From assembly GCA_030426665.1 (NCBI GenBank), contig JAUHYD010000005.1:62001-126000 (forward strand): 64,000 bases of DNA. The letters are read 5' to 3'. Origin of the DNA: Bacteroidia bacterium (GTDB taxonomy: Bacteria; Bacteroidota; Bacteroidia; Chitinophagales; Chitinophagaceae). Below are positions 1 through 64,000 of this stretch, one piece after another. The notes beneath the pieces are model-generated. The model was given only the letters and a program-made list of their open reading frames with translations. It was not told the DNA's origin and did not search any database. Both the position numbers and the translations under genes were made by a program. Numbering within the stretch: position 1 is the first letter of the stretch; each line of letters starts with the position of its first letter.

Positions 1-136
1 GACCTACCGGTCTTGTTATTACGCTATAGCCACCATTTACGCCAACCTCCCAGTAATACTCAGGCGGCAGATTCTGCGCAAACATCCCGCCTGCAAATGC
101 CAAAAGCACGGCAGCGGTTAGCAAAAATGACTTCAT
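1..136 (-). CDS. Exported protein, N-terminal fragment
   Basis: The reverse strand opens with ATG at 136 and stays open to the window edge (45 codons). The peptide begins MKSFLLTAAVLLAFAGGMFA followed by Q, a clear Sec signal peptide with an A-x-A type cleavage site before Gln, the usual Bacteroidota form. The visible mature start (NLPPEYYWEVGVNGGYSVIT) resembles the first strand of an outer-membrane beta-barrel, but this is only an inference from alternating residues. The gene continues beyond the left edge, so its function cannot be given. Confidence 0.7.
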   Translation of the reverse strand, partial: MKSFLLTAAVLLAFAGGMFAQNLPPEYYWEVGVNGGYSVITRPVG

Positions 137-273
137 ACTTATGAGTAATTTTTAGAATTAAGAATCAAATCTAAGCAAATTTTTCGCTGCAAACGAAAGA
201 TTTGCACCAAAAATCAGAAAACCCACCTATTTGAGTCGCAACAAGATAACTTCAAAAATTGCAGTGATACCAT

Positions 274-307
274 TTTTCGGCATGTTCAAACACAACCTTG
301 CCGAAAA
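274..307. terminator. Possible hairpin after the small lipoprotein gene
   Basis: A 9-bp inverted repeat, TTTTCGGCA at 274-282 and TGCCGAAAA at 299-307, lies just downstream of the stop of the reverse-strand lipoprotein gene. The position suits a transcription terminator, but the T run is inside the stem rather than after it, so the assignment is weak. Confidence 0.3.
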
Positions 308-314
308 CAATGCA

Positions 315-455
315 TTACCATGCCCTGCCGGCATTCCTGTATTTATACTTTGGTGCAGGCTTATTGTCAGTTATATAATGCTTGGTGCAGGCAGCCAGAT
401 TGCACAGCAATAACGCTAACCCAATGACTTTCAATATAGCAAATCTCTTTTTCAT
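315..455 (-). CDS. Small lipoprotein (46 residues), unknown function
   Basis: Reading the reverse strand from ATG at 455 gives 46 codons and a TAA stop at 315. The peptide begins MKKRFAILKVIGLALLLCNL and continues AACTK: a positively charged start, a hydrophobic core and a lipobox LAAC with the lipidation Cys at residue 23. The predicted mature lipopeptide is only 24 residues long, rich in Lys, Arg, Tyr and Asn, and ends in Trp. It lies alone between the left-edge exported gene (same strand) and the divergent glycosyltransferase. No family is recognised. The coding call rests on the textbook lipoprotein signal; a very short basic lipoprotein of this kind could be an entericidin-like or small outer-membrane peptide, but that is a guess. 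Confidence 0.65.
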   Translation of the reverse strand: MKKRFAILKVIGLALLLCNLAACTKHYITDNKPAPKYKYRNAGRAW

Positions 456-482
456 CAGATTCAATTTTAATTCAGTTAAGCT

Positions 483-506
483 GCTATCAGTTTTATTGCT
501 GATAGC
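483..506. repeat. Perfect 8-bp inverted repeat in the divergent intergenic region
   Basis: GCTATCAG at 483-490 and CTGATAGC at 499-506 are separated by 8 bases. The element sits 28 bases upstream of the lipoprotein start, in the region between two divergent genes, where it could be an operator or a 5' leader hairpin of the lipoprotein transcript. There is no direct evidence for either. Confidence 0.45.
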
Positions 507-701
507 TCTAAGGACAATTCCTGAAGCTTAAAATTAATAAAATCTCAGACTTTACATAAAAACAGTTGTGCACCTTCACACCTTGTTCACTCGATAAAAA
601 CATTCATTATCATTTCACCACCCATGACTTTACATTACATATCGTTAAATCAAGGACCATTGCCGTTGATTTATGATAAAATCATGTATTTTAGCCCTCA
701 A

Positions 702-1652
702 ATGCAACCCGACATTTCGATAGTTATCCCGCTGTACAATGAGGAGGAATCCTTACCCGAACTCGTTGAGTGGATAGAGCGAGTGTGTGTAGAAAACAAT
801 TTCTCGCGCGAAATCATCATGATTGATGATGGCAGCTCCGATAATAGTTGGGAAATCGTAAAGAAACTTTCCACTCAGTTCCCTTCCGTTAAAGGGATTC
901 GGTTCCAACGCAACTACGGAAAAAGCCCTGCGTTGTACATGGGGTTTAAGGCTGCAGATGGACAGGTGGTAATCACAATGGATGCCGATTTGCAGGACAG
1001 TCCCGATGAGATTCCGGAACTGTACAAAATGGTAAAACAGGACGGCTTTGACCTTGTAAGCGGGTGGAAGAAAGTGCGCTACGACAACGCGCTCACAAAA
1101 AACCTACCCTCCAAATTATATAACGGTGTCAACCGATGGCTGACGGGCATTAAGCTGCACGACATGAACTGCGGACTGAAAGCCTACAACCGAAAAGTGA
1201 TTAAAAGCATTGAGGTATATGGAGAAATGCACCGGTTTATTCCTGTATTGGCAAAACATGCCGGTTTCAAGAAAATTGGAGAGAAAGTAGTGCAACATCG
1301 GGCGCGCAAGTATGGCTCCTCTAAGTTTGGCTGGGAACGGTTTATAAACGGCTTCCTGGATTTACTCTCTATTCAATTCATGAGTCGATTCGGCAAGAAA
1401 CCCATGCACTTTTTCGGGGTTCTGGGAGCACTGACCTTCCTTACAGGTTTTGGCTTTATCACTGAACTTATTATTGATAAATTGCGCTTTGGTGCTAATG
1501 TCGGACTCACCAATAAGCCAGCTTTCTATATTGCGCTTACCTCCATGATTATGGGCACCTTATTCTTCCTGTCAGGCTTTATAGCCGAACTCGTAGTGAG
1601 AAACGCCTCCGACCGTAATCTGTATATTACCGAGGAAGAGGTGGGATGGTAG
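702..1652 (+). CDS. Family 2 glycosyltransferase, polyprenyl-phosphate sugar type
   Basis: GT-A fold inverting glycosyltransferase of the DPM1/GtrB group, which moves a sugar from a nucleotide donor to a polyprenyl phosphate or similar membrane acceptor. Start ATG 702 is chosen over an in-frame ATG at 624 because the family motif PDISIVIPLYNEEESLPELV begins at once after it. The sequence shows the donor-binding IDDGSSDNSW motif, the metal-binding DADLQDSPDEIP motif, the RNYGKSPALYMGF segment, and RARKYGSSKFGWERF before the membrane part. Two hydrophobic helices follow (about residues 235-260 and 275-300 of the 316-residue product), as in GtrB-type enzymes, so the catalytic domain faces the cytoplasm. 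It stands alone, so the sugar and acceptor are not indicated. A -7-like element TATTTTAG at 687-694 would place the transcript start close to the ATG. Confidence 0.9.
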   Translation: MQPDISIVIPLYNEEESLPELVEWIERVCVENNFSREIIMIDDGSSDNSWEIVKKLSTQFPSVKGIRFQRNYGKSPALYMGFKAADGQVVITMDADLQDSPDEIPELYKMVKQDGFDLVSGWKKVRYDNALTKNLPSKLYNGVNRWLTGIKLHDMNCGLKAYNRKVIKSIEVYGEMHRFIPVLAKHAGFKKIGEKVVQHRARKYGSSKFGWERFINGFLDLLSIQFMSRFGKKPMHFFGVLGALTFLTGFGFITELIIDKLRFGANVGLTNKPAFYIALTSMIMGTLFFLSGFIAELVVRNASDRNLYITEEEVGW

Positions 1653-1992
1653 GTTTTAAATTAGCTCGTTCACTAACTCTTTTGACGAATCGTTGTCGCG
1701 AGTATTAATTGAATTCAGTTGTTACGTCTGTAAGGAAAGGTTTCCCTTCATCATATTTTCCACATGTAAAACAACACTGCAAGAATAATACAAACAGTAA
1801 TATCAAAGGAAAGCAATGCACAATCTTTTTATGCAAAACATGCCGTTAGTTAATGTAAAGTAAATCAAACCCAACCTTAAGACAATATATAGTGTCTTAT
1901 TGAAACATCGACATTAATGCTATTTTGCATAATGTCGCATCTGTTCAATTTACATGTACAGATACAGGGCTTCATCTCAAAAAGACGCTTTC
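1653..1992. other. Intergenic region with one putative promoter
   Basis: About 340 bases between the glycosyltransferase stop and the chosen start of the NHL protein. I find no reading frame with a credible signal or motif. The only element noted is the promoter-like block at 1900-1928. An imperfect inverted repeat around the AAGGAAAGG/TTTCCCTT segment near 1734-1749 lacks a T run. Confidence 0.5.
1900..1928 (+). promoter_or_regulatory. Putative promoter of the NHL-repeat T9SS protein
   Basis: TTG at 1900-1902, an 18-base spacer and TATTTTGC at 1921-1928 resemble the Bacteroidota -33/-7 promoter (TTTG and TANNTTTG), one base short in the -7 box. The spacer contains ACATCGACA (1905-1913), which recurs after the TTG upstream of the outer-membrane receptor gene at 32124. 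A start of transcription near 1934 also argues for the inner ATG at 1993 rather than 1954. Confidence 0.45.
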
Positions 1993-4698
1993 ATGAAAAA
2001 TATATCCACTTATTCATGCATTATTCTGGCATTTCTCTTTCTTACTTTTAGTGCCGGCGCTCAAGACTCTTTGTTAGTCACGGTTGCCGGCAACGGGTTA
2101 AGTGGTTTTAGTGGTGATGGAGGACCTGCAACTAATGCGAAAATCGGTCAGGCATTAGGCGCATGTGTCGACAACTTTGGCAACATCTATATAGCCGATT
2201 ATGACAACCGAAGAATACGAAAGGTTGACCCGTCGGGAATTATTACAACTATTGCAGGCGGAGGGTCTTCTACCGCGGATGGCGTACCGGCAACTAGCGC
2301 CAGTTTAGTACTAAATGCTTCAGGAACTATGACACTCGACCCCGCGGGCAATTTAGTTTTTATGGATGGAGGAAGGATAAGGAAGCTAGACTTTTCTACA
2401 AGCACTATAACTACTATTGCCGGATTGATTTCATCTGGTTACAGCGGAGACGGTGCCCCTGCAACGGCAGCACAATTCAATTCACCCGGAGGTCTGTGCT
2501 ATGATGCTTCCGGTAATTTATTGATAGGTGACCAGTTCAACAATCGTGTTCGTAAAATAAATACTTCCGGAATTATTACAACAATTGCAGGAACGGGAAC
2601 TACCGGTGCAATCGGCGACGGCGGGCCAGCAACGGATGCAAGTTTGCACTACCCGTGCGGTATTTGTATTGACCCAATTGGCAATATCTATGTAGCTGAT
2701 GTTTATCACAACCTAATACGAAAAATATCACCTACTGGAATAATTAGTACCGTAGCAGGAGGCGGGCATGGAGGAGATGGGGGGCCCGCTACCGATGCCA
2801 GTTTTAATGAACCGAGTAATGTTTGCTTGGATTATTATGGCAATCTCTACATTGCTGATTTCCACAGCAGCAGAATAAGAAAAGTTACGCCAACGGGCAT
2901 CATCAGCACTTTTGCCGGTGGAGGCTTGTCGCTTGCCAGCGGTGTACCAGCGACCGCGGCATCCTTTAGCGACACATGGGGTGTATCGATTGACAACGCT
3001 GACAACATTTACATCTCTGACCGACACCATAACAGAATATGCCGCGTAAATGGAATGGGAGTACCAACAGTTGCGACAGACAGCTTCGTTGTAAGTATTG
3101 CGAATACCTGCGCCGGCATGCGCTTCAGGATAATATCAAACACATGGCATTCAGGCTTGAATGTCAAATCATATTTAGGAAACGGCCAAGTATCTGATAC
3201 TTTCTTAATTGCCAGCGGCGTGCATGGAGTAGCTGAGCTCAATTCAGATTACGGTACAGGAAACTACACCATCAAACATGTACTATATGATGGAAGCTCC
3301 CCCATTGACTCTATCACGTACAATCGAATTTTCGCGACTTGTCAGAACATTGACATTGCATTTTACTACGACGCAAACGGAAACTGTATGCGTGACACGG
3401 GAGAGTATTCTACACACTCGCCAATAATGGTAACTGTTGACTCCGTAGGAATTTCCATTGATACCTTAACCGCTACATCCGGATTGCACTATCGGGCGTA
3501 CGGCACACCGGGTAGTGTGTACACGTTTAGAGCGCTACCCACCACTAGTGGTTTGTCATTGTGCGGAAGTGGTGTTATCACTGACACTATTCCTATAGCC
3601 GGCACAAATGCACCAAAGCAAGTTGGACTTTCATGCGGCACATCAGGCCGCTTCGACCTCCGTGTATTTCCGTCCTTCAGGGCAGGTGTCCATCTTTTTG
3701 GGGGAACAATAATGGTGGATAACACCTATTGTGTGCCCCAATCGGCGACAGTTTCTATGGAAATGAGCCCTACATATAACACGAATTTACATTTCACCCC
3801 GACGCCAACGTCGTTAGTTGGCAATACTGTCACATGGGACGCTGGCACTCTATCATCACTTAATGGCTCCCCGCTCTTAATTAGAGCAGACATGGAAAAA
3901 GCGGCATCGGCGACACCTGCGTATGGCGACATAGTTGAGACAAATTATTCGATTTCTCCTATATCGGGCGATGAAAACCCTGGAGATAATACCAATATTA
4001 GGATAGACACTGTAAAAAGCGGGTACGACCCTAACGACATCGCAGTAAGCCCGAAAGGGTGCTTATTACCAGATCAGCGCACATTACAATATACAATTCG
4101 TTTTGAAAACACGGGCAACGACACAGCGTTCAATATCTTTGTTTTGGATACTTTACCACCAATGCTGAACCCTAAATCAATGAAAATACTTGCTGCTTCC
4201 GCTGAAATGTACACTTCAGTTCTTAAATGGGCGGGTCGCAGTATTGTGAAGTTTGACTTCCCATACATCAACCTGCTTGATAGCTCTCATCACGGGTATT
4301 GCAACGGCATGGTAGTGTTTACAATAGACGTAAAAGATGGATTTCCGGCTGGCACCACTATACCCAACAGTGCGGGTATATATTTCGACTACAACCCGGT
4401 TGTTTTGACTAACACCGAAACCAATATCATAGGGTGCGAAACATCTGCTGTTGGTTTATTGGACAAAAAACAAGTAAACATATTCCCTAATCCTACAAGG
4501 GGAGAACTGACAATACAATCAGACGACATGCTACTTAACTCATTAAATATTTCAAACTGCATGGGGCAAGTAGTAGTTCATGAATTAGTAACGAGTCCGG
4601 AAACGAGAATTGACATCAGCCAATTACCAACAGGAGTTTACACAATTGCTTTGCAAGGAAACGACATAAGAATTGTGAGGAAACTAGTAAAAATGTAG
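1993..4698 (+). CDS. Secreted NHL-repeat protein with T9SS sorting domain
   Basis: The start is set at ATG 1993, where a signal peptide begins (MKNISTYSCIILAFLFLTFS then AGAQD); the longer frame from 1954 adds 13 unlikely residues. Residues about 20-350 form at least five NHL-type blades, each with the pattern ITTIAG-G-GDGGPATxA...GN(I/L)YIAD..NRIRK, expected to fold as a beta-propeller. A middle part follows with DUF11-like character (PNDIAVSPKG, TLQYTIRFENTGNDTAFN, and IPNSAGIYFDYNPVVLTN), as often found before T9SS tails. The last 75 residues (NIFPNPTRGELTIQ ... TGVYTIALQGN ... RKLVKM) match the type A C-terminal sorting domain, so the mature protein should be exported through the outer membrane by the type IX system and attached to the surface. 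The ligand is unknown. It is monocistronic. Confidence 0.9.
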   Translation: MKNISTYSCIILAFLFLTFSAGAQDSLLVTVAGNGLSGFSGDGGPATNAKIGQALGACVDNFGNIYIADYDNRRIRKVDPSGIITTIAGGGSSTADGVPATSASLVLNASGTMTLDPAGNLVFMDGGRIRKLDFSTSTITTIAGLISSGYSGDGAPATAAQFNSPGGLCYDASGNLLIGDQFNNRVRKINTSGIITTIAGTGTTGAIGDGGPATDASLHYPCGICIDPIGNIYVADVYHNLIRKISPTGIISTVAGGGHGGDGGPATDASFNEPSNVCLDYYGNLYIADFHSSRIRKVTPTGIISTFAGGGLSLASGVPATAASFSDTWGVSIDNADNIYISDRHHNRICRVNGMGVPTVATDSFVVSIANTCAGMRFRIISNTWHSGLNVKSYLGNGQVSDTFLIASGVHGVAELNSDYGTGNYTIKHVLYDGSSPIDSITYNRIFATCQNIDIAFYYDANGNCMRDTGEYSTHSPIMVTVDSVGISIDTLTATSGLHYRAYGTPGSVYTFRALPTTSGLSLCGSGVITDTIPIAGTNAPKQVGLSCGTSGRFDLRVFPSFRAGVHLFGGTIMVDNTYCVPQSATVSMEMSPTYNTNLHFTPTPTSLVGNTVTWDAGTLSSLNGSPLLIRADMEKAASATPAYGDIVETNYSISPISGDENPGDNTNIRIDTVKSGYDPNDIAVSPKGCLLPDQRTLQYTIRFENTGNDTAFNIFVLDTLPPMLNPKSMKILAASAEMYTSVLKWAGRSIVKFDFPYINLLDSSHHGYCNGMVVFTIDVKDGFPAGTTIPNSAGIYFDYNPVVLTNTETNIIGCETSAVGLLDKKQVNIFPNPTRGELTIQSDDMLLNSLNISNCMGQVVVHELVTSPETRIDISQLPTGVYTIALQGNDIRIVRKLVKM

Positions 4699-4861
4699 AT
4701 CTGAATTTCTCAAACCCAATTGCAGGTATTTCCTGACAGCCAAAACATTCTTAAAAATACGTTATTGGGTACCAGATAATGACGACTACTCCTTTTCCAC
4801 GTTTAATCACCCAATTCAGATATAATTCCAAAAAGGCTACCCATTAACCATAAGATAAACC

Positions 4862-4869
4862 TATTTTTG
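4862..4869 (+). promoter_or_regulatory. Putative -7 box upstream of the transketolase subunit
   Basis: TATTTTTG fits the Bacteroidota -7 consensus TANNTTTG exactly and lies 65 bases before the chosen start at 4934. No TTTG is present at the -33 position, so support is partial. Confidence 0.4.
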
Positions 4870-4933
4870 TGTCTTAAACACAATTTTCAGAACTATACAC
4901 TCCCGAAAGGGTTTGTTTTATTTATCGTTTATT

Positions 4934-5896
4934 ATGTTGCAGGACATACAAATAATCAATGAGAAAGATACCCGGAGCGGTTTCGGGGAAGGTATATTAG
5001 AAGCTGGTCGCAAGAACCCAAACGTCGTGGCACTAACTGCCGACCTTGCTGGCTCTCTTAAGCTGAACGCCTTTATCGATGAGTTCCCGGAGCGTTACAT
5101 ACAGTGTGGTATTGCGGAAGCCAACATGATTGGGGTAGCAGCAGGACTGACTATAGGTGGAAAAATTCCGTTTACAACTACTTTTGCAAACTTCTCTACT
5201 TCCCGTGTCTATGACCAGATACGCCAATCGGTGGCTTACAGTGGCAAGAACGTTAAGATATGCGCTTCTCATGCGGGGCTAACACTCGGAGAAGACGGAG
5301 CTACACATCAGGTACTCGAGGACATAGGCATGATGAAAATGCTCCCCGGCATGACTGTTATTGTCCCTTGCGACTTCAACCAAACAAAAGCAGCAACAAT
5401 GGCTATTGCGGAAAGCGATGGGCCTGTTTATCTTCGATTTGGCAGACCCAAATGGCCAAATTTCACCACCGACAAGAACCCTTTCGTAATTGGTAAAGCA
5501 CAGGTACTTGCAGAGGGTACTGATGTAAGCATATTTGCTTGCGGCCACATGGTATGGTTAGCGGTTGAGGCTGCAAAAGCACTTGCCGAAAAAGGCATAT
5601 CTGTAGACCTGATAAATATGCATACAATTAAACCACTCGATGAGGAAGCCGTTATACGCTCTGTATCCAAAACAGGATGCATAGTGACTGCCGAAGAGCA
5701 TCAGATAAACGGAGGTCTGGGCGACAGTATCGCAAACGTTGCTTCCCGTGCATGCCCGGTACCGCACGAGTATGTTGCCGTAATGGACACATTCGGCGAA
5801 AGCGGCACCCCGACGCAACTACTCGATAAATACGGCTTGACTACAGAAAATATAATAGCAGCCGCCGAAAAGGCAATCGCCCGCAAGAAAGCGTAA
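4934..5896 (+). CDS. Transketolase C-terminal subunit
   Basis: Pyrimidine-binding and C-terminal half of a split transketolase, a thiamine diphosphate enzyme of the non-oxidative pentose phosphate pathway. ATG 4934 is chosen (MLQDIQIINEKDTRSGFGEG); the frame opens seven codons earlier. Diagnostic parts are VVALTADLAGSLKLNAF, ERYIQCGIAEANMIGVAAGL (the Glu that activates the cofactor lies in this AEAN region), TFANFSTSRVYDQIRQSVAY, LTLGEDGATHQVLEDIGMMK and the C-terminal domain with TAEEHQINGGLGDSIA. At about 320 residues it has the length of the usual C subunit. In many Bacteroidota the N-terminal (diphosphate-binding) subunit gene lies directly upstream; here the upstream neighbour is the NHL protein, so the partner must be elsewhere. 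A bidirectional terminator follows. Confidence 0.92.
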   Translation: MLQDIQIINEKDTRSGFGEGILEAGRKNPNVVALTADLAGSLKLNAFIDEFPERYIQCGIAEANMIGVAAGLTIGGKIPFTTTFANFSTSRVYDQIRQSVAYSGKNVKICASHAGLTLGEDGATHQVLEDIGMMKMLPGMTVIVPCDFNQTKAATMAIAESDGPVYLRFGRPKWPNFTTDKNPFVIGKAQVLAEGTDVSIFACGHMVWLAVEAAKALAEKGISVDLINMHTIKPLDEEAVIRSVSKTGCIVTAEEHQINGGLGDSIANVASRACPVPHEYVAVMDTFGESGTPTQLLDKYGLTTENIIAAAEKAIARKKA

Positions 5897-5918
5897 CAAA
5901 CAAGCTTTTACAAATAAG

Positions 5919-5951
5919 AAAACCGGCAGTCAATGAGGCTACCGGTTTTTT
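5919..5951. terminator. Bidirectional rho-independent terminator
   Basis: AAAACCGG (5919-5926) and CCGGTTTT (5942-5949) form an inverted repeat followed by T residues on the forward strand and, by symmetry, on the reverse strand. It lies between the convergent transketolase and M16 peptidase genes. Confidence 0.8.
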
Positions 5952-5971
5952 CATGCTTTGCTGTTTGTATA

Positions 5972-8929
5972 TCAGTATCCAAAAATCTCTTCCAACGACA
6001 ACTTTCTTACAGCACCACATGCTTTTACGTCATCCATATTAATCTTGTCTTTGGATGCTACAACACAGTACGTGTAAGGTTTAGATGCCATAAACTGAGA
6101 ATGGAGTTTTTTCAAAGCAGAATAATCTGTCTTGTCCAGACGCGCATAAATGCTCCTGCGAATATCTGTTTTCAATCCTTTCTGCTCAGCATCCAGATAA
6201 TCATAAATAATCTTATCCTGTGTTATACGCTCAGTCTCCAACTCTTTCTTAATTCCGGACACCGAGGCCGCAAGGCTATTCTCTACATAAGGCAGATCAT
6301 TGAGCAACTCGTTCATCGCCACTACCGACTCTTTAAATTTATCTGCCTGGCACCCCACATACGCAGATACCATGTAGGGATCCTCCCTCTTTTTGGGGGT
6401 CGATATATAGGCATTGGTCGAGTACGCTAGCGCTTTACTTTCTCTGATAGTCTGAAAAACCAGCGCCCCCATATTTCCGCCGAAGTAATTATTAAACATT
6501 TCAACAGCAGGCTGCTTTATCGGGTCATACCCCGGAACATTCCTCACCCACCTTACTTCGCTTTGCACCATGTCATAATCAGCAAACAGCACCTCATTAG
6601 CACTCTGTATTACGTACTTATAAACCGTTGGTGCCGGAGCCGGCTTAAACATAGCAGGCAGTTCATGAATCGGTTTCAGCGAAGCCGTAAGGTTAGTTAC
6701 TGACAGTGGCCCGTAATACAAGATACGATGGCTGGTACTCGACAAACCATGCAGCAAGTCAGTCAACTCCTCACTTTTTATAGCTTCAAGTTCACTGTCA
6801 CTGAATACATCATTAAACGGATTCTTAGCTCCATACCGGGCATAGTACACTAATCCCTGCATGATGGCATTCTTATTATTTTTCGCATCGGCACGGCTCT
6901 TTCTAATCCGTTCTTTCAACGCTGCCAGTGCTTCATCATCAGGTTTACAGTTTGCCAACAGGCGCTCCAGCAATGCTGTTGCTTTACCAAAATTTTCCTG
7001 CAAGCCTTCAAGATATACAGTCGTATAATCGTCATCAGCGATTACCCTGAAACTACATGCCAGCTTGTAAAATTCCTTTGATATATCCTCTGCACTTTTT
7101 CCTCCCTCTCCCAAAAATTGCAGATACTCTGCAGCCAATTCTATTCGACGGTCGTTCCTGGTTCCGGTTCTGTAACGATAGGCCATCCTGAACAAGTCAT
7201 TTTCATCATTTTGAACGTGCAGCACCTCTGCAGGCCCCAGATAACTCTTGTGGATATCTTTATTGTAATCCACCCATACCGGCTTAATATCCGCTTGTGG
7301 CATAGATACTATCTTCTTTACAAACGGCGATTGCTTATTTCTATTAGGGTCAATAGGAGTTATAGGAGGTTTCTCTACCTTAACAAGGTTCTTATCTTCA
7401 CCTTTCTTCTTGTAAACTACAACATAATTATCTCCAAAATATTTATTCGCAAAGTCCACAATATCCTGCTTAGTAAGTGCCGACAACCTATCGGTGTAAG
7501 CTGCATAATCCCTCCAGTCATCCTCTGAGGTAAATACACCCATAAGAGATGATGCACGTGAACCGTATTTCTCATTGTCCTGCATCTTTTCTTTCTTCGC
7601 ATTGTTCACTATAGACACCAGTAAATCATCATCAAATTTGCCTTGCTTGAGCTTCTCTATTTCACCATGCATCAATGTCTGAACTTCCTTCAGACTTTGT
7701 CCCGTTGTCGGATACCCAAGCATGTACATGTATCCGTAATCAATAAGAACATCCACACCTGCATAGGCCCGCAATACCTTTTGCCCCTTAACCAGATTAA
7801 GATCTATTAACCCTGCACGACCATTAGTTAGAACCTGGCTAACCAGATCTGCCAACAATGCACCTTTTTCATGAACGCCCGGCATCCTATAACCCGTCAT
7901 TACAAACTCAGCATCCGAACCATAAACAGTTTTTTCTATTGGTACAGCTATGGTGTCTTCAGGCTCAAATTCATATTTAGGCACATCTTTTTTGCGCATG
8001 TAAGAAAAGTACCTATCTATTTTCTTAATCAGCTCGTCCGGCTCAAAGTCTCCGGCTACTATGATACCCATATTATTTGGCACATAATACTTATTATAGT
8101 AGTTCCTGATTTCCACCAGAGATGGGTTCTTCAGATGCTCTATTGTACCGATAGTAGTTTGCTTCCCGTAATTGTGTTTCTTAAACAACTCGGCAAGCAG
8201 TAATTCGTATGCCTTACTGAAGTCGTTATCTATTCCGCGGTTCTTCTCTTCATAAACAGCCTCTAATTCTGTGTGAAATATCCGGAATACAGGATCCCTG
8301 AATCGCTCTGCCTGCACTTCAAAGAATTTATCTGCAGCATTAGCAGGTACATCCTCGGTATAGACCGTCTGTTCAAACGACGTAAAGGCATTCGTACCCT
8401 TAACACCAATAGCCCCCATCATCTTATCGTACTCATTCGCAATAGCACATTTAGCTGCAAGCCCCGATACTGAATCTATCTTGTGATATATCACCTTACG
8501 TGAGTCTTCGTTTGTAGTCTTATTATACAACTCATATAAGTCATCGATTTTATCAAGTAGCGGCTTCTCCTGCCGCCAATCGTTAGAACCATACTTACTG
8601 GTCCCTTTAAACATCATATGTTCGAGATAGTGCGCCAGCCCCGTGTGCGTTGCCGGGTCTGTTTTACTTCCCGCTTTTACCGCTATATACACCTGCATCC
8701 GAGGTTCTTTGTGGGTCGGGCTCAGTATCACCGTCAGCCCATTGTTCAGTGTATAAAACCGGGTTTTTGTAGGGTCTCCTGTCACGTACTTGTAACTGTA
8801 TTTACCTGATCGGGCAAACGACCAACGATATTCGCCGTCGCCATTTCTTTCCCTGGCACCGACTTTGCCGGTATTAAACACGGTCACTATCAACAGCAAT
8901 AGATGCAATAAACTGCTTGCGGGTTTCAT
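5972..8929 (-). CDS. M16 family zinc metallopeptidase (pitrilysin-like), exported
   Basis: A 985-residue protein with an N-terminal signal sequence (about residues 1-25) and a duplicated M16 organisation. The inverted zinc motif HYLEH is at residues 100-104 (His100, Glu103, His104), set in the typical context HTGLAHYLEHMMFKGT; the third zinc ligand is a downstream Glu in the ELEAVYEEKNRG segment (about 221-230). An unusually long stretch separates the two because of an insert rich in charged residues (about 117-165). The C-terminal half lacks a second HxxEH, as usual for the inactive half, and keeps the barrel-forming segments such as GGNMGALVFQTIRESKALAY. The family degrades or processes periplasmic peptides. 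The gene is monocistronic and convergent with the transketolase subunit. Confidence 0.92.
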   Translation of the reverse strand: MKPASSLLHLLLLIVTVFNTGKVGARERNGDGEYRWSFARSGKYSYKYVTGDPTKTRFYTLNNGLTVILSPTHKEPRMQVYIAVKAGSKTDPATHTGLAHYLEHMMFKGTSKYGSNDWRQEKPLLDKIDDLYELYNKTTNEDSRKVIYHKIDSVSGLAAKCAIANEYDKMMGAIGVKGTNAFTSFEQTVYTEDVPANAADKFFEVQAERFRDPVFRIFHTELEAVYEEKNRGIDNDFSKAYELLLAELFKKHNYGKQTTIGTIEHLKNPSLVEIRNYYNKYYVPNNMGIIVAGDFEPDELIKKIDRYFSYMRKKDVPKYEFEPEDTIAVPIEKTVYGSDAEFVMTGYRMPGVHEKGALLADLVSQVLTNGRAGLIDLNLVKGQKVLRAYAGVDVLIDYGYMYMLGYPTTGQSLKEVQTLMHGEIEKLKQGKFDDDLLVSIVNNAKKEKMQDNEKYGSRASSLMGVFTSEDDWRDYAAYTDRLSALTKQDIVDFANKYFGDNYVVVYKKKGEDKNLVKVEKPPITPIDPNRNKQSPFVKKIVSMPQADIKPVWVDYNKDIHKSYLGPAEVLHVQNDENDLFRMAYRYRTGTRNDRRIELAAEYLQFLGEGGKSAEDISKEFYKLACSFRVIADDDYTTVYLEGLQENFGKATALLERLLANCKPDDEALAALKERIRKSRADAKNNKNAIMQGLVYYARYGAKNPFNDVFSDSELEAIKSEELTDLLHGLSSTSHRILYYGPLSVTNLTASLKPIHELPAMFKPAPAPTVYKYVIQSANEVLFADYDMVQSEVRWVRNVPGYDPIKQPAVEMFNNYFGGNMGALVFQTIRESKALAYSTNAYISTPKKREDPYMVSAYVGCQADKFKESVVAMNELLNDLPYVENSLAASVSGIKKELETERITQDKIIYDYLDAEQKGLKTDIRRSIYARLDKTDYSALKKLHSQFMASKPYTYCVVASKDKINMDDVKACGAVRKLSLEEIFGY

Positions 8930-9069
8930 TTGTTCAATATTTTATAATATATATGAAAAGTCAGACGGGATAACTTAGATAAAAATGGAAACAAAAGTAA
9001 TGTTCTTTTGTGATAAGAGTAACTCTTGAAAATTTGAATTGCACAACCGACCACTTGCCGTAAAATACA

Positions 9070-9095
9070 ACGTCCCACACTATTGTGTAGGACGT
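9070..9095 (-). terminator. Terminator hairpin after the outer-membrane barrel gene
   Basis: ACGTCC at 9070-9075 pairs with GGACGT at 9090-9095, and after one mismatch ACAC (9077-9080) pairs with GTGT (9085-9088). On the reverse strand the hairpin is followed by TGTATTTTA, a short T run, 30 bases after the stop of the barrel gene. Confidence 0.6.
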
Positions 9096-9125
9096 CGAAT
9101 ATTTTCAGATATTTAAGAGATTTGA

Positions 9126-9839
9126 CTATTCGTCTGCGTCTCTGCTTCTTTGTCTTCTTTTTGGTCTTGGAGCATCATCTTCATCCTCCATGTAGTCAAT
9201 TTTCCTGCGGTGCAACTCATCGCCTGGCTCATGATGAGCATGCATTTTGTGACCTGCATTGAAATTCTTGCTGATACCAAAACTCGCTTGGTTACCGAAA
9301 CTAAAGTCTAAAGAGTTCTTGCTGTAAGTAGCACCGTCTTCTTTTGTAGTCATGTAACCTACACCACCAACAGAGAAGTTAAGCGCAACACCACGACCGA
9401 TGTTTACTCCTATTGCAGGGAACAAACGCGTAGACACTCCATTATACTTAGATGTTGCTGGGTTGCCGTCCATTGTAGTATACCCGCCAACATAAGCAAA
9501 CTCATATTGGGCAAACCAAAAGAATATTTCACTTTTACGTATGTACGAAGAGTAACGGGCGAATGCACCGGCTGCATACATGTTATCAGTAGTCTTACTA
9601 CCTGAAGCACCATCCTTGTGTGCATTCTGTCCCCAAGAGATATTGCCACCAATTGTCCAATTATGATTGAACTGATAACCAACTCCTGGAGTAGCCATCC
9701 AGTTAGTGTTCTTATCCAACGAAGCCTCACGTACCTGGTGTAAGCTTACATCGCCATACAATAATATACTTCTTGGTTCCTGTGCGTTTGCCGTCGCCAA
9801 CGTTCCGGCAGCTAATAATGCGAGGATCAGTCTTTTCAT
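9126..9839 (-). CDS. Outer-membrane beta-barrel protein with charged C-terminal tail
   Basis: The 237-residue product starts with a clean signal peptide (MKRLILALLAAGTLATANAQ). The mature part has alternating aromatic and polar residues in about eight strands (for example NWTIGGNISWGQNA, YAAGAFARYSSYI, FFWFAQYEFAYVGGY, VALNFSVGGVGYMTT), as in small OmpW/OmpX-like barrels. The last 35 residues break from this: they form a hydrophilic His/Glu/Asp then Arg/Lys tail ending RRQRSRDADE, which would not be a membrane strand and could extend into the periplasm. No specific family is assigned. A perfect -7 box lies 29 bases upstream, giving a leader of about 22 bases. Confidence 0.8.
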   Translation of the reverse strand: MKRLILALLAAGTLATANAQEPRSILLYGDVSLHQVREASLDKNTNWMATPGVGYQFNHNWTIGGNISWGQNAHKDGASGSKTTDNMYAAGAFARYSSYIRKSEIFFWFAQYEFAYVGGYTTMDGNPATSKYNGVSTRLFPAIGVNIGRGVALNFSVGGVGYMTTKEDGATYSKNSLDFSFGNQASFGISKNFNAGHKMHAHHEPGDELHRRKIDYMEDEDDAPRPKRRQRSRDADE

Positions 9840-9867
9840 ACAGAGCGTGTTTTGTTATTTAGTAATG

Positions 9868-9875
9868 CAAATATA
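9868..9875 (-). promoter_or_regulatory. -7 promoter box of the outer-membrane barrel gene
   Basis: On the reverse strand the bases read TATATTTG, a perfect TANNTTTG. Transcription would start near 9861, 22 bases before the ATG at 9839. No matching -33 TTTG is present. Confidence 0.5.
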
Positions 9876-10003
9876 ATCGTGATTTTTAAAAAACCATAAC
9901 TTTTCCAAATATTCTTTTAACACATACGTTAAGTCTCAAAGAATCATTCGTCAAAGCATGTAATTAGCGTATTCTGCACAATATAATGAAAAATCCGAAA
10001 TCA

Positions 10004-11092
10004 TCAACGGGCGTCAAAATCTATTATCACTCTTTCGGTACGTGGGTGCGACTGGCACGTAAGCACAAAACCATTTTCTATCTCGTCATGTTCCAGCGCA
10101 TAGTTCACTTCCATTTCTACTGCCCCTTCGGTTACTTTTGCCCTGCAGGTGCAGCATACACCACCCTTGCATGCATAGGGCAGGTCTGCACCCTTCCGCA
10201 ATGCAGCGTCCAGAATAGACTCCCCGTTGAAAGGCACATCCATGTCAAAGGTTGCACCATCCAGTGTAATACTCACCTTACTCATCGGCCCTTCTGCTCC
10301 CTTTTCAGCAGAAACCCACTTTTCTTTCAGCGTATTGTCTTGCTCAGGAGAGGTAAATAACTCGATATGAACTTTTTCGTCCGCAACACCAATCTCACCT
10401 AATTGCTTTCGAACAGACAATATCATCTGCTCCGGACCACAAATGAAAAACTCATCTGTTTCCTTATAGTCAATCAAAGTCTCGCAAAACTCAGCACATT
10501 TCTCTGCACCTAAACGACCACTAAACAGCGGGATATCCATATGTTCCCTGCTCAACACGTGATACAATCGCAAGCGCAACATATACTTATTCTTAAGCGC
10601 TTCTATCTCTTCTCTGAAAATAATAGTATTCCGAGACCTGTTGCCATACACCAGCGTAAAAGTACTTGTATCATCGCCCTCAAGCACCGACTTCATGATA
10701 CTCATGATAGGCGTTATACCGCTACCCGCAGCGAAAGCAACAATATTCTTTGCACCGGTCTTATCGCCTTTGGGCGTAAAATTCCCCATCGGCGGCATCG
10801 TTTCCAGCACGTCACCGGGCTTCAAAACTTCGTTGGCGTAAGTAGAGAACTTACCCTGCTCCACCTGCTTGATGGCTACACGCAGCTCACCTTCTGACGG
10901 GCTGCTGCAAATAGAGTAAGACCTACGCACCTCTCCCTCTTCCAGAAACTTCCTGAAAGTAAGATACTGACCCGGCAAAAACCGGAAACTTTCTGATAAC
11001 TCGGCAGGCACGGTTAATGCGACCGATACGCAGTCGGCAGTCTCCCTGCGAACTTCCTTTACTTTAAGCGGATAAAATTTGAGTGCTGACAT
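10004..11092 (-). CDS. paaE: Phenylacetyl-CoA epoxidase reductase subunit PaaE
   Basis: NAD(P)H-dependent flavin and iron-sulfur reductase that supplies electrons to the PaaABC epoxidase in aerobic phenylacetate breakdown. From MSALKFYPLKVKEV the order is: FAD-binding barrel with the RRSYSICSSPSEG motif (about residues 52-64), NAD-binding domain with AAGSGITPIMSIMK (about 120-135), and a C-terminal plant-type 2Fe-2S domain with ligands Cys308, Cys313, Cys316 and Cys346 in the PaaE-like context LPYACKGGVCCTCRAKVTEG. Start 11092 is preferred over 11116 because a -7 box at 11106-11113 overlaps the longer N terminus. The gene is on the opposite strand and about 5 kb from paaA, separated by unrelated genes, which is unusual because paaE normally closes the paa operon. 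It could serve another oxygenase, but the sequence match to PaaE is strong. Confidence 0.88.
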   Translation of the reverse strand: MSALKFYPLKVKEVRRETADCVSVALTVPAELSESFRFLPGQYLTFRKFLEEGEVRRSYSICSSPSEGELRVAIKQVEQGKFSTYANEVLKPGDVLETMPPMGNFTPKGDKTGAKNIVAFAAGSGITPIMSIMKSVLEGDDTSTFTLVYGNRSRNTIIFREEIEALKNKYMLRLRLYHVLSREHMDIPLFSGRLGAEKCAEFCETLIDYKETDEFFICGPEQMILSVRKQLGEIGVADEKVHIELFTSPEQDNTLKEKWVSAEKGAEGPMSKVSITLDGATFDMDVPFNGESILDAALRKGADLPYACKGGVCCTCRAKVTEGAVEMEVNYALEHDEIENGFVLTCQSHPRTERVIIDFDAR

Positions 11093-11105
11093 AATATTAT
11101 GGACG

Positions 11106-11113
11106 CAAATGTA
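11106..11113 (-). promoter_or_regulatory. -7 promoter box of paaE
   Basis: Reverse strand TACATTTG matches TANNTTTG. The predicted transcript start near 11100 leaves a leader of about 8 bases before the ATG at 11092 and excludes the upstream ATG at 11116. Confidence 0.45.
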
Positions 11114-11185
11114 CAAAAAACGATTGCACGTACTTTCTAATAATTTTTACGATACCGGCACAAAGTTGCTCGGCTTTTTTCTCAA

Positions 11186-13186
11186 CTACCTGAATAGCTC
11201 CTCTTTGCTCTTTGGCCGCTCGTCATAGCGCCATTTAAATCGATTGAGCCGTGCGTGTGGCAAATCTGCCTTATCCATTGGAGTGACTTTCTGATGAACG
11301 TCTGTTTCAAACTTTATCTTGCTGATATTTTGATTATTAAAATAGATACGCATTAGGGCACTCGAAGCCTGATTAACGCCCACATACGCACCGTCATCAT
11401 CCTTTGAGTAGTATATAGACTCAGCATCAGGATTTACCAACATTTTACTGATGGTATTTCCCGTAAAAAATGCGGTCAGCGTTTTGCCTTGAATCTGATC
11501 AAAAATTGCTGCCTTTTCAGGGCCCGAGCGAGATGCTATAAACGAATTATCCGGCACATACATGCTGCGTATGCTATTGCTGTCCAACTGCATCAGAATC
11601 GTATCACCCGTTATCTGGCTACCACGCGACCAGGCCACAGGGTCATACAACAAACGAACTATAGAGTCTGATCGAGTAAACGTTATACTGTCGCACGTTG
11701 CCTGCATAGAGTCAGAGTATATCAGCACATGATGATACCCTGTAAAAAATATCGGAGAAGTCGTATCCCCTGTTCCGGCTACAGAGTGTTCCGGCATTTT
11801 TTCAATTTCCTTTTTCCCTTTCCTTCCTGACGGACTTGGCTTAACGGTCACAGAATCTTTTAGAAAATCACTCAAACGATACTTACGCTGAGGTATTACC
11901 CACATACTATCTATAGGCTCCTCCTCTTCTATCTCTACCAACGTTTCTTCCTGCTTCTTAGCCTTCCGTTCTTCCCTCCGCAATCTCCTTCGTTCTCGTC
12001 GACTCAGCTTTTGCTCCTTCACAGGGCTATGCTGCAATGTGTCAGACGTTTTCCCGACCTCCTTTTCGGGCTGTGTTATTGGCTGGCTCTTAATTGTTGA
12101 ATCAACGCCGGCATTGCCCGACGTATCTACGATAGGCTTGGGCATTGCCTCCGTATCCACCGGCATTCTGAACTGTGTTCCTGGCATTTTTATCATTGGC
12201 GCACTATAAAAAGTATCGGCGCGCATATAAAAAGTATCCTTTCCCGTGGCCAGTTCCATAACGGGCTTTATTATCGCCCACAAAACTCGCTGCTTCCGGA
12301 AAAAATCAGCCCTGCCGCAATAGATGGTAGCATGCTGCTCGGTGTCTATAGACACCACATTACCTATCGCAAACCCATACCCCGACATCTTATCGTAATG
12401 CATCGAGTCAGCTTCTATATACTGACCGTCATTCCATATCGACGACTTTCCAGTAAATCGAGCTACAACATTCTTGCTGTCATACGTTCCTTTTTGGGTA
12501 CTGAGGATAGATTTACCACTATCGCTGGTTACTACCGAGTAATCGTAAAATGTCTCAATCTTAGTTTCTGTATTATACCCTAAATCTTTCGAAGTGATAT
12601 GATACCTTGGGTCCGAAACCACCACATTTCCGGTAAACCTCGCTTCGTGCGTTTTTACAAAGTAGATACCCGAGTTACTCCATACAATTGTACTGTCGCT
12701 TTGCAATGTTCCACCTTTCTCATAAACCCCTGTTTTGGTTGCCAGGTTATACGTCAGCTCCTCACACCACAACATATTGGAGCCGTCTGTAAGCCGCACA
12801 TCACCGGTCATGAATGCGATTCGCTGATCTGAGGTGTATCGCAGGTAGTTACATGTTGCCTCGGTACCGCCCTGCTGCGCAATCCGCACATTCCCAAAAG
12901 CTTCCAGTTTCTTCTTCTCTACGAAGTTGTACAGACTATCACAATAAAGCGTATCAGTACCCTGATAAACGATTACATCGGTATAAAACTTCTGAAAAGT
13001 CCCCGTATCAGTCTTGTAAAACTCTATCGAAGCAGAGTTGGCAATTCTTACCGTCACTTTATCAGCCGTATCTGCTTTCTGTTCTTGTGCATAAGATACA
13101 CCAACCGACAATAAAATCGGAAAACCAAGCACTATGCATACGAATGTTCGCAGCAGCATGCGACCTGTTATTGGTGTTAAAAACAT
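11186..13186 (-). CDS. OstA-like (LptA/LptD N-domain) protein
   Basis: A 666-residue exported protein (hydrophobic segment about residues 10-33, cleavage after YAQ) with repeated OstA-type beta-taco strands: VRIANSASIEFYKTD, DVIVYQGTDTLYCDSLYNF, KLEAFGNVRIAQQ, NYLRYTSDQRIAFMTGDVRL. In this family such domains bind lipopolysaccharide on its way to the outer membrane. Between about residues 360 and 440 a low-complexity insert breaks the fold: a very basic run (RRERRRLRREERKAKK) is followed at once by an acidic one (EETLVEIEEEEP). Beta strands resume after it. The start overlaps the stop of the MCE gene by one base (TGATG), so the two are translationally coupled and probably act together in envelope lipid traffic. 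A second possible start is the internal Met at residue 10. Confidence 0.85.
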   Translation of the reverse strand: MFLTPITGRMLLRTFVCIVLGFPILLSVGVSYAQEQKADTADKVTVRIANSASIEFYKTDTGTFQKFYTDVIVYQGTDTLYCDSLYNFVEKKKLEAFGNVRIAQQGGTEATCNYLRYTSDQRIAFMTGDVRLTDGSNMLWCEELTYNLATKTGVYEKGGTLQSDSTIVWSNSGIYFVKTHEARFTGNVVVSDPRYHITSKDLGYNTETKIETFYDYSVVTSDSGKSILSTQKGTYDSKNVVARFTGKSSIWNDGQYIEADSMHYDKMSGYGFAIGNVVSIDTEQHATIYCGRADFFRKQRVLWAIIKPVMELATGKDTFYMRADTFYSAPMIKMPGTQFRMPVDTEAMPKPIVDTSGNAGVDSTIKSQPITQPEKEVGKTSDTLQHSPVKEQKLSRRERRRLRREERKAKKQEETLVEIEEEEPIDSMWVIPQRKYRLSDFLKDSVTVKPSPSGRKGKKEIEKMPEHSVAGTGDTTSPIFFTGYHHVLIYSDSMQATCDSITFTRSDSIVRLLYDPVAWSRGSQITGDTILMQLDSNSIRSMYVPDNSFIASRSGPEKAAIFDQIQGKTLTAFFTGNTISKMLVNPDAESIYYSKDDDGAYVGVNQASSALMRIYFNNQNISKIKFETDVHQKVTPMDKADLPHARLNRFKWRYDERPKSKEELFR

Positions 13187-14133
13187 CAGTCTTTCTTCTT
13201 ACCTCCGAATACGCTTATATTTATGTATCGCCCGGGTCTTGCTTTCATATCATCCGTCAGGCGGGTGATGGATTGAAGTGACTTGTTTAGATTATTATAG
13301 GCTTCTTTATCATTGATGAGCATACCCAACGACCCTTTGTTATTATTAACCTTATCCAGAATTCCTTGCAACTGAGCAGTCGTTTTCTGTAAGTCAGAAA
13401 TTGTCTTTTCAATAGGTGCATCTGCAAGCTGACCCGTCACCTTATTCACGTTAGAAATAGTTTGCTGAACCGCATCATTACTCTTGGCCAGATTGCTGGT
13501 TATACTGTTTGTATTTTCGATTATGCTACTGATGTGCTCACTCTGATTGCCAAGCGCCGCAGATAGTTTGGCCATATTATCAGACGTCACTTTCAATGAT
13601 TGAATAGCCCCGGTTATAGCTCGTTGATTGTCCTTGTCTACTAACGAGTTTATGTTCGTAAGTGCATTGTTGAAGGCGATAATTGTACCCTTCAACTCCT
13701 CCAGTCTTGGTGTCAATTCACCGGACAACTTATCTACGACACCTCCGTCCTTATCTCCTTTCAATACAGCACCCGGCTCTTCAAGCTCAGTTCCACTTGC
13801 CAGGTCCAGGCGTATCACCTTTGTACCTAAAAGGTCAGACGATGCCAAACTGGCAATACTACCCTTTGTAACAGCTACCTTCTTATTAACAGACATTGTA
13901 ACTTTAACACCCTTGTCCCCGGCCAACTCCAAATCAGCAACCTGACCAACATTCAGACCACTAATCTGAATCATCGACGACTTTTGTAGTCCATCTACCG
14001 ACTCATAATACGCGATATACTCATTGTCGTTGGAGAATATATCGGAACCCTTCAGAAAAGAAAAGCCTGTAAAAAAAATTACAGCGGCCGAAGTCACCAA
14101 CAGACCTATCCTGACCTCTTTGGAAATATTCAT
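13186..14133 (-). CDS. MCE/MlaD-family lipid-binding protein
   Basis: Inner-membrane anchored MCE protein, the substrate-binding part of Mla-type phospholipid transport. MNISKEVRIGLLVTSAAVIF starts directly with the single transmembrane helix (about residues 8-28), followed by the MCE domain (about 38-125) with the typical IAYYESVDGLQKSSMIQISGLNVGQV and SSDLLGTKVIRLDL segments. The remaining 180 residues are predominantly helical and rich in Asn, Gln, Ser and Thr (TSNLAKSNDAVQQTISNVNK), which in this family form a coiled-coil tube. ATPase and permease partners (MlaE and MlaF) are not in the window. It is the first gene of a two-gene unit with the OstA-like protein, and a TATTTTGC-like -7 box lies about 20 bases upstream of the start on the reverse strand. 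Confidence 0.9.
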   Translation of the reverse strand: MNISKEVRIGLLVTSAAVIFFTGFSFLKGSDIFSNDNEYIAYYESVDGLQKSSMIQISGLNVGQVADLELAGDKGVKVTMSVNKKVAVTKGSIASLASSDLLGTKVIRLDLASGTELEEPGAVLKGDKDGGVVDKLSGELTPRLEELKGTIIAFNNALTNINSLVDKDNQRAITGAIQSLKVTSDNMAKLSAALGNQSEHISSIIENTNSITSNLAKSNDAVQQTISNVNKVTGQLADAPIEKTISDLQKTTAQLQGILDKVNNNKGSLGMLINDKEAYNNLNKSLQSITRLTDDMKARPGRYINISVFGGKKKD

Positions 14134-14363
14134 ATTAATAGCAAAATATGCGCAAATTAACGAAAAGAGAACGATACACAGTAATTATTGGCAATATTAT
14201 AACACTCATAATCAGGCAAAAGACGCCTAATCAAATGACTAAATAGCTATTTGTTTACTCTACCCCCCAACTATCATCTGGGGCGAAAATGCTATTTTCT
14301 TCCGCACAGCTCGCAGAAGTCACCGCGATTAAACATGAATACCCTTAACTTGCCTTATTGAAT

Positions 14364-15013
14364 ATGAAAAAAATACCTATTCTGATATCCATCTGGTTAG
14401 TAACATTTACCCAGACTTGCCCGGCGCAACATAAAATGACGCGAAAACAAAAAAAGCTACAAGAGACAGTATAAGCATTGAGCTGCAAAATATGATTGAG
14501 ACGGACCAGAAATACCACTGGATGCTGGGTCTCGGTGAGCTCAACGAACAAAAAATTGCCGAATTAAGAAGCAAACCGATCAACGTACAGATGGAAATAA
14601 TACGGGCAGTCATGAAAAACGAAAGGGGGATTTCGCAGGCGAAAAAAGATTCCCTTATGGAATTGCAATATGGCATAGACACGAGCAACTTCATAAGAGC
14701 ATACAACATAATAAAACAGCACGGTTACCCCGGGAATGAGCCGGATATAGGAAACATTTCAACGATCCTCCTTCATGCTGACCCGGGCAGACTTCCAGAC
14801 GATTTTTATGAATTACTATTGGGAGAAGTATCGCAAAAGAGATTAAAAGCAAAACAGTATGCCACGATATACGATAGAATTCAAATCGCCAAAAGTCAAC
14901 CTGAGTTGTACTATATAATAGAAGTACACAACGCCGAAACTGGCAAAACCGAACCGAAAAATCCTTTTAATCTACATCAAACAGACAGCGCACGAAAAAA
15001 AAATCGGGCTTAA
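14364..15013 (+). CDS. Secreted protein of unknown function, split by a -1 frameshift
   Basis: ATG 14364 opens a 36-codon frame with a convincing signal peptide (MKKIPILISIWLVTFTQTCP, then AQ) that stops at 14472-14474. The rest of the protein lies in the -1 frame: codons GCT ACA AGA GAC from 14456 lead without a stop into the long frame that ends at 15013. The switch falls exactly on a run of seven A (14449-14455) within C AA.A AAA AAG, that is the heptamer A AAA AAG, a known bacterial -1 slippery site. Joined, the product is 216 residues: a signal peptide, a basic Lys/Arg linker, then a helical, charged domain without recognised family. Explanations are a sequencing or assembly error in the homopolymer, a decayed gene, or programmed frameshifting. 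If the frame is genuinely broken, a leaderless 173-residue product from ATG 14492 would be cytoplasmic. Confidence 0.6.
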
Positions 15014-15089
15014 GCGATGAGGAAAATAGTACTGCGAAACATGCAAATTCAATCATTTGCATAGATAGCTGTAAATTGCAGGCATTAGC

Positions 15090-15866
15090 ATGAAACATCT
15101 ATTATCTATACTGTTGGCAGGAATTACGGCATTGAGCTGCAATAGCACCGCTCAACCTGTTAACAAACAAAAGCCTGAGACTAAAATGACAGCCAAACCC
15201 GAAAAAATGAAAGTAGAAGTATGGTCAGACGTTGTATGCCCTTTCTGCTACCTTGGCAAAAATCATTACGAAAATGCATTACAAAAATTCGCCGATGCCA
15301 ATAATGTTGAATTGATTTGGCATAGCTTTCAATTATACCCGGGACTGCATACCGATGTAAAAGAGTCTTCGTACGAACATATTGCCAAGATGAAAGGCAT
15401 CAGCTTAGAGCAAAGCAAGCGCATGCACGAGGGAGCCGTAAATATGGCGGCAGCCAGCGGATTGCACTATCGGTTTGATAAAACAATCGTCGCCAACTCC
15501 TACAATGCCCACAGGCTAGTACAAATGGCAAAACAACACGGTCTGGCAAACGAAGCAGAAGAACTACTGTTTAAAGCATACCTGATAGAAGGCAAAGACC
15601 TGAACGACATGGCCACGCTCACACAAATCGGCAAAGAAGCAGGGCTACCCGAAAACGAAGTAAAAACAATGCTGGCAAGTAATAAATTTGCAGCACAGGT
15701 AGATGCCGACATTGCCGAAGCAGCTCAACTACGCATAAATGGGGTCCCCTTCTTTATCTTCAACAGGCGTTATGCCGTCTCAGGCGCACAACCCGTTGAC
15801 ACATTTCTGCATACGCTGCAGCGCTCCTACGAGGAGTGGAGCAAGGGTAACGTACATGAAAAGTAA
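15090..15866 (+). CDS. DsbA-family (FrnE-like) thioredoxin-fold oxidoreductase, exported
   Basis: The product has 258 residues. An N-terminal hydrophobic segment (MKHLLSILLAGITALSCNST) precedes a spacer rich in Lys and Pro, so it is exported, either as a lipoprotein at Cys17 (the lipobox ALSC is not ideal) or after signal peptidase cleavage near TAQ. The core from about residue 40 reads KVEVWSDVVCPFCYLGKNHY, with the redox motif CPFC, followed by the long alpha-helical insertion of the FrnE/2-hydroxychromene isomerase subgroup and the cis-Pro loop INGVPFFIFNRRYAVSGAQP. FrnE proteins are usually cytoplasmic; the leader here suggests thiol exchange in the periplasm. It lies downstream of the frameshifted secreted gene on the same strand. 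Confidence 0.88.
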   Translation: MKHLLSILLAGITALSCNSTAQPVNKQKPETKMTAKPEKMKVEVWSDVVCPFCYLGKNHYENALQKFADANNVELIWHSFQLYPGLHTDVKESSYEHIAKMKGISLEQSKRMHEGAVNMAAASGLHYRFDKTIVANSYNAHRLVQMAKQHGLANEAEELLFKAYLIEGKDLNDMATLTQIGKEAGLPENEVKTMLASNKFAAQVDADIAEAAQLRINGVPFFIFNRRYAVSGAQPVDTFLHTLQRSYEEWSKGNVHEK

Positions 15867-16208
15867 CAGCATCTGTCTATTTATCTGCCACCAGGCACCA
15901 CCGACCCACCTGCCACAACCCACTTGTCATCCTGACGAAGGAAGGGACTACCACACACCACGAGCAACAGGTGTCTCCTTTCATCGACATGAAGACAAAA
16001 GACACAACCCACTTGTCACAACTTGCCTGTCATCTCTGTCTGCCGACAGGCACGACTGACGACAGGAATGAACTAACGCTCACGACGATTATTAGACCCC
16101 TTCGGTGATTTACGCCATAACCACCCCACCCCCCGATAGCTTTTACTTATACCTCTCACTTCCCGAACAAAGAATATCGTATATTTGTAGTCTCAAATTT
16201 TACCATAT
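15867..16208. repeat. Intergenic region with probable dispersed-repeat fragments
   Basis: This 340-base stretch has no credible gene. It is locally richer in C than its surroundings and contains the phrase GTCATCCTGACGAAGGAAGG (around 15928), a form common in intergenic repeats of Bacteroidota genomes, then related phrases ACTTGTCA repeated at about 15922 and 16009, and an inverted pair GCCTGTC/GACAGGC (about 16025-16051). I interpret this as degenerate non-coding repeats. The right end carries the paaA promoter box. Other copies in the genome cannot be tested from the window. Confidence 0.45.
16180..16187 (+). promoter_or_regulatory. -7 promoter box of the paaABC operon
   Basis: TATATTTG matches TANNTTTG exactly, 22 bases before the paaA ATG at 16209. 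There is no clear -33 TTTG. Confidence 0.55.
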
Positions 16209-17159
16209 ATGACGGTACATTCATTTCAGGAACATTTTGACAGTATCATAGATAGAGAAAGCACCATTGAGCCTAGGGACTGGATGCCGGATGATTATCG
16301 GAAAACACTTATCCGTCAGATATCCCAGCACGCACATAGCGAAATTATTGGCATGCTGCCGGAGGGCAACTGGATTACCCGCGCCCCTACCCTGCGTCGC
16401 AAGGCTGTATTGCTGGCAAAAGTTCAGGACGAGGCAGGGCATGGTTTGTACCTGTATAGCGCAGCTGAAACACTGGGCATTACTCGTGACGAAATGTATG
16501 ACCAACTACATAGCGGCAAAGCCAAATACTCTTCCATATTCAATTACCCTACAGTAACCTGGGCAGATATGGGTGCGATAGGCTGGCTGGTAGACGGTGC
16601 CGCCATCATGAATCAGGTACCGCTTTGCCGTACATCTTACGGACCTTATGCAAGAGCCATGGTGCGTGTATGTAAAGAAGAAAGCTTCCATCAGCGTCAG
16701 GGTTTCGAAATTATGCTGACATTATCTAAGGGCACAGAAATTCAGAAAAAGATGGCACAGGATGCCTTCAACCGCTGGTGGTGGCCGTCGCTTATGATGT
16801 TTGGGCCGCCGGATGCAGAGAGTCCACACACAGCACAAAGCATGCGCTGGCGTATCAAGCGATTTACAAACGACGAACTACGTCAGAAGTTTGTAGACGT
16901 TACTACAGAGCAAGCCAAAGTGTTGGGACTGGAAGTTCCTGACAAAGACCTGAAGTGGAACGAAGAGCGAGGTCATTACGACTTTGGCACAATCAACTGG
17001 GATGAATTCTGGAACGTAGTGAAAGGAAACGGCCCGTGCAACAAACAACGCCTGAACGCGCGTAAAACAGCATGGGAAGACGGCAAGTGGGTGAGAGATG
17101 CAGCAATGGCGTATGCAGAAAAAAGAAAAGCAAGAAACGCTCAGGCAAAGGTGGCGTAG
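16209..17159 (+). CDS. paaA: 1,2-phenylacetyl-CoA epoxidase catalytic subunit PaaA
   Basis: Catalytic diiron subunit of the multicomponent oxygenase that converts phenylacetyl-CoA to its ring 1,2-epoxide. The 316-residue length is normal for PaaA. Family signatures are [20 protein letters not shown], the iron-ligand helices with [20 protein letters not shown] (ExxH type) and [15 protein letters not shown] (second ExxH-like pair), and the W-rich [20 protein letters not shown]. It is the first gene of paaA-paaB-(four-helix gene)-paaC, with 31 bases to paaB. Reducing power should come from PaaE at 10004-11092. The ring-opening and beta-oxidation genes of the pathway are not in the window. Confidence 0.95.
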
Positions 17160-17190
17160 CCCTATTGCCGAAGACTAAATAACTGATACA

Positions 17191-17493
17191 ATGACAAACG
17201 ACAAACTGAACAAAAGTGAATGGCCGCTGTGGGAGGTATTTATCCGTAGCAAGGCGGGACTTGACCATAAACATGCAGGTAGCCTGCATGCCGCAGATGC
17301 ACAAATGGCAATAGAAAATGCTCGCGACGTATACACACGTCGCATGGAAGGCGTAAGTATATGGGTGGTTGAAAGCAAACATATTCAGGCATCAGACCCT
17401 GATGAATCAGGCTCTATGTACGACCCTGCCAACGACAAGATATACCGCCACCCCACTTTCTACGACCTCCCCGACGAAGTAAAATACATGTAG
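17191..17493 (+). CDS. paaB: Phenylacetyl-CoA epoxidase subunit PaaB
   Basis: Small non-catalytic subunit of the phenylacetyl-CoA epoxidase, 100 residues, the normal length. Family features: SEWPLWEVFIRSKAGLDHKH, GSLHAADAQMAIENARDVYTRR and GVSIWVVESKHIQASDPDE. In characterised systems PaaB bridges two PaaAC heterodimers. It follows paaA closely on the same strand. The next epoxidase gene, paaC, is displaced 568 bases downstream by the four-helix-bundle gene and its flanking inverted repeat. Confidence 0.94.
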   Translation: MTNDKLNKSEWPLWEVFIRSKAGLDHKHAGSLHAADAQMAIENARDVYTRRMEGVSIWVVESKHIQASDPDESGSMYDPANDKIYRHPTFYDLPDEVKYM

Positions 17494-17504
17494 TTTTTCG
17501 CGAA

Positions 17505-18041
17505 TTGGTTAATTAGGAGATCAGGAATTGGGATTGTTTACTGACAGCAACAAATTATGGAACAACCAAGTTCTAATAGAGGTTTCAAAGAATTGAATTG
17601 TTGGAAAGAAGGCAGAAACCTTAGAATGCAGATTTCGGAGTTAGTCAAAACCTTCCCAAGTGAAGAAAAGTATCTCCTATCGAACCAAATGACAAGAGCA
17701 AGTCGTTCCGTCACAGCAAACAAAGCAGAAGGGTATGGAAGATACACCTATACGGACACAAGGCGGTTTTTCATTCAAGCAAGAGGTTCTGCTACGGAAT
17801 TAATTGACCACCTTTCAGTAGCTCTTGACGAGAAATATATAAATGACGAGTTTTACACTTCAGTCGAAAAGCAATGTGAAACAGTACTAAAATTGATAAA
17901 TGGATACATGGCTTATCTCGACAAAACGAAAAAAGAACAACAGAAAACAACATAAGTATACCTAAACCAAACAACCACTTTGTCGAAAAGAAACACCCAA
18001 CAATTATAAGTACGAATCACCCCTAATTCCCAATTAACCAA
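17505..18041. repeat. Inverted repeat flanking the four-helix-bundle gene
   Basis: TTGGTTAATT at 17505-17514 is the exact inverse complement of AATTAACCAA at 18032-18041. The similarity extends outward by GA (after one mismatch) and inward by GGA (after one mismatch) and more loosely over a segment of about 30 bases rich in GGAATT/AATTCC. The arms enclose the whole four-helix-bundle gene and lie within 12 bases of the paaB stop and 21 bases of the paaC start. In the paa transcript they could pair into a long stem with the inserted gene in the loop. Confidence 0.6.
17557..17955 (+). CDS. Four-helix-bundle protein, 23S rRNA intervening-sequence (IVP) type
   Basis: A 132-residue protein of the four-helix-bundle/S23 family, first known from open frames inside intervening sequences of 23S rRNA and also common as free genes in Bacteroidota. 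Diagnostic parts are FKELNCWKEGRNLRMQISEL at the start, FPSEEKYLLSNQMTRASRSV, ANKAEGYGRYTYTDTRRFF and ARGSATELIDHLSVAL; a Lys-rich tail follows. The family is basic and thought to bind nucleic acid; a relative, Avd, assists diversity-generating retroelements, but no reverse transcriptase is nearby. It interrupts the paa operon between paaB and paaC on the same strand and is enclosed by an inverted repeat, which suggests an inserted unit rather than a pathway gene. Its role here is unknown. Confidence 0.9.
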   Translation: MEQPSSNRGFKELNCWKEGRNLRMQISELVKTFPSEEKYLLSNQMTRASRSVTANKAEGYGRYTYTDTRRFFIQARGSATELIDHLSVALDEKYINDEFYTSVEKQCETVLKLINGYMAYLDKTKKEQQKTT

Positions 18042-18061
18042 CTCCAAATTCCTAGCAAATA

Positions 18062-18874
18062 ATGAACTTAGCATACACACTCAGACTTGCAGATGATGCC
18101 ATGATAATTGGTCACAGATTAAGTGAATGGTGCGGACACGGACCCGTTCTCGAACAGGATATTGCCGTTACCAATACTGCTCTCGATCATCTGGGTAGGG
18201 CGCGCAGCCTGTACCAATACGCCGCAAAGCAGTTCAATGCTATGCCTCAGGAAGAAAAAAACCAATACTTTTCATCAGTTGCTCTGCAAAGTTTGGTAGA
18301 GACAGGTGCAGATATTGACGAGGACGACATTGCCTTTTTAAGAGATGGTTGGGATTACCGCAATCTGCTGTTATTGGAGCAACCTAATCAGGACTGGGCG
18401 TACACTATTGCCCGTTCTTTCTATTATGATACGTTTAATTATCTTTTCTTCGGTGCAATGCAACAAAACGCTGATTCTGAATTGGCTGCCATTGCTGAGA
18501 AGTCGCTGAAAGAAGTAACCTACCACCTGCGCTGGAGCAGCGAATGGGTGATTCGCCTCGGCGACGGAACCGACGAAAGCCACCAAAAGATGCAGACGGC
18601 CATTAACGAGTTGTGGGAATTTACCGGAGAGATGTTCACTATGGACAACACTGACATGCATGCTGTTCAGGGCGGATATGGGGTTGACCTCAATACCATC
18701 AAACCCAAGTGGACCGACCAGATTGCTGCTATACTACACGAAGCCACGCTCACCCTACCAACCGCCACATGGATGCAGGAAGGTGGTAGAGAAGGCAGAC
18801 ACACAGAGCAACTCGGCTACATTCTTACTGAACTCCAATTTATGCAACGTGCCTACCCGGGGATGGAATGGTAA
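18062..18874 (+). CDS. paaC: Phenylacetyl-CoA epoxidase structural subunit PaaC
   Basis: Ferritin-fold partner of PaaA in the phenylacetyl-CoA epoxidase; it does not carry the active diiron site but is needed for the complex. The 270-residue product shows MNLAYTLRLADDAMIIGHRL, EQDIAVTNTALDHLGRARSL, FLRDGWDYRNLLLLEQPNQDW and RLGDGTDESHQKMQTAINEL, all typical of PaaC. It is the last paa gene here: where paaD (iron-sulfur maturation subunit) normally follows, the next gene is the convergent polyprenyl synthase starting 28 bases beyond the stop. The start at 18062 is the first ATG and lies directly after the right arm of the inverted repeat. Confidence 0.94.
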   Translation: MNLAYTLRLADDAMIIGHRLSEWCGHGPVLEQDIAVTNTALDHLGRARSLYQYAAKQFNAMPQEEKNQYFSSVALQSLVETGADIDEDDIAFLRDGWDYRNLLLLEQPNQDWAYTIARSFYYDTFNYLFFGAMQQNADSELAAIAEKSLKEVTYHLRWSSEWVIRLGDGTDESHQKMQTAINELWEFTGEMFTMDNTDMHAVQGGYGVDLNTIKPKWTDQIAAILHEATLTLPTATWMQEGGREGRHTEQLGYILTELQFMQRAYPGMEW

Positions 18875-18901
18875 TCCCGAAGGAGAAGCAATCTGTATAG
18901 T

Positions 18902-19864
18902 CTAATACTTTCTGTCAATTACAAAGTTCACCAATTCTTTCATTGCCTGAAGGGCAGGAGTATCTGGATATGTTTGCAGTATTTCCAATGCTTCTTCTTT
19001 GTACTGCTCCATTTTCTTTCGGGCATACTCAATCCCCCCTGATTGTTGCACGTATTCTATTACCTCATTGACCTTGCGCCTATCGGTACTATTATTTTTT
19101 ACTATGTATATTATCTGACGCTTTTTAGCCCGGTCAGCATGTTGAAGCGCATAAATGAGGGGTAAGGTCATTTTCTTTTCCTTGATATCTATCCCTGTAG
19201 GTTTGCCGATATTATCCTGCCCGTAATCAAACAAATCATCTTTAATCTGGAATGCTATACCTACCTTTTCTCCTATCAACCTGAACTTTTCGGTTACCGC
19301 CTCATCACTCGTTGCTGCATATGCCCCTGATGCACACGCCGCCGCCAACAGAGAGGCAGTTTTTGCGCGTATGATGTCAAAGTATACCGACTCATCTATG
19401 TCTAACTTACGCGCCTTCTCCATTTGCATCAATTCACCCTCACTCATTTCCTTTACAGCCCTGGATGTAATTTGCAATATCTTGTAGTCGCCATTGTCAA
19501 CAGATAATAAAAGTCCTTTAGAGAGGAGGTAATCGCCGACCAATACGGCAATCTTATTCTTCCACAATGCATTTACAGAGAAGAAATTTCTGCGTTTTAC
19601 TGAGTTATCAACAACATCATCGTGAACCAATGTAGCAGTGTGAAGCAGCTCAATTAGTGATGCAGCCCTGTATGTAGTATCGTTGATTTCTCCGGCAATT
19701 TTTGCCGACAGAAACACAAACATGGGACGCATTTGTTTACCCTTCCGTTTGATAATGAACCGCATTATACGATCCAGCAGCGGATTGGGGGTTTTTACGC
19801 TATCTGTAAACTTCTTCTCAAACAGCGACAGTTCCGTACCTATTACCTTATGAACACTCTCCAT
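18902..19864 (-). CDS. Trans-isoprenyl diphosphate synthase (polyprenyl synthetase)
   Basis: A 320-residue all-helical prenyltransferase that extends farnesyl diphosphate with isopentenyl diphosphate, in this phylum mainly for the menaquinone side chain. Both aspartate-rich motifs are intact: LVHDDVVDNS (first, DDxxD) and FQIKDDLFDYG (second). The segments KRKGKQMRPMFVFLSAK and GDYLLSKGLLLSVDNGDYKI are also typical, as is GKPTGIDIKEKKMTLPLIYAL after the second motif. Small residues upstream of the first motif agree with a long-chain product (octaprenyl or heptaprenyl), but chain length cannot be fixed from sequence reading. It converges on paaC with only 27 bases between the two stops. Confidence 0.92.
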   Translation of the reverse strand: MESVHKVIGTELSLFEKKFTDSVKTPNPLLDRIMRFIIKRKGKQMRPMFVFLSAKIAGEINDTTYRAASLIELLHTATLVHDDVVDNSVKRRNFFSVNALWKNKIAVLVGDYLLSKGLLLSVDNGDYKILQITSRAVKEMSEGELMQMEKARKLDIDESVYFDIIRAKTASLLAAACASGAYAATSDEAVTEKFRLIGEKVGIAFQIKDDLFDYGQDNIGKPTGIDIKEKKMTLPLIYALQHADRAKKRQIIYIVKNNSTDRRKVNEVIEYVQQSGGIEYARKKMEQYKEEALEILQTYPDTPALQAMKELVNFVIDRKY

Positions 19865-19984
19865 GCCTGTACAGCGATATTAGATGTAAAAGTCGATATA
19901 AGAACGTAAACTTCCACATATTTTTAACCTTCATTTACCCAAAGGCAATAAAAACCCGAAATAAGGGTTATTTATTTTGGTCAG

Positions 19985-20015
19985 TTTGTTTTTTGTGTGG
20001 CAGGGCATACCTTTG
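19985..20015 (+). promoter_or_regulatory. Full Bacteroidota promoter of the OmpA-like gene
   Basis: TTTG at 19985-19988, exactly 19 bases, then TACCTTTG at 20008-20015 give a complete match to TTTG-N19-TANNTTTG. Transcription should begin near 20021, after the longest-frame ATG at 19993, so the true start must be downstream (20062). Confidence 0.8.
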
Positions 20016-20061
20016 CTACGTATATTCAATTTATAAAAATACGCAATGTAAATTTGTGACT

Positions 20062-21834
20062 ATGCTCGCAAGGAAGTTATTATTAGTTACCGGAATAATG
20101 TTGTTGACAGTAGTTTCATTGTCGGCTCAGGAGAGAAGGGGCAAGAAAAGTAAAGGCAAAGAGAATACTGAGGAAGCCGCAAAACCGGCGGCAAAACCCA
20201 GTGGACTGCAATGGTCCAACAGGGACATGACTTACCATGGCAAAAACTATGACATTCTTGATTCTGCCTATTATCCCAAGTTTCGCGCAAAGCAATTTCA
20301 CCGTTATCTGGAACATCAGGAAGCATTCCCTCCAAAACCACGTAATATGTGGGAAGTCGGTCTCGGTGGTGGACTTTATAATATTGCAGGCAATGTGCCT
20401 ACATTGTTTCTTTGGCAGAAAGGAGGTGGTGGCATTAATGTAAATGTCCGCAAGTCGATAGGTTATGTTTTCTCTATGAGGCTGCAGTACATCTACGGTG
20501 TTGCGAAAAATCTGGATTTGGAACCTACCACCGGTTATGACGCACCATACACCAAATTTGACTACACACCACTTCAGTTTTCAACACCTACAAAACCTGC
20601 TGACGCGATCTATAGGTCTACTCGAATGGAATCGTCTCAGTTCAATCTGGACTTCATGTTCAATCTGGGTAACATTAGTTTCCATCGGGCTAAAAACAAG
20701 ATGGCATTTTTCGGATATCTTGGGATGGGCGCGCTTGCCTACAAAACACGTGTAAATGCGCTGAACGACAAATTCGAAAGCTACCAGTTTGCAAGCATTG
20801 TAGGAAACGCGTCCGGATCACCAAAAGAAATAAGAAAGAGCCTCCAAAACTCTCAGGATGGTATGGATAAATCTTGGGAAACAGAAGCACCTAATACCGG
20901 CAGAAAGAAATTCATGGACAAGAAAACGCTTGACTTCGCACCTAGTGTTGGGTTCGGCGCTCAGTACCGCATCAATAAAAACTTCAATGTTCAGCTCGAA
21001 GACCGCTTTGTTTTTCCCGCAGACCCTTATCTGGATGGCACCCGATACGGCGCTAACCTGGGCAATACGGTGAGTCAGGGTCGTTCTTCGGATGCCATCA
21101 ACTATTTTTCTGTTGGCATCAACTATAATATTAAAAGTAAGAAGTGTGTAGAGCCCCTCTATTGGGTCAACCCACTTGACCATGCCTACAATGAGTTGTC
21201 TTACCCTCGTCACATGATTCTTCCTAACCCAGTGTTGCCTGACAAGGATGAAGATGGCGTAACAGACCAGTTCGATAAGTGTCCGAAAACGCCTGCAGGG
21301 CTACCTGTCGACGCACACGGGTGTCCAATGGATACAGATGGGGATGGCGTACCTGATTACAAAGACAAGCAACTGATAACTCCTACCGAGTGTCAGCCCG
21401 TAGATGCAGACGGCGTTGGTAACTGCCCTTGCCCTGAAGGGTGTAAGGAGATGGCAAACACCAATAACAACAATAGCAAAAACCCCTGTGGCAATATCAA
21501 TGCCGGAGCCCTGTTATTCCCTGAAGGCTCCACCAAAATAAACAAGGGCATGCAGGTACAGTTGGCGACGCTGGCGGCACAGATGCAGGCCAATCCATTG
21601 TGCAAAGTGGTGATTATGGGTGGCGGCACCGGCAGCAAGATTAAAGAACAAAAGTCTTGGGAACATGTAAATGCTGTTATTGAGTACATGAGCGACAAAA
21701 ACAGCATCGGCCGTGATAGGTTCATCTTTAAATATGGTGAAGCAGGCGAAGAAAATGTCGTTACATTCCGCCCGGCAAATATTGATGAGGGCGGCGATTC
21801 AAATGTGCCACCACCTCATCCGGATATCAGATAA
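20062..21834 (+). CDS. OmpA-like outer-membrane protein with thrombospondin type 3 repeats
   Basis: The start is set at ATG 20062, where a signal peptide begins (MLARKLLLVTGIMLLTVVSL, cleaved after SAQ); the longer frame begins inside the promoter. After a basic linker (RRGKKSKGKENTEEAAK) comes a beta-barrel-like region (about residues 95-390) with aromatic strands. Next are calcium-binding thrombospondin type 3 motifs (DKDEDGVTDQFDKCPKTPAG, DTDGDGVPDYKDK), and a last domain (about 475-570) with the outline of OmpA: a beta strand, then TKINKGMQVQLATLAAQMQA and CKVVIMGGGTGSKIKEQKSW. The peptidoglycan-binding residues of OmpA (the NxxLSxxRA motif) are poorly conserved, so wall binding is doubtful. 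The protein likely stabilises the outer membrane. A strong terminator follows. Confidence 0.85.
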   Translation: MLARKLLLVTGIMLLTVVSLSAQERRGKKSKGKENTEEAAKPAAKPSGLQWSNRDMTYHGKNYDILDSAYYPKFRAKQFHRYLEHQEAFPPKPRNMWEVGLGGGLYNIAGNVPTLFLWQKGGGGINVNVRKSIGYVFSMRLQYIYGVAKNLDLEPTTGYDAPYTKFDYTPLQFSTPTKPADAIYRSTRMESSQFNLDFMFNLGNISFHRAKNKMAFFGYLGMGALAYKTRVNALNDKFESYQFASIVGNASGSPKEIRKSLQNSQDGMDKSWETEAPNTGRKKFMDKKTLDFAPSVGFGAQYRINKNFNVQLEDRFVFPADPYLDGTRYGANLGNTVSQGRSSDAINYFSVGINYNIKSKKCVEPLYWVNPLDHAYNELSYPRHMILPNPVLPDKDEDGVTDQFDKCPKTPAGLPVDAHGCPMDTDGDGVPDYKDKQLITPTECQPVDADGVGNCPCPEGCKEMANTNNNNSKNPCGNINAGALLFPEGSTKINKGMQVQLATLAAQMQANPLCKVVIMGGGTGSKIKEQKSWEHVNAVIEYMSDKNSIGRDRFIFKYGEAGEENVVTFRPANIDEGGDSNVPPPHPDIR

Positions 21835-21857
21835 AGTTTACAAGAAAAGTATAAAAA

Positions 21858-21885
21858 GAAACGGCTGCCGATTGGTAGCCGTTTC
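21858..21885 (+). terminator. Rho-independent terminator after the OmpA-like gene
   Basis: GAAACGGCT (21858-21866) pairs with AGCCGTTTC (21877-21885); with a G-T pair the stem extends inward through GCC/GGT to a GATT loop. CTTTTT follows on the forward strand. Confidence 0.85.
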
Positions 21886-21955
21886 CTTTTTCTGCCTTGT
21901 TATTGACTAATTAAGCCTTGCCATTTATTGGGGTATCACTGCAATTACATTCAAA

Positions 21956-24900
21956 TCAATTCACCACGATCCTTCTCAGATAATTCTTACCACCACTTTC
22001 CACAGTCAATAGATACATTCCTGTTGCGCAATTTAACCTCATTGGAGTCGCAACATTAGTTGTAGTTGTCATCTTAGTTACAACCTGCCCCAGCAAATCT
22101 GCAACAACAACATGCACCGCATTTGTCAAAGGCGACGAAAGCTGCAACACCAGATTACCGTCATTAGGGTTCGGGAAGACATTTAATTCGGGCTGCTCCT
22201 GTACTTCACCAATTACAGACACCGAACACTCCTCAACCGAACGAACACTGATACTCTTTGAAGTAGTTGCGGTACCACATATACCTGTCACCGAATACGT
22301 AATAATATCTGTTCCCGCAATAAGCCCTGTCACAATCCCACCTGTTATTGACGTATTGCCGGTTGTAGTGGTCCATGTACCACCGGAAACGACATTTATT
22401 AGTATTATTGAGCTACCCGCACAAACCGTATCCGGCCCGACGATTACACCAGGATTAGTTTCAGGATTCACCGATACAGTAACCAATTGCGAGTCAGTAC
22501 AGCCGTTGGCAGAAATGGTAAAGATGTAATTGACGGCCAGCACACCGGTAGTCGTATTTACCAATACTTCGCTTACGCTACCAACTCCTGATGCAATTGG
22601 AGTTGAGATACCAACCACAGAATCGCGAGCCCAGATAAATGTACTCCCCAACGTTGCCGAAGAAGGGGTAAAGTTGAACGTATTCCCACTGCACAATGGT
22701 GCAGGAGGTAGTGGATTGGACAACCTCGGCGTAGGATTTACGGTTACGGTAACATTGGCTGTAGAAGAACAACTACCAGCTGTAACAGTGTATACATAAC
22801 TGACCGGAATCGCAAAAGTTGATGTATTGTGCAATATTTCATCCGGGCTATCTGTACCTGTCGCAGCTAATGATGTTATTCCGCTAATAAATGGACGAGT
22901 CCAGCTAAATGAAGACCCCGGAACAGAACTAACCGGCGTATAACTAAATACAGTACTGTCACATATAGCACCCGGCGTCAGCGTACTTGTCAGAACCGGA
23001 GTAGGGTTAACCGTAACTATTGCTGTGGCATAGCATCCGGTTGGAACGGTATAACTAACCATCACTGTACCGAAAGAAACACCGGATACGACCCCGGATG
23101 TACCAATAGTCGCAACTGCAACGTCAGAAGACATCCAGGCACCACCTGCAACACTTTCAGATAACGTAATGACTGCACCTTCACACACTCCGGACGGACC
23201 AGATACTGCCCCTGCAGTAGCCAACGAGATTACAGTGGCAACAGTTTCTACTCTGCAACCCGTCGGCAGTGTATAACTTATTGTTGTTGTTCCGGCCGTA
23301 ACACCCGCAATTATCCCGGAAACACTACCTACTGTCGCTACAATCGAACTTCCGGAAGTCCACAAACCACCGGAAGAAGCAGATGAAAGTGTAGCGGTCA
23401 AGCCTTCACACACTGACGCTGTTCCTGTAATAACAGCAGGCAATGGGTTAACTGTAATCTCCCCGGTTGCCATACATCCGCTGGCAATCGTATAACTTAC
23501 AGTAGTTGTGCCTGTGGCAATTCCTGACACCACACCTGATGCAGCGCCAACCGATGCAATAGCAGTAGAGGCCGACACCCATGTCCCTCCCGATACGGTC
23601 TCGCCCAATGTTATCGTCTCCCCTTCACACACACCGGACCCAACGGTAATGACTCCGGCCGACGACAAAGGGTCAATTGTAACAATGGCAGTAGAACGGC
23701 AACCTGTTGGCAATGTGTAACTGATAACACTTGTTCCACCGTTAATACCGGACACAACTCCCGTTGCCGATTCCACAGTAGCTACAGACGGCACCGCACT
23801 ACTCCACGTTCCTCCTGACGGGGAAGCAGCCAATGAAGAAGAAAGCCCTTCACAAAAGAAACTACTACCTGTTATCGCTCCGGGCAATGGATTAACGGTA
23901 ACAACTGCGCTCGTAAAACAACCGTTAGCTACCCTGTATGAAATTGTTGCCGTGCCAAGTGCACCACAGAATGTCGCACCGGTTACGCTGCTTATCAAAC
24001 ATACCGATGGCATAGATGACGTCCACGTGCCGCCGGAAACACTCTCTGACATAGTGACGGTTGCACCCAAACATACTCCGGTGGGCACAATAATAGTCCC
24101 CGCCGAAGCAAGAGGATGTACCGTAACAACCGTGACTGCCTGACAACCGCTAGCGTATGCATAGGTAATCAACGTTGTTCCGGCGGACACTCCGGATACA
24201 ATACCGCTCGCAAAGTGAACAGTTGCAACAGCGGTATTGCCGCTTATCCACACACCTCCCGAAGATGCAGTTGACAAAACAGTTGTACTGCCCTCACATA
24301 CAGAAGCCGTTCCGGTTATGGGCGATGGAACGGGATTTACCGTAACCGTTACAGATTTCGCACACCCCGTAGGGAATGAATAACTAATCCTGCTGGTACC
24401 GCTACTAAGACCCGTTACAAGTCCACTAATACTGCCAACAGACGCTATAGATATATTACTGCTGGTCCATGTACCTCCAGAAGACACACACGACAGCACT
24501 GTTGACATGCCCTCACATACAGCAGCTGTACCGGTTACCGGAGCTGGCGACGGATTGACGGTTACCGCAACAGATCTGGCGCACCCGGTGGAGAATACAT
24601 AACTGACCATACTTGTACCACTGCTCAGCCCCGTAACAAGACCGTCGAGACTTCCTACCTGCGCAACAGAACTACTGCTACTAACCCATGTACCCCCAAA
24701 CGACGCACAACCAAGTGCTGTCGACATTCCCTCACAAAGCTGGGTTGTACCCACGATGGGTGCAGGCAAAGGATTTACCGTAACTACTACTGATGTCGCA
24801 CATCCTGTAGGCAGCCTGTATGAAACATAACACCCACCCGCTACAATACCGGATACGATACCTGCAGCACTTCCGATCGACGCAATCGACGAAGTTTCAC

Positions 24901-27900
24901 TGCTCCAACTTCCACCCGGCGTAGCGCTGGTGAGCGACAGCGAACTACCCTCACATACCGACGTCGGGCCGGTAATACCGGCAGGTAAAGGATATACGGT
25001 AGCAGGGTGAGTTGCAAAACAACCTGTGGATGGGACTGTAACAGTTATTGTAACAGTTCCGGCCGAGACTCCGGTCAACACATTACCCGATGACCCGAAT
25101 GTCGCAATAGTGGGGTCAGACGTTGACCAGGTATATTCCGGAAACACACCGATTGACAGGGTATCACCAACACACACACCGACTAACCCGACTAAGGCTA
25201 CCGGTGACGGGTTTACCGACACAGCTGCATTACTGCTACAACCCGTTGGCAATGTATATACAACTGAAGCTGTACCGGCCGAGATGCCATTCACCACTCC
25301 TGAACCTGACGTAACTGAAGCGATAGCCGGAGTAAGGCTTGACCATGTACCACCGGCAGGTGATGTCGTAAGGGTTGTTGTATTTCCCTCACATAAAGAA
25401 AGTACTCCGCCAATGGAAGCGGGAATAGCATTCACCGTTATAATTTTCGAAGCACTACATCCGGCACCGGTTGCGTAAATTACGGTAGTCGTACCGGGAT
25501 TGTTCCCGGTTAGCACACCGGTACCGATAGCTACCGAAGCTATGGTTGGCGTACTGCTTAACCAGGTCCCTCCTGAAATACTGTTGGACAGCGTTATATC
25601 ACTCCCGACACAAACCTCACCGGAACCTCCAATTGCAGAAGGAACAGCATTTACAGTCACAATTACAGATGCTGAACAACCGGAATGCATATAGACTACC
25701 GTAGCGGTGCCGGGCGACACACCTCCTATCAAGCCGGGACTGAGAACAATCGCTGGCGTCCCAATAACGCTCCACGTCCCACCGGACAACACATTACTTA
25801 AGGTCGTTGTACTGCCATAGCAAAAAGCTAACTCTCCTGTAATAGGAGGCGGCGCGGCATTTACCGTCACGACAGCAGATGAAGTGCAACCAGTTGGCAT
25901 TGTATAAACAACAGAAGCAGTACCGGCCGTAACCCCATTCACTACTCCCGAACCTAACGAAATCGAAGCAATACCGGGAGAAAGACTTGACCACGTACCA
26001 CCCATCGGGGCGCCGGTCAGCGTGTTGCTGCTACCTTCACATACCTGAATACCTCCAGCCACAACTGTCGGCAATCCACTAACAAGTACTGTCAGCGTCC
26101 TAAAGCACCCCGAAGGCAACGTGTAAGATATCACCACAGTACCCGGACTAACACCCGTTACAACTCCGGTAGTCAACCCAACGGAAGCGTTACCATTGCT
26201 GGCGCTCCATGCCCCACCTGTAGTTGCTGAAGAAAGGGTACTTGTGGCACCGACACACACATGCGAAACACCGGTTATAGCTGCAGGTTCAGCGTTTACA
26301 GTAATAATAGCAGACGTTGTGCAACCAGCAGCACTTGAATAAATTATGGTACTGGTACCAGGCGTCACTCCACTTACAAGACCACTAGTGCTACCTACAT
26401 AGGCAACACCGAGTGAAGAACTACTCCAGGTACCGCCTGTTGTAGCACAACTTAAGGTTGTTCCGCTGCCATAACAAAAACTTTGTACCCCGGTAATGGG
26501 TGCCGGTGGGGCGTTTACTGTCACTGTCGCTGTCGCAGCACAGCCACTAGGTAGCGTATAGGTGATTATTGATGTTCCCGCACCACCGATACTACTAACG
26601 AAACCCGTTGACGCATCGACACTCACAACGCCGGGCGAACCGGATGCCCAGGTACCTCCCGGTGTTACATGACTAAGTGTTGTCGCGCCCCCGGTGCAAA
26701 TTGACAATGAGCCCGTGATAGCCGACGGAGCAGGGCTTACAGTTACAATTACAGATGTTGAACATCCGGAATGCGTATAGACAACCGTAGCACTACCGGG
26801 CGATACTGCTTCTATCAAGCCGGGACTGATAACATTGACTGCCGTGCCAATAACACTCCAAGTCCCTCCGGACAACGCATTACCCAGGGCTGTTGTACTG
26901 CCATCGCAAATAGCCAACACCCCGGAAATGGGTGGCGGCAAGGGATATACCGTCACGATTGCAGACGAAGTGCAACCGGCTGCACCCGTATATATAATTG
27001 TTGCGGTACCTGACGTCAATCCAACTACTAACCCACTGGCACTTCCAACAGACGCAACGGCGAGTGAGGAACTACTCCAGGTCCCCCCGGAAGTAGCACA
27101 ACTTAAAGTTGTTGCGCTACCATAGCAAATACTTAGATCTCCCGTAATAGCTGAAGGTGCAGTGTTCACCGTTCCGGTAGTGCTTACATTACAGCCTCCG
27201 GGACCCGTATAAGTAAGTGTTGCAGTTCCTGCGATAACGCCGGTTACGAAATTGGGAGCTGCAATATCCATAACCGATGGGTTGGATGAGGACCATCCTC
27301 CAAGACCCGGGTATGGCAACGCAAGTGTTTCTCCCTCACAAATATTAACAGTTACACCTGTCGGCATTGCGCTTACATTTACTATTACTTTGGTTGTATC
27401 ACTGTAGCTTCCCTTAACCACCAATACACTAAAAGTATCAAGTCCCGCATAACCCGAAGTGGGAGTATAAGACAAACCCGAAGGTATAAGCGTATCAGAA
27501 GATGCTGTAGTACTATATGTTGCCGTTAACGACCCGTGAGAGGGAGCTTCCAGCACACTCCATGAAACTGTTGCAGCTGTAGATGGGGTAACTACCATTA
27601 GTTGCGTATCAATTGAATTTGATGACGAGCCCTGACATACATCCATCATCTGCGTACTGCCATTTGCAAACTGAACTAACTCCTGAAATACACTCGTCTG
27701 AATGACATTTTCAATTGCCCGATCACTTAACGTTGCTCCAAATTTTTCTACCAGGCCCACTACCTTTACAAACTTTGCTTCATAAGAACCGGGTAACGTA
27801 TAAGTATATGTTTTGGTAACTGTCGTACCACTCACAGGATTAGTGAAAGCTAATTCTCCCCAAATTTCATCTCCGGGCGCCAACATCTTCCTTACGACAT

Positions 27901-28588
27901 TCATATGCGAGTAAACTGCCCCGGAAATAATCGGGTTTCCGGCACCTACCCACCAGGAAGCTTCACCGGTCGTAGATAATAACGAACCTGTATTGAAACC
28001 GTTCTTTTGGGCATAATCGGGAGAGAGACCCGATGAAATAGAATCTTCCAGCACATATGCATTTATGTTCCAGTTGCCGGTAAGCGTGGCCAAAGCGGTA
28101 GCCGAAACTGTAACAGTCAGCAACCTTGTCGCAATATTGTATTCCGTTTCCACCTTCACATCAAATCGAGGCGTAACAGTATCTCTTATTCCTACCTTTG
28201 ACTCCCAGGGCCTGCCGTGTTCTATGTTGCCACCTATCTCCGCCCTGTCAATTACGCCCTTAGGATATGCAGTAATACCCAGTGCCGTATCAAACGGATT
28301 ACCCGGCAACGCCATTGGATCATATATGGTAGGACCATATCCGGAACCATGCCAATACGCCATAATCGTATTAGGATACATAGGCAACACACGAGATATC
28401 ACATCCTGATCCGCATCTAGGGTATAATAACCCCATGTCGCCATAGAAATCTCTAAAAAATTATGTTTTACACCGTTGGTGCTATCGGCGAAACGCGCAA
28501 TTTGGGCAGTACCGTTAACCGAAAGTAAAAGCAGCGCAAATAAAACGAATTTGCAAGGCAGGGTGCTGCAAAATAGGATAGTTCTCAT
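21956..28588 (-). CDS. Giant surface protein: Omp28-like domain, 21 Ig-like repeats, T9SS tail
   Basis: The start is set at 28588 (MRTILFCSTLPCKFVLFALL and cleavage after TAQ), giving about 2210 residues. The first 300 residues resemble Omp28-related proteins (AYWHGSGYGPTIYDPMALPG, ASWWVGAGNPIISGAVYSHM), but the thioredoxin-like Cys pair usual near the start is replaced by ISMATWGYYT. After a cadherin-like segment come about 21 tandem Ig-like (BIG2-type) units of 70-75 residues, each of the form VTVNPLPAPITG-VCEG-TLS-GGTWSSS-VATVG-SG-V-GV-AGT-ISYT-PTGC, with two PKD-like units inserted before the last. Two Cys per unit could pair. The final 75 residues (LNVFPNPNDGNLVLQLSSPL ... RRIVVN) are a type A T9SS sorting domain. 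It is probably a long surface stalk or adhesin. A perfect -7 box lies upstream. Confidence 0.88.
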   Translation of the reverse strand: MRTILFCSTLPCKFVLFALLLLSVNGTAQIARFADSTNGVKHNFLEISMATWGYYTLDADQDVISRVLPMYPNTIMAYWHGSGYGPTIYDPMALPGNPFDTALGITAYPKGVIDRAEIGGNIEHGRPWESKVGIRDTVTPRFDVKVETEYNIATRLLTVTVSATALATLTGNWNINAYVLEDSISSGLSPDYAQKNGFNTGSLLSTTGEASWWVGAGNPIISGAVYSHMNVVRKMLAPGDEIWGELAFTNPVSGTTVTKTYTYTLPGSYEAKFVKVVGLVEKFGATLSDRAIENVIQTSVFQELVQFANGSTQMMDVCQGSSSNSIDTQLMVVTPSTAATVSWSVLEAPSHGSLTATYSTTASSDTLIPSGLSYTPTSGYAGLDTFSVLVVKGSYSDTTKVIVNVSAMPTGVTVNICEGETLALPYPGLGGWSSSNPSVMDIAAPNFVTGVIAGTATLTYTGPGGCNVSTTGTVNTAPSAITGDLSICYGSATTLSCATSGGTWSSSSLAVASVGSASGLVVGLTSGTATIIYTGAAGCTSSAIVTVYPLPPPISGVLAICDGSTTALGNALSGGTWSVIGTAVNVISPGLIEAVSPGSATVVYTHSGCSTSVIVTVSPAPSAITGSLSICTGGATTLSHVTPGGTWASGSPGVVSVDASTGFVSSIGGAGTSIITYTLPSGCAATATVTVNAPPAPITGVQSFCYGSGTTLSCATTGGTWSSSSLGVAYVGSTSGLVSGVTPGTSTIIYSSAAGCTTSAIITVNAEPAAITGVSHVCVGATSTLSSATTGGAWSASNGNASVGLTTGVVTGVSPGTVVISYTLPSGCFRTLTVLVSGLPTVVAGGIQVCEGSSNTLTGAPMGGTWSSLSPGIASISLGSGVVNGVTAGTASVVYTMPTGCTSSAVVTVNAAPPPITGELAFCYGSTTTLSNVLSGGTWSVIGTPAIVLSPGLIGGVSPGTATVVYMHSGCSASVIVTVNAVPSAIGGSGEVCVGSDITLSNSISGGTWLSSTPTIASVAIGTGVLTGNNPGTTTVIYATGAGCSASKIITVNAIPASIGGVLSLCEGNTTTLTTSPAGGTWSSLTPAIASVTSGSGVVNGISAGTASVVYTLPTGCSSNAAVSVNPSPVALVGLVGVCVGDTLSIGVFPEYTWSTSDPTIATFGSSGNVLTGVSAGTVTITVTVPSTGCFATHPATVYPLPAGITGPTSVCEGSSLSLTSATPGGSWSSETSSIASIGSAAGIVSGIVAGGCYVSYRLPTGCATSVVVTVNPLPAPIVGTTQLCEGMSTALGCASFGGTWVSSSSSVAQVGSLDGLVTGLSSGTSMVSYVFSTGCARSVAVTVNPSPAPVTGTAAVCEGMSTVLSCVSSGGTWTSSNISIASVGSISGLVTGLSSGTSRISYSFPTGCAKSVTVTVNPVPSPITGTASVCEGSTTVLSTASSGGVWISGNTAVATVHFASGIVSGVSAGTTLITYAYASGCQAVTVVTVHPLASAGTIIVPTGVCLGATVTMSESVSGGTWTSSMPSVCLISSVTGATFCGALGTATISYRVANGCFTSAVVTVNPLPGAITGSSFFCEGLSSSLAASPSGGTWSSAVPSVATVESATGVVSGINGGTSVISYTLPTGCRSTAIVTIDPLSSAGVITVGSGVCEGETITLGETVSGGTWVSASTAIASVGAASGVVSGIATGTTTVSYTIASGCMATGEITVNPLPAVITGTASVCEGLTATLSSASSGGLWTSGSSIVATVGSVSGIIAGVTAGTTTISYTLPTGCRVETVATVISLATAGAVSGPSGVCEGAVITLSESVAGGAWMSSDVAVATIGTSGVVSGVSFGTVMVSYTVPTGCYATAIVTVNPTPVLTSTLTPGAICDSTVFSYTPVSSVPGSSFSWTRPFISGITSLAATGTDSPDEILHNTSTFAIPVSYVYTVTAGSCSSTANVTVTVNPTPRLSNPLPPAPLCSGNTFNFTPSSATLGSTFIWARDSVVGISTPIASGVGSVSEVLVNTTTGVLAVNYIFTISANGCTDSQLVTVSVNPETNPGVIVGPDTVCAGSSIILINVVSGGTWTTTTGNTSITGGIVTGLIAGTDIITYSVTGICGTATTSKSISVRSVEECSVSVIGEVQEQPELNVFPNPNDGNLVLQLSSPLTNAVHVVVADLLGQVVTKMTTTTNVATPMRLNCATGMYLLTVESGGKNYLRRIVVN

Positions 28589-28628
28589 AAGGGATGGTAT
28601 TAACACTTATCAAATGTAATATTTTTTT

Positions 28629-28636
28629 CAAAAATA
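28629..28636 (-). promoter_or_regulatory. -7 box upstream of the giant surface protein
   Basis: Reverse strand TATTTTTG matches TANNTTTG. A start of transcription near 28623 leaves about 35 bases before the ATG at 28588 and supports the inner start codon. No -33 TTTG was found at the standard spacing. Confidence 0.4.
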
Positions 28637-28851
28637 TGTTCCCTCAAGACTCGAAGATGCCCATAATATCAACTTGCGGCTTCGCATGATAAGGACTTAG
28701 GGAACTTGAATTAGTACTATCTTTTTGTCCACAGGTCACAAAAAAGTACATTCAACAGATAACCTGCTTACAAAAAAACGCAGGGCAGTGGGCTCTTCGA
28801 TCTTTATTCATTTCTTAGAACAAACAAAGCAGTTTTTGTTACTCTCTAAAA

Positions 28852-30828
28852 TTAAACTGCTTTCTTTAAAGCAAGGTAAAACGTAGCACCCTTTCCTTCC
28901 GTGCTTTCTACCCACATTTCGCCTCCATTCAGTTCGGCGAACTCCTTACATAGCATAAGACCTATTCCACTACCCTGTTCGTCGGCAGTCCCGGGCTGAC
29001 TTTTTAGAGGCTTAAACATGGTTGGCAACATACTGGCTGCAATACCCACACCATCATCCTTAACTGACAGTACTACAAAACCGGGTTTGCTCTTATCCTC
29101 AGCAGAAATCGAAATATTACCACCGGGTTTGGTGTATTTGATAGCATTAGCAATCAAATTTCTAACGATAAAATCTACGTGCGTTGCGTCTGCATTAACT
29201 ACGGTATCGTCCTCGACATGTTCTGTAGCTGTAATTGCTTTTTCTTCCAGCGACAGTTTTCGAAGGGCGATATTTTCCCCAACTACATCCTTCAGCAAAA
29301 CCTTCTGCTCTTGCATGGTAATTCCTTTAACAAGGGTCTGCCCCCAAAAAAGCAATTTATCAAGCATCTCCATAGAAGCCTTGGTATGGTCTCTGAGGCT
29401 ATCTAGCAAGTATTGCTTTTCCTCTTCAGATGTCTCCTCATCTTCATAAATATCAAGGATAGTAGGAATTCTGGCAATCGGACCGCGCAAATCATGCCCC
29501 ACCACCGAGAATAGCTTATCCTTCATCGCATTCAGCTCCTTTAGTTCAGATTGATGCTTCTCTAACTGCTGATTCAAAACAATCGTCTTTCTATAAAAGA
29601 AGACAACCACAAGCAGCAATACAATCACTCCTATTGCAATTCCGATAACAAAATTGCGCTCTTTCATATTATGTCGGCTCGTCTCTTCCAGCTTCCTCAC
29701 CTTCATATCCGCTTTCTCTAACTCGTATTCGGCCGATATTTCAGCCAGCTCTATAGACTTATTCACGCTAAAAAAGCTATCAACAATCTTCTGACGTTTC
29801 AGGGTCGCGTCAAGCGCTTTTTCAAACTCCCCCATTTCCTTATACATGATAACCTGATTCTCATAAATTGATGCCAATTGGTGCCCATTACTCATTTTTT
29901 GGGCCACTTCCAGCGCCTTCTCCATGTATTGCTCGGCCTCTTCATGATTCGTCTTTACCGATATCAACGCCATCTGCAACCATATGTCTGACTTCATTTC
30001 TTCTAGCTGCTTTTCCTTCGCTATTTCAAGCCCCTGCTGAAAATAACTCATTGATTTCGCCATATCTCCGGCCTCAAAGTAAAATTGCCCTAAATACTGT
30101 AGGCACTCAACATGTGCACCTACTAAGTTGTTTTTACTACTCAATTCCAGGTCTCTCTGAAAAATCTCCAATGCTTTGTCTAGCTCCCCTCGATAGGCAT
30201 GTAGTATCCCGACTAAATTATATAGGTTGATAACCGATTCAGACAACGGCATTTCTTTACTTATTTCCGCCGCCTTGTTGAAATATTTTTCTGCATTATC
30301 AAATTCACTTTGCTGGAGATAGCTCGTCCCTAAATTCATATAGCCCACGACTGCCACATGCTTATTGTCGACTTTCTCTGCCAACTTAACTGACTGGACG
30401 GTATATCGTGCACCTATATCAATATTCCCTTTTGTAAACTCAATTGAGCCAAGTGAGCTCAACACATCTGAAATGCCGTTTGTATCTTTTTCTTGTTTGA
30501 ATAACTCCAATGCACGACTTAGCCGTCGCTCGGCAATGTTTATTCTACCCTGTGAACGATCAATCATTCCAAGTTCTTGCAGAATTTCCCCTTCGCCAAT
30601 CGAATATTTCCGTTCGACGGCATACGCTATGCCAGCATCAGAATAATATTTCGCAGAATCTCGGTCAATATAAGCATAATGCTTAATGAGTCCGATATAG
30701 GCTGTAATTTTTGCCGCATCATCCTTCGCCTCCAATAGTGATTTCCGCAAGTCTTTTATGCTCGTCTTTCCCAGCACATTGCCGGACATCAAAAAAAACA
30801 AACAAAAAAGCTTGAACAGTCTTTTCAT
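28852..30828 (-). CDS. TPR-sensor histidine kinase
   Basis: A 658-residue membrane histidine kinase. It has a signal sequence (MKRLFKLFCLFFLMSGNVLG), then about seven TPR-type helical pairs (about residues 40-345, for example NIDIGARYTVQSVKLAEKVD), a coiled coil, a single transmembrane helix (about 395-415, VIGIAIGVIVLLLVVVFFYR) and a cytoplasmic kinase core. The core has the H box SVVGHDLRGPIARIP, N box NLIANAIKYTKPGG, G1 box VKDDGVGIAA and G2 box EQGSGIGLMLCKEFAELNGG, all complete. The TPR part is expected in the periplasm. No response regulator is adjacent, so it is an orphan kinase. The layout (TPR, helix, one membrane span, catalytic domain) parallels that of the seven adenylate cyclases at 39-54 kb, with a different output domain. 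Confidence 0.92.
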   Translation of the reverse strand: MKRLFKLFCLFFLMSGNVLGKTSIKDLRKSLLEAKDDAAKITAYIGLIKHYAYIDRDSAKYYSDAGIAYAVERKYSIGEGEILQELGMIDRSQGRINIAERRLSRALELFKQEKDTNGISDVLSSLGSIEFTKGNIDIGARYTVQSVKLAEKVDNKHVAVVGYMNLGTSYLQQSEFDNAEKYFNKAAEISKEMPLSESVINLYNLVGILHAYRGELDKALEIFQRDLELSSKNNLVGAHVECLQYLGQFYFEAGDMAKSMSYFQQGLEIAKEKQLEEMKSDIWLQMALISVKTNHEEAEQYMEKALEVAQKMSNGHQLASIYENQVIMYKEMGEFEKALDATLKRQKIVDSFFSVNKSIELAEISAEYELEKADMKVRKLEETSRHNMKERNFVIGIAIGVIVLLLVVVFFYRKTIVLNQQLEKHQSELKELNAMKDKLFSVVGHDLRGPIARIPTILDIYEDEETSEEEKQYLLDSLRDHTKASMEMLDKLLFWGQTLVKGITMQEQKVLLKDVVGENIALRKLSLEEKAITATEHVEDDTVVNADATHVDFIVRNLIANAIKYTKPGGNISISAEDKSKPGFVVLSVKDDGVGIAASMLPTMFKPLKSQPGTADEQGSGIGLMLCKEFAELNGGEMWVESTEGKGATFYLALKKAV

Positions 30829-31004
30829 AAATCAGAACGAAGCAAAAAATGGTGACGGACACAAAATAAATGCTATTATCAGTAATACCAAATATTTATC
30901 AGCCATTCAGTTCCGGTTAACATTTTTAGCCTTCAGGCATACACAACCCGCTCATTAACCCGATATCTGGCAACAATTGATTTTCTTTGTGCTTGATTGT
31001 CAAC

Positions 31005-32009
31005 ATGAACATAGAAAAGAACATATCACTACTACCTTATAACACATTTGGCATAAACGTATCCGCTGCGTCACTACTGGTCGTTCATACCAATGACGAA
31101 CTGGTGGAGGCGCTAAAATCAACACCCAATGTTCGGATAATAGGGGGAGGCAGTAACGTCCTGCTGACAAAAGACATTACCGAAGTTGTTATATGCAATC
31201 AGCTGAAAGGGATTAAGAAAATAAATGAGGACAACGACCATATTTGGTTGGAGGTTCAATCTGGCGAAATATGGCACGATTTTGTCTTGTTTGTCATCGA
31301 AAATGGTTGGGCAGGAATAGAAAACTTGGCACTCATACCCGGCACAGTGGGGGCAGCGCCGATTCAAAACATCGGCGCATACGGGGTGGAGGTAAAAGAC
31401 GCCATCGAACAAGTCAACTTCAGACGACTAACAGACAATTCGGAAGCATCATTTAGCAATGCCGAATGCAAATTCGGATATAGGGACAGTATCTTTAAGA
31501 ACGAATTGAAAGGACAAATCTTCATTTCTTCAGTTGTCTTCAAGTTGAGAAAAAAGGCAATTTTAAATACAAGTTATGGGGCTATCCGCCAGGAGCTGGA
31601 AAAAATGGGAATATCTGAACCAACCCCCAAAAGCGTTGCGCAAGCAGTAATAAATATTCGCAGCAGTAAATTGCCCGACCCAAAAAAGATTGGGAATGCC
31701 GGTAGCTTTTTCAAGAACCCGACGATTACAACGGAACAATACAGACACCTCTGTCTAAAATTCCCCGATATGCCGAGTTACCCGGTATCGGATAGATTGA
31801 CTAAGATTCCTGCTGGTTGGCTTATTGAACAATGTGGGTGGAAAGGCTACAGAACCGGAGACATTGGTGTCCATGCGAAGCAAGCACTGGTACTCGTAAA
31901 TTATGGAAAAGCGAGCGGAAATGATATTTATGAATTATCTGAATTAATTCTCAATTCTGTCAAAGACAAATTTGGAATAAACCTGGAAAGAGAAGTGCAA
32001 ATCTGGTAA
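31005..32009 (+). CDS. murB: UDP-N-acetylenolpyruvoylglucosamine reductase MurB
   Basis: FAD enzyme that reduces UDP-GlcNAc-enolpyruvate to UDP-MurNAc, the second committed step of peptidoglycan synthesis in the cytoplasm. ATG 31005 is chosen (MNIEKNISLLPYNTFGINVS) since the family begins with this LxxxNTF segment. Also seen: the FAD-binding VRIIGGGSNVLLTKD, the GIENLALIPGTVGAAPIQNIG motif, the catalytic Ser region GNAGSFFKNPTIT and the C-terminal GWLIEQCGWKGYRTGDIGVH with the final Glu in NLEREVQIW. At 334 residues it is a type I MurB like that of E. coli. It is divergent from the histidine kinase and stands alone on its strand before the receptor gene. Confidence 0.95.
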   Translation: MNIEKNISLLPYNTFGINVSAASLLVVHTNDELVEALKSTPNVRIIGGGSNVLLTKDITEVVICNQLKGIKKINEDNDHIWLEVQSGEIWHDFVLFVIENGWAGIENLALIPGTVGAAPIQNIGAYGVEVKDAIEQVNFRRLTDNSEASFSNAECKFGYRDSIFKNELKGQIFISSVVFKLRKKAILNTSYGAIRQELEKMGISEPTPKSVAQAVINIRSSKLPDPKKIGNAGSFFKNPTITTEQYRHLCLKFPDMPSYPVSDRLTKIPAGWLIEQCGWKGYRTGDIGVHAKQALVLVNYGKASGNDIYELSELILNSVKDKFGINLEREVQIW

Positions 32010-32058
32010 TGTAACCGGGCTTTGTAATTGATTCTCAACCGACATTAACAAGAATTTA

Positions 32059-32090
32059 TTTGTTACATCGACAAAATTTATGCTATTTCG
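32059..32090 (+). promoter_or_regulatory. Putative promoter or operator of the outer-membrane receptor gene
   Basis: TTTG at 32059-32062 and TATTTCG at 32084-32090 recall the -33 and -7 boxes, but the spacer is 21 bases and the -7 box is imperfect. The interest lies in ACATCGACA at 32065-32073, placed two bases after the TTTG exactly as upstream of the T9SS gene at 1993, and in the shared ATGCTATTT just downstream. Confidence 0.35.
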
Positions 32091-32123
32091 TGAACATTTA
32101 GATTTAATTAGGAAACAAATTAC

Positions 32124-34673
32124 ATGCAAAATTTAAGGCATATTCTATCAATACTTATCGCTATTCTGGCTATACCCCAAATTGTATTGGCCGATGGTTC
32201 TATTCGTGGAAAAGTGTTCAACTCTGAAAACCAACCTATATCATACGCTACAATTACACTCCTGAGAGCAGACTCTTCTGTCATAAACGGCGACCTTACC
32301 GAGGACGATGGCTCATTTTCGATACCGGTTGCGAATACCGGAAGTTATCTACTCCGCATAGAGTCTCTCGGATTTGAAAAGAAATACAAGCGCATTGCTG
32401 TCCTCGATAACAATACAGTTACCAAACTAGCACCACTAACGTTGAGTCAAACCACAAATGCATTGGCAGCAGTAAGCATTACCGCCGAAAGACGACTTAT
32501 GGAGCTGAAAGTGGACAAAAAAGTCTTTAATGTAGAAAAAAACACCACCACTTCCGGAGGCAGCGCTGCGGACGTTTTAGACAATGTACCGTCTGTTTCT
32601 ACCGACGTAGATGGAAATGTAAGCCTGCGGGGAAAAGGAAATGTAAATGTGCTGATTGATGGTAAACCAGCTACACTACTGGGCAGTGACGTAGCGTCAG
32701 CATTACAAAGCCTCCCTGCCGGAAGCATAGAAAGCGTGGAAGTCATAACAAACCCATCTTCAAAGTACGATGCTCAGGGAACAACCGGCATCATTAACAT
32801 CATCACAAAAAAAGAAAGCAGGCAAGGCTTGAACGGCAATGTCCGGCTCGGCGCAGGTACCCGAAACAAATACAATGGCAATCTGGGACTAAACCTGCGT
32901 AGACAAAAATGGAATGTATTTGTGAATAGCAGCTTTAGGATAAAAAACACCTTTCATTATGTCACTACCCACCGCGAAGACATAAACCCGTCAAATGGTT
33001 TTAAGCAGTCCTATTATACGTTTGAGCACGTACCGCGTCTATTTAATGGTTCATTTAATTCAGCGGGGGCATCTTATGACATCGACGACAACAACAACAT
33101 TACACTCACACAAAATGTAAACTTCATGCAGTGGGGTTATAAAGACTATTCCGACTATACTGTCTTCAGTGAGCCACACCAACAAGGGGATACCCTTTTG
33201 AATCGAAATCGCTACTCCGAGCTACTTGGAGGTCCGATTTCTCTTTCTACTGCATTTGACTATAAACGCAAATTCAAGAAAAAGGATGAAGAGTTGAGCG
33301 TTGATGCCACATTCGCCTCCAGGGAGATGGCAAAAAAACAAAATTACGTGACGCACGTTTATGTTCCCGGCACAACTCCAATGCCGGGAATCATATCAAA
33401 TGCACCGGGTAGCGGTGGCAGCAAAAGCCTGAATATGTGGGTAAACTACACAGACCCACTCTTTACCGAACATGGGAAACTGGGTGTCGGTGTTAAATCG
33501 CAATATTATAATTTCTACAGTAGCAACAACCCAGTACTGAGAGAAGACACAGAGGGCAGCGTCAGTACTATGGATTCTACGCTTTATGCTACCTACGATT
33601 ATACACAACAAATACATGCTGCCTACGTTAATTGGACTGACCAGCTAGGAAAATTCGGTTATCAGGTAGGACTACGCGGGGAAAGCGCTATTTATGACGG
33701 GAACGGAGAAGTGCCGCGATATGCAACCTTTCACAATAGCTTTCAAAACCTGTTCCCCTCTGCATTTGTATCCTATAAAATGACCGACGAGCAGAGCATG
33801 TTTATAAACTACAGCCGCCGTACAAACCGCCCGGGATTTCATTCAATGATGCCGTACAAAGATTACTCAAATCCCGGCACAATAACATCGGGAAACCCCA
33901 ATCTGATTCCTGAGTTTATTCAGAATGTAGAACTCAGTTATAACATAAATGATGACAAGGGAAATAACATTATTCTCAGTACTTATTTCTCTAAAACAAA
34001 TAATCTGATTCAGCGCATACAACGGCCCATACAAACTGCGGATGAGGCGGAATTCGGAATTACAGAAGGAACGGGCTCCTCGCTCTTGAGAATACCGCTA
34101 AACATCGCATCCGGCACTACATACGGGCTCGAAGGGATGGGACACCTCCAGTTTACCCGTTCATGGGATGCAACGCTAAGTGTGAATGTATTTAACAATC
34201 AACTTAAAGTCGGGCAAATTGATGCCGATTATGCCGACTATCTGACTAACAACAGTGGTTACAGCTGGTTCGCAAAAGGCAGTAGCAATATCAAACTCCC
34301 TTCGGACTTTTCACTTCAGTTTACCGGTCATTATGTGTCCCCGAAAGTAGTGACACAAGGACGAGTAAGAGAGAGTTACTGGCTCGACATAGCATTGAAA
34401 AAGAATTTCTGGGACGGCAAGGCATCGGTAGTTATTAACTGCTCAGACGTTTTCAAGACCCGTCAGTTTATTACTGACTACACAACTACCGGCTATACAC
34501 AAACAATTAACCGCGTAAAAGAAACACGCATTGGCAACATTACATTCAGTTACCGTTTTGGAAAATCAGAAACAGGGAAAAACAACTACAACAGAAGCAA
34601 ACACACCAAACCAACTGAAGAAAACAGGACAGAAAATCTGAAAGAAGAAGATAGTGGCAATCAGAATGGTTGA
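32124..34673 (+). CDS. Outer-membrane receptor with carboxypeptidase-regulatory N domain
   Basis: An 849-residue outer-membrane protein of the TonB-dependent-receptor-like class (OMP_b-brl_3 type). After a signal peptide (MQNLRHILSILIAILAIPQI, cleaved near VLADG) come a carboxypeptidase-regulatory-like domain (about residues 25-105, SIRGKVFNSENQPISYATIT), a plug domain (about 115-215, KVFNVEKNTTTSGGSAADVL, DNVPSVSTDVDGNVSLRGKG, NPSSKYDAQGTTGIINIITK) and a 22-strand-like barrel to the end, with ITFSYRFGKSE as the last strand. A hydrophilic tail of about 30 residues follows the barrel, which is uncommon. No SusD partner is adjacent, so glycan uptake is not indicated; the ligand is unknown. Confidence 0.9.
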   Translation: MQNLRHILSILIAILAIPQIVLADGSIRGKVFNSENQPISYATITLLRADSSVINGDLTEDDGSFSIPVANTGSYLLRIESLGFEKKYKRIAVLDNNTVTKLAPLTLSQTTNALAAVSITAERRLMELKVDKKVFNVEKNTTTSGGSAADVLDNVPSVSTDVDGNVSLRGKGNVNVLIDGKPATLLGSDVASALQSLPAGSIESVEVITNPSSKYDAQGTTGIINIITKKESRQGLNGNVRLGAGTRNKYNGNLGLNLRRQKWNVFVNSSFRIKNTFHYVTTHREDINPSNGFKQSYYTFEHVPRLFNGSFNSAGASYDIDDNNNITLTQNVNFMQWGYKDYSDYTVFSEPHQQGDTLLNRNRYSELLGGPISLSTAFDYKRKFKKKDEELSVDATFASREMAKKQNYVTHVYVPGTTPMPGIISNAPGSGGSKSLNMWVNYTDPLFTEHGKLGVGVKSQYYNFYSSNNPVLREDTEGSVSTMDSTLYATYDYTQQIHAAYVNWTDQLGKFGYQVGLRGESAIYDGNGEVPRYATFHNSFQNLFPSAFVSYKMTDEQSMFINYSRRTNRPGFHSMMPYKDYSNPGTITSGNPNLIPEFIQNVELSYNINDDKGNNIILSTYFSKTNNLIQRIQRPIQTADEAEFGITEGTGSSLLRIPLNIASGTTYGLEGMGHLQFTRSWDATLSVNVFNNQLKVGQIDADYADYLTNNSGYSWFAKGSSNIKLPSDFSLQFTGHYVSPKVVTQGRVRESYWLDIALKKNFWDGKASVVINCSDVFKTRQFITDYTTTGYTQTINRVKETRIGNITFSYRFGKSETGKNNYNRSKHTKPTEENRTENLKEEDSGNQNG

Positions 34674-34802
34674 TAGAACCAATACTTCGCCAAAACCTAT
34701 TGTCACACTTTACGTATTTAATATTCAATTAACCCGACCGTCATATTCCGTTTATAATAAAGTTGTCCATTTGTATAACCAAATGCTCGCAACGCGGAAT
34801 CA

Positions 34803-35705
34803 ATGGCGAAAAGAGAAGTGGATATAGTTGTACTGTCAGACATCCACCTTGGCACCTACGGATGCCATGCAACCGAACTACTCAAATACCTGAAGAGCAT
34901 CAAGCCCAAAGCACTGATACTAAATGGAGACATAATCGACATTTGGCAATTCAGTAAACGATACTGGCCTTCTACCCACATGATGGTCATTAAGCATATC
35001 ATAGGGCTGGTTGCCAAAGAAGTTCCTGTTTACTTCATACCAGGCAATCATGATGAGATGCTACGCAAATTCAAATGCTTCAATCTTGGCTCACTGAAAA
35101 TTGTCAATAAATTATCACTAAAAATAGACAACAAACGCTTGTGGGTATTTCACGGCGACGTTTTCGATGTGGTAATGCAACACAGTAAATGGTTGGCAAG
35201 GCTAGGAGCCGTGGGCTATGACACACTTATATTGATTAACAGGTTTGTAAACTATATCTCTCAGAAAATGGGACGCGGTAAACTTTCATTTTCAAAAAAA
35301 GTAAAAAACTCCGTAAAAAGTGCCGTTAAGTTTATTAATGACTTCGAGGATACAGTTTGCGACATCGCAGCAGAAAGCAACTATGACTATGTTGTATGCG
35401 GACACATTCACCATCCGGAGATAAAAGATGTACCCACAAAAAATGGCACCGTTACCTATATGAATTCGGGAGACTGGATAGAAAACCTTACCGCTCTGGA
35501 ATACAACGATTCAAAGTGGACCATCTACAATTATACCGATGATGTTGTTGCCCAGGCAATAGAAATAAATAAGAAGAAAAACGGGGGGCAGTCGTCAAAG
35601 GAAATGATGGCAAGCCTGATGTTGGAGCTGAAAGTGAAGCGTTATAAACAAGAAAAAGAAAATATGCATTCCCCATTGGCTCCGGAAAGCGTGCAGCACA
35701 TTTAG
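34803..35705 (+). CDS. UDP-2,3-diacylglucosamine pyrophosphatase-like metallophosphoesterase
   Basis: A 300-residue calcineurin-type phosphoesterase that resembles LpxH/LpxG-like enzymes, which hydrolyse UDP-2,3-diacylglucosamine to lipid X in lipid A synthesis. All metal-binding motifs are present: VVLSDIHLGTYG, LILNGDIIDIW, YFIPGNHDEM, WVFHGDVFDV and YVVCGHIHHPEIK. The insertion between GNHDE and GHIHH is helical and basic (SQKMGRGKLSFSKKVKNSV), as in membrane-associated members. A short Lys-rich C-terminal tail suggests contact with the inner membrane. The downstream glycosyltransferase starts 14 bases after the stop, an arrangement that points to joint transcription. Confidence 0.87.
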   Translation: MAKREVDIVVLSDIHLGTYGCHATELLKYLKSIKPKALILNGDIIDIWQFSKRYWPSTHMMVIKHIIGLVAKEVPVYFIPGNHDEMLRKFKCFNLGSLKIVNKLSLKIDNKRLWVFHGDVFDVVMQHSKWLARLGAVGYDTLILINRFVNYISQKMGRGKLSFSKKVKNSVKSAVKFINDFEDTVCDIAAESNYDYVVCGHIHHPEIKDVPTKNGTVTYMNSGDWIENLTALEYNDSKWTIYNYTDDVVAQAIEINKKKNGGQSSKEMMASLMLELKVKRYKQEKENMHSPLAPESVQHI

Positions 35706-35719
35706 AACCGTTGACAATC

Positions 35720-36751
35720 ATGAAAATACTATTCGCGATACAAGGCACAGGAAACGGGCATCTTAGCCGGGCCAGGGACGTTTACCCGGAACTACTGAAA
35801 TACGGAACGGTAGATGTGCTTATAAGTGGCATACAAGCTGACGTAGATGTGCCTTTTCCCGTAAAACACCAATTGTATGGCATGAGCTTTATCTTTGGAA
35901 AACGAGGCGGAGTTGATATTATTGATACTGCTAAAAGACTACGGATCGGCAGACTGCTAAGAGACATTCGCCAACTCCCCGTAGAAGAGTACGACTTAGT
36001 CATCAACGACTTTGAACCGGTTTCTGCATGGGCATGTAAGCGAAAAAAGATTCCTTGCATATCGCTTAGTCACCAATGCGCGGTACTGCACCCGAATGCA
36101 CCCAAGCCCCGAAAAAGCGACCCGATAGGAAAGCTGATACTAAAACGATATGCACCTGTCACCGCGGCTTATGGCTTTCACTTCAAACAGTTTGACAGCA
36201 AAATATTCACTCCGGTTATTCGACGCGAAATCAGAGAACTAACACCAACTAATAAAGGTCATTACACCGTTTATCTCCCTGCATATAGCGATGAAACAAT
36301 CGTAAAGCAGCTGTCACTATTCCCGAACGTTCGCTGGCATGTATTTTCAAAACATAACAAAAAACCATTCAGTACCCCAAACATATCTGTACAAAAAATC
36401 GACAACCGGGCATTCATTGAGAGTATGGCATCAAGTGCCGGTGTTTTATGCGGTGCCGGCTTCGAAGGACCTGCGGAAGCTATGTACCTTGGTAAAAAGG
36501 TATTGGTAATACCCATGCTCACGCAATACGAGCAACATTGCAATGCAGCCGGAGCGGCAGCAATGGGCGCAACAGTCGTCGATACGCTTGACGGAAAAAA
36601 CCATGATACAATTTGCTCCTGGCTAATAGATGGGCAACCGATAAAAGTAAACTACCCTGATATTACGGCAGCGATAGTAGCAGACATCATACAATATCAT
36701 GCACCACAACATAAAAAGAAAAAGGGAACAGCCGTTCACGCAGTTGTATAG
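35720..36751 (+). CDS. GT-B glycosyltransferase (Glyco_trans_1_3 type)
   Basis: The start is set at ATG 35720 (MKILFAIQGTGNGHLSRARD); the frame also opens at a TTG nine bases earlier. The motif GxGNGHLSRA near the N terminus, the SLSHQCAVLHPNAP loop and the C-terminal nucleotide-sugar site (GVLCGAGFEGPAEAMYLGKK followed by PMLTQYEQHCNAAGAAAMGA) are those of MurG-like GT-B enzymes. The family is found beside LpxH-like phosphoesterases in Bacteroidota, so a role in envelope glycolipid synthesis is likely but the substrate is unknown. The 343-residue length is normal. The gene ends in a basic tail (HKKKKGTAVHAVV) and is followed by a possible terminator shared with the convergent M56 gene. Confidence 0.85.
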   Translation: MKILFAIQGTGNGHLSRARDVYPELLKYGTVDVLISGIQADVDVPFPVKHQLYGMSFIFGKRGGVDIIDTAKRLRIGRLLRDIRQLPVEEYDLVINDFEPVSAWACKRKKIPCISLSHQCAVLHPNAPKPRKSDPIGKLILKRYAPVTAAYGFHFKQFDSKIFTPVIRREIRELTPTNKGHYTVYLPAYSDETIVKQLSLFPNVRWHVFSKHNKKPFSTPNISVQKIDNRAFIESMASSAGVLCGAGFEGPAEAMYLGKKVLVIPMLTQYEQHCNAAGAAAMGATVVDTLDGKNHDTICSWLIDGQPIKVNYPDITAAIVADIIQYHAPQHKKKKGTAVHAVV

Positions 36752-36809
36752 CCTGATGTGTCGCATCGCCCTTATAGCTTCCGACATATTTATCGCTATA
36801 TATCCGTAA

Positions 36810-36833
36810 TAGCGTTAACGATATAAAACGCTA
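36810..36833. terminator. Possible hairpin between convergent genes
   Basis: TAGCGTT at 36810-36816 and AACGCTA at 36827-36833 form a 7-bp stem, followed by AAAAAATA on the forward strand. It lies between the convergent glycosyltransferase and M56/amidase genes; the absence of a T run makes it weak. Confidence 0.35.
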
Positions 36834-36874
36834 AAAAATATCAGACAGGTGCATTTACCGCTCGCTGCTACTGA

Positions 36875-38374
36875 CTACTCCTCTGTTCCTTTTGCGTTTA
36901 TGTACTTAACAACACCGCTCAAAATATCACCACAAGATCTTTCTATCCACTCATCGTCGGCAAGCTTTGCCATATCAGAAGGGTTGTCGATATCACCGAA
37001 CTCAATGAGTACAGCCGGATGATTGTTACGTAATACAATCAGCCCTCTTTCGCTAAAAGTAGTCTTTCTGCCACTGCCTTTCAACTGCTGTAATATGGCA
37101 GAAGCTAGTACTTTGCTTTCATCATGTAGCTCACTTTTGGTTGCAACATCTATTTCAAACCCTTCTGGCGCTTTGTGGGCATATACCTTCATACCGTCTT
37201 TTGTAATTACCTCTGGGTTGCTTTTGTTAACATGTACAGACACGAACACTGCATTTTCAATTTCATTTGCTTTGGCTACCCGCTCCATCAATGTCGGATA
37301 TCCATCATCAGGGCGGGTCTGCACTACATTTAAGTCATACTTTTCAGCAATGCGTGCCAGAACCTTGCATATTTTCAAATTCATTTCTTTCTCACAAACC
37401 CCATTCTTACATCTTGCACCTGCATCCCTTCCTCCATGACCGGCATCTAGTATGAGGGTCATTTTATGATTTTTGTTGTGTACTACTACATCTTCTTTGT
37501 TCTTGATAGTAAATGAAAACAGCAGCACGGGAATCAGCAACAGTGGCACCACCGCAGCTTTGCGCAAACGTGCGTAACGTATGCTTTTGTTGTTTGTCAG
37601 CATAATCATTCTTCTTTTTATGGGTGAGTAAAACGGATTAACAATGGATGACAATGCTACCTTGTAGTGCGAAGAGAGCAACATTGCAGCGAAAGCTGAG
37701 GTATCTCCGTTAGCTACCGCCTGGTCATCTGCAAGGAACTCATGAGTCAGAGAAAGTTCGTGTCTGATGTACCAGACAAACGGATTTACCCAGCATACTA
37801 TCATAACAAACTGTACCAGTAATTTATCGACCGTATGCCACTGCCGGATATGCGTCAGTTCGTGCGCCAATACTTGTTTCCCTGTTTCAGACTCCGTGTC
37901 AATTGCATCATTCCAAAAAAGCTTATTCAGAAAAGAGAACGGAGCATTGGGGTGATCTGTATGAATACATTCGTACCCTTCATATTTCGTTACCCACGAG
38001 ATTCGTTTTAGCTGATATAAACTAACTACCCTGCGAATTGTCTTTACAAGTAACACCAACGACACCAAACCATACAACAAGTACCCGACATCACGAATAT
38101 GAAACATCTTCTCATTGGCACCTACATAAAACTCCTCACCACCACCCGACCGAATAGCATCTACCACCTCAATAGCCGGCGCTACAGAAGCCTCCCCAAC
38201 TATGTACCAACTAAAGTGAAAGAAAGGAACCAACAAGCCAACCAACAAAGTACCCAGCAAATAAAAACGATTGAACGAATACAATTTTCGGTTCCTGAGA
38301 AACAATACATAGTACAGGAGCATTATGCCCATTGTAACTACAGATTTACCTAACGTGACCGTAAAATTTTCCAT
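36875..38374 (-). CDS. BlaR1-type M56 peptidase fused to N-acetylmuramoyl-L-alanine amidase
   Basis: The 499-residue protein combines two domains. Residues 1-290 are a BlaR1/MecR1-like membrane part with hydrophobic helices near 10-27, 38-58, 96-112 and 272-290, and an M56 zinc site: HELTH at 171-175 with Glu212 in THEFLADD as third ligand. Residues about 303-495, after the last helix and so outside the cytoplasmic membrane, form an Amidase_3 domain with complete zinc and catalytic residues: His313 (LDAGHGGRDAG), Glu329 (CEKEMNLK), His381 (VSVHVNKS) and Glu458 (VLIEFGDIDN). In BlaR1 this position holds the beta-lactam sensor domain. It is cotranscribed with, and four bases downstream of, a BlaI-type repressor, so a role as a cell-wall-responsive antirepressor is inferred. 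Usual Bacteroidota M56 proteins carry TonB-like or unknown tails instead. Confidence 0.88.
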   Translation of the reverse strand: MENFTVTLGKSVVTMGIMLLYYVLFLRNRKLYSFNRFYLLGTLLVGLLVPFFHFSWYIVGEASVAPAIEVVDAIRSGGGEEFYVGANEKMFHIRDVGYLLYGLVSLVLLVKTIRRVVSLYQLKRISWVTKYEGYECIHTDHPNAPFSFLNKLFWNDAIDTESETGKQVLAHELTHIRQWHTVDKLLVQFVMIVCWVNPFVWYIRHELSLTHEFLADDQAVANGDTSAFAAMLLSSHYKVALSSIVNPFYSPIKRRMIMLTNNKSIRYARLRKAAVVPLLLIPVLLFSFTIKNKEDVVVHNKNHKMTLILDAGHGGRDAGARCKNGVCEKEMNLKICKVLARIAEKYDLNVVQTRPDDGYPTLMERVAKANEIENAVFVSVHVNKSNPEVITKDGMKVYAHKAPEGFEIDVATKSELHDESKVLASAILQQLKGSGRKTTFSERGLIVLRNNHPAVLIEFGDIDNPSDMAKLADDEWIERSCGDILSGVVKYINAKGTEE

Positions 38375-38378
38375 ACCC

Positions 38379-38735
38379 TTATTTCTTTTTCATTTCCTTT
38401 AATAACATTTCCAGGTCTTTCACAGACAACTGTTTTTCGTCTACCAAAAACGAAACCACATTACTGAATGACCCCTCGAAGTATCCCTTTGCAAACCCTT
38501 TTAGCGTTGCCTTGGAGTATGCCTCCTTACTTACCACGGGATGGTACCGAAAACTCCGACCAATACTCTCTGTTTTCACAAACTCCTTTTCAACCAATAT
38601 TTTCAGAATGGTAGCTACCGTGTTCTTGTGCGGTATCGGTTCCGGCATGGCTTCTACAACCTCCATAAGTAGCCCAGATTCCAGCTTCCACAGTACTTTC
38701 ATTACCTGCTCCTCTGCTTTTGTGAGTGTCTTCAT
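38379..38735 (-). CDS. BlaI/MecI-family transcriptional repressor
   Basis: A 118-residue winged-helix repressor. MKTLTKAEEQVMKVLWKLES is the conserved N-terminal helix, PHKNTVATILKILVEKEFVK the recognition helix and wing, and the C-terminal helices (SFSNVVSFLVDEKQLSVKDL) form the dimer. The BlaI cleavage site, an Asn-Phe pair in the dimer helix, is not obvious; a SFSNVVSF segment lies in that region. In the paradigm the M56 peptidase of the partner protein triggers cleavage of the repressor and relieves repression of the operon. It is the first gene of the unit, followed after four bases by the M56/amidase gene, and is preceded by a perfect promoter overlapped by a palindrome, indicating autoregulation. 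Confidence 0.93.
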   Translation of the reverse strand: MKTLTKAEEQVMKVLWKLESGLLMEVVEAMPEPIPHKNTVATILKILVEKEFVKTESIGRSFRYHPVVSKEAYSKATLKGFAKGYFEGSFSNVVSFLVDEKQLSVKDLEMLLKEMKKK

Positions 38736-38750
38736 CTCTTTTGAACTATA

Positions 38751-38771
38751 AGTTTAGTTCAAAACTAAACT
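38751..38771. promoter_or_regulatory. Operator palindrome of the BlaI-type repressor
   Basis: AGTTTAGT (38751-38758), five bases, ACTAAACT (38764-38771) form a perfect inverted repeat. It covers the -7 box of the operon promoter and the probable transcript start. A further half-site AGTTTAA lies at 38780-38786, between the -7 and -33 boxes. Placement and symmetry make it the likely binding site of the adjacent repressor. Confidence 0.75.
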
Positions 38772-38790
38772 ATATTTTTAGTTTAACAAA
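38760..38790 (-). promoter_or_regulatory. Full promoter of the BlaI-M56/amidase operon
   Basis: On the reverse strand TTTG (38790-38787), exactly 19 bases, then TAGTTTTG (38767-38760) match TTTG-N19-TANNTTTG without mismatch. The transcript should start near 38753, about 18 bases before the repressor ATG at 38735. Confidence 0.8.
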
Positions 38791-38953
38791 TAAAATTCAA
38801 GAAAAATTATGTCGAATGTAATAAGTTCAGCGACTACGAAAGATGTCTCAGCTAAACTCGAGTGATTATACTTTTGTCGTTTTTTAATGGAAATATCAAT
38901 GAACAAGACCGTTCAAACTCATATAAGTGGAGCTCTATTTGACATACTTTAGA

Positions 38954-41176
38954 TTATGACACATAATACATCTTCATCGCCCCCTTGCCCTTCGCCTCTA
39001 CCTCGCCCCGATACTCACAAGTAAACCTACCCTTTACCAATTCATACGTACTCTGCGAAATATTTATCTTTCCTGCTTCACTGTTCTGCTCCATGCGCGC
39101 TGCGGTGTTTACTGTATCGCCCCATATATCGTAGGCAAACTTCTTTACCCCAACTACTCCCGCTACTACGCTACCGCTGTGTACGCCTATACGTACTTCA
39201 AAAGTCCGCTCTCTTCCCAGTTTTGCTAGTCGGTCACTCATGAAGGCAGTTATTTCCTTTGCCGCGCTTACTGCATGCTGTGCATGTTCCGGGTCAGCGG
39301 TCGGTAGCCCTGCTACTGCCAGATAAGCATCACCAATCGTCTTTATCTTCTCTATTCCGTACTTATTCGTTATCTCATCAAACGCTTTAAAACAGGTGTG
39401 CAACTCATCTATCAGCGCCTGCGGACTCATGCTTTCACTTGCCTGCGTAAAATTGACAAAGTCGGTAAACAGCACCGTTACATTGTCGTAATGATTGGCA
39501 GATGTAACTCCTTTGGCTTTCAACTCCTCAGCAACTTCTTGCGGTAAAATATTCAGCAACAATCCGTCCGACTTCTTACGCTCCATTTCCGACTTCCTAC
39601 GCTCCTTAAAAATGAAGAACGAAAAGCCACCCAGCAGCAAAACACCCGCAATACCGGCATAAGTGTAGCTTTTCTGCCTTTGCAGCTCTACACGAGCTTC
39701 ATTTTGCTGATGTGCTACTTTCAGACTATCAGTCAGCCGCTGACGCTCGTACTCATTTCTCAAACTCATTTTTAGTATCTCTTCTTTATTCTCTTGCGAG
39801 AATAGTGAGTCTGTTATGGCGTGGTAGTTGTCAGATGCAACCATGGCTTTTCTATATTCGCCTTTTAGTATGTATGCCTCCGTCAGAGCATGGTAGCATA
39901 TCTGCATTTTGACCAGCTCTTTTATCTCTTTAGAAATTACCAGACTTTTTTGTAAGTAGTCCATGGCTGCAGATAGAAGTGCGACCCTGCCTTGCGGGAT
40001 AATTGTACTATGCTCAAACCCGTTTATTGGCAGGGTGCTATTTTCGACGGTTTTATCGAACTGTGATCGTCGTGGCACTACACCCGAAGACCTGTCTTTA
40101 ATAATATCGAGATATAAGATTCCTAAACTGCTCATGTGTTTTGCTTCCCAAGCCGTTTCTCCGAGTTTTTTACTTAGTGCCAGACCTTTTTTGAAATATG
40201 CTGCGGCCTGAATATAATTTTTCTGTTTTGCATAAACTTCACCTATATTTCCGTACACAACTCCCAATATACCTACCGCCCCCGCTTCGTTTGCTAGATT
40301 CAAAGACATGTGATAATATTCCAGAGCTTTAGAGTAATCCTTGAACCCTTCGTCATAGACTGACCCGATATTGACTAATATCATCGAGGTTCTTTTCTTG
40401 TCTCCTATCTCTTCCATCACCTTACAAGCTTTCAAAAAATATTCAAGGGCTTTTGGGTAATTATCCTGAGACCAAAATATATTACCAATACTTGCGGTGG
40501 CATTCGCGGCCCTGCCTTTGTCACCGACCTCTTCGAATAACGTTAAGGCCTTAAAGAAATTGGCCAGAGCGTTGGGAAGATTACCCTGGTTCATCTCTAT
40601 ATTACCTATATTGCAAATGGTGCCGGCAATACCGCCTTTATTTCCTGTTTCTTCAAATAACTCTTTCGCTTTAGAATAATGCTTTAAGGCTTTGGGGTAG
40701 TTAGCCTGTTGAGCATAAATATTACCAATGGCATTTGCAAGAGTAGGTACACCTTGCTTATTTCCAGTTTCTTCATATAGCTTCAATGCCATTGAATAAT
40801 ACTTTATGGCACTTTGGTAGTCTGACATAAGTTCATAGTTGCTTCCAAGGTGGTAACACGCCCCAGCCATACCAAATTTCCAATTTAATTTTTTAGATAA
40901 CTCCAATTCAGCCATCCCATATTTAATACCCACCTCAGCATTGATACTGGCATACATATTTGATAGCTTGTTAAGCAATAATACCTTATTAGTGTCTTCC
41001 TTTTGCCTCGGCAGCTCTTTGAGTAAGGAGTCTATTTTAGCCTGACCATGCAGTTGGGCTGAGCAATGAATAGTTAATAGTGAACAGAGAACAATTAACA
41101 GCAAATAGCTAACAGTAGACAGTGTTGTTCCTGTTCGCTTTTTCATGGTGAGTAGTATAATCAGAATTCGTTTCAT
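38954..41176 (-). CDS. TPR-sensor membrane adenylate cyclase, array copy 1
   Basis: Last gene of a seven-gene tandem array. The 740-residue product has a basic, hydrophobic export leader (VSYLLLIVLCSLLTIHCSAQ), TPR repeats of 40 residues from about 50 to 420 (consensus GIAGTICNIGNIEMNQGNLP NALANFFKAL type), a coiled coil, one membrane helix (about 504-523), a transducer segment with LLLNILPQEVAEELK (about 538-552) and a class III cyclase domain (562-740). All catalytic positions of an adenylate cyclase are present: metal-binding Asp572 (VLFTDFVNF) and Asp616 (KTIGDAYL), adenine-selecting Lys612 and Asp683 (YDIWGD), transition-state residues Asn690 and Arg694. The product should make cAMP in the cytoplasm in response to something recognised by the periplasmic TPR part. 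Sixty bases separate it from copy 2. Confidence 0.9.
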   Translation of the reverse strand: MKRILIILLTMKKRTGTTLSTVSYLLLIVLCSLLTIHCSAQLHGQAKIDSLLKELPRQKEDTNKVLLLNKLSNMYASINAEVGIKYGMAELELSKKLNWKFGMAGACYHLGSNYELMSDYQSAIKYYSMALKLYEETGNKQGVPTLANAIGNIYAQQANYPKALKHYSKAKELFEETGNKGGIAGTICNIGNIEMNQGNLPNALANFFKALTLFEEVGDKGRAANATASIGNIFWSQDNYPKALEYFLKACKVMEEIGDKKRTSMILVNIGSVYDEGFKDYSKALEYYHMSLNLANEAGAVGILGVVYGNIGEVYAKQKNYIQAAAYFKKGLALSKKLGETAWEAKHMSSLGILYLDIIKDRSSGVVPRRSQFDKTVENSTLPINGFEHSTIIPQGRVALLSAAMDYLQKSLVISKEIKELVKMQICYHALTEAYILKGEYRKAMVASDNYHAITDSLFSQENKEEILKMSLRNEYERQRLTDSLKVAHQQNEARVELQRQKSYTYAGIAGVLLLGGFSFFIFKERRKSEMERKKSDGLLLNILPQEVAEELKAKGVTSANHYDNVTVLFTDFVNFTQASESMSPQALIDELHTCFKAFDEITNKYGIEKIKTIGDAYLAVAGLPTADPEHAQHAVSAAKEITAFMSDRLAKLGRERTFEVRIGVHSGSVVAGVVGVKKFAYDIWGDTVNTAARMEQNSEAGKINISQSTYELVKGRFTCEYRGEVEAKGKGAMKMYYVS

Positions 41177-41242
41177 TGTTCGCCCTGTTTTAGAATGTCT
41201 TAATTAACCGTATTTACAAATGGTCACTGTTCACTATTAACT
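41072..41242. repeat. Inverted repeat bracketing the start of cyclase copy 1
   Basis: AGTTAATAGTGAACAG at 41072-41087, inside the leader-coding part of copy 1, is the exact inverse complement of CTGTTCACTATTAACT at 41227-41242, which covers the stop codon of copy 2. In a transcript running through both genes the 16-base arms could pair and enclose the intergenic region and the copy 1 start codon. Related, shorter pairs occur at the junctions of copies 3/2 (near 43345 and 43490) and 5/4 (near 47890 and 48065). Confidence 0.6.
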
Positions 41243-43435
41243 GACAAAGTACATCTTCATCATTCCCTTACCCTTTGCATCCACCTCACCCCGGTATTTA
41301 CATGTAAACTTATCCTTCACTAGTTCATACGTAGTTTGCGATATGTTTATTTTCCCTGCCTCGCTGTTCTGCTCCATGCGGGCTACGGTATTCACCGTAT
41401 CACCCCATATATCGTAGGCAAACTTCTTTAAACCTACTACCCCTGCTACCACGCTACCACTATGTATGCCCACCCGAACCTGGAATGTTCTTTCTGTACC
41501 CATTTTCGCTAACCTATCGTCCATAAATGCAACTATATCTTGCGCTGCATTCACAATATTCTCGGCGTGTTTAGGGTCAGCAGCGGGGAGACCGGCTACG
41601 GCGAGGTAGGCATCGCCGATAGTTTTTATTTTTTCGATGTTATACTTCTCTGCTATCTCATCAAACTTCTTGAAGCAGGTGTGCAACTCATCTATTAAAT
41701 TCTGTGCGCCCATGCTTTCACTGGCTTGGGTGAAGTTGACAAAATCGGTGAAGAGTACCGTTACATTATCATAGTGCTTGGCGGTAGTTATGCCTGTATT
41801 TTTCAGTTCAGTTGCTACTTCCTCCGGCAATATATTCAGGAGCAAGTCATCGCTGCGTTGCTTCTCCTTACCCAGAAGTTTGTTATTTCGGACCATGAAG
41901 ATAGAAAATATTGCTAGTGCCAGTATACCAACGAACCCCATCCACGTATAGGAGCGCTGCCTCTGATACTTAAGAGCCGCTGCCTTTTCTTTCTTAGCAT
42001 TGACAAGTTTAAGTGAATCTTCCTTGAGGGTAAAGTCATACTTCATTTGTTGTTGCAAAATCTTTTTGGCATTGTCAATCGAGAATAAGGAATCATGAAA
42101 TCGGACATGTTGCATATAGTCCTCAAGGGCATTCTTATAGTCTCCCCGCAATGAGTCCGCATAAGAAAGCTCTCTATAGAAATTCTGCAATTGATTGAGG
42201 CTGCCAATCTCTTTACTGATGGTTATCGCTTCTCTATAATATGTTACTGCTTTATCAAGAAGCGCCTTCCTTCCTGTCGGTATTAACGTGTCGGGCAGGA
42301 AAGGTGCTTCAGGCAATTCTAAGTCAATTGAAACCTTTGATTTATCTGCCGGGTGGGTAGCGATACCGACAAAGTTTGAAGCTAGCCCTGCATAGTCAAC
42401 TGCTTCAACTTCTCTATTCCCAATAGCTTGCGCCAACTGTAATGATTTATAATCCCAGGCTATTGATTGCGTATAATTTTGCTGGTGATAATAAATACCA
42501 CTAATGTTACCGGTTGTAATCGCTTCACTTCGCTTGTCTCCCAGTTCTTCATCTATTTTTAGCGCCTTGAAATAGTACTCCAGTGCTTTTGGATAGTTTT
42601 TTTGGTGTTGATATACAGTACCCATATTACCCCCAAATACTGCTATTCCCCTTTTATGTTCTAATCGTTCAAACATATTAAACGCTTTTTCGTAGTAACT
42701 GAGTGCCACCGAATAGTCTTCCTCGTCAAAATATACAGCCCCAATACTGCCAGTATTAATGGCGATTCCTATTTTGTTACCCATTTCCTGATTTATTTTT
42801 ATCGCCTTGTGATAATACGATAGTGCTATCGGTAATTCATTTTTGCTTCTATGAACATTCCCGATGTTGCTATAGACAATTGCTAATGAGGCTTTGTCCC
42901 CTGTTCTTTTCAGTATTTTTATAGCTCTATCATAGTATTCAAGAGCCTCGGCATAATTGTTAGTTTCGGCATTGATAAGACCGATATTAATATTGCTATT
43001 AACTATGCCTTGGTCGTCACCAAGTGCTTCGAATAATGGCAGACATCTGTGAAAACATTCTAACGCTTTTGAGAATTCAGCTTTACGCCAATGGCAAAGA
43101 CCTATCGTGAGAGATGTCCTTGCTATCCCTTTCTTCCAGCCTATCTTTGTGGCTGTTTCCAATGCTTGAAGACCGTATTTTAAACCGTCATTGGGATTTT
43201 CGTTGTTTTTGTATTCTTTAGACAGTCTATAGAGAATGTTTACCTTATTGGAGTCTTCCTTTTGTTTGGGCAGATCCTTTAGCAGCGAGTCTATTTTAGC
43301 CTGACCATGCAGTTGGGCTGAGCAATGAATAGTTAATAGTGAACAGAGAACAGTTAACAGCAAATAGCTAACAGTAGATAGTGTTGTTCCTGTTCGCTTT
43401 TTTATGGTGAGTAGTATAGTCAGAATTCGTTTCAT
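41237..43435 (-). CDS. TPR-sensor membrane adenylate cyclase, array copy 2
   Basis: The 732-residue product has the same plan as its neighbours. The leader (residues 1-40) is almost identical to that of copy 1, including MKRILTILLTIKKRTGTTLS. The TPR part (about 50-420) is clearly different in sequence, with units such as NYAEALEYYDRAIKILKRTG and ELPIALSYYHKAIKINQEMG. The membrane helix and transducer are the most divergent of the array (SYTWMGFVGILALAIFSIFM and RNNKLLGKEKQRSDDLLLNI). The cyclase domain (554-732) keeps Asp564, Lys604, Asp608, Asp675, Asn682 and Arg686, so it should be an active adenylate cyclase; one unusual substitution is TVARM for TAARM next to the catalytic Arg. Fifty-nine bases separate it from copy 3. 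Confidence 0.9.
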   Translation of the reverse strand: MKRILTILLTIKKRTGTTLSTVSYLLLTVLCSLLTIHCSAQLHGQAKIDSLLKDLPKQKEDSNKVNILYRLSKEYKNNENPNDGLKYGLQALETATKIGWKKGIARTSLTIGLCHWRKAEFSKALECFHRCLPLFEALGDDQGIVNSNINIGLINAETNNYAEALEYYDRAIKILKRTGDKASLAIVYSNIGNVHRSKNELPIALSYYHKAIKINQEMGNKIGIAINTGSIGAVYFDEEDYSVALSYYEKAFNMFERLEHKRGIAVFGGNMGTVYQHQKNYPKALEYYFKALKIDEELGDKRSEAITTGNISGIYYHQQNYTQSIAWDYKSLQLAQAIGNREVEAVDYAGLASNFVGIATHPADKSKVSIDLELPEAPFLPDTLIPTGRKALLDKAVTYYREAITISKEIGSLNQLQNFYRELSYADSLRGDYKNALEDYMQHVRFHDSLFSIDNAKKILQQQMKYDFTLKEDSLKLVNAKKEKAAALKYQRQRSYTWMGFVGILALAIFSIFMVRNNKLLGKEKQRSDDLLLNILPEEVATELKNTGITTAKHYDNVTVLFTDFVNFTQASESMGAQNLIDELHTCFKKFDEIAEKYNIEKIKTIGDAYLAVAGLPAADPKHAENIVNAAQDIVAFMDDRLAKMGTERTFQVRVGIHSGSVVAGVVGLKKFAYDIWGDTVNTVARMEQNSEAGKINISQTTYELVKDKFTCKYRGEVDAKGKGMMKMYFVS

Positions 43436-43494
43436 TGTTTACATGTTTTAGAATGTCTTAATTGAACGTATTTGCAAATCGTCACTGTCCACTG

Positions 43495-45711
43495 TTAACT
43501 GACAAAGTACATCTTCATCATTCCCTTACCCTTTGCATCCACCTCACCCCGGTATTTACATGTAAACTTATCCTTCACTAGTTCATACGTAGTTTGCGAT
43601 ATGTTTATTTTTCCTGCCTCGCTGTTCTGCTCCATGCGGGCTGCGGTATTCACCGTATCACCCCATATATCGTAGGCAAACTTCTTTAAACCTACTACCC
43701 CTGCTACCACGCTACCACTATGTATGCCCACACGCACTTCAAAAGTCCGCTCTCCGCCCAGCTTGGCTAAACGGTCGCTCATGAACTCGGTTATTTCCTT
43801 AGCCGCGCTTACTACATGCAAGGAATGCTCCGGGTCAGCGGTCGGTAGCCCTGCTACGGCTAGGTAGGCATCGCCGATTGTCTTTATTTTCTCGATGTTG
43901 TACCTCTCTGATATTTCATCAAACTTTTTGAAGCAGGTGTGTAGCTCATCTATTAAATTCTGTGCACCCATGCTTTCACTGGCTTGGGTGAAGTTCACAA
44001 AATCGGTGAAGAGGACGGTGACATTATCAAAGTGCTTCGCTGTAGTGGTGCCCGTGATCTTCAACTCGTTGGCTACTTCTTCAGGTAGTATGTTTAGTAA
44101 TAACCCATCTGATTGTTTCCTTGCTGTCTCAGACTTACCTCGCTCCTTAACTATAAAAAACGAAAAACCTGCCAATAAGAATATTCCCGCCACGCCTAGA
44201 TAGGTGTAGTTTTTCTGTTTTTGCAGATTAATTTTTGCAATTTTCTGCTTTTCTGCCACTTTAAGGCTATCAGTCAGTCGTTGTCTTTCATACTCATTTT
44301 TTATGCCCATTTTCAGAATCTCTTCTTTGTTTTCTTGCGAGAAGAGAGAGTCCTTTATGGCGTGATAGTTATCGCGGGCTTCAAGCGCTCCCTTATAGTC
44401 GCCCAGCAAAGAATCTGCGGCAGATAAGTGGAGGTAGCTGTCTTTCAATTGATTGAGGTCCCCGATATCTTTGTTCATAGCAACCGCCTTGTTCAGGTAT
44501 TCCAATGCTTTATGCAACAGCGCCACCCTGCCCTCCGGTATTAGACCTGCATGACCGGCAGGCAGAGTAGCAGGTTGGTAAGGCGCAGCCTGTAATTCTC
44601 CGGTCTTGATTACGTTGACCGAGCCAGCAGAGTGGGTTACGATACCGATATAATCCCTCCCGATATGCGAAAGCGCAAATGCCTCACCGCTTCTATCCCC
44701 AATTGCTTCAGCCCCCTGTAGCGCCTCAAAATGCCAGGCTACCGCTTGCCTAAAGTTATACAGCCCACTGTAAACTCCGCCAATGTTGCCGGCAATCACT
44801 GTTGTGAGTCTATTATTCCCCATTTTTTCAGAAACTTTCAAGGCTTTAAAAAAATATTCCAACGCCTTGGGAAAATTCCTTTCGTAACCATAGACCGCGC
44901 CGATATGGCAGGTGATTGTTGCGACATCTTCATTATTTCCCACCTCTTCAAACACTTTCAACGCCTTTAAATAATATTCCAACGCCTTGGGGTAATCACC
45001 TATTTCACAATAAACACTACCAATACTGCCGGTACTTCTTGCTACCATACCCCTATCCCCCGTTTCTTCAAAAGTTTTCAAGCATTTAAAATAATATTCT
45101 AGCGCCTTCGGGTAATTACCCTGACGTGAATAAACGTTGCCGATACCGACTGTATTCTTTGCTACCAGTTGCTTTTGTCCAATTTCTTCAGAAATTTTCA
45201 AGGCTCTTAAATAATACTCCAGTGCCTTCGTATAATTGCTTTCGTATTGATAAACATCGCCGATACAGCTAATATTCTTTGCGACGCTTCCTATATTCCC
45301 AATTTCTTCAGAAATTTTCTGGGCTTTATGATAGTACTCTAATGCTTTGGAGTAATCACCCTTTACTTCATAATTAGCCCCAACGGTATTAGTGAGACGT
45401 GCTATTCCTTCTTTCCAGTCCAGTTTTGTGGCTAATACCAGCGCCTGCTTACCGTACTTTATGCCTTTATCTGGGTCATTGTAACTGTATTCCCAGGACA
45501 AGTGGTTCATCAATCTCACCTTATTGGAATCTTCCTTTTGTAGGGGCAGCTCCTTAAGCAAGGAGTCTATTTTAGCCTGCCCTTCCAGCTGGGCAGAGCA
45601 ATGTATAGTGATTAGTGTACAGAGAGTAGTTAACAGTGAATAGTTAACAGTTATCAGTGTTGTTATTGCTCGCTTTTTTAAAGCGAGTGATATGATGAGA
45701 ATGGGTTTCAT
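43495..45711 (-). CDS. TPR-sensor membrane adenylate cyclase, array copy 3
   Basis: A 738-residue protein with export leader, about nine TPR units in a very regular array (QGNYPKALEYYFKCLKTFEE, IGDYPKALEYYLKALKVFEE, ERNFPKALEYFFKALKVSEK), one membrane helix (about 502-521, YLGVAGIFLLAGFSFFIVKE), the transducer motif LLLNILPEEVANELK and the cyclase domain (560-738). Catalytic residues Asp570, Lys610, Asp614, Asp681, Asn688 and Arg692 are intact. The last 60 residues (from GLKKFAYDIWGDTVN on) are practically the same as in copy 2, including the terminal MMKMYFVS that the other copies lack, which points to a recent duplication or gene conversion between copies 2 and 3. The start codon is taken as the first ATG of the leader (MKPILIISLALKKRA). 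Confidence 0.9.
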   Translation of the reverse strand: MKPILIISLALKKRAITTLITVNYSLLTTLCTLITIHCSAQLEGQAKIDSLLKELPLQKEDSNKVRLMNHLSWEYSYNDPDKGIKYGKQALVLATKLDWKEGIARLTNTVGANYEVKGDYSKALEYYHKAQKISEEIGNIGSVAKNISCIGDVYQYESNYTKALEYYLRALKISEEIGQKQLVAKNTVGIGNVYSRQGNYPKALEYYFKCLKTFEETGDRGMVARSTGSIGSVYCEIGDYPKALEYYLKALKVFEEVGNNEDVATITCHIGAVYGYERNFPKALEYFFKALKVSEKMGNNRLTTVIAGNIGGVYSGLYNFRQAVAWHFEALQGAEAIGDRSGEAFALSHIGRDYIGIVTHSAGSVNVIKTGELQAAPYQPATLPAGHAGLIPEGRVALLHKALEYLNKAVAMNKDIGDLNQLKDSYLHLSAADSLLGDYKGALEARDNYHAIKDSLFSQENKEEILKMGIKNEYERQRLTDSLKVAEKQKIAKINLQKQKNYTYLGVAGIFLLAGFSFFIVKERGKSETARKQSDGLLLNILPEEVANELKITGTTTAKHFDNVTVLFTDFVNFTQASESMGAQNLIDELHTCFKKFDEISERYNIEKIKTIGDAYLAVAGLPTADPEHSLHVVSAAKEITEFMSDRLAKLGGERTFEVRVGIHSGSVVAGVVGLKKFAYDIWGDTVNTAARMEQNSEAGKINISQTTYELVKDKFTCKYRGEVDAKGKGMMKMYFVS

Positions 45712-45776
45712 TTTTTACTTGTTATTGAATATTTCTGTTTGCCGTCCTTGCTATCGTCACTATTAACTATCAACTA

Positions 45777-47993
45777 TTAACTAATATAATACATCTTCAT
45801 CACGCCCTTGCCCTTAACTTCTACTTCTCCCCTATACTCACAGGTGAATTTATCTTTCACCAATTCATATGTAGTCTGGCTGATATTTATTTTTCCTGCC
45901 TCGCTATTTTGCTCCATGCGTGCAGCCGTATTTACTGTATCGCCCCATATATCATAGGCAAACTTCTTCACACCCACTACTCCTGCTACCACACTACCGC
46001 TATGGATGCCTACACGCACTTCGAATGTCCGCTCGCTACCCAGCTTCGCTAAACGGTCGGCCATGAAGGCAGTTATTTCTTTGGCTGCGCTTACCACATG
46101 TAGCGCATGCTCCGGGTCATCAGTCGGCAGCCCTGCTACTGCCAGATAAGCATCACCTATGGTCTTTATCTTCTCAATGCGATACTTCTCTGATATTTCA
46201 TCAAACTTTTTAAAGCAAGTGTGCAACTCATCTATCAGCGCTTGCGGACTCATACTTTCGCTTGCCTGTGTGAAGTTGACAAAGTCCGTAAACAGCACAG
46301 TGACATCATCATAGTGCCTGGCAGACGTAATGCCCTTCGCTTTCAATTCCTCAGCTACCGTTTCCGGCAGTATATTGAGCAGTAGCCCGTCCGACTTCTT
46401 CCGCTCTGCTTCCGACTTCCGCCGCTCCTTGAAAACGAAGAACGAAAAGCCACCCAGCAGCAATATACCCGCTATACCTGCGTAGGTGTAGCTCTTTTGT
46501 TTCTGCAGATTTATTCGTGCTATTTTTTGCTCTTCGGCAACTTTCAGACTATCAGTCAGTCGCTGACAATCATAGTCACTCTTCATGCTCATTTTCAGTA
46601 TCTCTTCCTTATTCTCCTGCGAGAATAAGGAGTCTTTTATAGCATGATAATTATCGCGAGCCTCCAGCGCTCCCTTGTAATCGCCCAGCAGAGAGTCTGC
46701 GGAAGAAAGGAACTTGTAGCATGCTCTCAATTGATAAAGATTCTCGATTTCTTTGTTTATAGCTACTGCCTTATTCAGGTATTTCTTTGCGTTTTGCAAC
46801 AGCGCCAACCTACCCTTAGGTATCAGACCAGGCTGCCCGGAAGGCAGATTAGCAGAGTGGTATGGCGCAGACTGCAATTCTAAGGCTTTAGTTATGTTAT
46901 CCGTACCAACAGGGTCGGCAACAATGCTGATATAATCACTTCCTATATTACAAAGGGCATGAGCTTCACTATTTCGAGCCCCTATTGCCTCAACTATCCG
47001 TAATGCTTTAAAGTGCCAGGCTACCGCCTGGGTATAATTATACTGTTCGCTGTAAACAGTACCAATATTGCCCGCAACACGTCCAATTCCAATTTTATCT
47101 CCTATTTCTTCGGAAATTTTCAAGGATTTTAAATAATATTCCAGTGCTTTGGGATAATCCCCTTTTTTTAAAAAAACAGAGCCGATGTTGCCGGAATGCA
47201 TTGCTATTCCAGCCTTAGCTCCGATTTCTTCATCCGCTTTCAAGGCCCTAATAAAATACTCCAGTGCCTTGGGATATTCATTTTCTAAACAATAAATGCT
47301 ACCGATATTGCCGACATTACTTGCTATACCCCTCTTGTCTCCGATTTCTTCAGAAATCATCAACGCCTTAAAATAAAACTCCAGCGCCTTGGGATAATCA
47401 CTCTGGTTTGCATAAACATTGCCGATATTGCCGGTAACTATCGCCACCCCCTTCTTAGTTCCTATTTCCTCTAAAATATTCAAAGCCCTTAAATAATTTT
47501 CTAACGCCTTGGGATAATCACTTTGGCTATCATAAACGATACCGATATTACAGGCAGCTGTCGCTATGCCATTTTTATCCCCTATTTCTTCTGAAATCTT
47601 CAAAGATTTAGAAAAACACTCTAATGCCTTGGGGTACTCCGCTTGTGCGTCATAATTATGCCCAAGTTCACTAGAGGCACCTGCTATTCCTTTTCTCCAA
47701 GTTAACTTTGTTGCCAATTCCAATGCCTGCCGCCCGTATTTTATGCCTTCATCAGAGTCAATATGTCTGTACCCATACGAAATGTCGTTAAGAATATTAA
47801 CCTTGTTGGTGTCTTCCTTTTGTCGCGGTAGTTCCTTGAGTAAGGAGTCTATTTTCGCCTGTCCATGCAGCTTCGCGGAACAGTGGATAGTTAATAGTGA
47901 ACATAGAATAGTTAGTAGTGAACAACTAACAATTGATAGTGTTGCTCCTGCTTGCTTTTTTATGGTGAGTAGTATAATCAGAATTCGTTTCAT
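45777..47993 (-). CDS. TPR-sensor membrane adenylate cyclase, array copy 4
   Basis: A 738-residue member with the same leader type (MKRILIILLTIKKQAGATLS). The TPR part is the most regular of the cluster: successive units repeat YPKALE(Y/N)YLKALKISEEIG and DK-GIA-NIGxVYxxQSD with few changes, suggesting internal unit duplication. The membrane helix is YAGIAGILLLGGFSFFVFKE; the transducer is LLLNILPETVAEELKAKGIT. The cyclase domain (560-738) has the full set Asp570, Lys610, Asp614, Asp681, Asn688 and Arg692. From the membrane helix to the cyclase start it is nearly identical to copy 7, even at LPETVAEELKAKGITSARHY and at DDVTVLF in place of DNVTVLF, although the two genes are 4 kb apart. Seventy-three bases separate it from copy 5. 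Confidence 0.9.
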   Translation of the reverse strand: MKRILIILLTIKKQAGATLSIVSCSLLTILCSLLTIHCSAKLHGQAKIDSLLKELPRQKEDTNKVNILNDISYGYRHIDSDEGIKYGRQALELATKLTWRKGIAGASSELGHNYDAQAEYPKALECFSKSLKISEEIGDKNGIATAACNIGIVYDSQSDYPKALENYLRALNILEEIGTKKGVAIVTGNIGNVYANQSDYPKALEFYFKALMISEEIGDKRGIASNVGNIGSIYCLENEYPKALEYFIRALKADEEIGAKAGIAMHSGNIGSVFLKKGDYPKALEYYLKSLKISEEIGDKIGIGRVAGNIGTVYSEQYNYTQAVAWHFKALRIVEAIGARNSEAHALCNIGSDYISIVADPVGTDNITKALELQSAPYHSANLPSGQPGLIPKGRLALLQNAKKYLNKAVAINKEIENLYQLRACYKFLSSADSLLGDYKGALEARDNYHAIKDSLFSQENKEEILKMSMKSDYDCQRLTDSLKVAEEQKIARINLQKQKSYTYAGIAGILLLGGFSFFVFKERRKSEAERKKSDGLLLNILPETVAEELKAKGITSARHYDDVTVLFTDFVNFTQASESMSPQALIDELHTCFKKFDEISEKYRIEKIKTIGDAYLAVAGLPTDDPEHALHVVSAAKEITAFMADRLAKLGSERTFEVRVGIHSGSVVAGVVGVKKFAYDIWGDTVNTAARMEQNSEAGKINISQTTYELVKDKFTCEYRGEVEVKGKGVMKMYYIS

Positions 47994-48066
47994 TGTTTAC
48001 TTGGATTAGAGTGTCGTAATTGACCGAATTTGCAAATCGTCACTGTTCTCTATTAACTGTCCACTA

Positions 48067-50091
48067 TTAACTAACATAGTACATTTTCATCACCCCCTTA
48101 CCTTTCGCCTCTACCTCGCCCCTATACTCACAAGCGAATTTATCCTTCACCAGTTCATACGTAGTCTGGCTGATATTTATTTTACCTGCTTCGCCATTCT
48201 GCTCCATACGAGCTGCGGTGTTCACGGTATCGCCCCATATATCGTAGGCAAACTTTTTCACCCCCACTACCCCTGCTACCACACTGCCGCTATGTATGCC
48301 TACACGCACCTCAAAAGTCCGCTCTCGACCCAGCTTCGCTAAGCGGTCGGTCATGAACTCGGTTATTTCTTTGGCTGCGCTTACTACATGCTGTGCATGC
48401 TCTGGGTCAGCGGTCGGCAGCCCTGCCACCGCAAGATAGGCATCGCCTATGGTCTTTATCTTTTCGATGTTGTATTGCTCTGATATTTCATCAAACTTTT
48501 TGAAGCAAGTGTGCAACTCATCTATCAGCGCCTGCGGGTTCATGCTTTCACTCGCCTGTGTGAAGTTTACAAAATCGGTAAACAGCACCGTGACATTATC
48601 GTAATGCTTGGCCGATGTGACACCCTTCGCTTTCAATTCCTGTGCAACCGCTTCCGGCAATATATTAAGTAGCAATCCGTCTGACTTTTTACGCTCCGCT
48701 TCTGACTTCCGCCGCTCCTTGAAAACGAAGAACGAAAAACCACCCAGCAACAACACACCTGCAATACCTGCATAAGTGTAGCTCTTTTGCTTTTTCAAAT
48801 TAACCCTCGCTATTTTTTGATCTTCGGCAACTTTCAGGCTATCGGTCAGGCGCTGACGGTCATAGTCATTCTTCATGCTCATTTTCAGTATCTCTTCCTT
48901 ATTCTCCTGCGAGAATACGGAGTCTTTTAGTGCATGATGATAATCGCTAGCCTCCAGTGCTGCCTTGTATTTACCCAATAGTGTGTACGCTTCAGAAAGG
49001 TATTCGTAACTCTTCTGCAAGCCACAAAGGTCACCGACTTCTTCATTTATAACTACCGCCCTTTTGAGATATTCAACCGCCCTATGCAACAGGGCCGATC
49101 GCCCTTTTGGTATTGGTGCATCAAGCTCGTATTGAGCCACCGGCAGTTCTGACTCGTCAGTTACTGTTACCGCACTTCTTGGGTGGGTAACCAAGCCTAT
49201 ATAACTTCCACCGATTCCACTGAGCGAACCTCCCTCAATAGCCTTGTCACCTATTTCTTCTCCAATCCGCAACGCCCTAAAGTGCCAGGTTAGCGCCCTA
49301 ACATGCTCGTGTTGAGCATCATAAACGGTACCAATATTAGCTGTTATATTTCCGACGAATCTTCTGTTCCCAACTCCTTCAGCAGCTTTCAAGCCAGTGA
49401 AGAGATACTCCAATGCTTTCTCGTTATCGCCCTCCTGATTATAAATTGCACCAATACTGCAATAATCCGCAGCGATTCCGTTTTTGTAACCCATCTCTTC
49501 ATCCAACCTTAGCGCTTTAAAACAATACTCCAGTGCGTTTTTATAATCGCCTTGCTCAGAATAAACAAGGCCGATATTCGTGTAGTCTGCAGCAAGATCT
49601 GCCTTCCGACCCAGTTTTTCGTCAATTTTCAAGGCTACGAAATGATACTCCAGCGCTTTAATGTAATCGCTTAACTTTGAATAGGCAATACCAATATTAC
49701 CTGCAGTGATGGCAACCCCTCTTATGTCCCCGTTCTTTTTCGCTAGCTCCATTGATTTAAAAAAACACCCCAACGCCTTAGGACAATCGAACTTGTCCAC
49801 GTAACAATTTCCTAGCGAATTGTATGCTTTCGGCAATTTCGCTTCCCAGCCTTTTTTTGTGCACAATGCGATTGCTTCTTGTGCATATTTTATCCCTTCA
49901 TCAGGGTTAATGTTCTCGTGAGCATTACATAGCCAAATGAGAATATCAATCTTATTAGTGTCTTCATTTTGTCGTGGCAACTCTTTAAGGAGAGAGTCCA
50001 TTTTAGACTGCCAATGCAACTTTGCAGAACAGTGAACAGAGATCAGAGAACAAAGAGCAGCGAGTAGTATAATTAGTTTTCGTTTCATCAT
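48067..50091 (-). CDS. TPR-sensor membrane adenylate cyclase, array copy 5
   Basis: The start is set at the Met pair MMKRKLIILLAALCSLISVH (50091 or 50088); the frame opens five codons earlier with no added signal character. The leader is shorter than in copies 1-4, and the TPR part has fewer units (about residues 40-290), so the protein is about 675 residues. TPR examples: QGDYKNALEYCFKALRLDEE and EGDNEKALEYLFTGLKAAEG. The membrane helix (YAGIAGVLLLGGFSFFVFKE) and transducer (LLLNILPEAVAQELKAKGVT) are as in copies 6 and 7, and all six adenylate cyclase catalytic residues are present in HYDNVTVLFTDFVNF ... EKIKTIGDAYLAVAG ... YDIWGDTVNTAARM. One Ser next to the last motif is changed (EQNGEAGK instead of EQNSEAGK). 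Only 36 bases separate the longest frame from copy 6. Confidence 0.9.
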   Translation of the reverse strand: MMKRKLIILLAALCSLISVHCSAKLHWQSKMDSLLKELPRQNEDTNKIDILIWLCNAHENINPDEGIKYAQEAIALCTKKGWEAKLPKAYNSLGNCYVDKFDCPKALGCFFKSMELAKKNGDIRGVAITAGNIGIAYSKLSDYIKALEYHFVALKIDEKLGRKADLAADYTNIGLVYSEQGDYKNALEYCFKALRLDEEMGYKNGIAADYCSIGAIYNQEGDNEKALEYLFTGLKAAEGVGNRRFVGNITANIGTVYDAQHEHVRALTWHFRALRIGEEIGDKAIEGGSLSGIGGSYIGLVTHPRSAVTVTDESELPVAQYELDAPIPKGRSALLHRAVEYLKRAVVINEEVGDLCGLQKSYEYLSEAYTLLGKYKAALEASDYHHALKDSVFSQENKEEILKMSMKNDYDRQRLTDSLKVAEDQKIARVNLKKQKSYTYAGIAGVLLLGGFSFFVFKERRKSEAERKKSDGLLLNILPEAVAQELKAKGVTSAKHYDNVTVLFTDFVNFTQASESMNPQALIDELHTCFKKFDEISEQYNIEKIKTIGDAYLAVAGLPTADPEHAQHVVSAAKEITEFMTDRLAKLGRERTFEVRVGIHSGSVVAGVVGVKKFAYDIWGDTVNTAARMEQNGEAGKINISQTTYELVKDKFACEYRGEVEAKGKGVMKMYYVS

Positions 50092-50142
50092 GTATTTGCT
50101 TTTCACTATTTAATAATTACCCCCGGCTTTCTGTGTCCACGA

Positions 50143-52188
50143 TTATGCAGACACATAGTACATCTTCATCACCCCTTTACCCTTTGCCTCCACCTCACCC
50201 CTATACTCACAAGTAATTTTATCCCTTACTAAATCATACGTGGTTTGGCTGATATTTATTTTTCCTGCCTCGCTGTTCTGCTCCATGCGGGCTGCGGTAT
50301 TCACCGTATCGCCCCATATATCATAGGCAAACTTCTTTACACCTACTACGCCTGCCACTACACTACCGCTGTGTATGCCTACACGCACCTCAAACGTCCG
50401 CTCCCTACCCAGCTTTGCTAAGCGGTCGCTCATGAAATCGGTTATTTCCTTAGCCGCACTTACTACATGCAGCGCATGCTCCGGGTCGGCGGTCGGCAGC
50501 CCCGCCGCCGCCAGATAGGCGTCACCAATCGTCTTTATCTTTTCTATTCCATACTTATTCGTTATCTCATCAAACTTCTTGAAACAAGTGTGTAACTCAT
50601 CTATCAGGGCCTGCGGGTTCATGCTTTCACTTGCCTGTGTGAAGTTCACAAAATCCGTAAACAGCACCGTGACATTATCGTAATGCTTGGCCGATGTGAC
50701 ACCATTCGCTTTCAATTCCTCTGCTACTGCTTCAGGCAATATATTAAGTAACAATCCGTCCGATTTCTTCCGCTCCGATTCTGACTTCCGCCGCTCCTTG
50801 AAAACGAAGAACGAAAAGCCACCCAGCAGCAACACACCCGCAATACCTGCATAGGTGTAGCTCTTTTGTTTTTTCAAATTAATCCTCGCTATTTTTTGGT
50901 CTTCGGCAACTTTCAGGCTGTCTGTCAGTCTTTGTCGACTATACTCATTTTTCAGCGTTAACTTCAATACCTTCTCTTTATTCTCGCGGGAAAATATTGA
51001 GTCTGACAATGCATAACTGTTTTGCGATGCATTATATGCTTCCTTGTACTGACCACTTAATTTATAAGCCAACGTCAATTGGGTATAACATTCAACTAAT
51101 GCCTTTGGGTTGTCAATACCTTTAACCTTATCGAGTCCCAAATTCAAGTAGTACAGGGCTTGGCGCAACTGCTCTGATCTCCTGTCAGGAATCGATATGC
51201 GCTTACTGCCACTCAAATACTTTTTCTGCTGTACTTCTACATTTCCGCTAGTAGCGCGAATTCCAGCCAAATTACCAACACTATCCTGATAAATTGAAAG
51301 AAAAAGTTTGCCTATCGCCAAATAACCAAGGCCTATTGTAAGCCTGCTTCCAACCTCCTTAGCAACCTCTACTGCTCCTGAATAATAATTTAATGCTGTG
51401 ACGTAGTCCCGTTTTAGCCCATACACCCTCCCTATATCAAGAGACACCCGTGAAAAGCCCTCTTTGTCGCCATACGTATCGCAGAGGACTATATCCTTTA
51501 AGAAGTATTCAAGTGCTGTTTCGTAGTCCTCCTTGCCCTCATATATCGAGCCCAAATTCTTAGTGATTGCAATAACGCCCCCCATATTCTTTTGCTCCTC
51601 GCAATACTGAAGTGCTTTCTGACTATATTCAATTGCTTTATCAAAGTTTGATTGTCGCCAATAAATACCGCCAATATTGGAAGCGACCTTTGCGGCATAG
51701 AGATGATATCCACCTTCTTCATCCAACCGTAGTGCTTCAATTAGGTAGGACAGCCCCTTCACATGGTCATTTTTGTCATTGTATACCACGCCCAAATTAC
51801 ATGTCACAGCAGCTACCCCTTTCTTATTGCCGGCCTCACGGTACACTTTAAGGGCTTTTTCATTAGACGCTATTGCATTTTGATATTCGCCAATAATCCG
51901 ATAATTATGACCCATACTAGAATACCCACGTGCTATTTCAGATTTTATTCCCAGCGTCCGAGCCAGTTCAACCATCTTTTGACCATAATCGACTCCCATT
52001 TCCGGGTTTACATACATACATTCCCATGAAATATCTGCCATCAAATTCAGCTTGGTTGTATCATTGTCTTGAATTGACACCTCCTTAACAAGCGAGTCCA
52101 CCAACGCTTGCCCGTGTAACTGCGCATATGTACTGTAGAAACACAAACAAGATAATATTGTGCAGAGCACTCTTACTAAATATCCCAT
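50143..52188 (-). CDS. TPR-sensor membrane adenylate cyclase, array copy 6
   Basis: A 681-residue member whose N-terminal half is unlike the others: the leader is MGYLVRVLCTILSCLCFYST with cleavage after YAQ, and the TPR units have their own sequence (KNDHVKGLSYLIEALRLDEE, QSNFDKAIEYSQKALQYCEE, KEDYETALEYFLKDIVLCDT). The region just before the coiled coil is also different. From KNEYSRQRLTDSLKVAEDQK onward it rejoins the common pattern: helix YAGIAGVLLLGGFSFFVFKE, transducer LLLNILPEAVAEELKANGVT and cyclase domain (502-681) with Asp512, Lys552, Asp556, Asp623, Asn630 and Arg634. One change near the second metal site, LAAAGLP instead of LAVAGLP, is conservative. The sharp border between unique and shared parts suggests domain shuffling. 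It ends one residue later than the others (YYVSA). Confidence 0.9.
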   Translation of the reverse strand: MGYLVRVLCTILSCLCFYSTYAQLHGQALVDSLVKEVSIQDNDTTKLNLMADISWECMYVNPEMGVDYGQKMVELARTLGIKSEIARGYSSMGHNYRIIGEYQNAIASNEKALKVYREAGNKKGVAAVTCNLGVVYNDKNDHVKGLSYLIEALRLDEEGGYHLYAAKVASNIGGIYWRQSNFDKAIEYSQKALQYCEEQKNMGGVIAITKNLGSIYEGKEDYETALEYFLKDIVLCDTYGDKEGFSRVSLDIGRVYGLKRDYVTALNYYSGAVEVAKEVGSRLTIGLGYLAIGKLFLSIYQDSVGNLAGIRATSGNVEVQQKKYLSGSKRISIPDRRSEQLRQALYYLNLGLDKVKGIDNPKALVECYTQLTLAYKLSGQYKEAYNASQNSYALSDSIFSRENKEKVLKLTLKNEYSRQRLTDSLKVAEDQKIARINLKKQKSYTYAGIAGVLLLGGFSFFVFKERRKSESERKKSDGLLLNILPEAVAEELKANGVTSAKHYDNVTVLFTDFVNFTQASESMNPQALIDELHTCFKKFDEITNKYGIEKIKTIGDAYLAAAGLPTADPEHALHVVSAAKEITDFMSDRLAKLGRERTFEVRVGIHSGSVVAGVVGVKKFAYDIWGDTVNTAARMEQNSEAGKINISQTTYDLVRDKITCEYRGEVEAKGKGVMKMYYVSA

Positions 52189-52287
52189 ACCTATAACTTT
52201 AACAGCATTTAGCTTTCTAAAAACAAGATACCTAATTCCTCAATTACTATATTTCAAATACTACGAAAAGCTACCCTACATTCACCT

Positions 52288-52340
52288 GCGCTTAGGCTCC
52301 GGCGGACACGCCCACCTACGCTGGCGTTCCGGTCGACAGG
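52288..52340. repeat. GC-rich patch, possible dispersed-repeat insertion at the end of cyclase copy 7
   Basis: The stretch GGCTCCGGCGGACACGCCCA and following bases is much richer in G and C than its surroundings and resembles short intergenic repeats of Bacteroidota. It overlaps the 3' end of copy 7, whose last residues (TGTPA) are encoded by it and are absent from all other copies. The interpretation as an inserted repeat is an inference. Confidence 0.35.
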
Positions 52341-54364
52341 TAGTACATCTTCATCCCCCCCTTACCTTTCACCTCTACCTCACCCCTATACGCACAAGTA
52401 ATTTTACCCTTCACCAGTTCATACGTAGTCTGGCTGATATTTATTTTTCCTGCTTCGCTGTTCTGCTCCATTCGTGCTGCAGTGTTTACGGTATCGCCCC
52501 ATATATCGTAGGCAAACTTCTTTACACCTACTACCCCTGCTACCACACTGCCGCTATGTATGCCTACACGCACCTCAAAAGTCCGCTCGCTACCCAGCTT
52601 CGCTAAGCGGTCGGTCATGAACTCGGTTATTTCCTTAGCCGCGCTTACTACATGCAGTGCATGCTCCGGGTCTGCAGCCGGCAGCCCTGCCACCGCCAGA
52701 TAGGCATCACCAATTGTCTTTATCTTTTCGATGTTGTATTGCTCTGATATTTCATCAAACTTTTTGAAGCAAGTGTGTAACTCATCTATCAGGGCCTGCG
52801 GGCTCATGCTTTCACTTGCCTGTGTGAAGTTGACAAAGTCGGTAAACAGAACCGTGACATCATCATAGTGCCTGGCAGACGTAATGCCCTTCGCTTTCAA
52901 CTCCTCAGCTACCGTTTCCGGCAGTATATTGAGCAGTAGCCCGTCCGACTTCTTCCGCTCCGCTTCCGACTTCCGTCGCTCCTTGAAAACGAAGAACGAA
53001 AAGCCTCCCAACAGTAGCACACCTGCAATACCTGCATAGGTGTAGCTCTTTTGCTTTTTCAAATTAATCCTCGCTATTTTTTGATGTTCGGCAACTTTCA
53101 GACTATCAGTCAGGCGCTGACGGTCATAGTCATTCTTCATGCTCATTCTGAGAATTTCTTCCTTATTTTCTTGAGAATACAGCGAGTCCTTGGTGGCATG
53201 GAAATGCTCTGATGCTTCAAACGCATTCTTGTAGTCGCCTTTTAATTTATATGCTTCGGAAAGTGCTTTATTACAAGGCACAAGGTCCACAGGTCTGTTA
53301 AGTTCTCCCATCAACACAACTGCTTTCTGCAAAATATCTATCGCCTCGCTCAGTAACGCACGCTTACCCTCCGGCAAGCGAAAACCGGGAACCAATTCGC
53401 TTATTGAAGTGTTATAATCATGTTCCATAGCACTCAAATCCTGAATCGACGCTCCCTCCTCAGCCATATGAACATACAAAGCACCAAGGTTGCCCAGAGC
53501 ATACGCTTCTTCACTCCTGAAGCCCCCTTCTCGTGCCATCTTCATCGACGCCATCATATAACTGGCAGCTGCCCCATACCGTTTCAATTCCCGATAAACC
53601 ATACCTATTCTAACAGCGACATGTACCGCCCCAATACCATCACTATTTTCTTTAAATAGAATGTAGGAATTCTGATAGTATTCTAATGCTTTTTCATAAT
53701 CAGCCATTCCCTCGAAATAAACAATTCCAATATTGAGATTGTTGGTAGCTTCGCTATGCTTGTTCCCTATCTTTTTGTTCAATTCCAACACTTTCAAATA
53801 AAATTCTAAGGCCTTATCATAGTCATACATATAGAAATATATATTACCTGTGTTTCCGATTGCTTTACTCAACACTTCTTCATATTCCGGTATAGACGGA
53901 GCGTTTTGTACTTTTAAAAAAAACTCAAGAGCCTTCGGGTAATCCCCGGTAGATAAATGTACCCTCCCGATATTATTATACAATTCAAGTACTTTAAGTT
54001 CCTCCCCCAGAGCTCGGTACACACTTATCGCACTATCAAAATACTTTAGCGCAAACGCATAGTCGCCCATCAGCAGACAGTTCATACCCAAACTGTTTTT
54101 AGACAACGCCTTACCTTTCTTCCACCCTAGCCGCTCAGACAATTCCACACCTTGCCGCCCATACACCAGTCCTTCCTTCGGATTCGAAAAGCCAAAGGAC
54201 TCACACACCTTATTTAATAATTTTACCTTATTCGTATCTTCCTTCACATTCCCCAATTCGCTAATAAGCGAATCCGTTAGCAATTGCCCTTGCAACTGTG
54301 CGTCAGCTGTAACAATACTCATGCAAAGCAGGGCCGAAAGCACCCACCTGATAAATGTCCCCAT
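52316..54364 (-). CDS. TPR-sensor membrane adenylate cyclase, array copy 7
   Basis: First gene of the array in transcription order. Start 54364 is chosen because a signal peptide begins there (MGTFIRWVLSALLCMSIVTA, cleaved after DAQ); the frame opens 31 codons earlier with an extra hydrophobic stretch. The product has 682 residues. TPR units are distinct (TGDYPKALEFFLKVQNAPSI, MADYEKALEYYQNSYILFKE), then comes the shared membrane helix and transducer. The cyclase domain (about 499-677) keeps Asp509, Lys549, Asp553, Asp620, Asn627 and Arg631. After the common end MKMYY(L)S five extra residues TGTPA follow, encoded by a GC-rich patch. The gene is divergent from the barrel gene at 54522, with 157 bases between the two starts; no full promoter match was found on this strand. 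Confidence 0.9.
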   Translation of the reverse strand: MGTFIRWVLSALLCMSIVTADAQLQGQLLTDSLISELGNVKEDTNKVKLLNKVCESFGFSNPKEGLVYGRQGVELSERLGWKKGKALSKNSLGMNCLLMGDYAFALKYFDSAISVYRALGEELKVLELYNNIGRVHLSTGDYPKALEFFLKVQNAPSIPEYEEVLSKAIGNTGNIYFYMYDYDKALEFYLKVLELNKKIGNKHSEATNNLNIGIVYFEGMADYEKALEYYQNSYILFKENSDGIGAVHVAVRIGMVYRELKRYGAAASYMMASMKMAREGGFRSEEAYALGNLGALYVHMAEEGASIQDLSAMEHDYNTSISELVPGFRLPEGKRALLSEAIDILQKAVVLMGELNRPVDLVPCNKALSEAYKLKGDYKNAFEASEHFHATKDSLYSQENKEEILRMSMKNDYDRQRLTDSLKVAEHQKIARINLKKQKSYTYAGIAGVLLLGGFSFFVFKERRKSEAERKKSDGLLLNILPETVAEELKAKGITSARHYDDVTVLFTDFVNFTQASESMSPQALIDELHTCFKKFDEISEQYNIEKIKTIGDAYLAVAGLPAADPEHALHVVSAAKEITEFMTDRLAKLGSERTFEVRVGIHSGSVVAGVVGVKKFAYDIWGDTVNTAARMEQNSEAGKINISQTTYELVKGKITCAYRGEVEVKGKGGMKMYYLSTGTPA

Positions 54365-54496
54365 ATATTTCGTTTGAAAACAATATACTGTAAATAAGCC
54401 TAAAATGAGAATATTGATCGTAAAACTGCCTATTGATTGAGTCTGTACCACTACCATCCATTTTCAGTTTTAACAATTTTTCCATTATGCAGCTAC

Positions 54497-54504
54497 TATA
54501 TTTG
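54497..54504 (+). promoter_or_regulatory. -7 promoter box of the barrel gene at 54522
   Basis: TATATTTG matches TANNTTTG, with TTTT rather than TTTG 19 bases upstream. The transcript would begin near 54510, leaving a leader of about 12 bases. Confidence 0.5.
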
Positions 54505-54521
54505 CCATCTAATACTCATTC

Positions 54522-55241
54522 ATGAAAAATTTCATAGTTATTGCCGTGCTTCTGTTCACTTCCGGATTTCAAGTATTGGCGCAAGAAGACAAGGTAAATG
54601 ACAACGCCATACCTTCATCTGTTGTTAAGCCGTCAAGAGATTTTCTCATGATGCAATTTGGCTATACCAACTGGGTGAATAAACCGGATACGGTCAGCAC
54701 AGCTAAATTCGCATATACTTACAATGTTTATCTGTGTTACGACTTCCCTATTAAGAAGAGCAAGTTTAGTTTTGCTGCCGGTTTGGGTTTAAGTACAACA
54801 TCTGTTTACCTCAAAGACCAGACCCTTTCCGTAACTGATACAGGAGCGCTCGGCTTCTCTGCCAGATTTCTTCCGGACAGCATGACCACCGATTACAAAC
54901 GCTACAAATTCAACACCGCTTATCTGCAGGCACCATTCGAGTTGCGATTCTTCAGTAACACCAGCAACAGAAATAAAGGCTTTAAAGCTGCTATTGGCGT
55001 TCAGGTTGGAACACTGTTGGGCGGACATACAAAAGGTTTGCTATCCGTAAACGGAACAAATGTCAAAGAAAAACAAAACACAAAACGATACCTAAGCCCC
55101 TGGAACTTTGCAGGAACAGCTCGGGTAGGTTGGGGCAACTTCGCAATATTCGGTTCTTACAATATCACCAACGTGTTCAAAGATAATGCCGGGCCGACAC
55201 TTACACCATTAACGCTCGGTATTTGCGTCACCGGACTTTAA
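54522..55241 (+). CDS. Exported beta-barrel-like protein of unknown function
   Basis: A 239-residue protein with a clear signal peptide (MKNFIVIAVLLFTSGFQVLA then Q). The mature part has alternating strands with aromatic ends (DFLMMQFGYTNWVNKPD, AYTYNVYLCYDFPIKKSKFS, FAAGLGLSTTSVYLKDQTLS, YLQAPFELRFFSNTSNRNKG, AAIGVQVGTLLGGHTKGLLS, GWGNFAIFGSYNITNVFKD), consistent with an outer-membrane barrel of the PorT/OMP_b-brl_2 type. It is divergent from the adenylate cyclase array and stands alone on its strand; whether it has any link with the array is unknown. Confidence 0.8.
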   Translation: MKNFIVIAVLLFTSGFQVLAQEDKVNDNAIPSSVVKPSRDFLMMQFGYTNWVNKPDTVSTAKFAYTYNVYLCYDFPIKKSKFSFAAGLGLSTTSVYLKDQTLSVTDTGALGFSARFLPDSMTTDYKRYKFNTAYLQAPFELRFFSNTSNRNKGFKAAIGVQVGTLLGGHTKGLLSVNGTNVKEKQNTKRYLSPWNFAGTARVGWGNFAIFGSYNITNVFKDNAGPTLTPLTLGICVTGL

Positions 55242-55566
55242 GTAACAGCCGTACGGATTTCCTTCTCGTGAGCTGTTCGTTCTCTAAGTAATAAAGATTT
55301 GGGGGATAGTTCAAGTTGTAGCGCTGGCAAAAAAAAAGAAGGGAGTATCTCGACAGACACCCCCTCGGAAACTTAATTTTATCGGGCATTTCTGGGTCCC
55401 ATTAAATTTCCATCAAACACACACTATTCAGAAATGCAATTAAGTATGTCCAAAAACCATACCACAATTTGCATTATCGACTGAATACATAGCTAATAAT
55501 ATCATAAAATCTGTTGGTGAAAATGAAACATACTGTGTAGGGTGAGAATTTGATTAAATTTGCACC
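55242..55566. other. Intergenic region between the barrel gene and gpmI
   Basis: About 325 bases without a credible gene. A weak hairpin with bulges (GGG/CCC, GT/AC and TCT/AGA pairs around a CGAC loop, about 55342-55365) lies after an A-rich run and may end the barrel transcript. The right end holds the gpmI promoter box. Confidence 0.4.
55555..55562 (+). promoter_or_regulatory. -7 promoter box of gpmI, close to the start codon
   Basis: TAAATTTG matches TANNTTTG and ends five bases before the ATG at 55567. With the usual spacing the transcript would start at or next to the A of the ATG, giving a leaderless message. No -33 TTTG is present. Confidence 0.45.
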
Positions 55567-57093
55567 ATGTCACGTAAAGCAATGCTCATCATTATGGATG
55601 GCTGGGGACATGGCAATGTGCCATCTGCCGATGCTATCGCCAACGCAAATGTACCCTTTGTAAAATCGCTATATAGCCAATACCCCAACACCGAATTGAT
55701 TACCTGTGGCGAAGCCGTAGGTTTGCCCGAAGGGCAAATGGGGAACTCAGAGGTTGGACACCTGAATATTGGTGCCGGTCGCATCGTGTATCAGGAGCTG
55801 CAACGTATTAACGTGGCTTTCCGTGACGGAGAGGCAGCCGAAAGTCCAGTGCTTAAAGCAGCATTTGATGCCGCAAAAGCACAAGGCAGTACACTGCATT
55901 TAATGGGTCTGGTAAGTGACGGTGGGGTTCATAGCCATATAAGTCACTTAGAGCAATTGTGCACCCTCGCCCGCCAGCACAATGTACCGGACGTGGCCGT
56001 GCATGCTTTTACCGACGGCAGAGACTGCGACCCCAAAAGCGGACTTGGCTTTATGGAACGACTGCAAAAACACCTGAATGAAACTTGTTGCAAACTGGCT
56101 ACCGTTACGGGACGTTTCTACGCAATGGATAGAGACAAACGCTGGGAAAGGGTAAAAGTGGCGTATGATGCCATGGTACACGGTACCGGCACACACACCT
56201 CCGATGCCATCGCGGCTATTACCGCATCCTATGAGGCTGATGTAACTGATGAATTTATCAAACCAATTATTGTTTGTGATAAGAACGGACAACCTAATGG
56301 AATCATTAAAGATGGCGACGTAGTTATCTGCTTCAACTTCCGTACCGACCGTTGCAGAGAGATAACCATTGCACTTACACAGGAGATGCACCACGAGCAG
56401 AATATACACCCACTGTCGTTGCACTATGTCACAATGACAGAATATGACAAGAGCTACAAGAATGTGAAAGTATTATTCGAGAATAAAAATCTTGTCAATA
56501 CAATGGGCGAGGTGCTGGAGCACAACCATAAAACACAAATTCGCATAGCCGAAACCGAAAAATACCCCCACGTTACATTTTTCTTCTCAGGTGGCAGAGA
56601 GCAACCTTTTGAGGGAGAACGACGAATAATGAAACCATCGCCGCGTGACGTACCTACCTATGATCTTGCACCGGAAATGAGTGCCAAAGACCTAACAGAA
56701 GCGATACTTCCGGAAATAGCTGCAAAAAGTGCCGATTTTATCTGCCTCAACTTTGCCAATACAGACATGGTAGGGCATACAGGCGTATGGGAAGCTGTAA
56801 TCAAAGCTGCAGAAACCGTAGATGGTTGTGTAAGCAGGATTGTACCCGCGGCATTAGAAAACGGATATGCCGTATTCCTTACTGCCGACCACGGCAATGC
56901 TGACTATCTTATAAATGAGGATGGCACACCCAACACTGCGCATACCCTAAACCCTGTGCCGCTGTTCCTCATCTCAAACGAGTATAAAGGAACACTGAAA
57001 CCGGGCAAGCTTGGAGATTTGGCTCCGACCATACTTACCTATATGGGCGTACCCGTTCCTAAGGAAATGACAGGCGACATACTAACCGATTAA
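55567..57093 (+). CDS. gpmI: 2,3-bisphosphoglycerate-independent phosphoglycerate mutase
   Basis: Glycolytic and gluconeogenic enzyme that interconverts 3- and 2-phosphoglycerate using two manganese ions and a phosphoserine intermediate. The 508-residue length is normal. MLIIMDGWGHGNVPSADAIA carries the first metal-binding Asp, EGQMGNSEVGHLNIGAGR the catalytic Ser, HAFTDGRDCDPKSG and TVTGRFYAMDRDKRWERVK the substrate-binding part, and LNFANTDMVGHTGVWEAVIK plus FLTADHGNADYL the remaining metal ligands. The alkaline-phosphatase-like and phosphotransferase domains are both complete. It is followed on the same strand after 52 bases by a zinc-finger gene. Confidence 0.96.
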   Translation: MSRKAMLIIMDGWGHGNVPSADAIANANVPFVKSLYSQYPNTELITCGEAVGLPEGQMGNSEVGHLNIGAGRIVYQELQRINVAFRDGEAAESPVLKAAFDAAKAQGSTLHLMGLVSDGGVHSHISHLEQLCTLARQHNVPDVAVHAFTDGRDCDPKSGLGFMERLQKHLNETCCKLATVTGRFYAMDRDKRWERVKVAYDAMVHGTGTHTSDAIAAITASYEADVTDEFIKPIIVCDKNGQPNGIIKDGDVVICFNFRTDRCREITIALTQEMHHEQNIHPLSLHYVTMTEYDKSYKNVKVLFENKNLVNTMGEVLEHNHKTQIRIAETEKYPHVTFFFSGGREQPFEGERRIMKPSPRDVPTYDLAPEMSAKDLTEAILPEIAAKSADFICLNFANTDMVGHTGVWEAVIKAAETVDGCVSRIVPAALENGYAVFLTADHGNADYLINEDGTPNTAHTLNPVPLFLISNEYKGTLKPGKLGDLAPTILTYMGVPVPKEMTGDILTD

Positions 57094-57145
57094 CAATTAG
57101 CCGTATTTGAAGCGTCAGGTGAGTTCTTTTGCCTAAATTTATCTG

Positions 57146-57478
57146 ATGGAGCAACTCAGCAACGACCAAATCAGAGAGCGCATTCTGAAAGAAATCAGCA
57201 AGACAGAGCGTATCATAGAAGAGTATAAGGAGATGACAAAACCGGTAGCTCCGGAAAATGCAATCGGCAGATTGTCACGAATGGACGCTATCAACAATAA
57301 AGCCGTCACCGAGTCTGCACTGCGCCAGGCAGAAGACAAGCTCAATAAACTAAAATTTGTACTCACCAAGGTTGGGCAACCTGAGTTTGGTATCTGTAAA
57401 AAATGCGGTCAGCCTATACCGGTTGGTAGAATATTACTGATGCCGCAGAGTTTCTTCTGCGTTAAATGTGCCAGCTAA
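57146..57478 (+). CDS. TraR/DksA-type zinc-finger protein
   Basis: A 110-residue protein with an N-terminal helical hairpin (about residues 1-78, EQLSNDQIRERILKEISKTE and ESALRQAEDKLNKLKFVLTK) and a C-terminal C4 zinc finger: FGICKKCGQPIPVGRILLMP then FFCVKC, with two Cys-x2-Cys pairs. This is the layout of DksA-like proteins that enter the secondary channel of RNA polymerase. The acidic DxxDxA tip of true DksA is not seen (AINNKAVTESA in that region, preceded by MDAINN), so it may be a DksA-like protein without ppGpp synergy. A -7-like element TAAATTTA (57134-57141) ends four bases before the ATG, so this gene too may have a leaderless transcript. Confidence 0.88.
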   Translation: MEQLSNDQIRERILKEISKTERIIEEYKEMTKPVAPENAIGRLSRMDAINNKAVTESALRQAEDKLNKLKFVLTKVGQPEFGICKKCGQPIPVGRILLMPQSFFCVKCAS

Positions 57479-57496
57479 GATAGTTTCATCATACCT

Positions 57497-57537
57497 CCCT
57501 CTCTTTTTGCCTGCCCCGAAACAATCGGGGGAGAGGG
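57497..57537. terminator. Two-part hairpin between convergent genes
   Basis: CCCCGA (57514-57519) pairs with TCGGGG (57525-57530) around AACAA, and CCCTCTC (57497-57503) pairs with GAGAGGG (57531-57537) outside it. It separates the zinc-finger gene from the convergent SulP gene. The sequence also resembles a dispersed intergenic repeat. Confidence 0.5.
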
Positions 57538-57554
57538 CTGGGGAGAGGCCTCTA

Positions 57555-59096
57555 CTATACTTTGTCGGTCGCAACTATGTATGCAGGGTCTTCAATGATG
57601 TTTACATCAATTATATCCTCCGCATCTTTTAGCAGCTTCCTGCAATCGGCACTCAAGTGACGCAGGTGAATTTTCTTGCCGGCTTTATGATATCGCTCCG
57701 TTATCTTGTTAAGTGCTTCAATGCCCGACATGTCTGCAACCCTGCTTTCCCTAAAGTCTATAATCACTTCAGCGGGGTCTTGCTGCACATCAAACTTCTC
57801 GCTGAATGCACTTACGGAGCCAAAAAACAGTGGTCCGAATATCTCGTAATGCTTTATACCATCATCATCAGTATACTTTCTTGCACGAATACGTTTTGCA
57901 TTCTCCCACGCAAACACCAATGCTGCTATTATCACCCCTATCAATACCGCCAACGCAAGATTGTGGAGAAATACAGTCACTAATGCTACTACTGCAATCA
58001 CCAATACATCGTGCAATGGCATCTTCCCAAATGTTCGCAGGCTCGCCCACTCAAAAGTACCTATAGATACCATTACCATTACCCCGGTCAGGGCAGCCAT
58101 TGGCAGCCTTTCTATCAGTTCTGCCCCGAACATGATAAACACGAGCAACATTACCGATGCGACAATGCCGGACAGCCTTGCCCTAGCACCCGACGAAATA
58201 TTTATCAGACTTTGACCAATCATGGCGCAACCACCCATACCAAAGAAGAAACCGGAAGTCATGTTAGCAAGACCCTGAGCGATACTTTCTTTGTTGCCTC
58301 GCCCCCTTGTAGAGGTTATCTCATCTATCAGGTTTAATGTTAGCAGACTCTCTATCAACCCCACACCCGCTACTACCAGCGCATACGGAAAAATCACTTT
58401 CAGCATCTCCAGGTCAAACGGCACATCCGGCAGGTGAAACGGAGGGAATCCACCCTTCACCGAAGCTATATCGCCAACAGTCTTTGTATCTATGCCTACA
58501 CCTATCACAATAGATGACACCACGATTATTGCTGCCAGCGATGCCGGAAACGCCTTGGTGATTTTCGGTAGCCCCCAAATAATTAGCATCGTCAGCAACA
58601 CAAGCCCCAGCATCAGATACAGCTTATCACCGGTCAGCCAGTGCTCCACTCCGGTACCATCTGTGGTCTTAAACTGAGCAAGCTGCGCCATAAATATCAC
58701 AATCGCCAGTCCGTTTACAAACCCATACATCACCGATTGTGGCACTAACCGAATGAACTTACCTAATCTCAATAGACCGGCGGTCATCTGCAAAATACCG
58801 GCAAGTATCACCGTGGCGAAAACGTACTCCTGCCCGTGCGACTTTACTAAAGAAGCAATAACCACCGCCACCGCTCCCGTAGCTCCGGATATCATGCCAG
58901 GTCTGCCACCCAGAATAGACGTAACAAATCCCATTACAAATGCAGCATATAGCCCTATCAAGGGTGACAATCCGGCAATTAACGAGAAGGCGACTGCCTC
59001 CGGAATAAGCGCAAGTGCCACAGTAAGACCTGACAGCACCTCTGTTTTATAGTCTACTTTTTGTTTAAAATTGAATAACTGTATATATGCTTTCAT
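57555..59096 (-). CDS. SulP-family anion transporter with STAS domain
   Basis: A 513-residue SLC26/SulP transporter of the inner membrane. VLSGLTVALALIPEAVAFSL is the conserved first-helix motif and GGRPGMISGATGAVAVVIAS the third-helix anion-binding segment; about 12-14 hydrophobic segments follow to residue 390. The C-terminal cytoplasmic STAS domain (about 415-505) shows VIIDFRESRVADMSGIEALN KI-type core strands. Family members carry sulfate, bicarbonate or dicarboxylates; the sequence does not decide which, and no carbonic anhydrase or sulfur gene is adjacent. It is convergent with the zinc-finger gene and has no obvious promoter match. Confidence 0.9.
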   Translation of the reverse strand: MKAYIQLFNFKQKVDYKTEVLSGLTVALALIPEAVAFSLIAGLSPLIGLYAAFVMGFVTSILGGRPGMISGATGAVAVVIASLVKSHGQEYVFATVILAGILQMTAGLLRLGKFIRLVPQSVMYGFVNGLAIVIFMAQLAQFKTTDGTGVEHWLTGDKLYLMLGLVLLTMLIIWGLPKITKAFPASLAAIIVVSSIVIGVGIDTKTVGDIASVKGGFPPFHLPDVPFDLEMLKVIFPYALVVAGVGLIESLLTLNLIDEITSTRGRGNKESIAQGLANMTSGFFFGMGGCAMIGQSLINISSGARARLSGIVASVMLLVFIMFGAELIERLPMAALTGVMVMVSIGTFEWASLRTFGKMPLHDVLVIAVVALVTVFLHNLALAVLIGVIIAALVFAWENAKRIRARKYTDDDGIKHYEIFGPLFFGSVSAFSEKFDVQQDPAEVIIDFRESRVADMSGIEALNKITERYHKAGKKIHLRHLSADCRKLLKDAEDIIDVNIIEDPAYIVATDKV

Positions 59097-59296
59097 GGAA
59101 TGATACCCTGAATAAAATTTAAAAAAGAAAAATTGCCGTTTTGCAAGGGAGAAAGTACTATTAATCAGGTTTTAAAAACCAAACACGGCCAATACACTAT
59201 AATTTTTTGCCATAAATTGGCGCAAAAGTAGCCTTTCAGGCTTTCTTTACCAAAAGCGAATACGGGAATTGGGCATTTGCCGGCAGTAACGAACAA

Positions 59297-59995
59297 CTAA
59301 AACACTTCCATCAGCTCTTCCAAATGAGCAATCTCATAAGTAGGCTTTCGCTCATGAACCACTTTGTGAGGATTGTAATACACAGAATCCCATCCGGCAT
59401 TAATAGCACCAAAAATATCTATATCTACCGCATCACCTATCATAATACTGTCCTCAACCCTAGCCCCCGATACATTCAAAGCATAATCGAATATGTCTTT
59501 ATTAGGTTTGACACTATTACTGCATTCAGAGGTAATGAGGTGTTTAAAGTATCGGGCAATACCGGAATATTGCAATTTCATCCGCTGAGTAGTCTCAAAG
59601 CCATTGGTAATAAGGTGAAGTTCGTACCGCTCGCTGCAATAGTCGAGCAGTTCTTTAGCATGGGGTACCAGACGTGCCTGCGTAGGCAACATCTCCAAAA
59701 ATGCTGTGCCAAGCTCATGAGCCAGGGTAGTATCTGCAATTTTGAAATCAAGCAGCATAAGCCACATGCGCTTCCATCTCAACTCATCTCTTTTTATATA
59801 CCCTTTCCTGTAGCGTGCCCACAATTTGTCGTTGTGCGCATTGTAAGAACTAAAAAGTCCATCGAAATCTGGTATACCTCTCTCACTTAACTTAAATTCA
59901 TCATATAACGAACGCAACGTTACTTCAGAATTTTTGTCAAAATCCCACAATGTATGGTCGAGGTCAAAAAAGAGATGTTTATATGTTTTTGTCAT
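59297..59995 (-). CDS. HAD-superfamily phosphatase, YjjG-like
   Basis: Cytoplasmic HAD hydrolase, probably a nucleotide or house-cleaning phosphatase similar to YjjG, which removes phosphate from non-canonical pyrimidine nucleotides. Start 59995 is chosen (MTKTYKHLFFDLDHTLWDFD); 24 extra codons upstream have no homologous character and lie across the promoter box. HAD motifs: DLDHTLWDF with the nucleophile Asp, LITNGFETTQ (motif II Thr), SVKPNKDIFDYAL (motif III Lys) and IMIGDAVDIDIFGAINAGWD (motif IV acids). The cap (about residues 20-110) is helical, as in YjjG. It is monocistronic. Confidence 0.9.
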   Translation of the reverse strand: MTKTYKHLFFDLDHTLWDFDKNSEVTLRSLYDEFKLSERGIPDFDGLFSSYNAHNDKLWARYRKGYIKRDELRWKRMWLMLLDFKIADTTLAHELGTAFLEMLPTQARLVPHAKELLDYCSERYELHLITNGFETTQRMKLQYSGIARYFKHLITSECSNSVKPNKDIFDYALNVSGARVEDSIMIGDAVDIDIFGAINAGWDSVYYNPHKVVHERKPTYEIAHLEELMEVF

Positions 59996-60023
59996 AAAAA
60001 GCGGTGTCGGTATGGAAACAGTG

Positions 60024-60031
60024 CAAAAGTA
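60024..60031 (-). promoter_or_regulatory. -7 promoter box of the HAD phosphatase gene
   Basis: Reverse strand TACTTTTG matches TANNTTTG. The transcript would start near 60018, 23 bases before the ATG at 59995, supporting that start over the longer frame. Confidence 0.45.
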
Positions 60032-60196
60032 AAGCAAATTCAGGCACCCTTCGGGCTGAGAGAACAATCATTTCCATCTGAACATTTACTGATATTTTCG
60101 CATACAAACTGGGCAATAAACAGCAGTAATAAGTTATACATTTTTAAATACAATCAATATTCTATTAATAACTGTATAAAATCTCATTTTTTCCCA

Positions 60197-60204
60197 TAAA
60201 TTTG
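60197..60204 (+). promoter_or_regulatory. -7 promoter box of the PpiD-like gene
   Basis: TAAATTTG matches TANNTTTG. It predicts a transcript start near 60210 and a leader of about 44 bases. The -33 position has no TTTG. Confidence 0.45.
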
Positions 60205-60253
60205 CCGTCCCTAACAAAATACTTAGCATAATTATACACAATACAAACCTACA

Positions 60254-62455
60254 ATGGCTGTAATACAAACAATCAGAAATAAGTACGGAAAAATAGCGGG
60301 CGGGATAATCGCGGTTGCGTTGGTTGGTTTCATCGTTTCAGATGCGGCAAGTGGCTCTATGGCAAACTTTTTTAGCAATAGAGATCCTAACGTAATGGAA
60401 GTGAATGGCAAAAAAATTGACCCCAAAGAATATACCAGCCGCGTTCACGAGTATGAAATGATATACAACATGTATAATCAGGGACGTACTATTGATGAAG
60501 AGACTCGTGCAAACATGAGCGAACAGCTGGTACAGATGTTGGTATATGAAGCAGCAGTAGAAGATGAGTGTGACAAGCTTGGTATTGTAGTAACAGACGC
60601 CGAAAAAAATGATTTGATATATGGCGCTAATGCTGATCAAATGATTAGGCAATTTCAGTTGCAGCCGGGCACACCTCTTTTCAGCAATCCCGAAACCAAC
60701 GCATTCGACCCGACCAGAGTTAGAGGATTTGAAAAAGAATTGGCAGACAACGGTTCCAAGATTGACCCGGATGGCAAAATCAGAGAACTTTGGGCCTCGG
60801 TTAAAAACTATGTACAACGTTCTGCAAGAGTGCGTAAGTTCACAGTTCTTTTTACCAACTCTGCATATGTTCCTAAATTTGAGATGAAGCGTTCGATGGC
60901 CGAGCAAAACGCTACCGCTTCTATTCAGTACTTACGTGTTCCTTACACCAGCGTAACTGACAACGAAGTAAAAGTTTCCGATGAGGAAATCAAAGCTTAC
61001 ATGAATGAACATGCTGCTCTGTATACCAATGACGAAGCAACGCGCAACATCGACTACGTTTCTTTTGAAATTGTTCCGGCAACTGCCGATTCTAATCGTA
61101 TTCTGAATGCGCTTGCAGACCTTAGAGAAGATTTCCTTACTACGAAAGACAATAAATCATTTGTCAACAGCCGTAGCGATGAATTTAATTCTTACACAGA
61201 AACATTTTACAATAAACGCACATTTACATCGCGTTATGCCGATACTATCATGAAACTTCCCGTTGGCGACATTTATGGTCCTTATTACGAGAACGGCAGC
61301 TATAACTTAATTAAGGTTACAGACAGACAAGTACTTCCCGACTCGGCAAGAATACGCCACATCCTGGTGATGACACAGAGCCAGGGCAACGAAGTACGTA
61401 GCGAAGAGGCTGCTACCCAGCGTATGGATAGTGCAATTGCATTCCTTAACTCCGGCGTTCCTTTCGATAGCGTGGCACAACGCTTCTCAGACGATCAGGG
61501 AAGTATTGAAAAAGGTGGTGAATACACATTTACCCTAAGAGATCGTCCGGGTATCTCGAAGGAATTTGGCGACTTTGCTTTCGAAGGAAAAGTAGGCGAA
61601 AGCAAAAAGGTTAAAGTATCTAACGACAACTACTCAGGTTTCCATTACATTGAAATATTAGAGCACAATGGTATCGCTCCTAGCATCCAAATTGCAATTG
61701 TAGCGAAAAACCTTGTACCGAGCGATAGCACCGTAAATGCGCTTTATGGAAAAGCAAACGAATTTGCCGGAAAAAACACTACAGCAGACAAATTTAATGC
61801 TGCGGCAAAAGAGTTACATTATGATGTAAGAATTGGCGACAATGTAAAAGTAGCTGATTTCAGTATTAATGGTCTTGGACCGGCTCGCGAAATTGTTCGC
61901 TGGATGTATGAACATAATTTAGGAGACATTTCTGATGTATTCCAGTTGAGCGACAAGCGTTATGTTGTAGCTAAATTGTCTGCTATAAACGCAAAAGGAC
62001 TTAAAGCACTAACAGCTGCTAACAAGCCAATGCTGGAGCAAAAAGTAAAAGAGCAAAAGAAAGCAAAATTAATTTCAGACAAATATGCCGGAAAGTCGCT
62101 TGAGGCTATTGCTGCTGAAACGCAACAGGAAGTGATGCAAAGTGACTCAGTAACACTTGCTGGAAAGTACATTCCAAACTTAGGTTATGAGCCGGCAGTA
62201 ATAGGATATACCTTTGACAAATCGTTCCAACCCAATACAGTATCTCCGGGTATTATAGGACAAGGCGGAGTGTACTTTATTACTGTTTTGAATCGGGTTA
62301 ACAACCCACTTCCTCCGGATGGTGGCATGATGGATCAGATTGTTGCGCAGCAACGTCGTCAAAGGGAAAATCAAATGAAGAACGTTATCGACCAGTCATT
62401 GCAGCAGTCTATTACCAAGAAAGCAAACGTCGAGTACTTTCCTTCAAACTTTTAA
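60254..62455 (+). CDS. PpiD-like membrane-anchored peptidyl-prolyl isomerase
   Basis: A 733-residue periplasmic folding factor anchored by one N-terminal helix (MAVIQTIRNKYGKIAGGIIA VALVGFIVSD, about residues 15-32). The SurA_N-like chaperone part (about 48-250) starts with VMEVNGKKIDPKEYTSRVHE. A parvulin domain (about 360-465) is complete: SARIRHILVMTQSQ, FDSVAQRFSDDQGSIEKGGE and the FGDFAFEGKVGE segment with the typical His and Asp-Gln positions; this makes prolyl isomerase activity likely, whereas E. coli PpiD is inactive. A further 250-residue helical part follows and ends in a Gln/Arg-rich stretch (DQIVAQQRRQRENQMKNVID). It is expected to help outer-membrane and exported proteins fold after the Sec machinery. 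A strong terminator follows. Confidence 0.92.
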   Translation: MAVIQTIRNKYGKIAGGIIAVALVGFIVSDAASGSMANFFSNRDPNVMEVNGKKIDPKEYTSRVHEYEMIYNMYNQGRTIDEETRANMSEQLVQMLVYEAAVEDECDKLGIVVTDAEKNDLIYGANADQMIRQFQLQPGTPLFSNPETNAFDPTRVRGFEKELADNGSKIDPDGKIRELWASVKNYVQRSARVRKFTVLFTNSAYVPKFEMKRSMAEQNATASIQYLRVPYTSVTDNEVKVSDEEIKAYMNEHAALYTNDEATRNIDYVSFEIVPATADSNRILNALADLREDFLTTKDNKSFVNSRSDEFNSYTETFYNKRTFTSRYADTIMKLPVGDIYGPYYENGSYNLIKVTDRQVLPDSARIRHILVMTQSQGNEVRSEEAATQRMDSAIAFLNSGVPFDSVAQRFSDDQGSIEKGGEYTFTLRDRPGISKEFGDFAFEGKVGESKKVKVSNDNYSGFHYIEILEHNGIAPSIQIAIVAKNLVPSDSTVNALYGKANEFAGKNTTADKFNAAAKELHYDVRIGDNVKVADFSINGLGPAREIVRWMYEHNLGDISDVFQLSDKRYVVAKLSAINAKGLKALTAANKPMLEQKVKEQKKAKLISDKYAGKSLEAIAAETQQEVMQSDSVTLAGKYIPNLGYEPAVIGYTFDKSFQPNTVSPGIIGQGGVYFITVLNRVNNPLPPDGGMMDQIVAQQRRQRENQMKNVIDQSLQQSITKKANVEYFPSNF

Positions 62456-62479
62456 AAAAAAACAGAACTTAATAATCTT

Positions 62480-62516
62480 AAAAAAGGATTGTCGGAAATA
62501 TCGGCAATCCTTTTTT
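62480..62516 (+). terminator. Rho-independent terminator after the PpiD-like gene
   Basis: AAAAAAGGATTG (62480-62491) pairs with CAATCCTTTTTT (62505-62516); with G-T pairs the stem extends through TCGG on both sides to an AAATA loop. The T run makes it effective on the forward strand. Confidence 0.88.
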
Positions 62517-62564
62517 ATATTATGATTAGCATACAAATAACAACATTGTTCATCGAAAGCAATG

Positions 62565-62572
62565 TATATTTG
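62565..62572 (+). promoter_or_regulatory. -7 promoter box of apaG
   Basis: TATATTTG matches TANNTTTG, 19 bases before the ATG at 62592. A TTG at 62546-62548 lies 16 bases upstream, slightly too close, and is followed by TTCATCGA, similar to the CATCGA found after TTG upstream of the genes at 1993 and 32124. Confidence 0.55.
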
Positions 62573-62591
62573 CATGTACAACATATAGTTT

Positions 62592-62978
62592 ATGGCTCAG
62601 CAAATTACTGAAGGCGTAGGTATTATGGTTGAAACCTTCTATCAACCTACTCACTCAAATCCATTAAAATGCGAACATTTCTTTGCTTACCGTATCACTA
62701 TTGAGAACCTTACCATTTACCCTGTAAAACTACACAGCCGTCATTGGCATATTATCGACAGCAACGGCACGCACAAAGAGGTTCAGGGAGAAGGTGTGGT
62801 AGGAGAGCAACCGATAATACAACCGGGAGATACTTATCAATATAGTTCGGGAGTGAATATTCTTAGCGAAATAGGTAAAATGTATGGTACATACCTGATG
62901 GAAAACCTGTTCAACAAAAAGAAACTGACCATTAACATACCAGAATTTAAGCTGATAGTTCCGGCAAAATTAAACTAA
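62592..62978 (+). CDS. apaG: ApaG domain protein
   Basis: The 128-residue product is a single ApaG/DUF525 domain, an Ig-like fold. Diagnostic parts are GVGIMVETFYQPTHSNPLKC, FFAYRITIENLTIYPVKLHS, RHWHIIDSNGTHKEVQGEGV, VGEQPIIQPGDTYQYSSGVN and the closing strand. Length equals that of the E. coli protein. The function is not settled; ApaG has been linked to divalent metal and nucleotide-phosphate balance, and the domain also occurs in F-box proteins. It stands alone here after the PpiD-like gene. Confidence 0.94.
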   Translation: MAQQITEGVGIMVETFYQPTHSNPLKCEHFFAYRITIENLTIYPVKLHSRHWHIIDSNGTHKEVQGEGVVGEQPIIQPGDTYQYSSGVNILSEIGKMYGTYLMENLFNKKKLTINIPEFKLIVPAKLN

Positions 62979-63028
62979 CACATCAAGCAACGTAATTCTG
63001 TGCTTAGTATAGTCATTAGACTTTACAG

Positions 63029-63628
63029 CTACCCTTCTTCCTGCAAATCATAGCGCCTTAACAGGTACTTACCCAATACATCAAACTCTACGTTTACCGT
63101 ACTTCCCTTATCCACAGTACGGAAATTTGTATGCTCATATGTATAAGGGATTATAGTCACAGAACATGCTTCTTTACCTACATTAAAAACCGTAAGGCTA
63201 ACACCATTCAGACAGATAGAACCTTTCTCAATTACCAATGGTGCCTGTGCAGCGGTAATCCGGAATGTGAACAACCAGCTTCCATCTAGTGTTTGCTTGT
63301 CTGTACAAACAACGGTACCATCTACATGCCCCTGAACAAAGTGCCCGTCTATCCTGTCACCTGCCCTTAACGAACGTTCTATATTTACCACATCTCCTAC
63401 TTGCCAGGCACCTAAGTTTGTTTTGGCCAACGTCTCGGCTACAGCGGTCACTTTATAGCAATCCCCTTCAATATCTGTCACAGTCAGACAAACGCCATTG
63501 TGCGCTACACTCTGGTCTATCCTTAACTCCGGCGTTAATGAACTTTCTACGGTAAACGTAATATTGGAGCCTTCGTTACTATCAATGCCCCTGATAGTAG
63601 CCTGCGACTCTATAATACCTGTAAACAT
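63029..63628 (-). CDS. ribE: Riboflavin synthase alpha chain
   Basis: Catalyses the dismutation of two 6,7-dimethyl-8-ribityllumazine molecules to riboflavin. The 199-residue product has the two lumazine-binding repeats of the family: MFTGIIESQATIRGID and GVCLTVTDIEGDCYKVTAVA ETL in the first half, HFVQGHVDGTVVCTDK and GSICLNGVSLTVFNVGKEAC in the second, and a short C-terminal trimerisation helix (EFDVLGKYLLRR). It lies six bases downstream of the partial gene at the right edge on the same strand, so the two are cotranscribed. There is no FMN riboswitch directly ahead of it; one could only be upstream of the operon, beyond the window. Confidence 0.96.
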   Translation of the reverse strand: MFTGIIESQATIRGIDSNEGSNITFTVESSLTPELRIDQSVAHNGVCLTVTDIEGDCYKVTAVAETLAKTNLGAWQVGDVVNIERSLRAGDRIDGHFVQGHVDGTVVCTDKQTLDGSWLFTFRITAAQAPLVIEKGSICLNGVSLTVFNVGKEACSVTIIPYTYEHTNFRTVDKGSTVNVEFDVLGKYLLRRYDLQEEG

Positions 63629-63634
63629 AAAATA

Positions 63635-64000
63635 TTATCTTTTTATTGCTCTCCCTCTCCGTACCGTTGTGCCTGTGTCATTTCTTACAACCAGGTCTAC
63701 GTAAACAAGAAAGCTATCTACTTTATCGCGTATCAATGTACCGATCACGGTATCCTGACTACGGCAAAAAATCTGGCCGGGGTTGGCAGTCAGCGAGTCG
63801 CCGACCGTAGTGTCTACAGTCGCCAGATACCTTTGCGTGGCGCTTACATATAACTCACCGCCGCCGGCACAAAAGCCCTTCACAACCATTTGCGTTTCGG
63901 ATAGCTTTGTCACAGTTAGCACTGCAGAGTCAGCAGCCAGGTACAACTCCGATTCGGTATCGTAAGCGGTATCTTTAAAGTCGTAGATACCTTCAAATAA
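63635..64000 (-). CDS. Unknown protein, C-terminal fragment
   Basis: The reverse-strand frame is open from the right window edge to a TAA at 63635, giving 121 residues. The visible sequence begins LFEGIYDFKDTAYDTESELY and is rich in short beta-type stretches with many Thr, Val and Asp (ETQMVVKGFCAGGGELYVSA, IGTLIRDKVDSFLVYVDLVV), ending in a basic tail RRGRAIKR. This may be an exported or lipoprotein domain with two Cys, but the N terminus is missing and no family is recognised. The internal start sometimes read at 63946 is a TTG within a longer frame and is not a real start. It precedes the riboflavin synthase gene by six bases. Confidence 0.65.
   Translation of the reverse strand, partial: LFEGIYDFKDTAYDTESELYLAADSAVLTVTKLSETQMVVKGFCAGGGELYVSATQRYLATVDTTVGDSLTANPGQIFCRSQDTVIGTLIRDKVDSFLVYVDLVVRNDTGTTVRRGRAIKR

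What the first reader, a model, noticed from the sequence alone, without database searches (positions are those of the whole stretch)
38954..54364. Seven tandem TPR-sensor adenylate cyclases
Seven consecutive same-strand genes encode export leader, TPR array, one membrane span, transducer segment and class III cyclase. In each copy the two metal-binding Asp, the Lys/Asp pair that selects ATP, and the Asn/Arg transition-state pair are present, so all seven should make cAMP. A bank of periplasmic TPR receptors sharing one output, without any other gene between them, is unusual for a bacterium and may be a signalling array that senses peptides, proteins or wall fragments. That the TPR part is periplasmic is inferred from the leader and single membrane helix.
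Basis: partly seen in the sequence, partly recalled or inferred. Interest (0 to 1): 0.88.

Follow-up and report, generated by a model that had tools for sequence, protein, structure and literature searches.

The report
Seven-gene bank of TPR receptor cyclases
A bacterium of the Bacteroidota carries seven neighbouring genes for membrane receptors that look as if they sense different things outside the inner membrane but all make the same internal messenger, cyclic AMP, and the sensing and messenger-making parts seem to have separate histories.

Summary
In detail: seven same-strand genes (38954-54457) each encode a leader, 40-residue TPR repeats, one membrane helix, a transducing element and a class III cyclase domain with the canonical ATP-cyclase residues. 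It is not unique: the genome holds 28 full cyclase domains and three further three-gene arrays, one relative has at least nine in a row, counts in the genus run from 0 to 29, and tandem copies occur elsewhere in Bacteroidota. No array lies at this place in 12 relatives examined, so the expansion is local. TPR parts are 23-55% identical, silent sites saturated in 18 of 21 pairs; cyclase parts are 81-95% identical, six of seven form one clade, and one pair shows a conversion tract. Best reading: a bank of receptor-type adenylate cyclases made by tandem duplication, outputs partly homogenised by recombination, sensors diverging. None of ten cNMP-binding proteins has the classical cAMP cassette. 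A small HD-domain protein, tied to such cyclases by neighbourhood, co-occurrence and two fusions, is a candidate partner, perhaps the cAMP phosphodiesterase. Nothing is tested biochemically, and no structure could be predicted.

The parts
52316..54457 (-). gene 1 of the array, TPR receptor cyclase, 713 aa (likelier start at 54364)
50143..52188 (-). gene 2, TPR receptor cyclase, 681 aa; TPR part grouped with TPR parts of two other species in one of two trees
48067..50106 (-). gene 3, TPR receptor cyclase, 679 aa (GTG start in the mechanical list; an ATG a few codons downstream is likelier)
45777..47993 (-). gene 4, TPR receptor cyclase, 738 aa; cyclase 95% identical to that of gene 1, TPR only 34%
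43495..45711 (-). gene 5, TPR receptor cyclase, 738 aa; C-terminal part of the cyclase shares a conversion tract with gene 6
41237..43435 (-). gene 6, TPR receptor cyclase, 732 aa; membrane and juxtamembrane part only 29-35% identical to the others, cyclase nearest to two genes at C15 and to gene 5
38954..41176 (-). gene 7, TPR receptor cyclase, 740 aa
54522..55241 (+). divergent outer-membrane beta-barrel protein (OMP_b-brl_2), a flank; found beside gpmI in 6 of 12 relatives' loci, none of which has the array
38379..38735 (-). downstream flank, BlaI-like repressor (named by eye, not scanned) with a promoter-like box of its own
36875..38374 (-). downstream flank, M56 (BlaR1-like) peptidase fused to Amidase_3; at another locus in relative G006

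Best explanation
The seven genes are a bank of receptor-type adenylate cyclases. Each protein is exported by its leader, keeps a TPR solenoid in the periplasm, crosses the inner membrane once, and passes a conformational change through a conserved cyclase-transducing element to a homodimeric class III cyclase that makes cAMP. Different TPR arrays detect different periplasmic ligands, most likely peptides or proteins, and all feed one messenger pool. The bank arose at this locus by tandem duplication. Recombination between copies has kept many of the cyclase halves alike while the sensor halves diverged. Shown: gene structure, residues, array, conflicting histories of the halves. Inferred: topology, dimer, cAMP product, ligand type, shared pool.
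For: Domain content 7 of 7; invariant catalytic residues; the cyclase with its preceding element aligns with solved mammalian adenylate cyclases, among them AC9; PMC9552081 (passages) says that element is indispensable for signal transfer in a chimera. TPR 23-55% versus cyclase 81-95% aa identity. Silent-codon identity in the cyclase is 0.59 within the array, against 0.48 and 0.46 to the same clade in two other species and 0.38 expected. Conversion tract gene 5/gene 6, Bonferroni 0.004 and 0.021. Careful trees of 26 rows: membrane-plus-cyclase data put six of seven in one clade (99/95), TPR data reject that clade (AU p 0.0002). In 36 repeat units the four most variable positions are four of the five concave-side ones. 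Related TPR sensors carry a histidine kinase in L117 and in FimS of P. gingivalis.
Against: No biochemistry and no structure model. In a larger quick tree (60 rows) TPR data did not reject the six-gene clade (p 0.132). Only 1 of 21 gene pairs passes the run test; gene 4/gene 5 diverge evenly over sensor and output, and gene 6/gene 7 cyclases show little excess of shared silent codons (0.42); in the cyclase 4 of 21 pairs, each with gene 6, are saturated at silent sites too. The variability test has no control set of other TPR proteins. No classical cAMP receptor was found among ten cNMP-binding proteins, so the pathway beyond cAMP is open.
Confidence: 0.77

Rival explanations
1. Plain gene amplification: the array raises dosage of one receptor, and the copies are functionally redundant.
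For: Same strand, same domain order, alike output domains.
Against: TPR parts share only 23-55% identity, less than redundant copies would; elsewhere in the genome one sensor (C15) groups with sensors of another species rather than with its array mates.
Confidence: 0.1
2. The TPR part is not a ligand sensor but a docking platform: each protein joins a different periplasmic or outer-membrane complex and reports its state through cAMP.
For: TPRs are protein-binding scaffolds (general knowledge); a divergent outer-membrane barrel lies beside gene 1; the TPR-containing PorW acts in the type IX secretion complex, although its TPR parts were not what bound PorN in the two-hybrid test (PMC8754138, passages).
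Against: The barrel is beside gpmI in 6 of 12 relatives' loci without any cyclase, so it is no dedicated partner.
Confidence: 0.3
3. Whole-gene divergence with stronger purifying selection on the cyclase explains the contrast; no recombination is needed.
For: Catalytic domains are usually more conserved; 20 of 21 pairs fail the run test; the quick TPR tree does not reject the cyclase clade.
Against: Silent codons also differ between the halves; incongruent trees with AU p 0.0002, and for another own-genome receptor (C15) p 6e-7; gene 5/gene 6 tract.
Confidence: 0.15
4. Anti-phage (Pycsar-like) pyrimidine cyclases.
For: Weak PADLOC PycC matches to the cyclase domain (best 2.2e-15, two of the seven scanned).
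Against: The ATP-selecting Lys/Asp pair is invariant (role recalled); leader and TPR sensor; the two flanking genes scanned are no Pycsar effectors; PF00211 is far stronger.
Confidence: 0.02

Closest known systems
Class III adenylyl cyclases (PF00211), e.g. mammalian AC9, AC8 and AC5 (names) and the mycobacterial Rv1625c/Cya (paper listing)
   Same: Catalytic domain, catalytic residues, cyclase-transducing element
   Different: Single membrane span and TPR sensor instead of six or twelve spans
FimS of Porphyromonas gingivalis (NCBIfam NF053520), a TPR sensor histidine kinase
   Same: N-terminal hydrophobic segment, periplasmic TPR array (eight motifs predicted in FimS; 4-6 clear units per protein here), membrane helix, cytoplasmic output
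   Different: Output is a histidine kinase; the match of gene 4 is 114 bits against a cut-off of 600, so not a member
Receptor adenylate cyclases of trypanosomes (GRESAG4; PDB rows 1fx2 and 1fx4)
   Same: Large family with variable outer sensor, one span and conserved class III output (recalled)
   Different: Unrelated sensor; eukaryote; cyclase similarity weak (E 3.9e-6)
Large class III cyclase sets of rhizobia (26 in S. meliloti, up to 32 in Bradyrhizobium japonicum; PMC4222275, passages)
   Same: Similar number of cyclases per genome, receptor-like members
   Different: There a Crp-like regulator (Clr) is known; the passages seen mention no tandem TPR arrays
Beta-propeller cyclases of the same genome (Reg_prop, Y_Y_Y, Guanylate_cyc; C13 and C34)
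   Same: Same output module; the C34 one is 82-86% identical to the array's cyclases
   Different: Beta-propeller sensor

Membership tests
Class III nucleotide cyclase | PF00211 domain above the gathering score | tested here: met
   7 of 7, 184-195 bits against 21.9
Class III nucleotide cyclase | Two metal Asp, transition-state Asn and Arg | tested here: met
   Invariant in 7 and in 61 aligned sequences, of which the first Asp was demanded by the filter; roles recalled
Class III adenylate (not guanylate) cyclase | Lys and Asp that select ATP | tested here: met
   K610 and D681 invariant; roles recalled
Class III adenylate cyclase | cAMP made in vitro, homodimer | not testable with these tools
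   needs protein; structure queue full
Receptor-type TPR sensor protein (FimS-like architecture) | N-terminal leader, TPR array, one span before the output | tested here: met
   TPR and span 7 of 7, N-terminal hydrophobic segment over the cut-off 6 of 7; hydropathy only
FimS (NF053520) | Score over the curated cut-off; histidine kinase output | tested here: not met
   114 of 600 bits for gene 4; output is a cyclase
Classical cAMP-CRP pathway | CRP-type protein with the Glu...Arg-Ser/Thr-Ala phosphate cassette | tested here: not met
   0 of 10 PF00027 proteins match the recalled motif; the motif was not tried on a positive control, and non-classical receptors are not excluded
Classical cAMP turnover | Class II phosphodiesterase PF02112 | tested here: not met
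   no match at E 0.001 in the genome; class III metallophosphoesterases were not searched
Pycsar cyclase | PycC family match with a linked effector | tested here: inconclusive
   weak PycC matches for the two genes scanned; two flanking genes scanned with Pfam are no effectors, other neighbours not scanned

The most novel reading that the evidence does not exclude
The array is a modular receptor bank whose outputs are kept interchangeable by gene conversion so that subunits with different TPR sensors can pair into mixed cyclase dimers, giving combinatorial sensing; its cAMP acts through a receptor that is not a classical CRP, and is removed by an undescribed HD-domain phosphodiesterase family that is found beside, or fused to, such cyclases.
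Probability: 0.15. Interest if true: 0.85.

Novelty: new variant of a known kind. Interest (0 to 1): 0.6.

Why it matters
Receptor banks with one shared messenger are better known from eukaryotes. Here a bacterial lineage has built several from a TPR sensor and a class III cyclase, with signs of recombination between sensor and output. The set offers natural chimeras for asking how a single-span sensor drives a class III cyclase. It also poses a direct question: what reads and what removes cAMP in a Bacteroidota genome that has 28 cyclases but no classical receptor among its ten cNMP-binding proteins. The HD-domain partner is a concrete, cheap test.

Tried and rejected
Assembly artefact: rejected, copies differ throughout. 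Window flanks as dedicated partners: rejected, they occur without cyclases in relatives. Pycsar: judged unlikely. Structure prediction of gene 4 on A2: the queue was full on all 12 attempts, so no model and no fold search. GAF domains as cAMP receptors: 3 found in the genome, not examined further. A YitT-DUF2179 membrane protein pairs with the HD gene in relatives but gave no match in this genome, so it cannot be the receptor here. Sigma-70-like promoter scan: 46 sites against 35.5 expected, uninformative. A first attempt to read the cNMP proteins printed none because of a one-base offset; done again. The repeat search mainly restated the cyclase repeat. My cyclase motif filter caught 27 of the 28 own-genome domains, so the tree lacks the one at C30; one TPR cyclase without leader (C13:103505) was left out by name. 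The six-gene clade for the AU tests was named after seeing the cyclase tree; the 26 rows are a hand-picked subset of the 60. The repeat-unit score cut was raised from 8 to 10 after one search had let in non-repeat stretches. The 196-bit threshold for the HD phylum count was set after seeing the table; weaker matches, many in frames of about 400 aa, also occur in genomes without PF00211.
Full report
WHAT IS THERE. Seven minus-strand genes fill 38954-54457 with gaps of 36, 59, 60, 65, 73 and 127 nt. Read in the direction of transcription they are genes 1 (52316-54457) to 7 (38954-41176). Each product has TPR repeats of 40 residues, one strong hydrophobic span followed by a Lys/Arg-rich stretch, the element SDxLLLNILPxxVAxELK, and a Guanylate_cyc domain; an N-terminal hydrophobic segment passes the cut-off in 6 of 7. 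The six residues that define an ATP-specific class III cyclase (roles recalled) are invariant in all seven and in an alignment of 61 sequences, made of the seven and 54 of 81 relatives from named genomes; the filter that picked these relatives already demanded the first Asp and the transducing element. No minus-strand terminator-like site lies in the six gaps, so one transcript is plausible but not shown.

HOW UNUSUAL. The 4.62-Mb genome has 28 full Guanylate_cyc domains and one fragment. Besides the window array there are runs of three at C15, C5 and C13. 21 of the genome's cyclases, the seven included, have an N-terminal part of 400-620 residues (one without leader was left out); TPR content was checked by Pfam for the seven. 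In 35 genomes of the genus the number of matches per genome runs from 0 to 29, and 30 of 35 have at least one. One relative, G009, has nine in a row, the last about 300 nt from the contig end (Pfam on three of the nine). Of 74 named loci with a motif-positive cyclase, drawn from the best 80 of 580 candidates, 12 hold two or more; L045, a contig of a Bacteroidia bacterium, has five in a row, all with the cyclase and four with TPR at E 1e-10. So the array is a large example of a recurrent Bacteroidota feature. The listings of ten paper searches showed no paper on such TPR-cyclase arrays; of PMC6365617 and PMC9239204 I saw passages, without such arrays. The library holds open-licence papers only.

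LOCAL ORIGIN. I looked at 12 of the 32 relatives' gpmI loci: the beta-barrel gene is beside gpmI in 6 of 12, and none of 12 has a cyclase within 3 kb (some stretches end early at a contig end). The M56-amidase gene on the other side sits at a different place in G006. The expansion here is therefore probably particular to this lineage.

SENSOR AND OUTPUT HAVE DIFFERENT HISTORIES. Between the seven, TPR parts share 23-55% of residues and the cyclase 81-95%; silent sites are saturated in 18 of 21 pairs in the TPR part and in 4 of 21, each with gene 6, in the cyclase. At positions with the same residue, codons agree about as often as by chance in most TPR pairs (0.24-0.58, expected 0.35-0.38) and clearly more often in many cyclase pairs (0.41-0.82 by half domain). 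As a control for codon constraint, the array's cyclases agree with the same clade in G009 and G015 at 0.48 and 0.46, but with each other at 0.59. A permutation test on silent codon columns finds one significant tract, genes 5 and 6, in the C-terminal part of the cyclase (22 columns, Bonferroni 0.004 over juxtamembrane to end, 0.021 in the cyclase alone); the other 20 pairs do not pass. These two genes differ strongly in the membrane part (32% identity). In careful trees of 26 rows, membrane-plus-cyclase data place genes 1-5 and 7 in one clade (99/95), while TPR data reject that clade (AU p 0.0002); a C15 receptor groups by TPR with two receptors of G015 (96/100) while its cyclase rejects that grouping (p 6e-7). 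In a larger quick tree of 60 rows the TPR data did not reject the six-gene clade (p 0.132), and the grouping of gene 2 with two foreign sensors seen there (95) was not recovered in the careful tree, though not rejected either (p 0.219). Gene 6's cyclase is kept out of the clade (p 0.005). I conclude that recombination between copies has homogenised outputs within the array. It is not shown for every pair, and the C34 propeller cyclase, 82-86% identical at protein level, is not a recent exchange by silent sites.

WHAT THE SENSOR MAY BIND. In 36 clear repeat units (4-6 per protein) the helix-A positions 2, 5, 9, 12 and 13, which line the concave side of TPR solenoids (recalled), are more variable than the other non-core positions (3.44 against 2.30 bits, exact p 0.0001); four of them are the four most variable of all, position 5 is ninth. 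Asn stands at position 6 in 19 of 36. This fits diversified ligand surfaces, but no control set was run. The best-scoring NCBIfam model is the TPR sensor kinase FimS of P. gingivalis (NF053520, E 5.3e-33, far below its cut-off). PMC11053733 (passages) reports that five of six clones with altered signalling had single substitutions in periplasmic TPR motifs of FimS, and considers a polypeptide ligand possible. A TPR histidine kinase with 29% identity over 518 residues to gene 4 lies beside cyclases in a relative (L117). Sensors of this kind are thus used with two outputs.

WHAT HAPPENS TO THE cAMP. Ten own-genome proteins have a cNMP-binding domain; one of them is an encapsulin. None matches the recalled phosphate-cassette motif of CRP, which was not tried on a positive control. 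Two of them were compared with solved structures and do match CAP (E 4.6e-21 and 1.7e-16). No class II phosphodiesterase was found; that model also failed its cut-off in all 14 control genomes. The receptor is therefore open.

AN HD-DOMAIN PARTNER. Behind the C15 array lies a 195-residue HD protein, followed by a fragment of a cyclase end; a second copy at C19 has no cyclase in the 12 kb fetched, and the window has none. Among neighbours within 4 kb of TPR-cyclases its family was the most frequent: 13 hits at 12 places, since L038 and L117 are one place, in up to 118 loci examined. In the genus, 27 of 30 genomes with cyclases have it and 0 of 5 without (Fisher p 0.0002, relatedness not corrected). 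Of 37 full-length copies, all that one search listed at 58% identity or more, 14 have a cyclase domain within 3 kb and 23 do not; 0.8 expected; of 12 gpmI control loci none. In the phylum sample 17 of 17 genomes with a match of at least 196 bits, the own genome included, have a cyclase, against 111 of 198 overall. Of 13 of these loci fetched, 7 have a cyclase beside or fused to the HD part and 6 do not. Two native fusions are among the seven: cyclase-HD in 528 residues (L208) and GAF-cyclase-HD (L209). The HD-type His and Asp (roles recalled) are invariant in 12 sequences and fit H(X)3H(X)25-35D/E, which PMC4222275 (passages) gives for one class of phosphodiesterases, though other HD enzymes can fit too. 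NCBIfam and PADLOC gave no family for the own-genome protein, and its only PDB match is weak (3b57, E 0.0058). A cAMP phosphodiesterase is the simplest guess; it is not tested. In 26 of 64 HD loci (some of them duplicates) a YitT-DUF2179 membrane protein is within 3 kb, in 0 of 80 cyclase loci without HD and in 0 of 12 control loci; this genome has no match to YitT.

VERDICT. The mosaic history and the missing or unusual downstream parts are the interesting points.

Noticed in passing
L001:11285-11872 (own genome C15:96284-96871) and relatives: HD-domain protein family linked to class III cyclases by neighbourhood, co-occurrence and two fusions (L208, L209); candidate cAMP phosphodiesterase.
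   Followed up: yes
L179, L183, L185, L212, L213, L215 and 20 further HD loci: The HD gene forms a pair with a YitT-DUF2179 membrane protein, fused to it in L213 and L215; no YitT match in the window's genome.
   Followed up: partly
L014:2093-6128 (own genome C11:92092-96127): Terpene synthase, encapsulin shell protein with a cNMP-binding domain, and a divergent class III cyclase side by side.
   Followed up: partly
window 36875-38374: BlaR1-like M56 peptidase fused to an N-acetylmuramoyl-L-alanine amidase, behind a BlaI-like gene; near full-length matches in 11 other genomes of the genus.
   Followed up: partly
L003:4989-8600 and L006:6872-10516 (own genome C13, C34): Beta-propeller (Reg_prop, Y_Y_Y) receptors whose output is a class III cyclase.
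   Followed up: partly
L117:12572-15489: TPR histidine kinase with a probable response regulator gene (not scanned) right beside cyclase genes, its TPR part related to gene 4.
   Followed up: no
L117:8157-9990: A broken TPR-cyclase copy beside an intact one, left as found.
   Followed up: no
own genome C15:96850-96975: Fragment of a cyclase C-terminal end directly behind the HD gene, perhaps a remnant of a lost array member.
   Followed up: no
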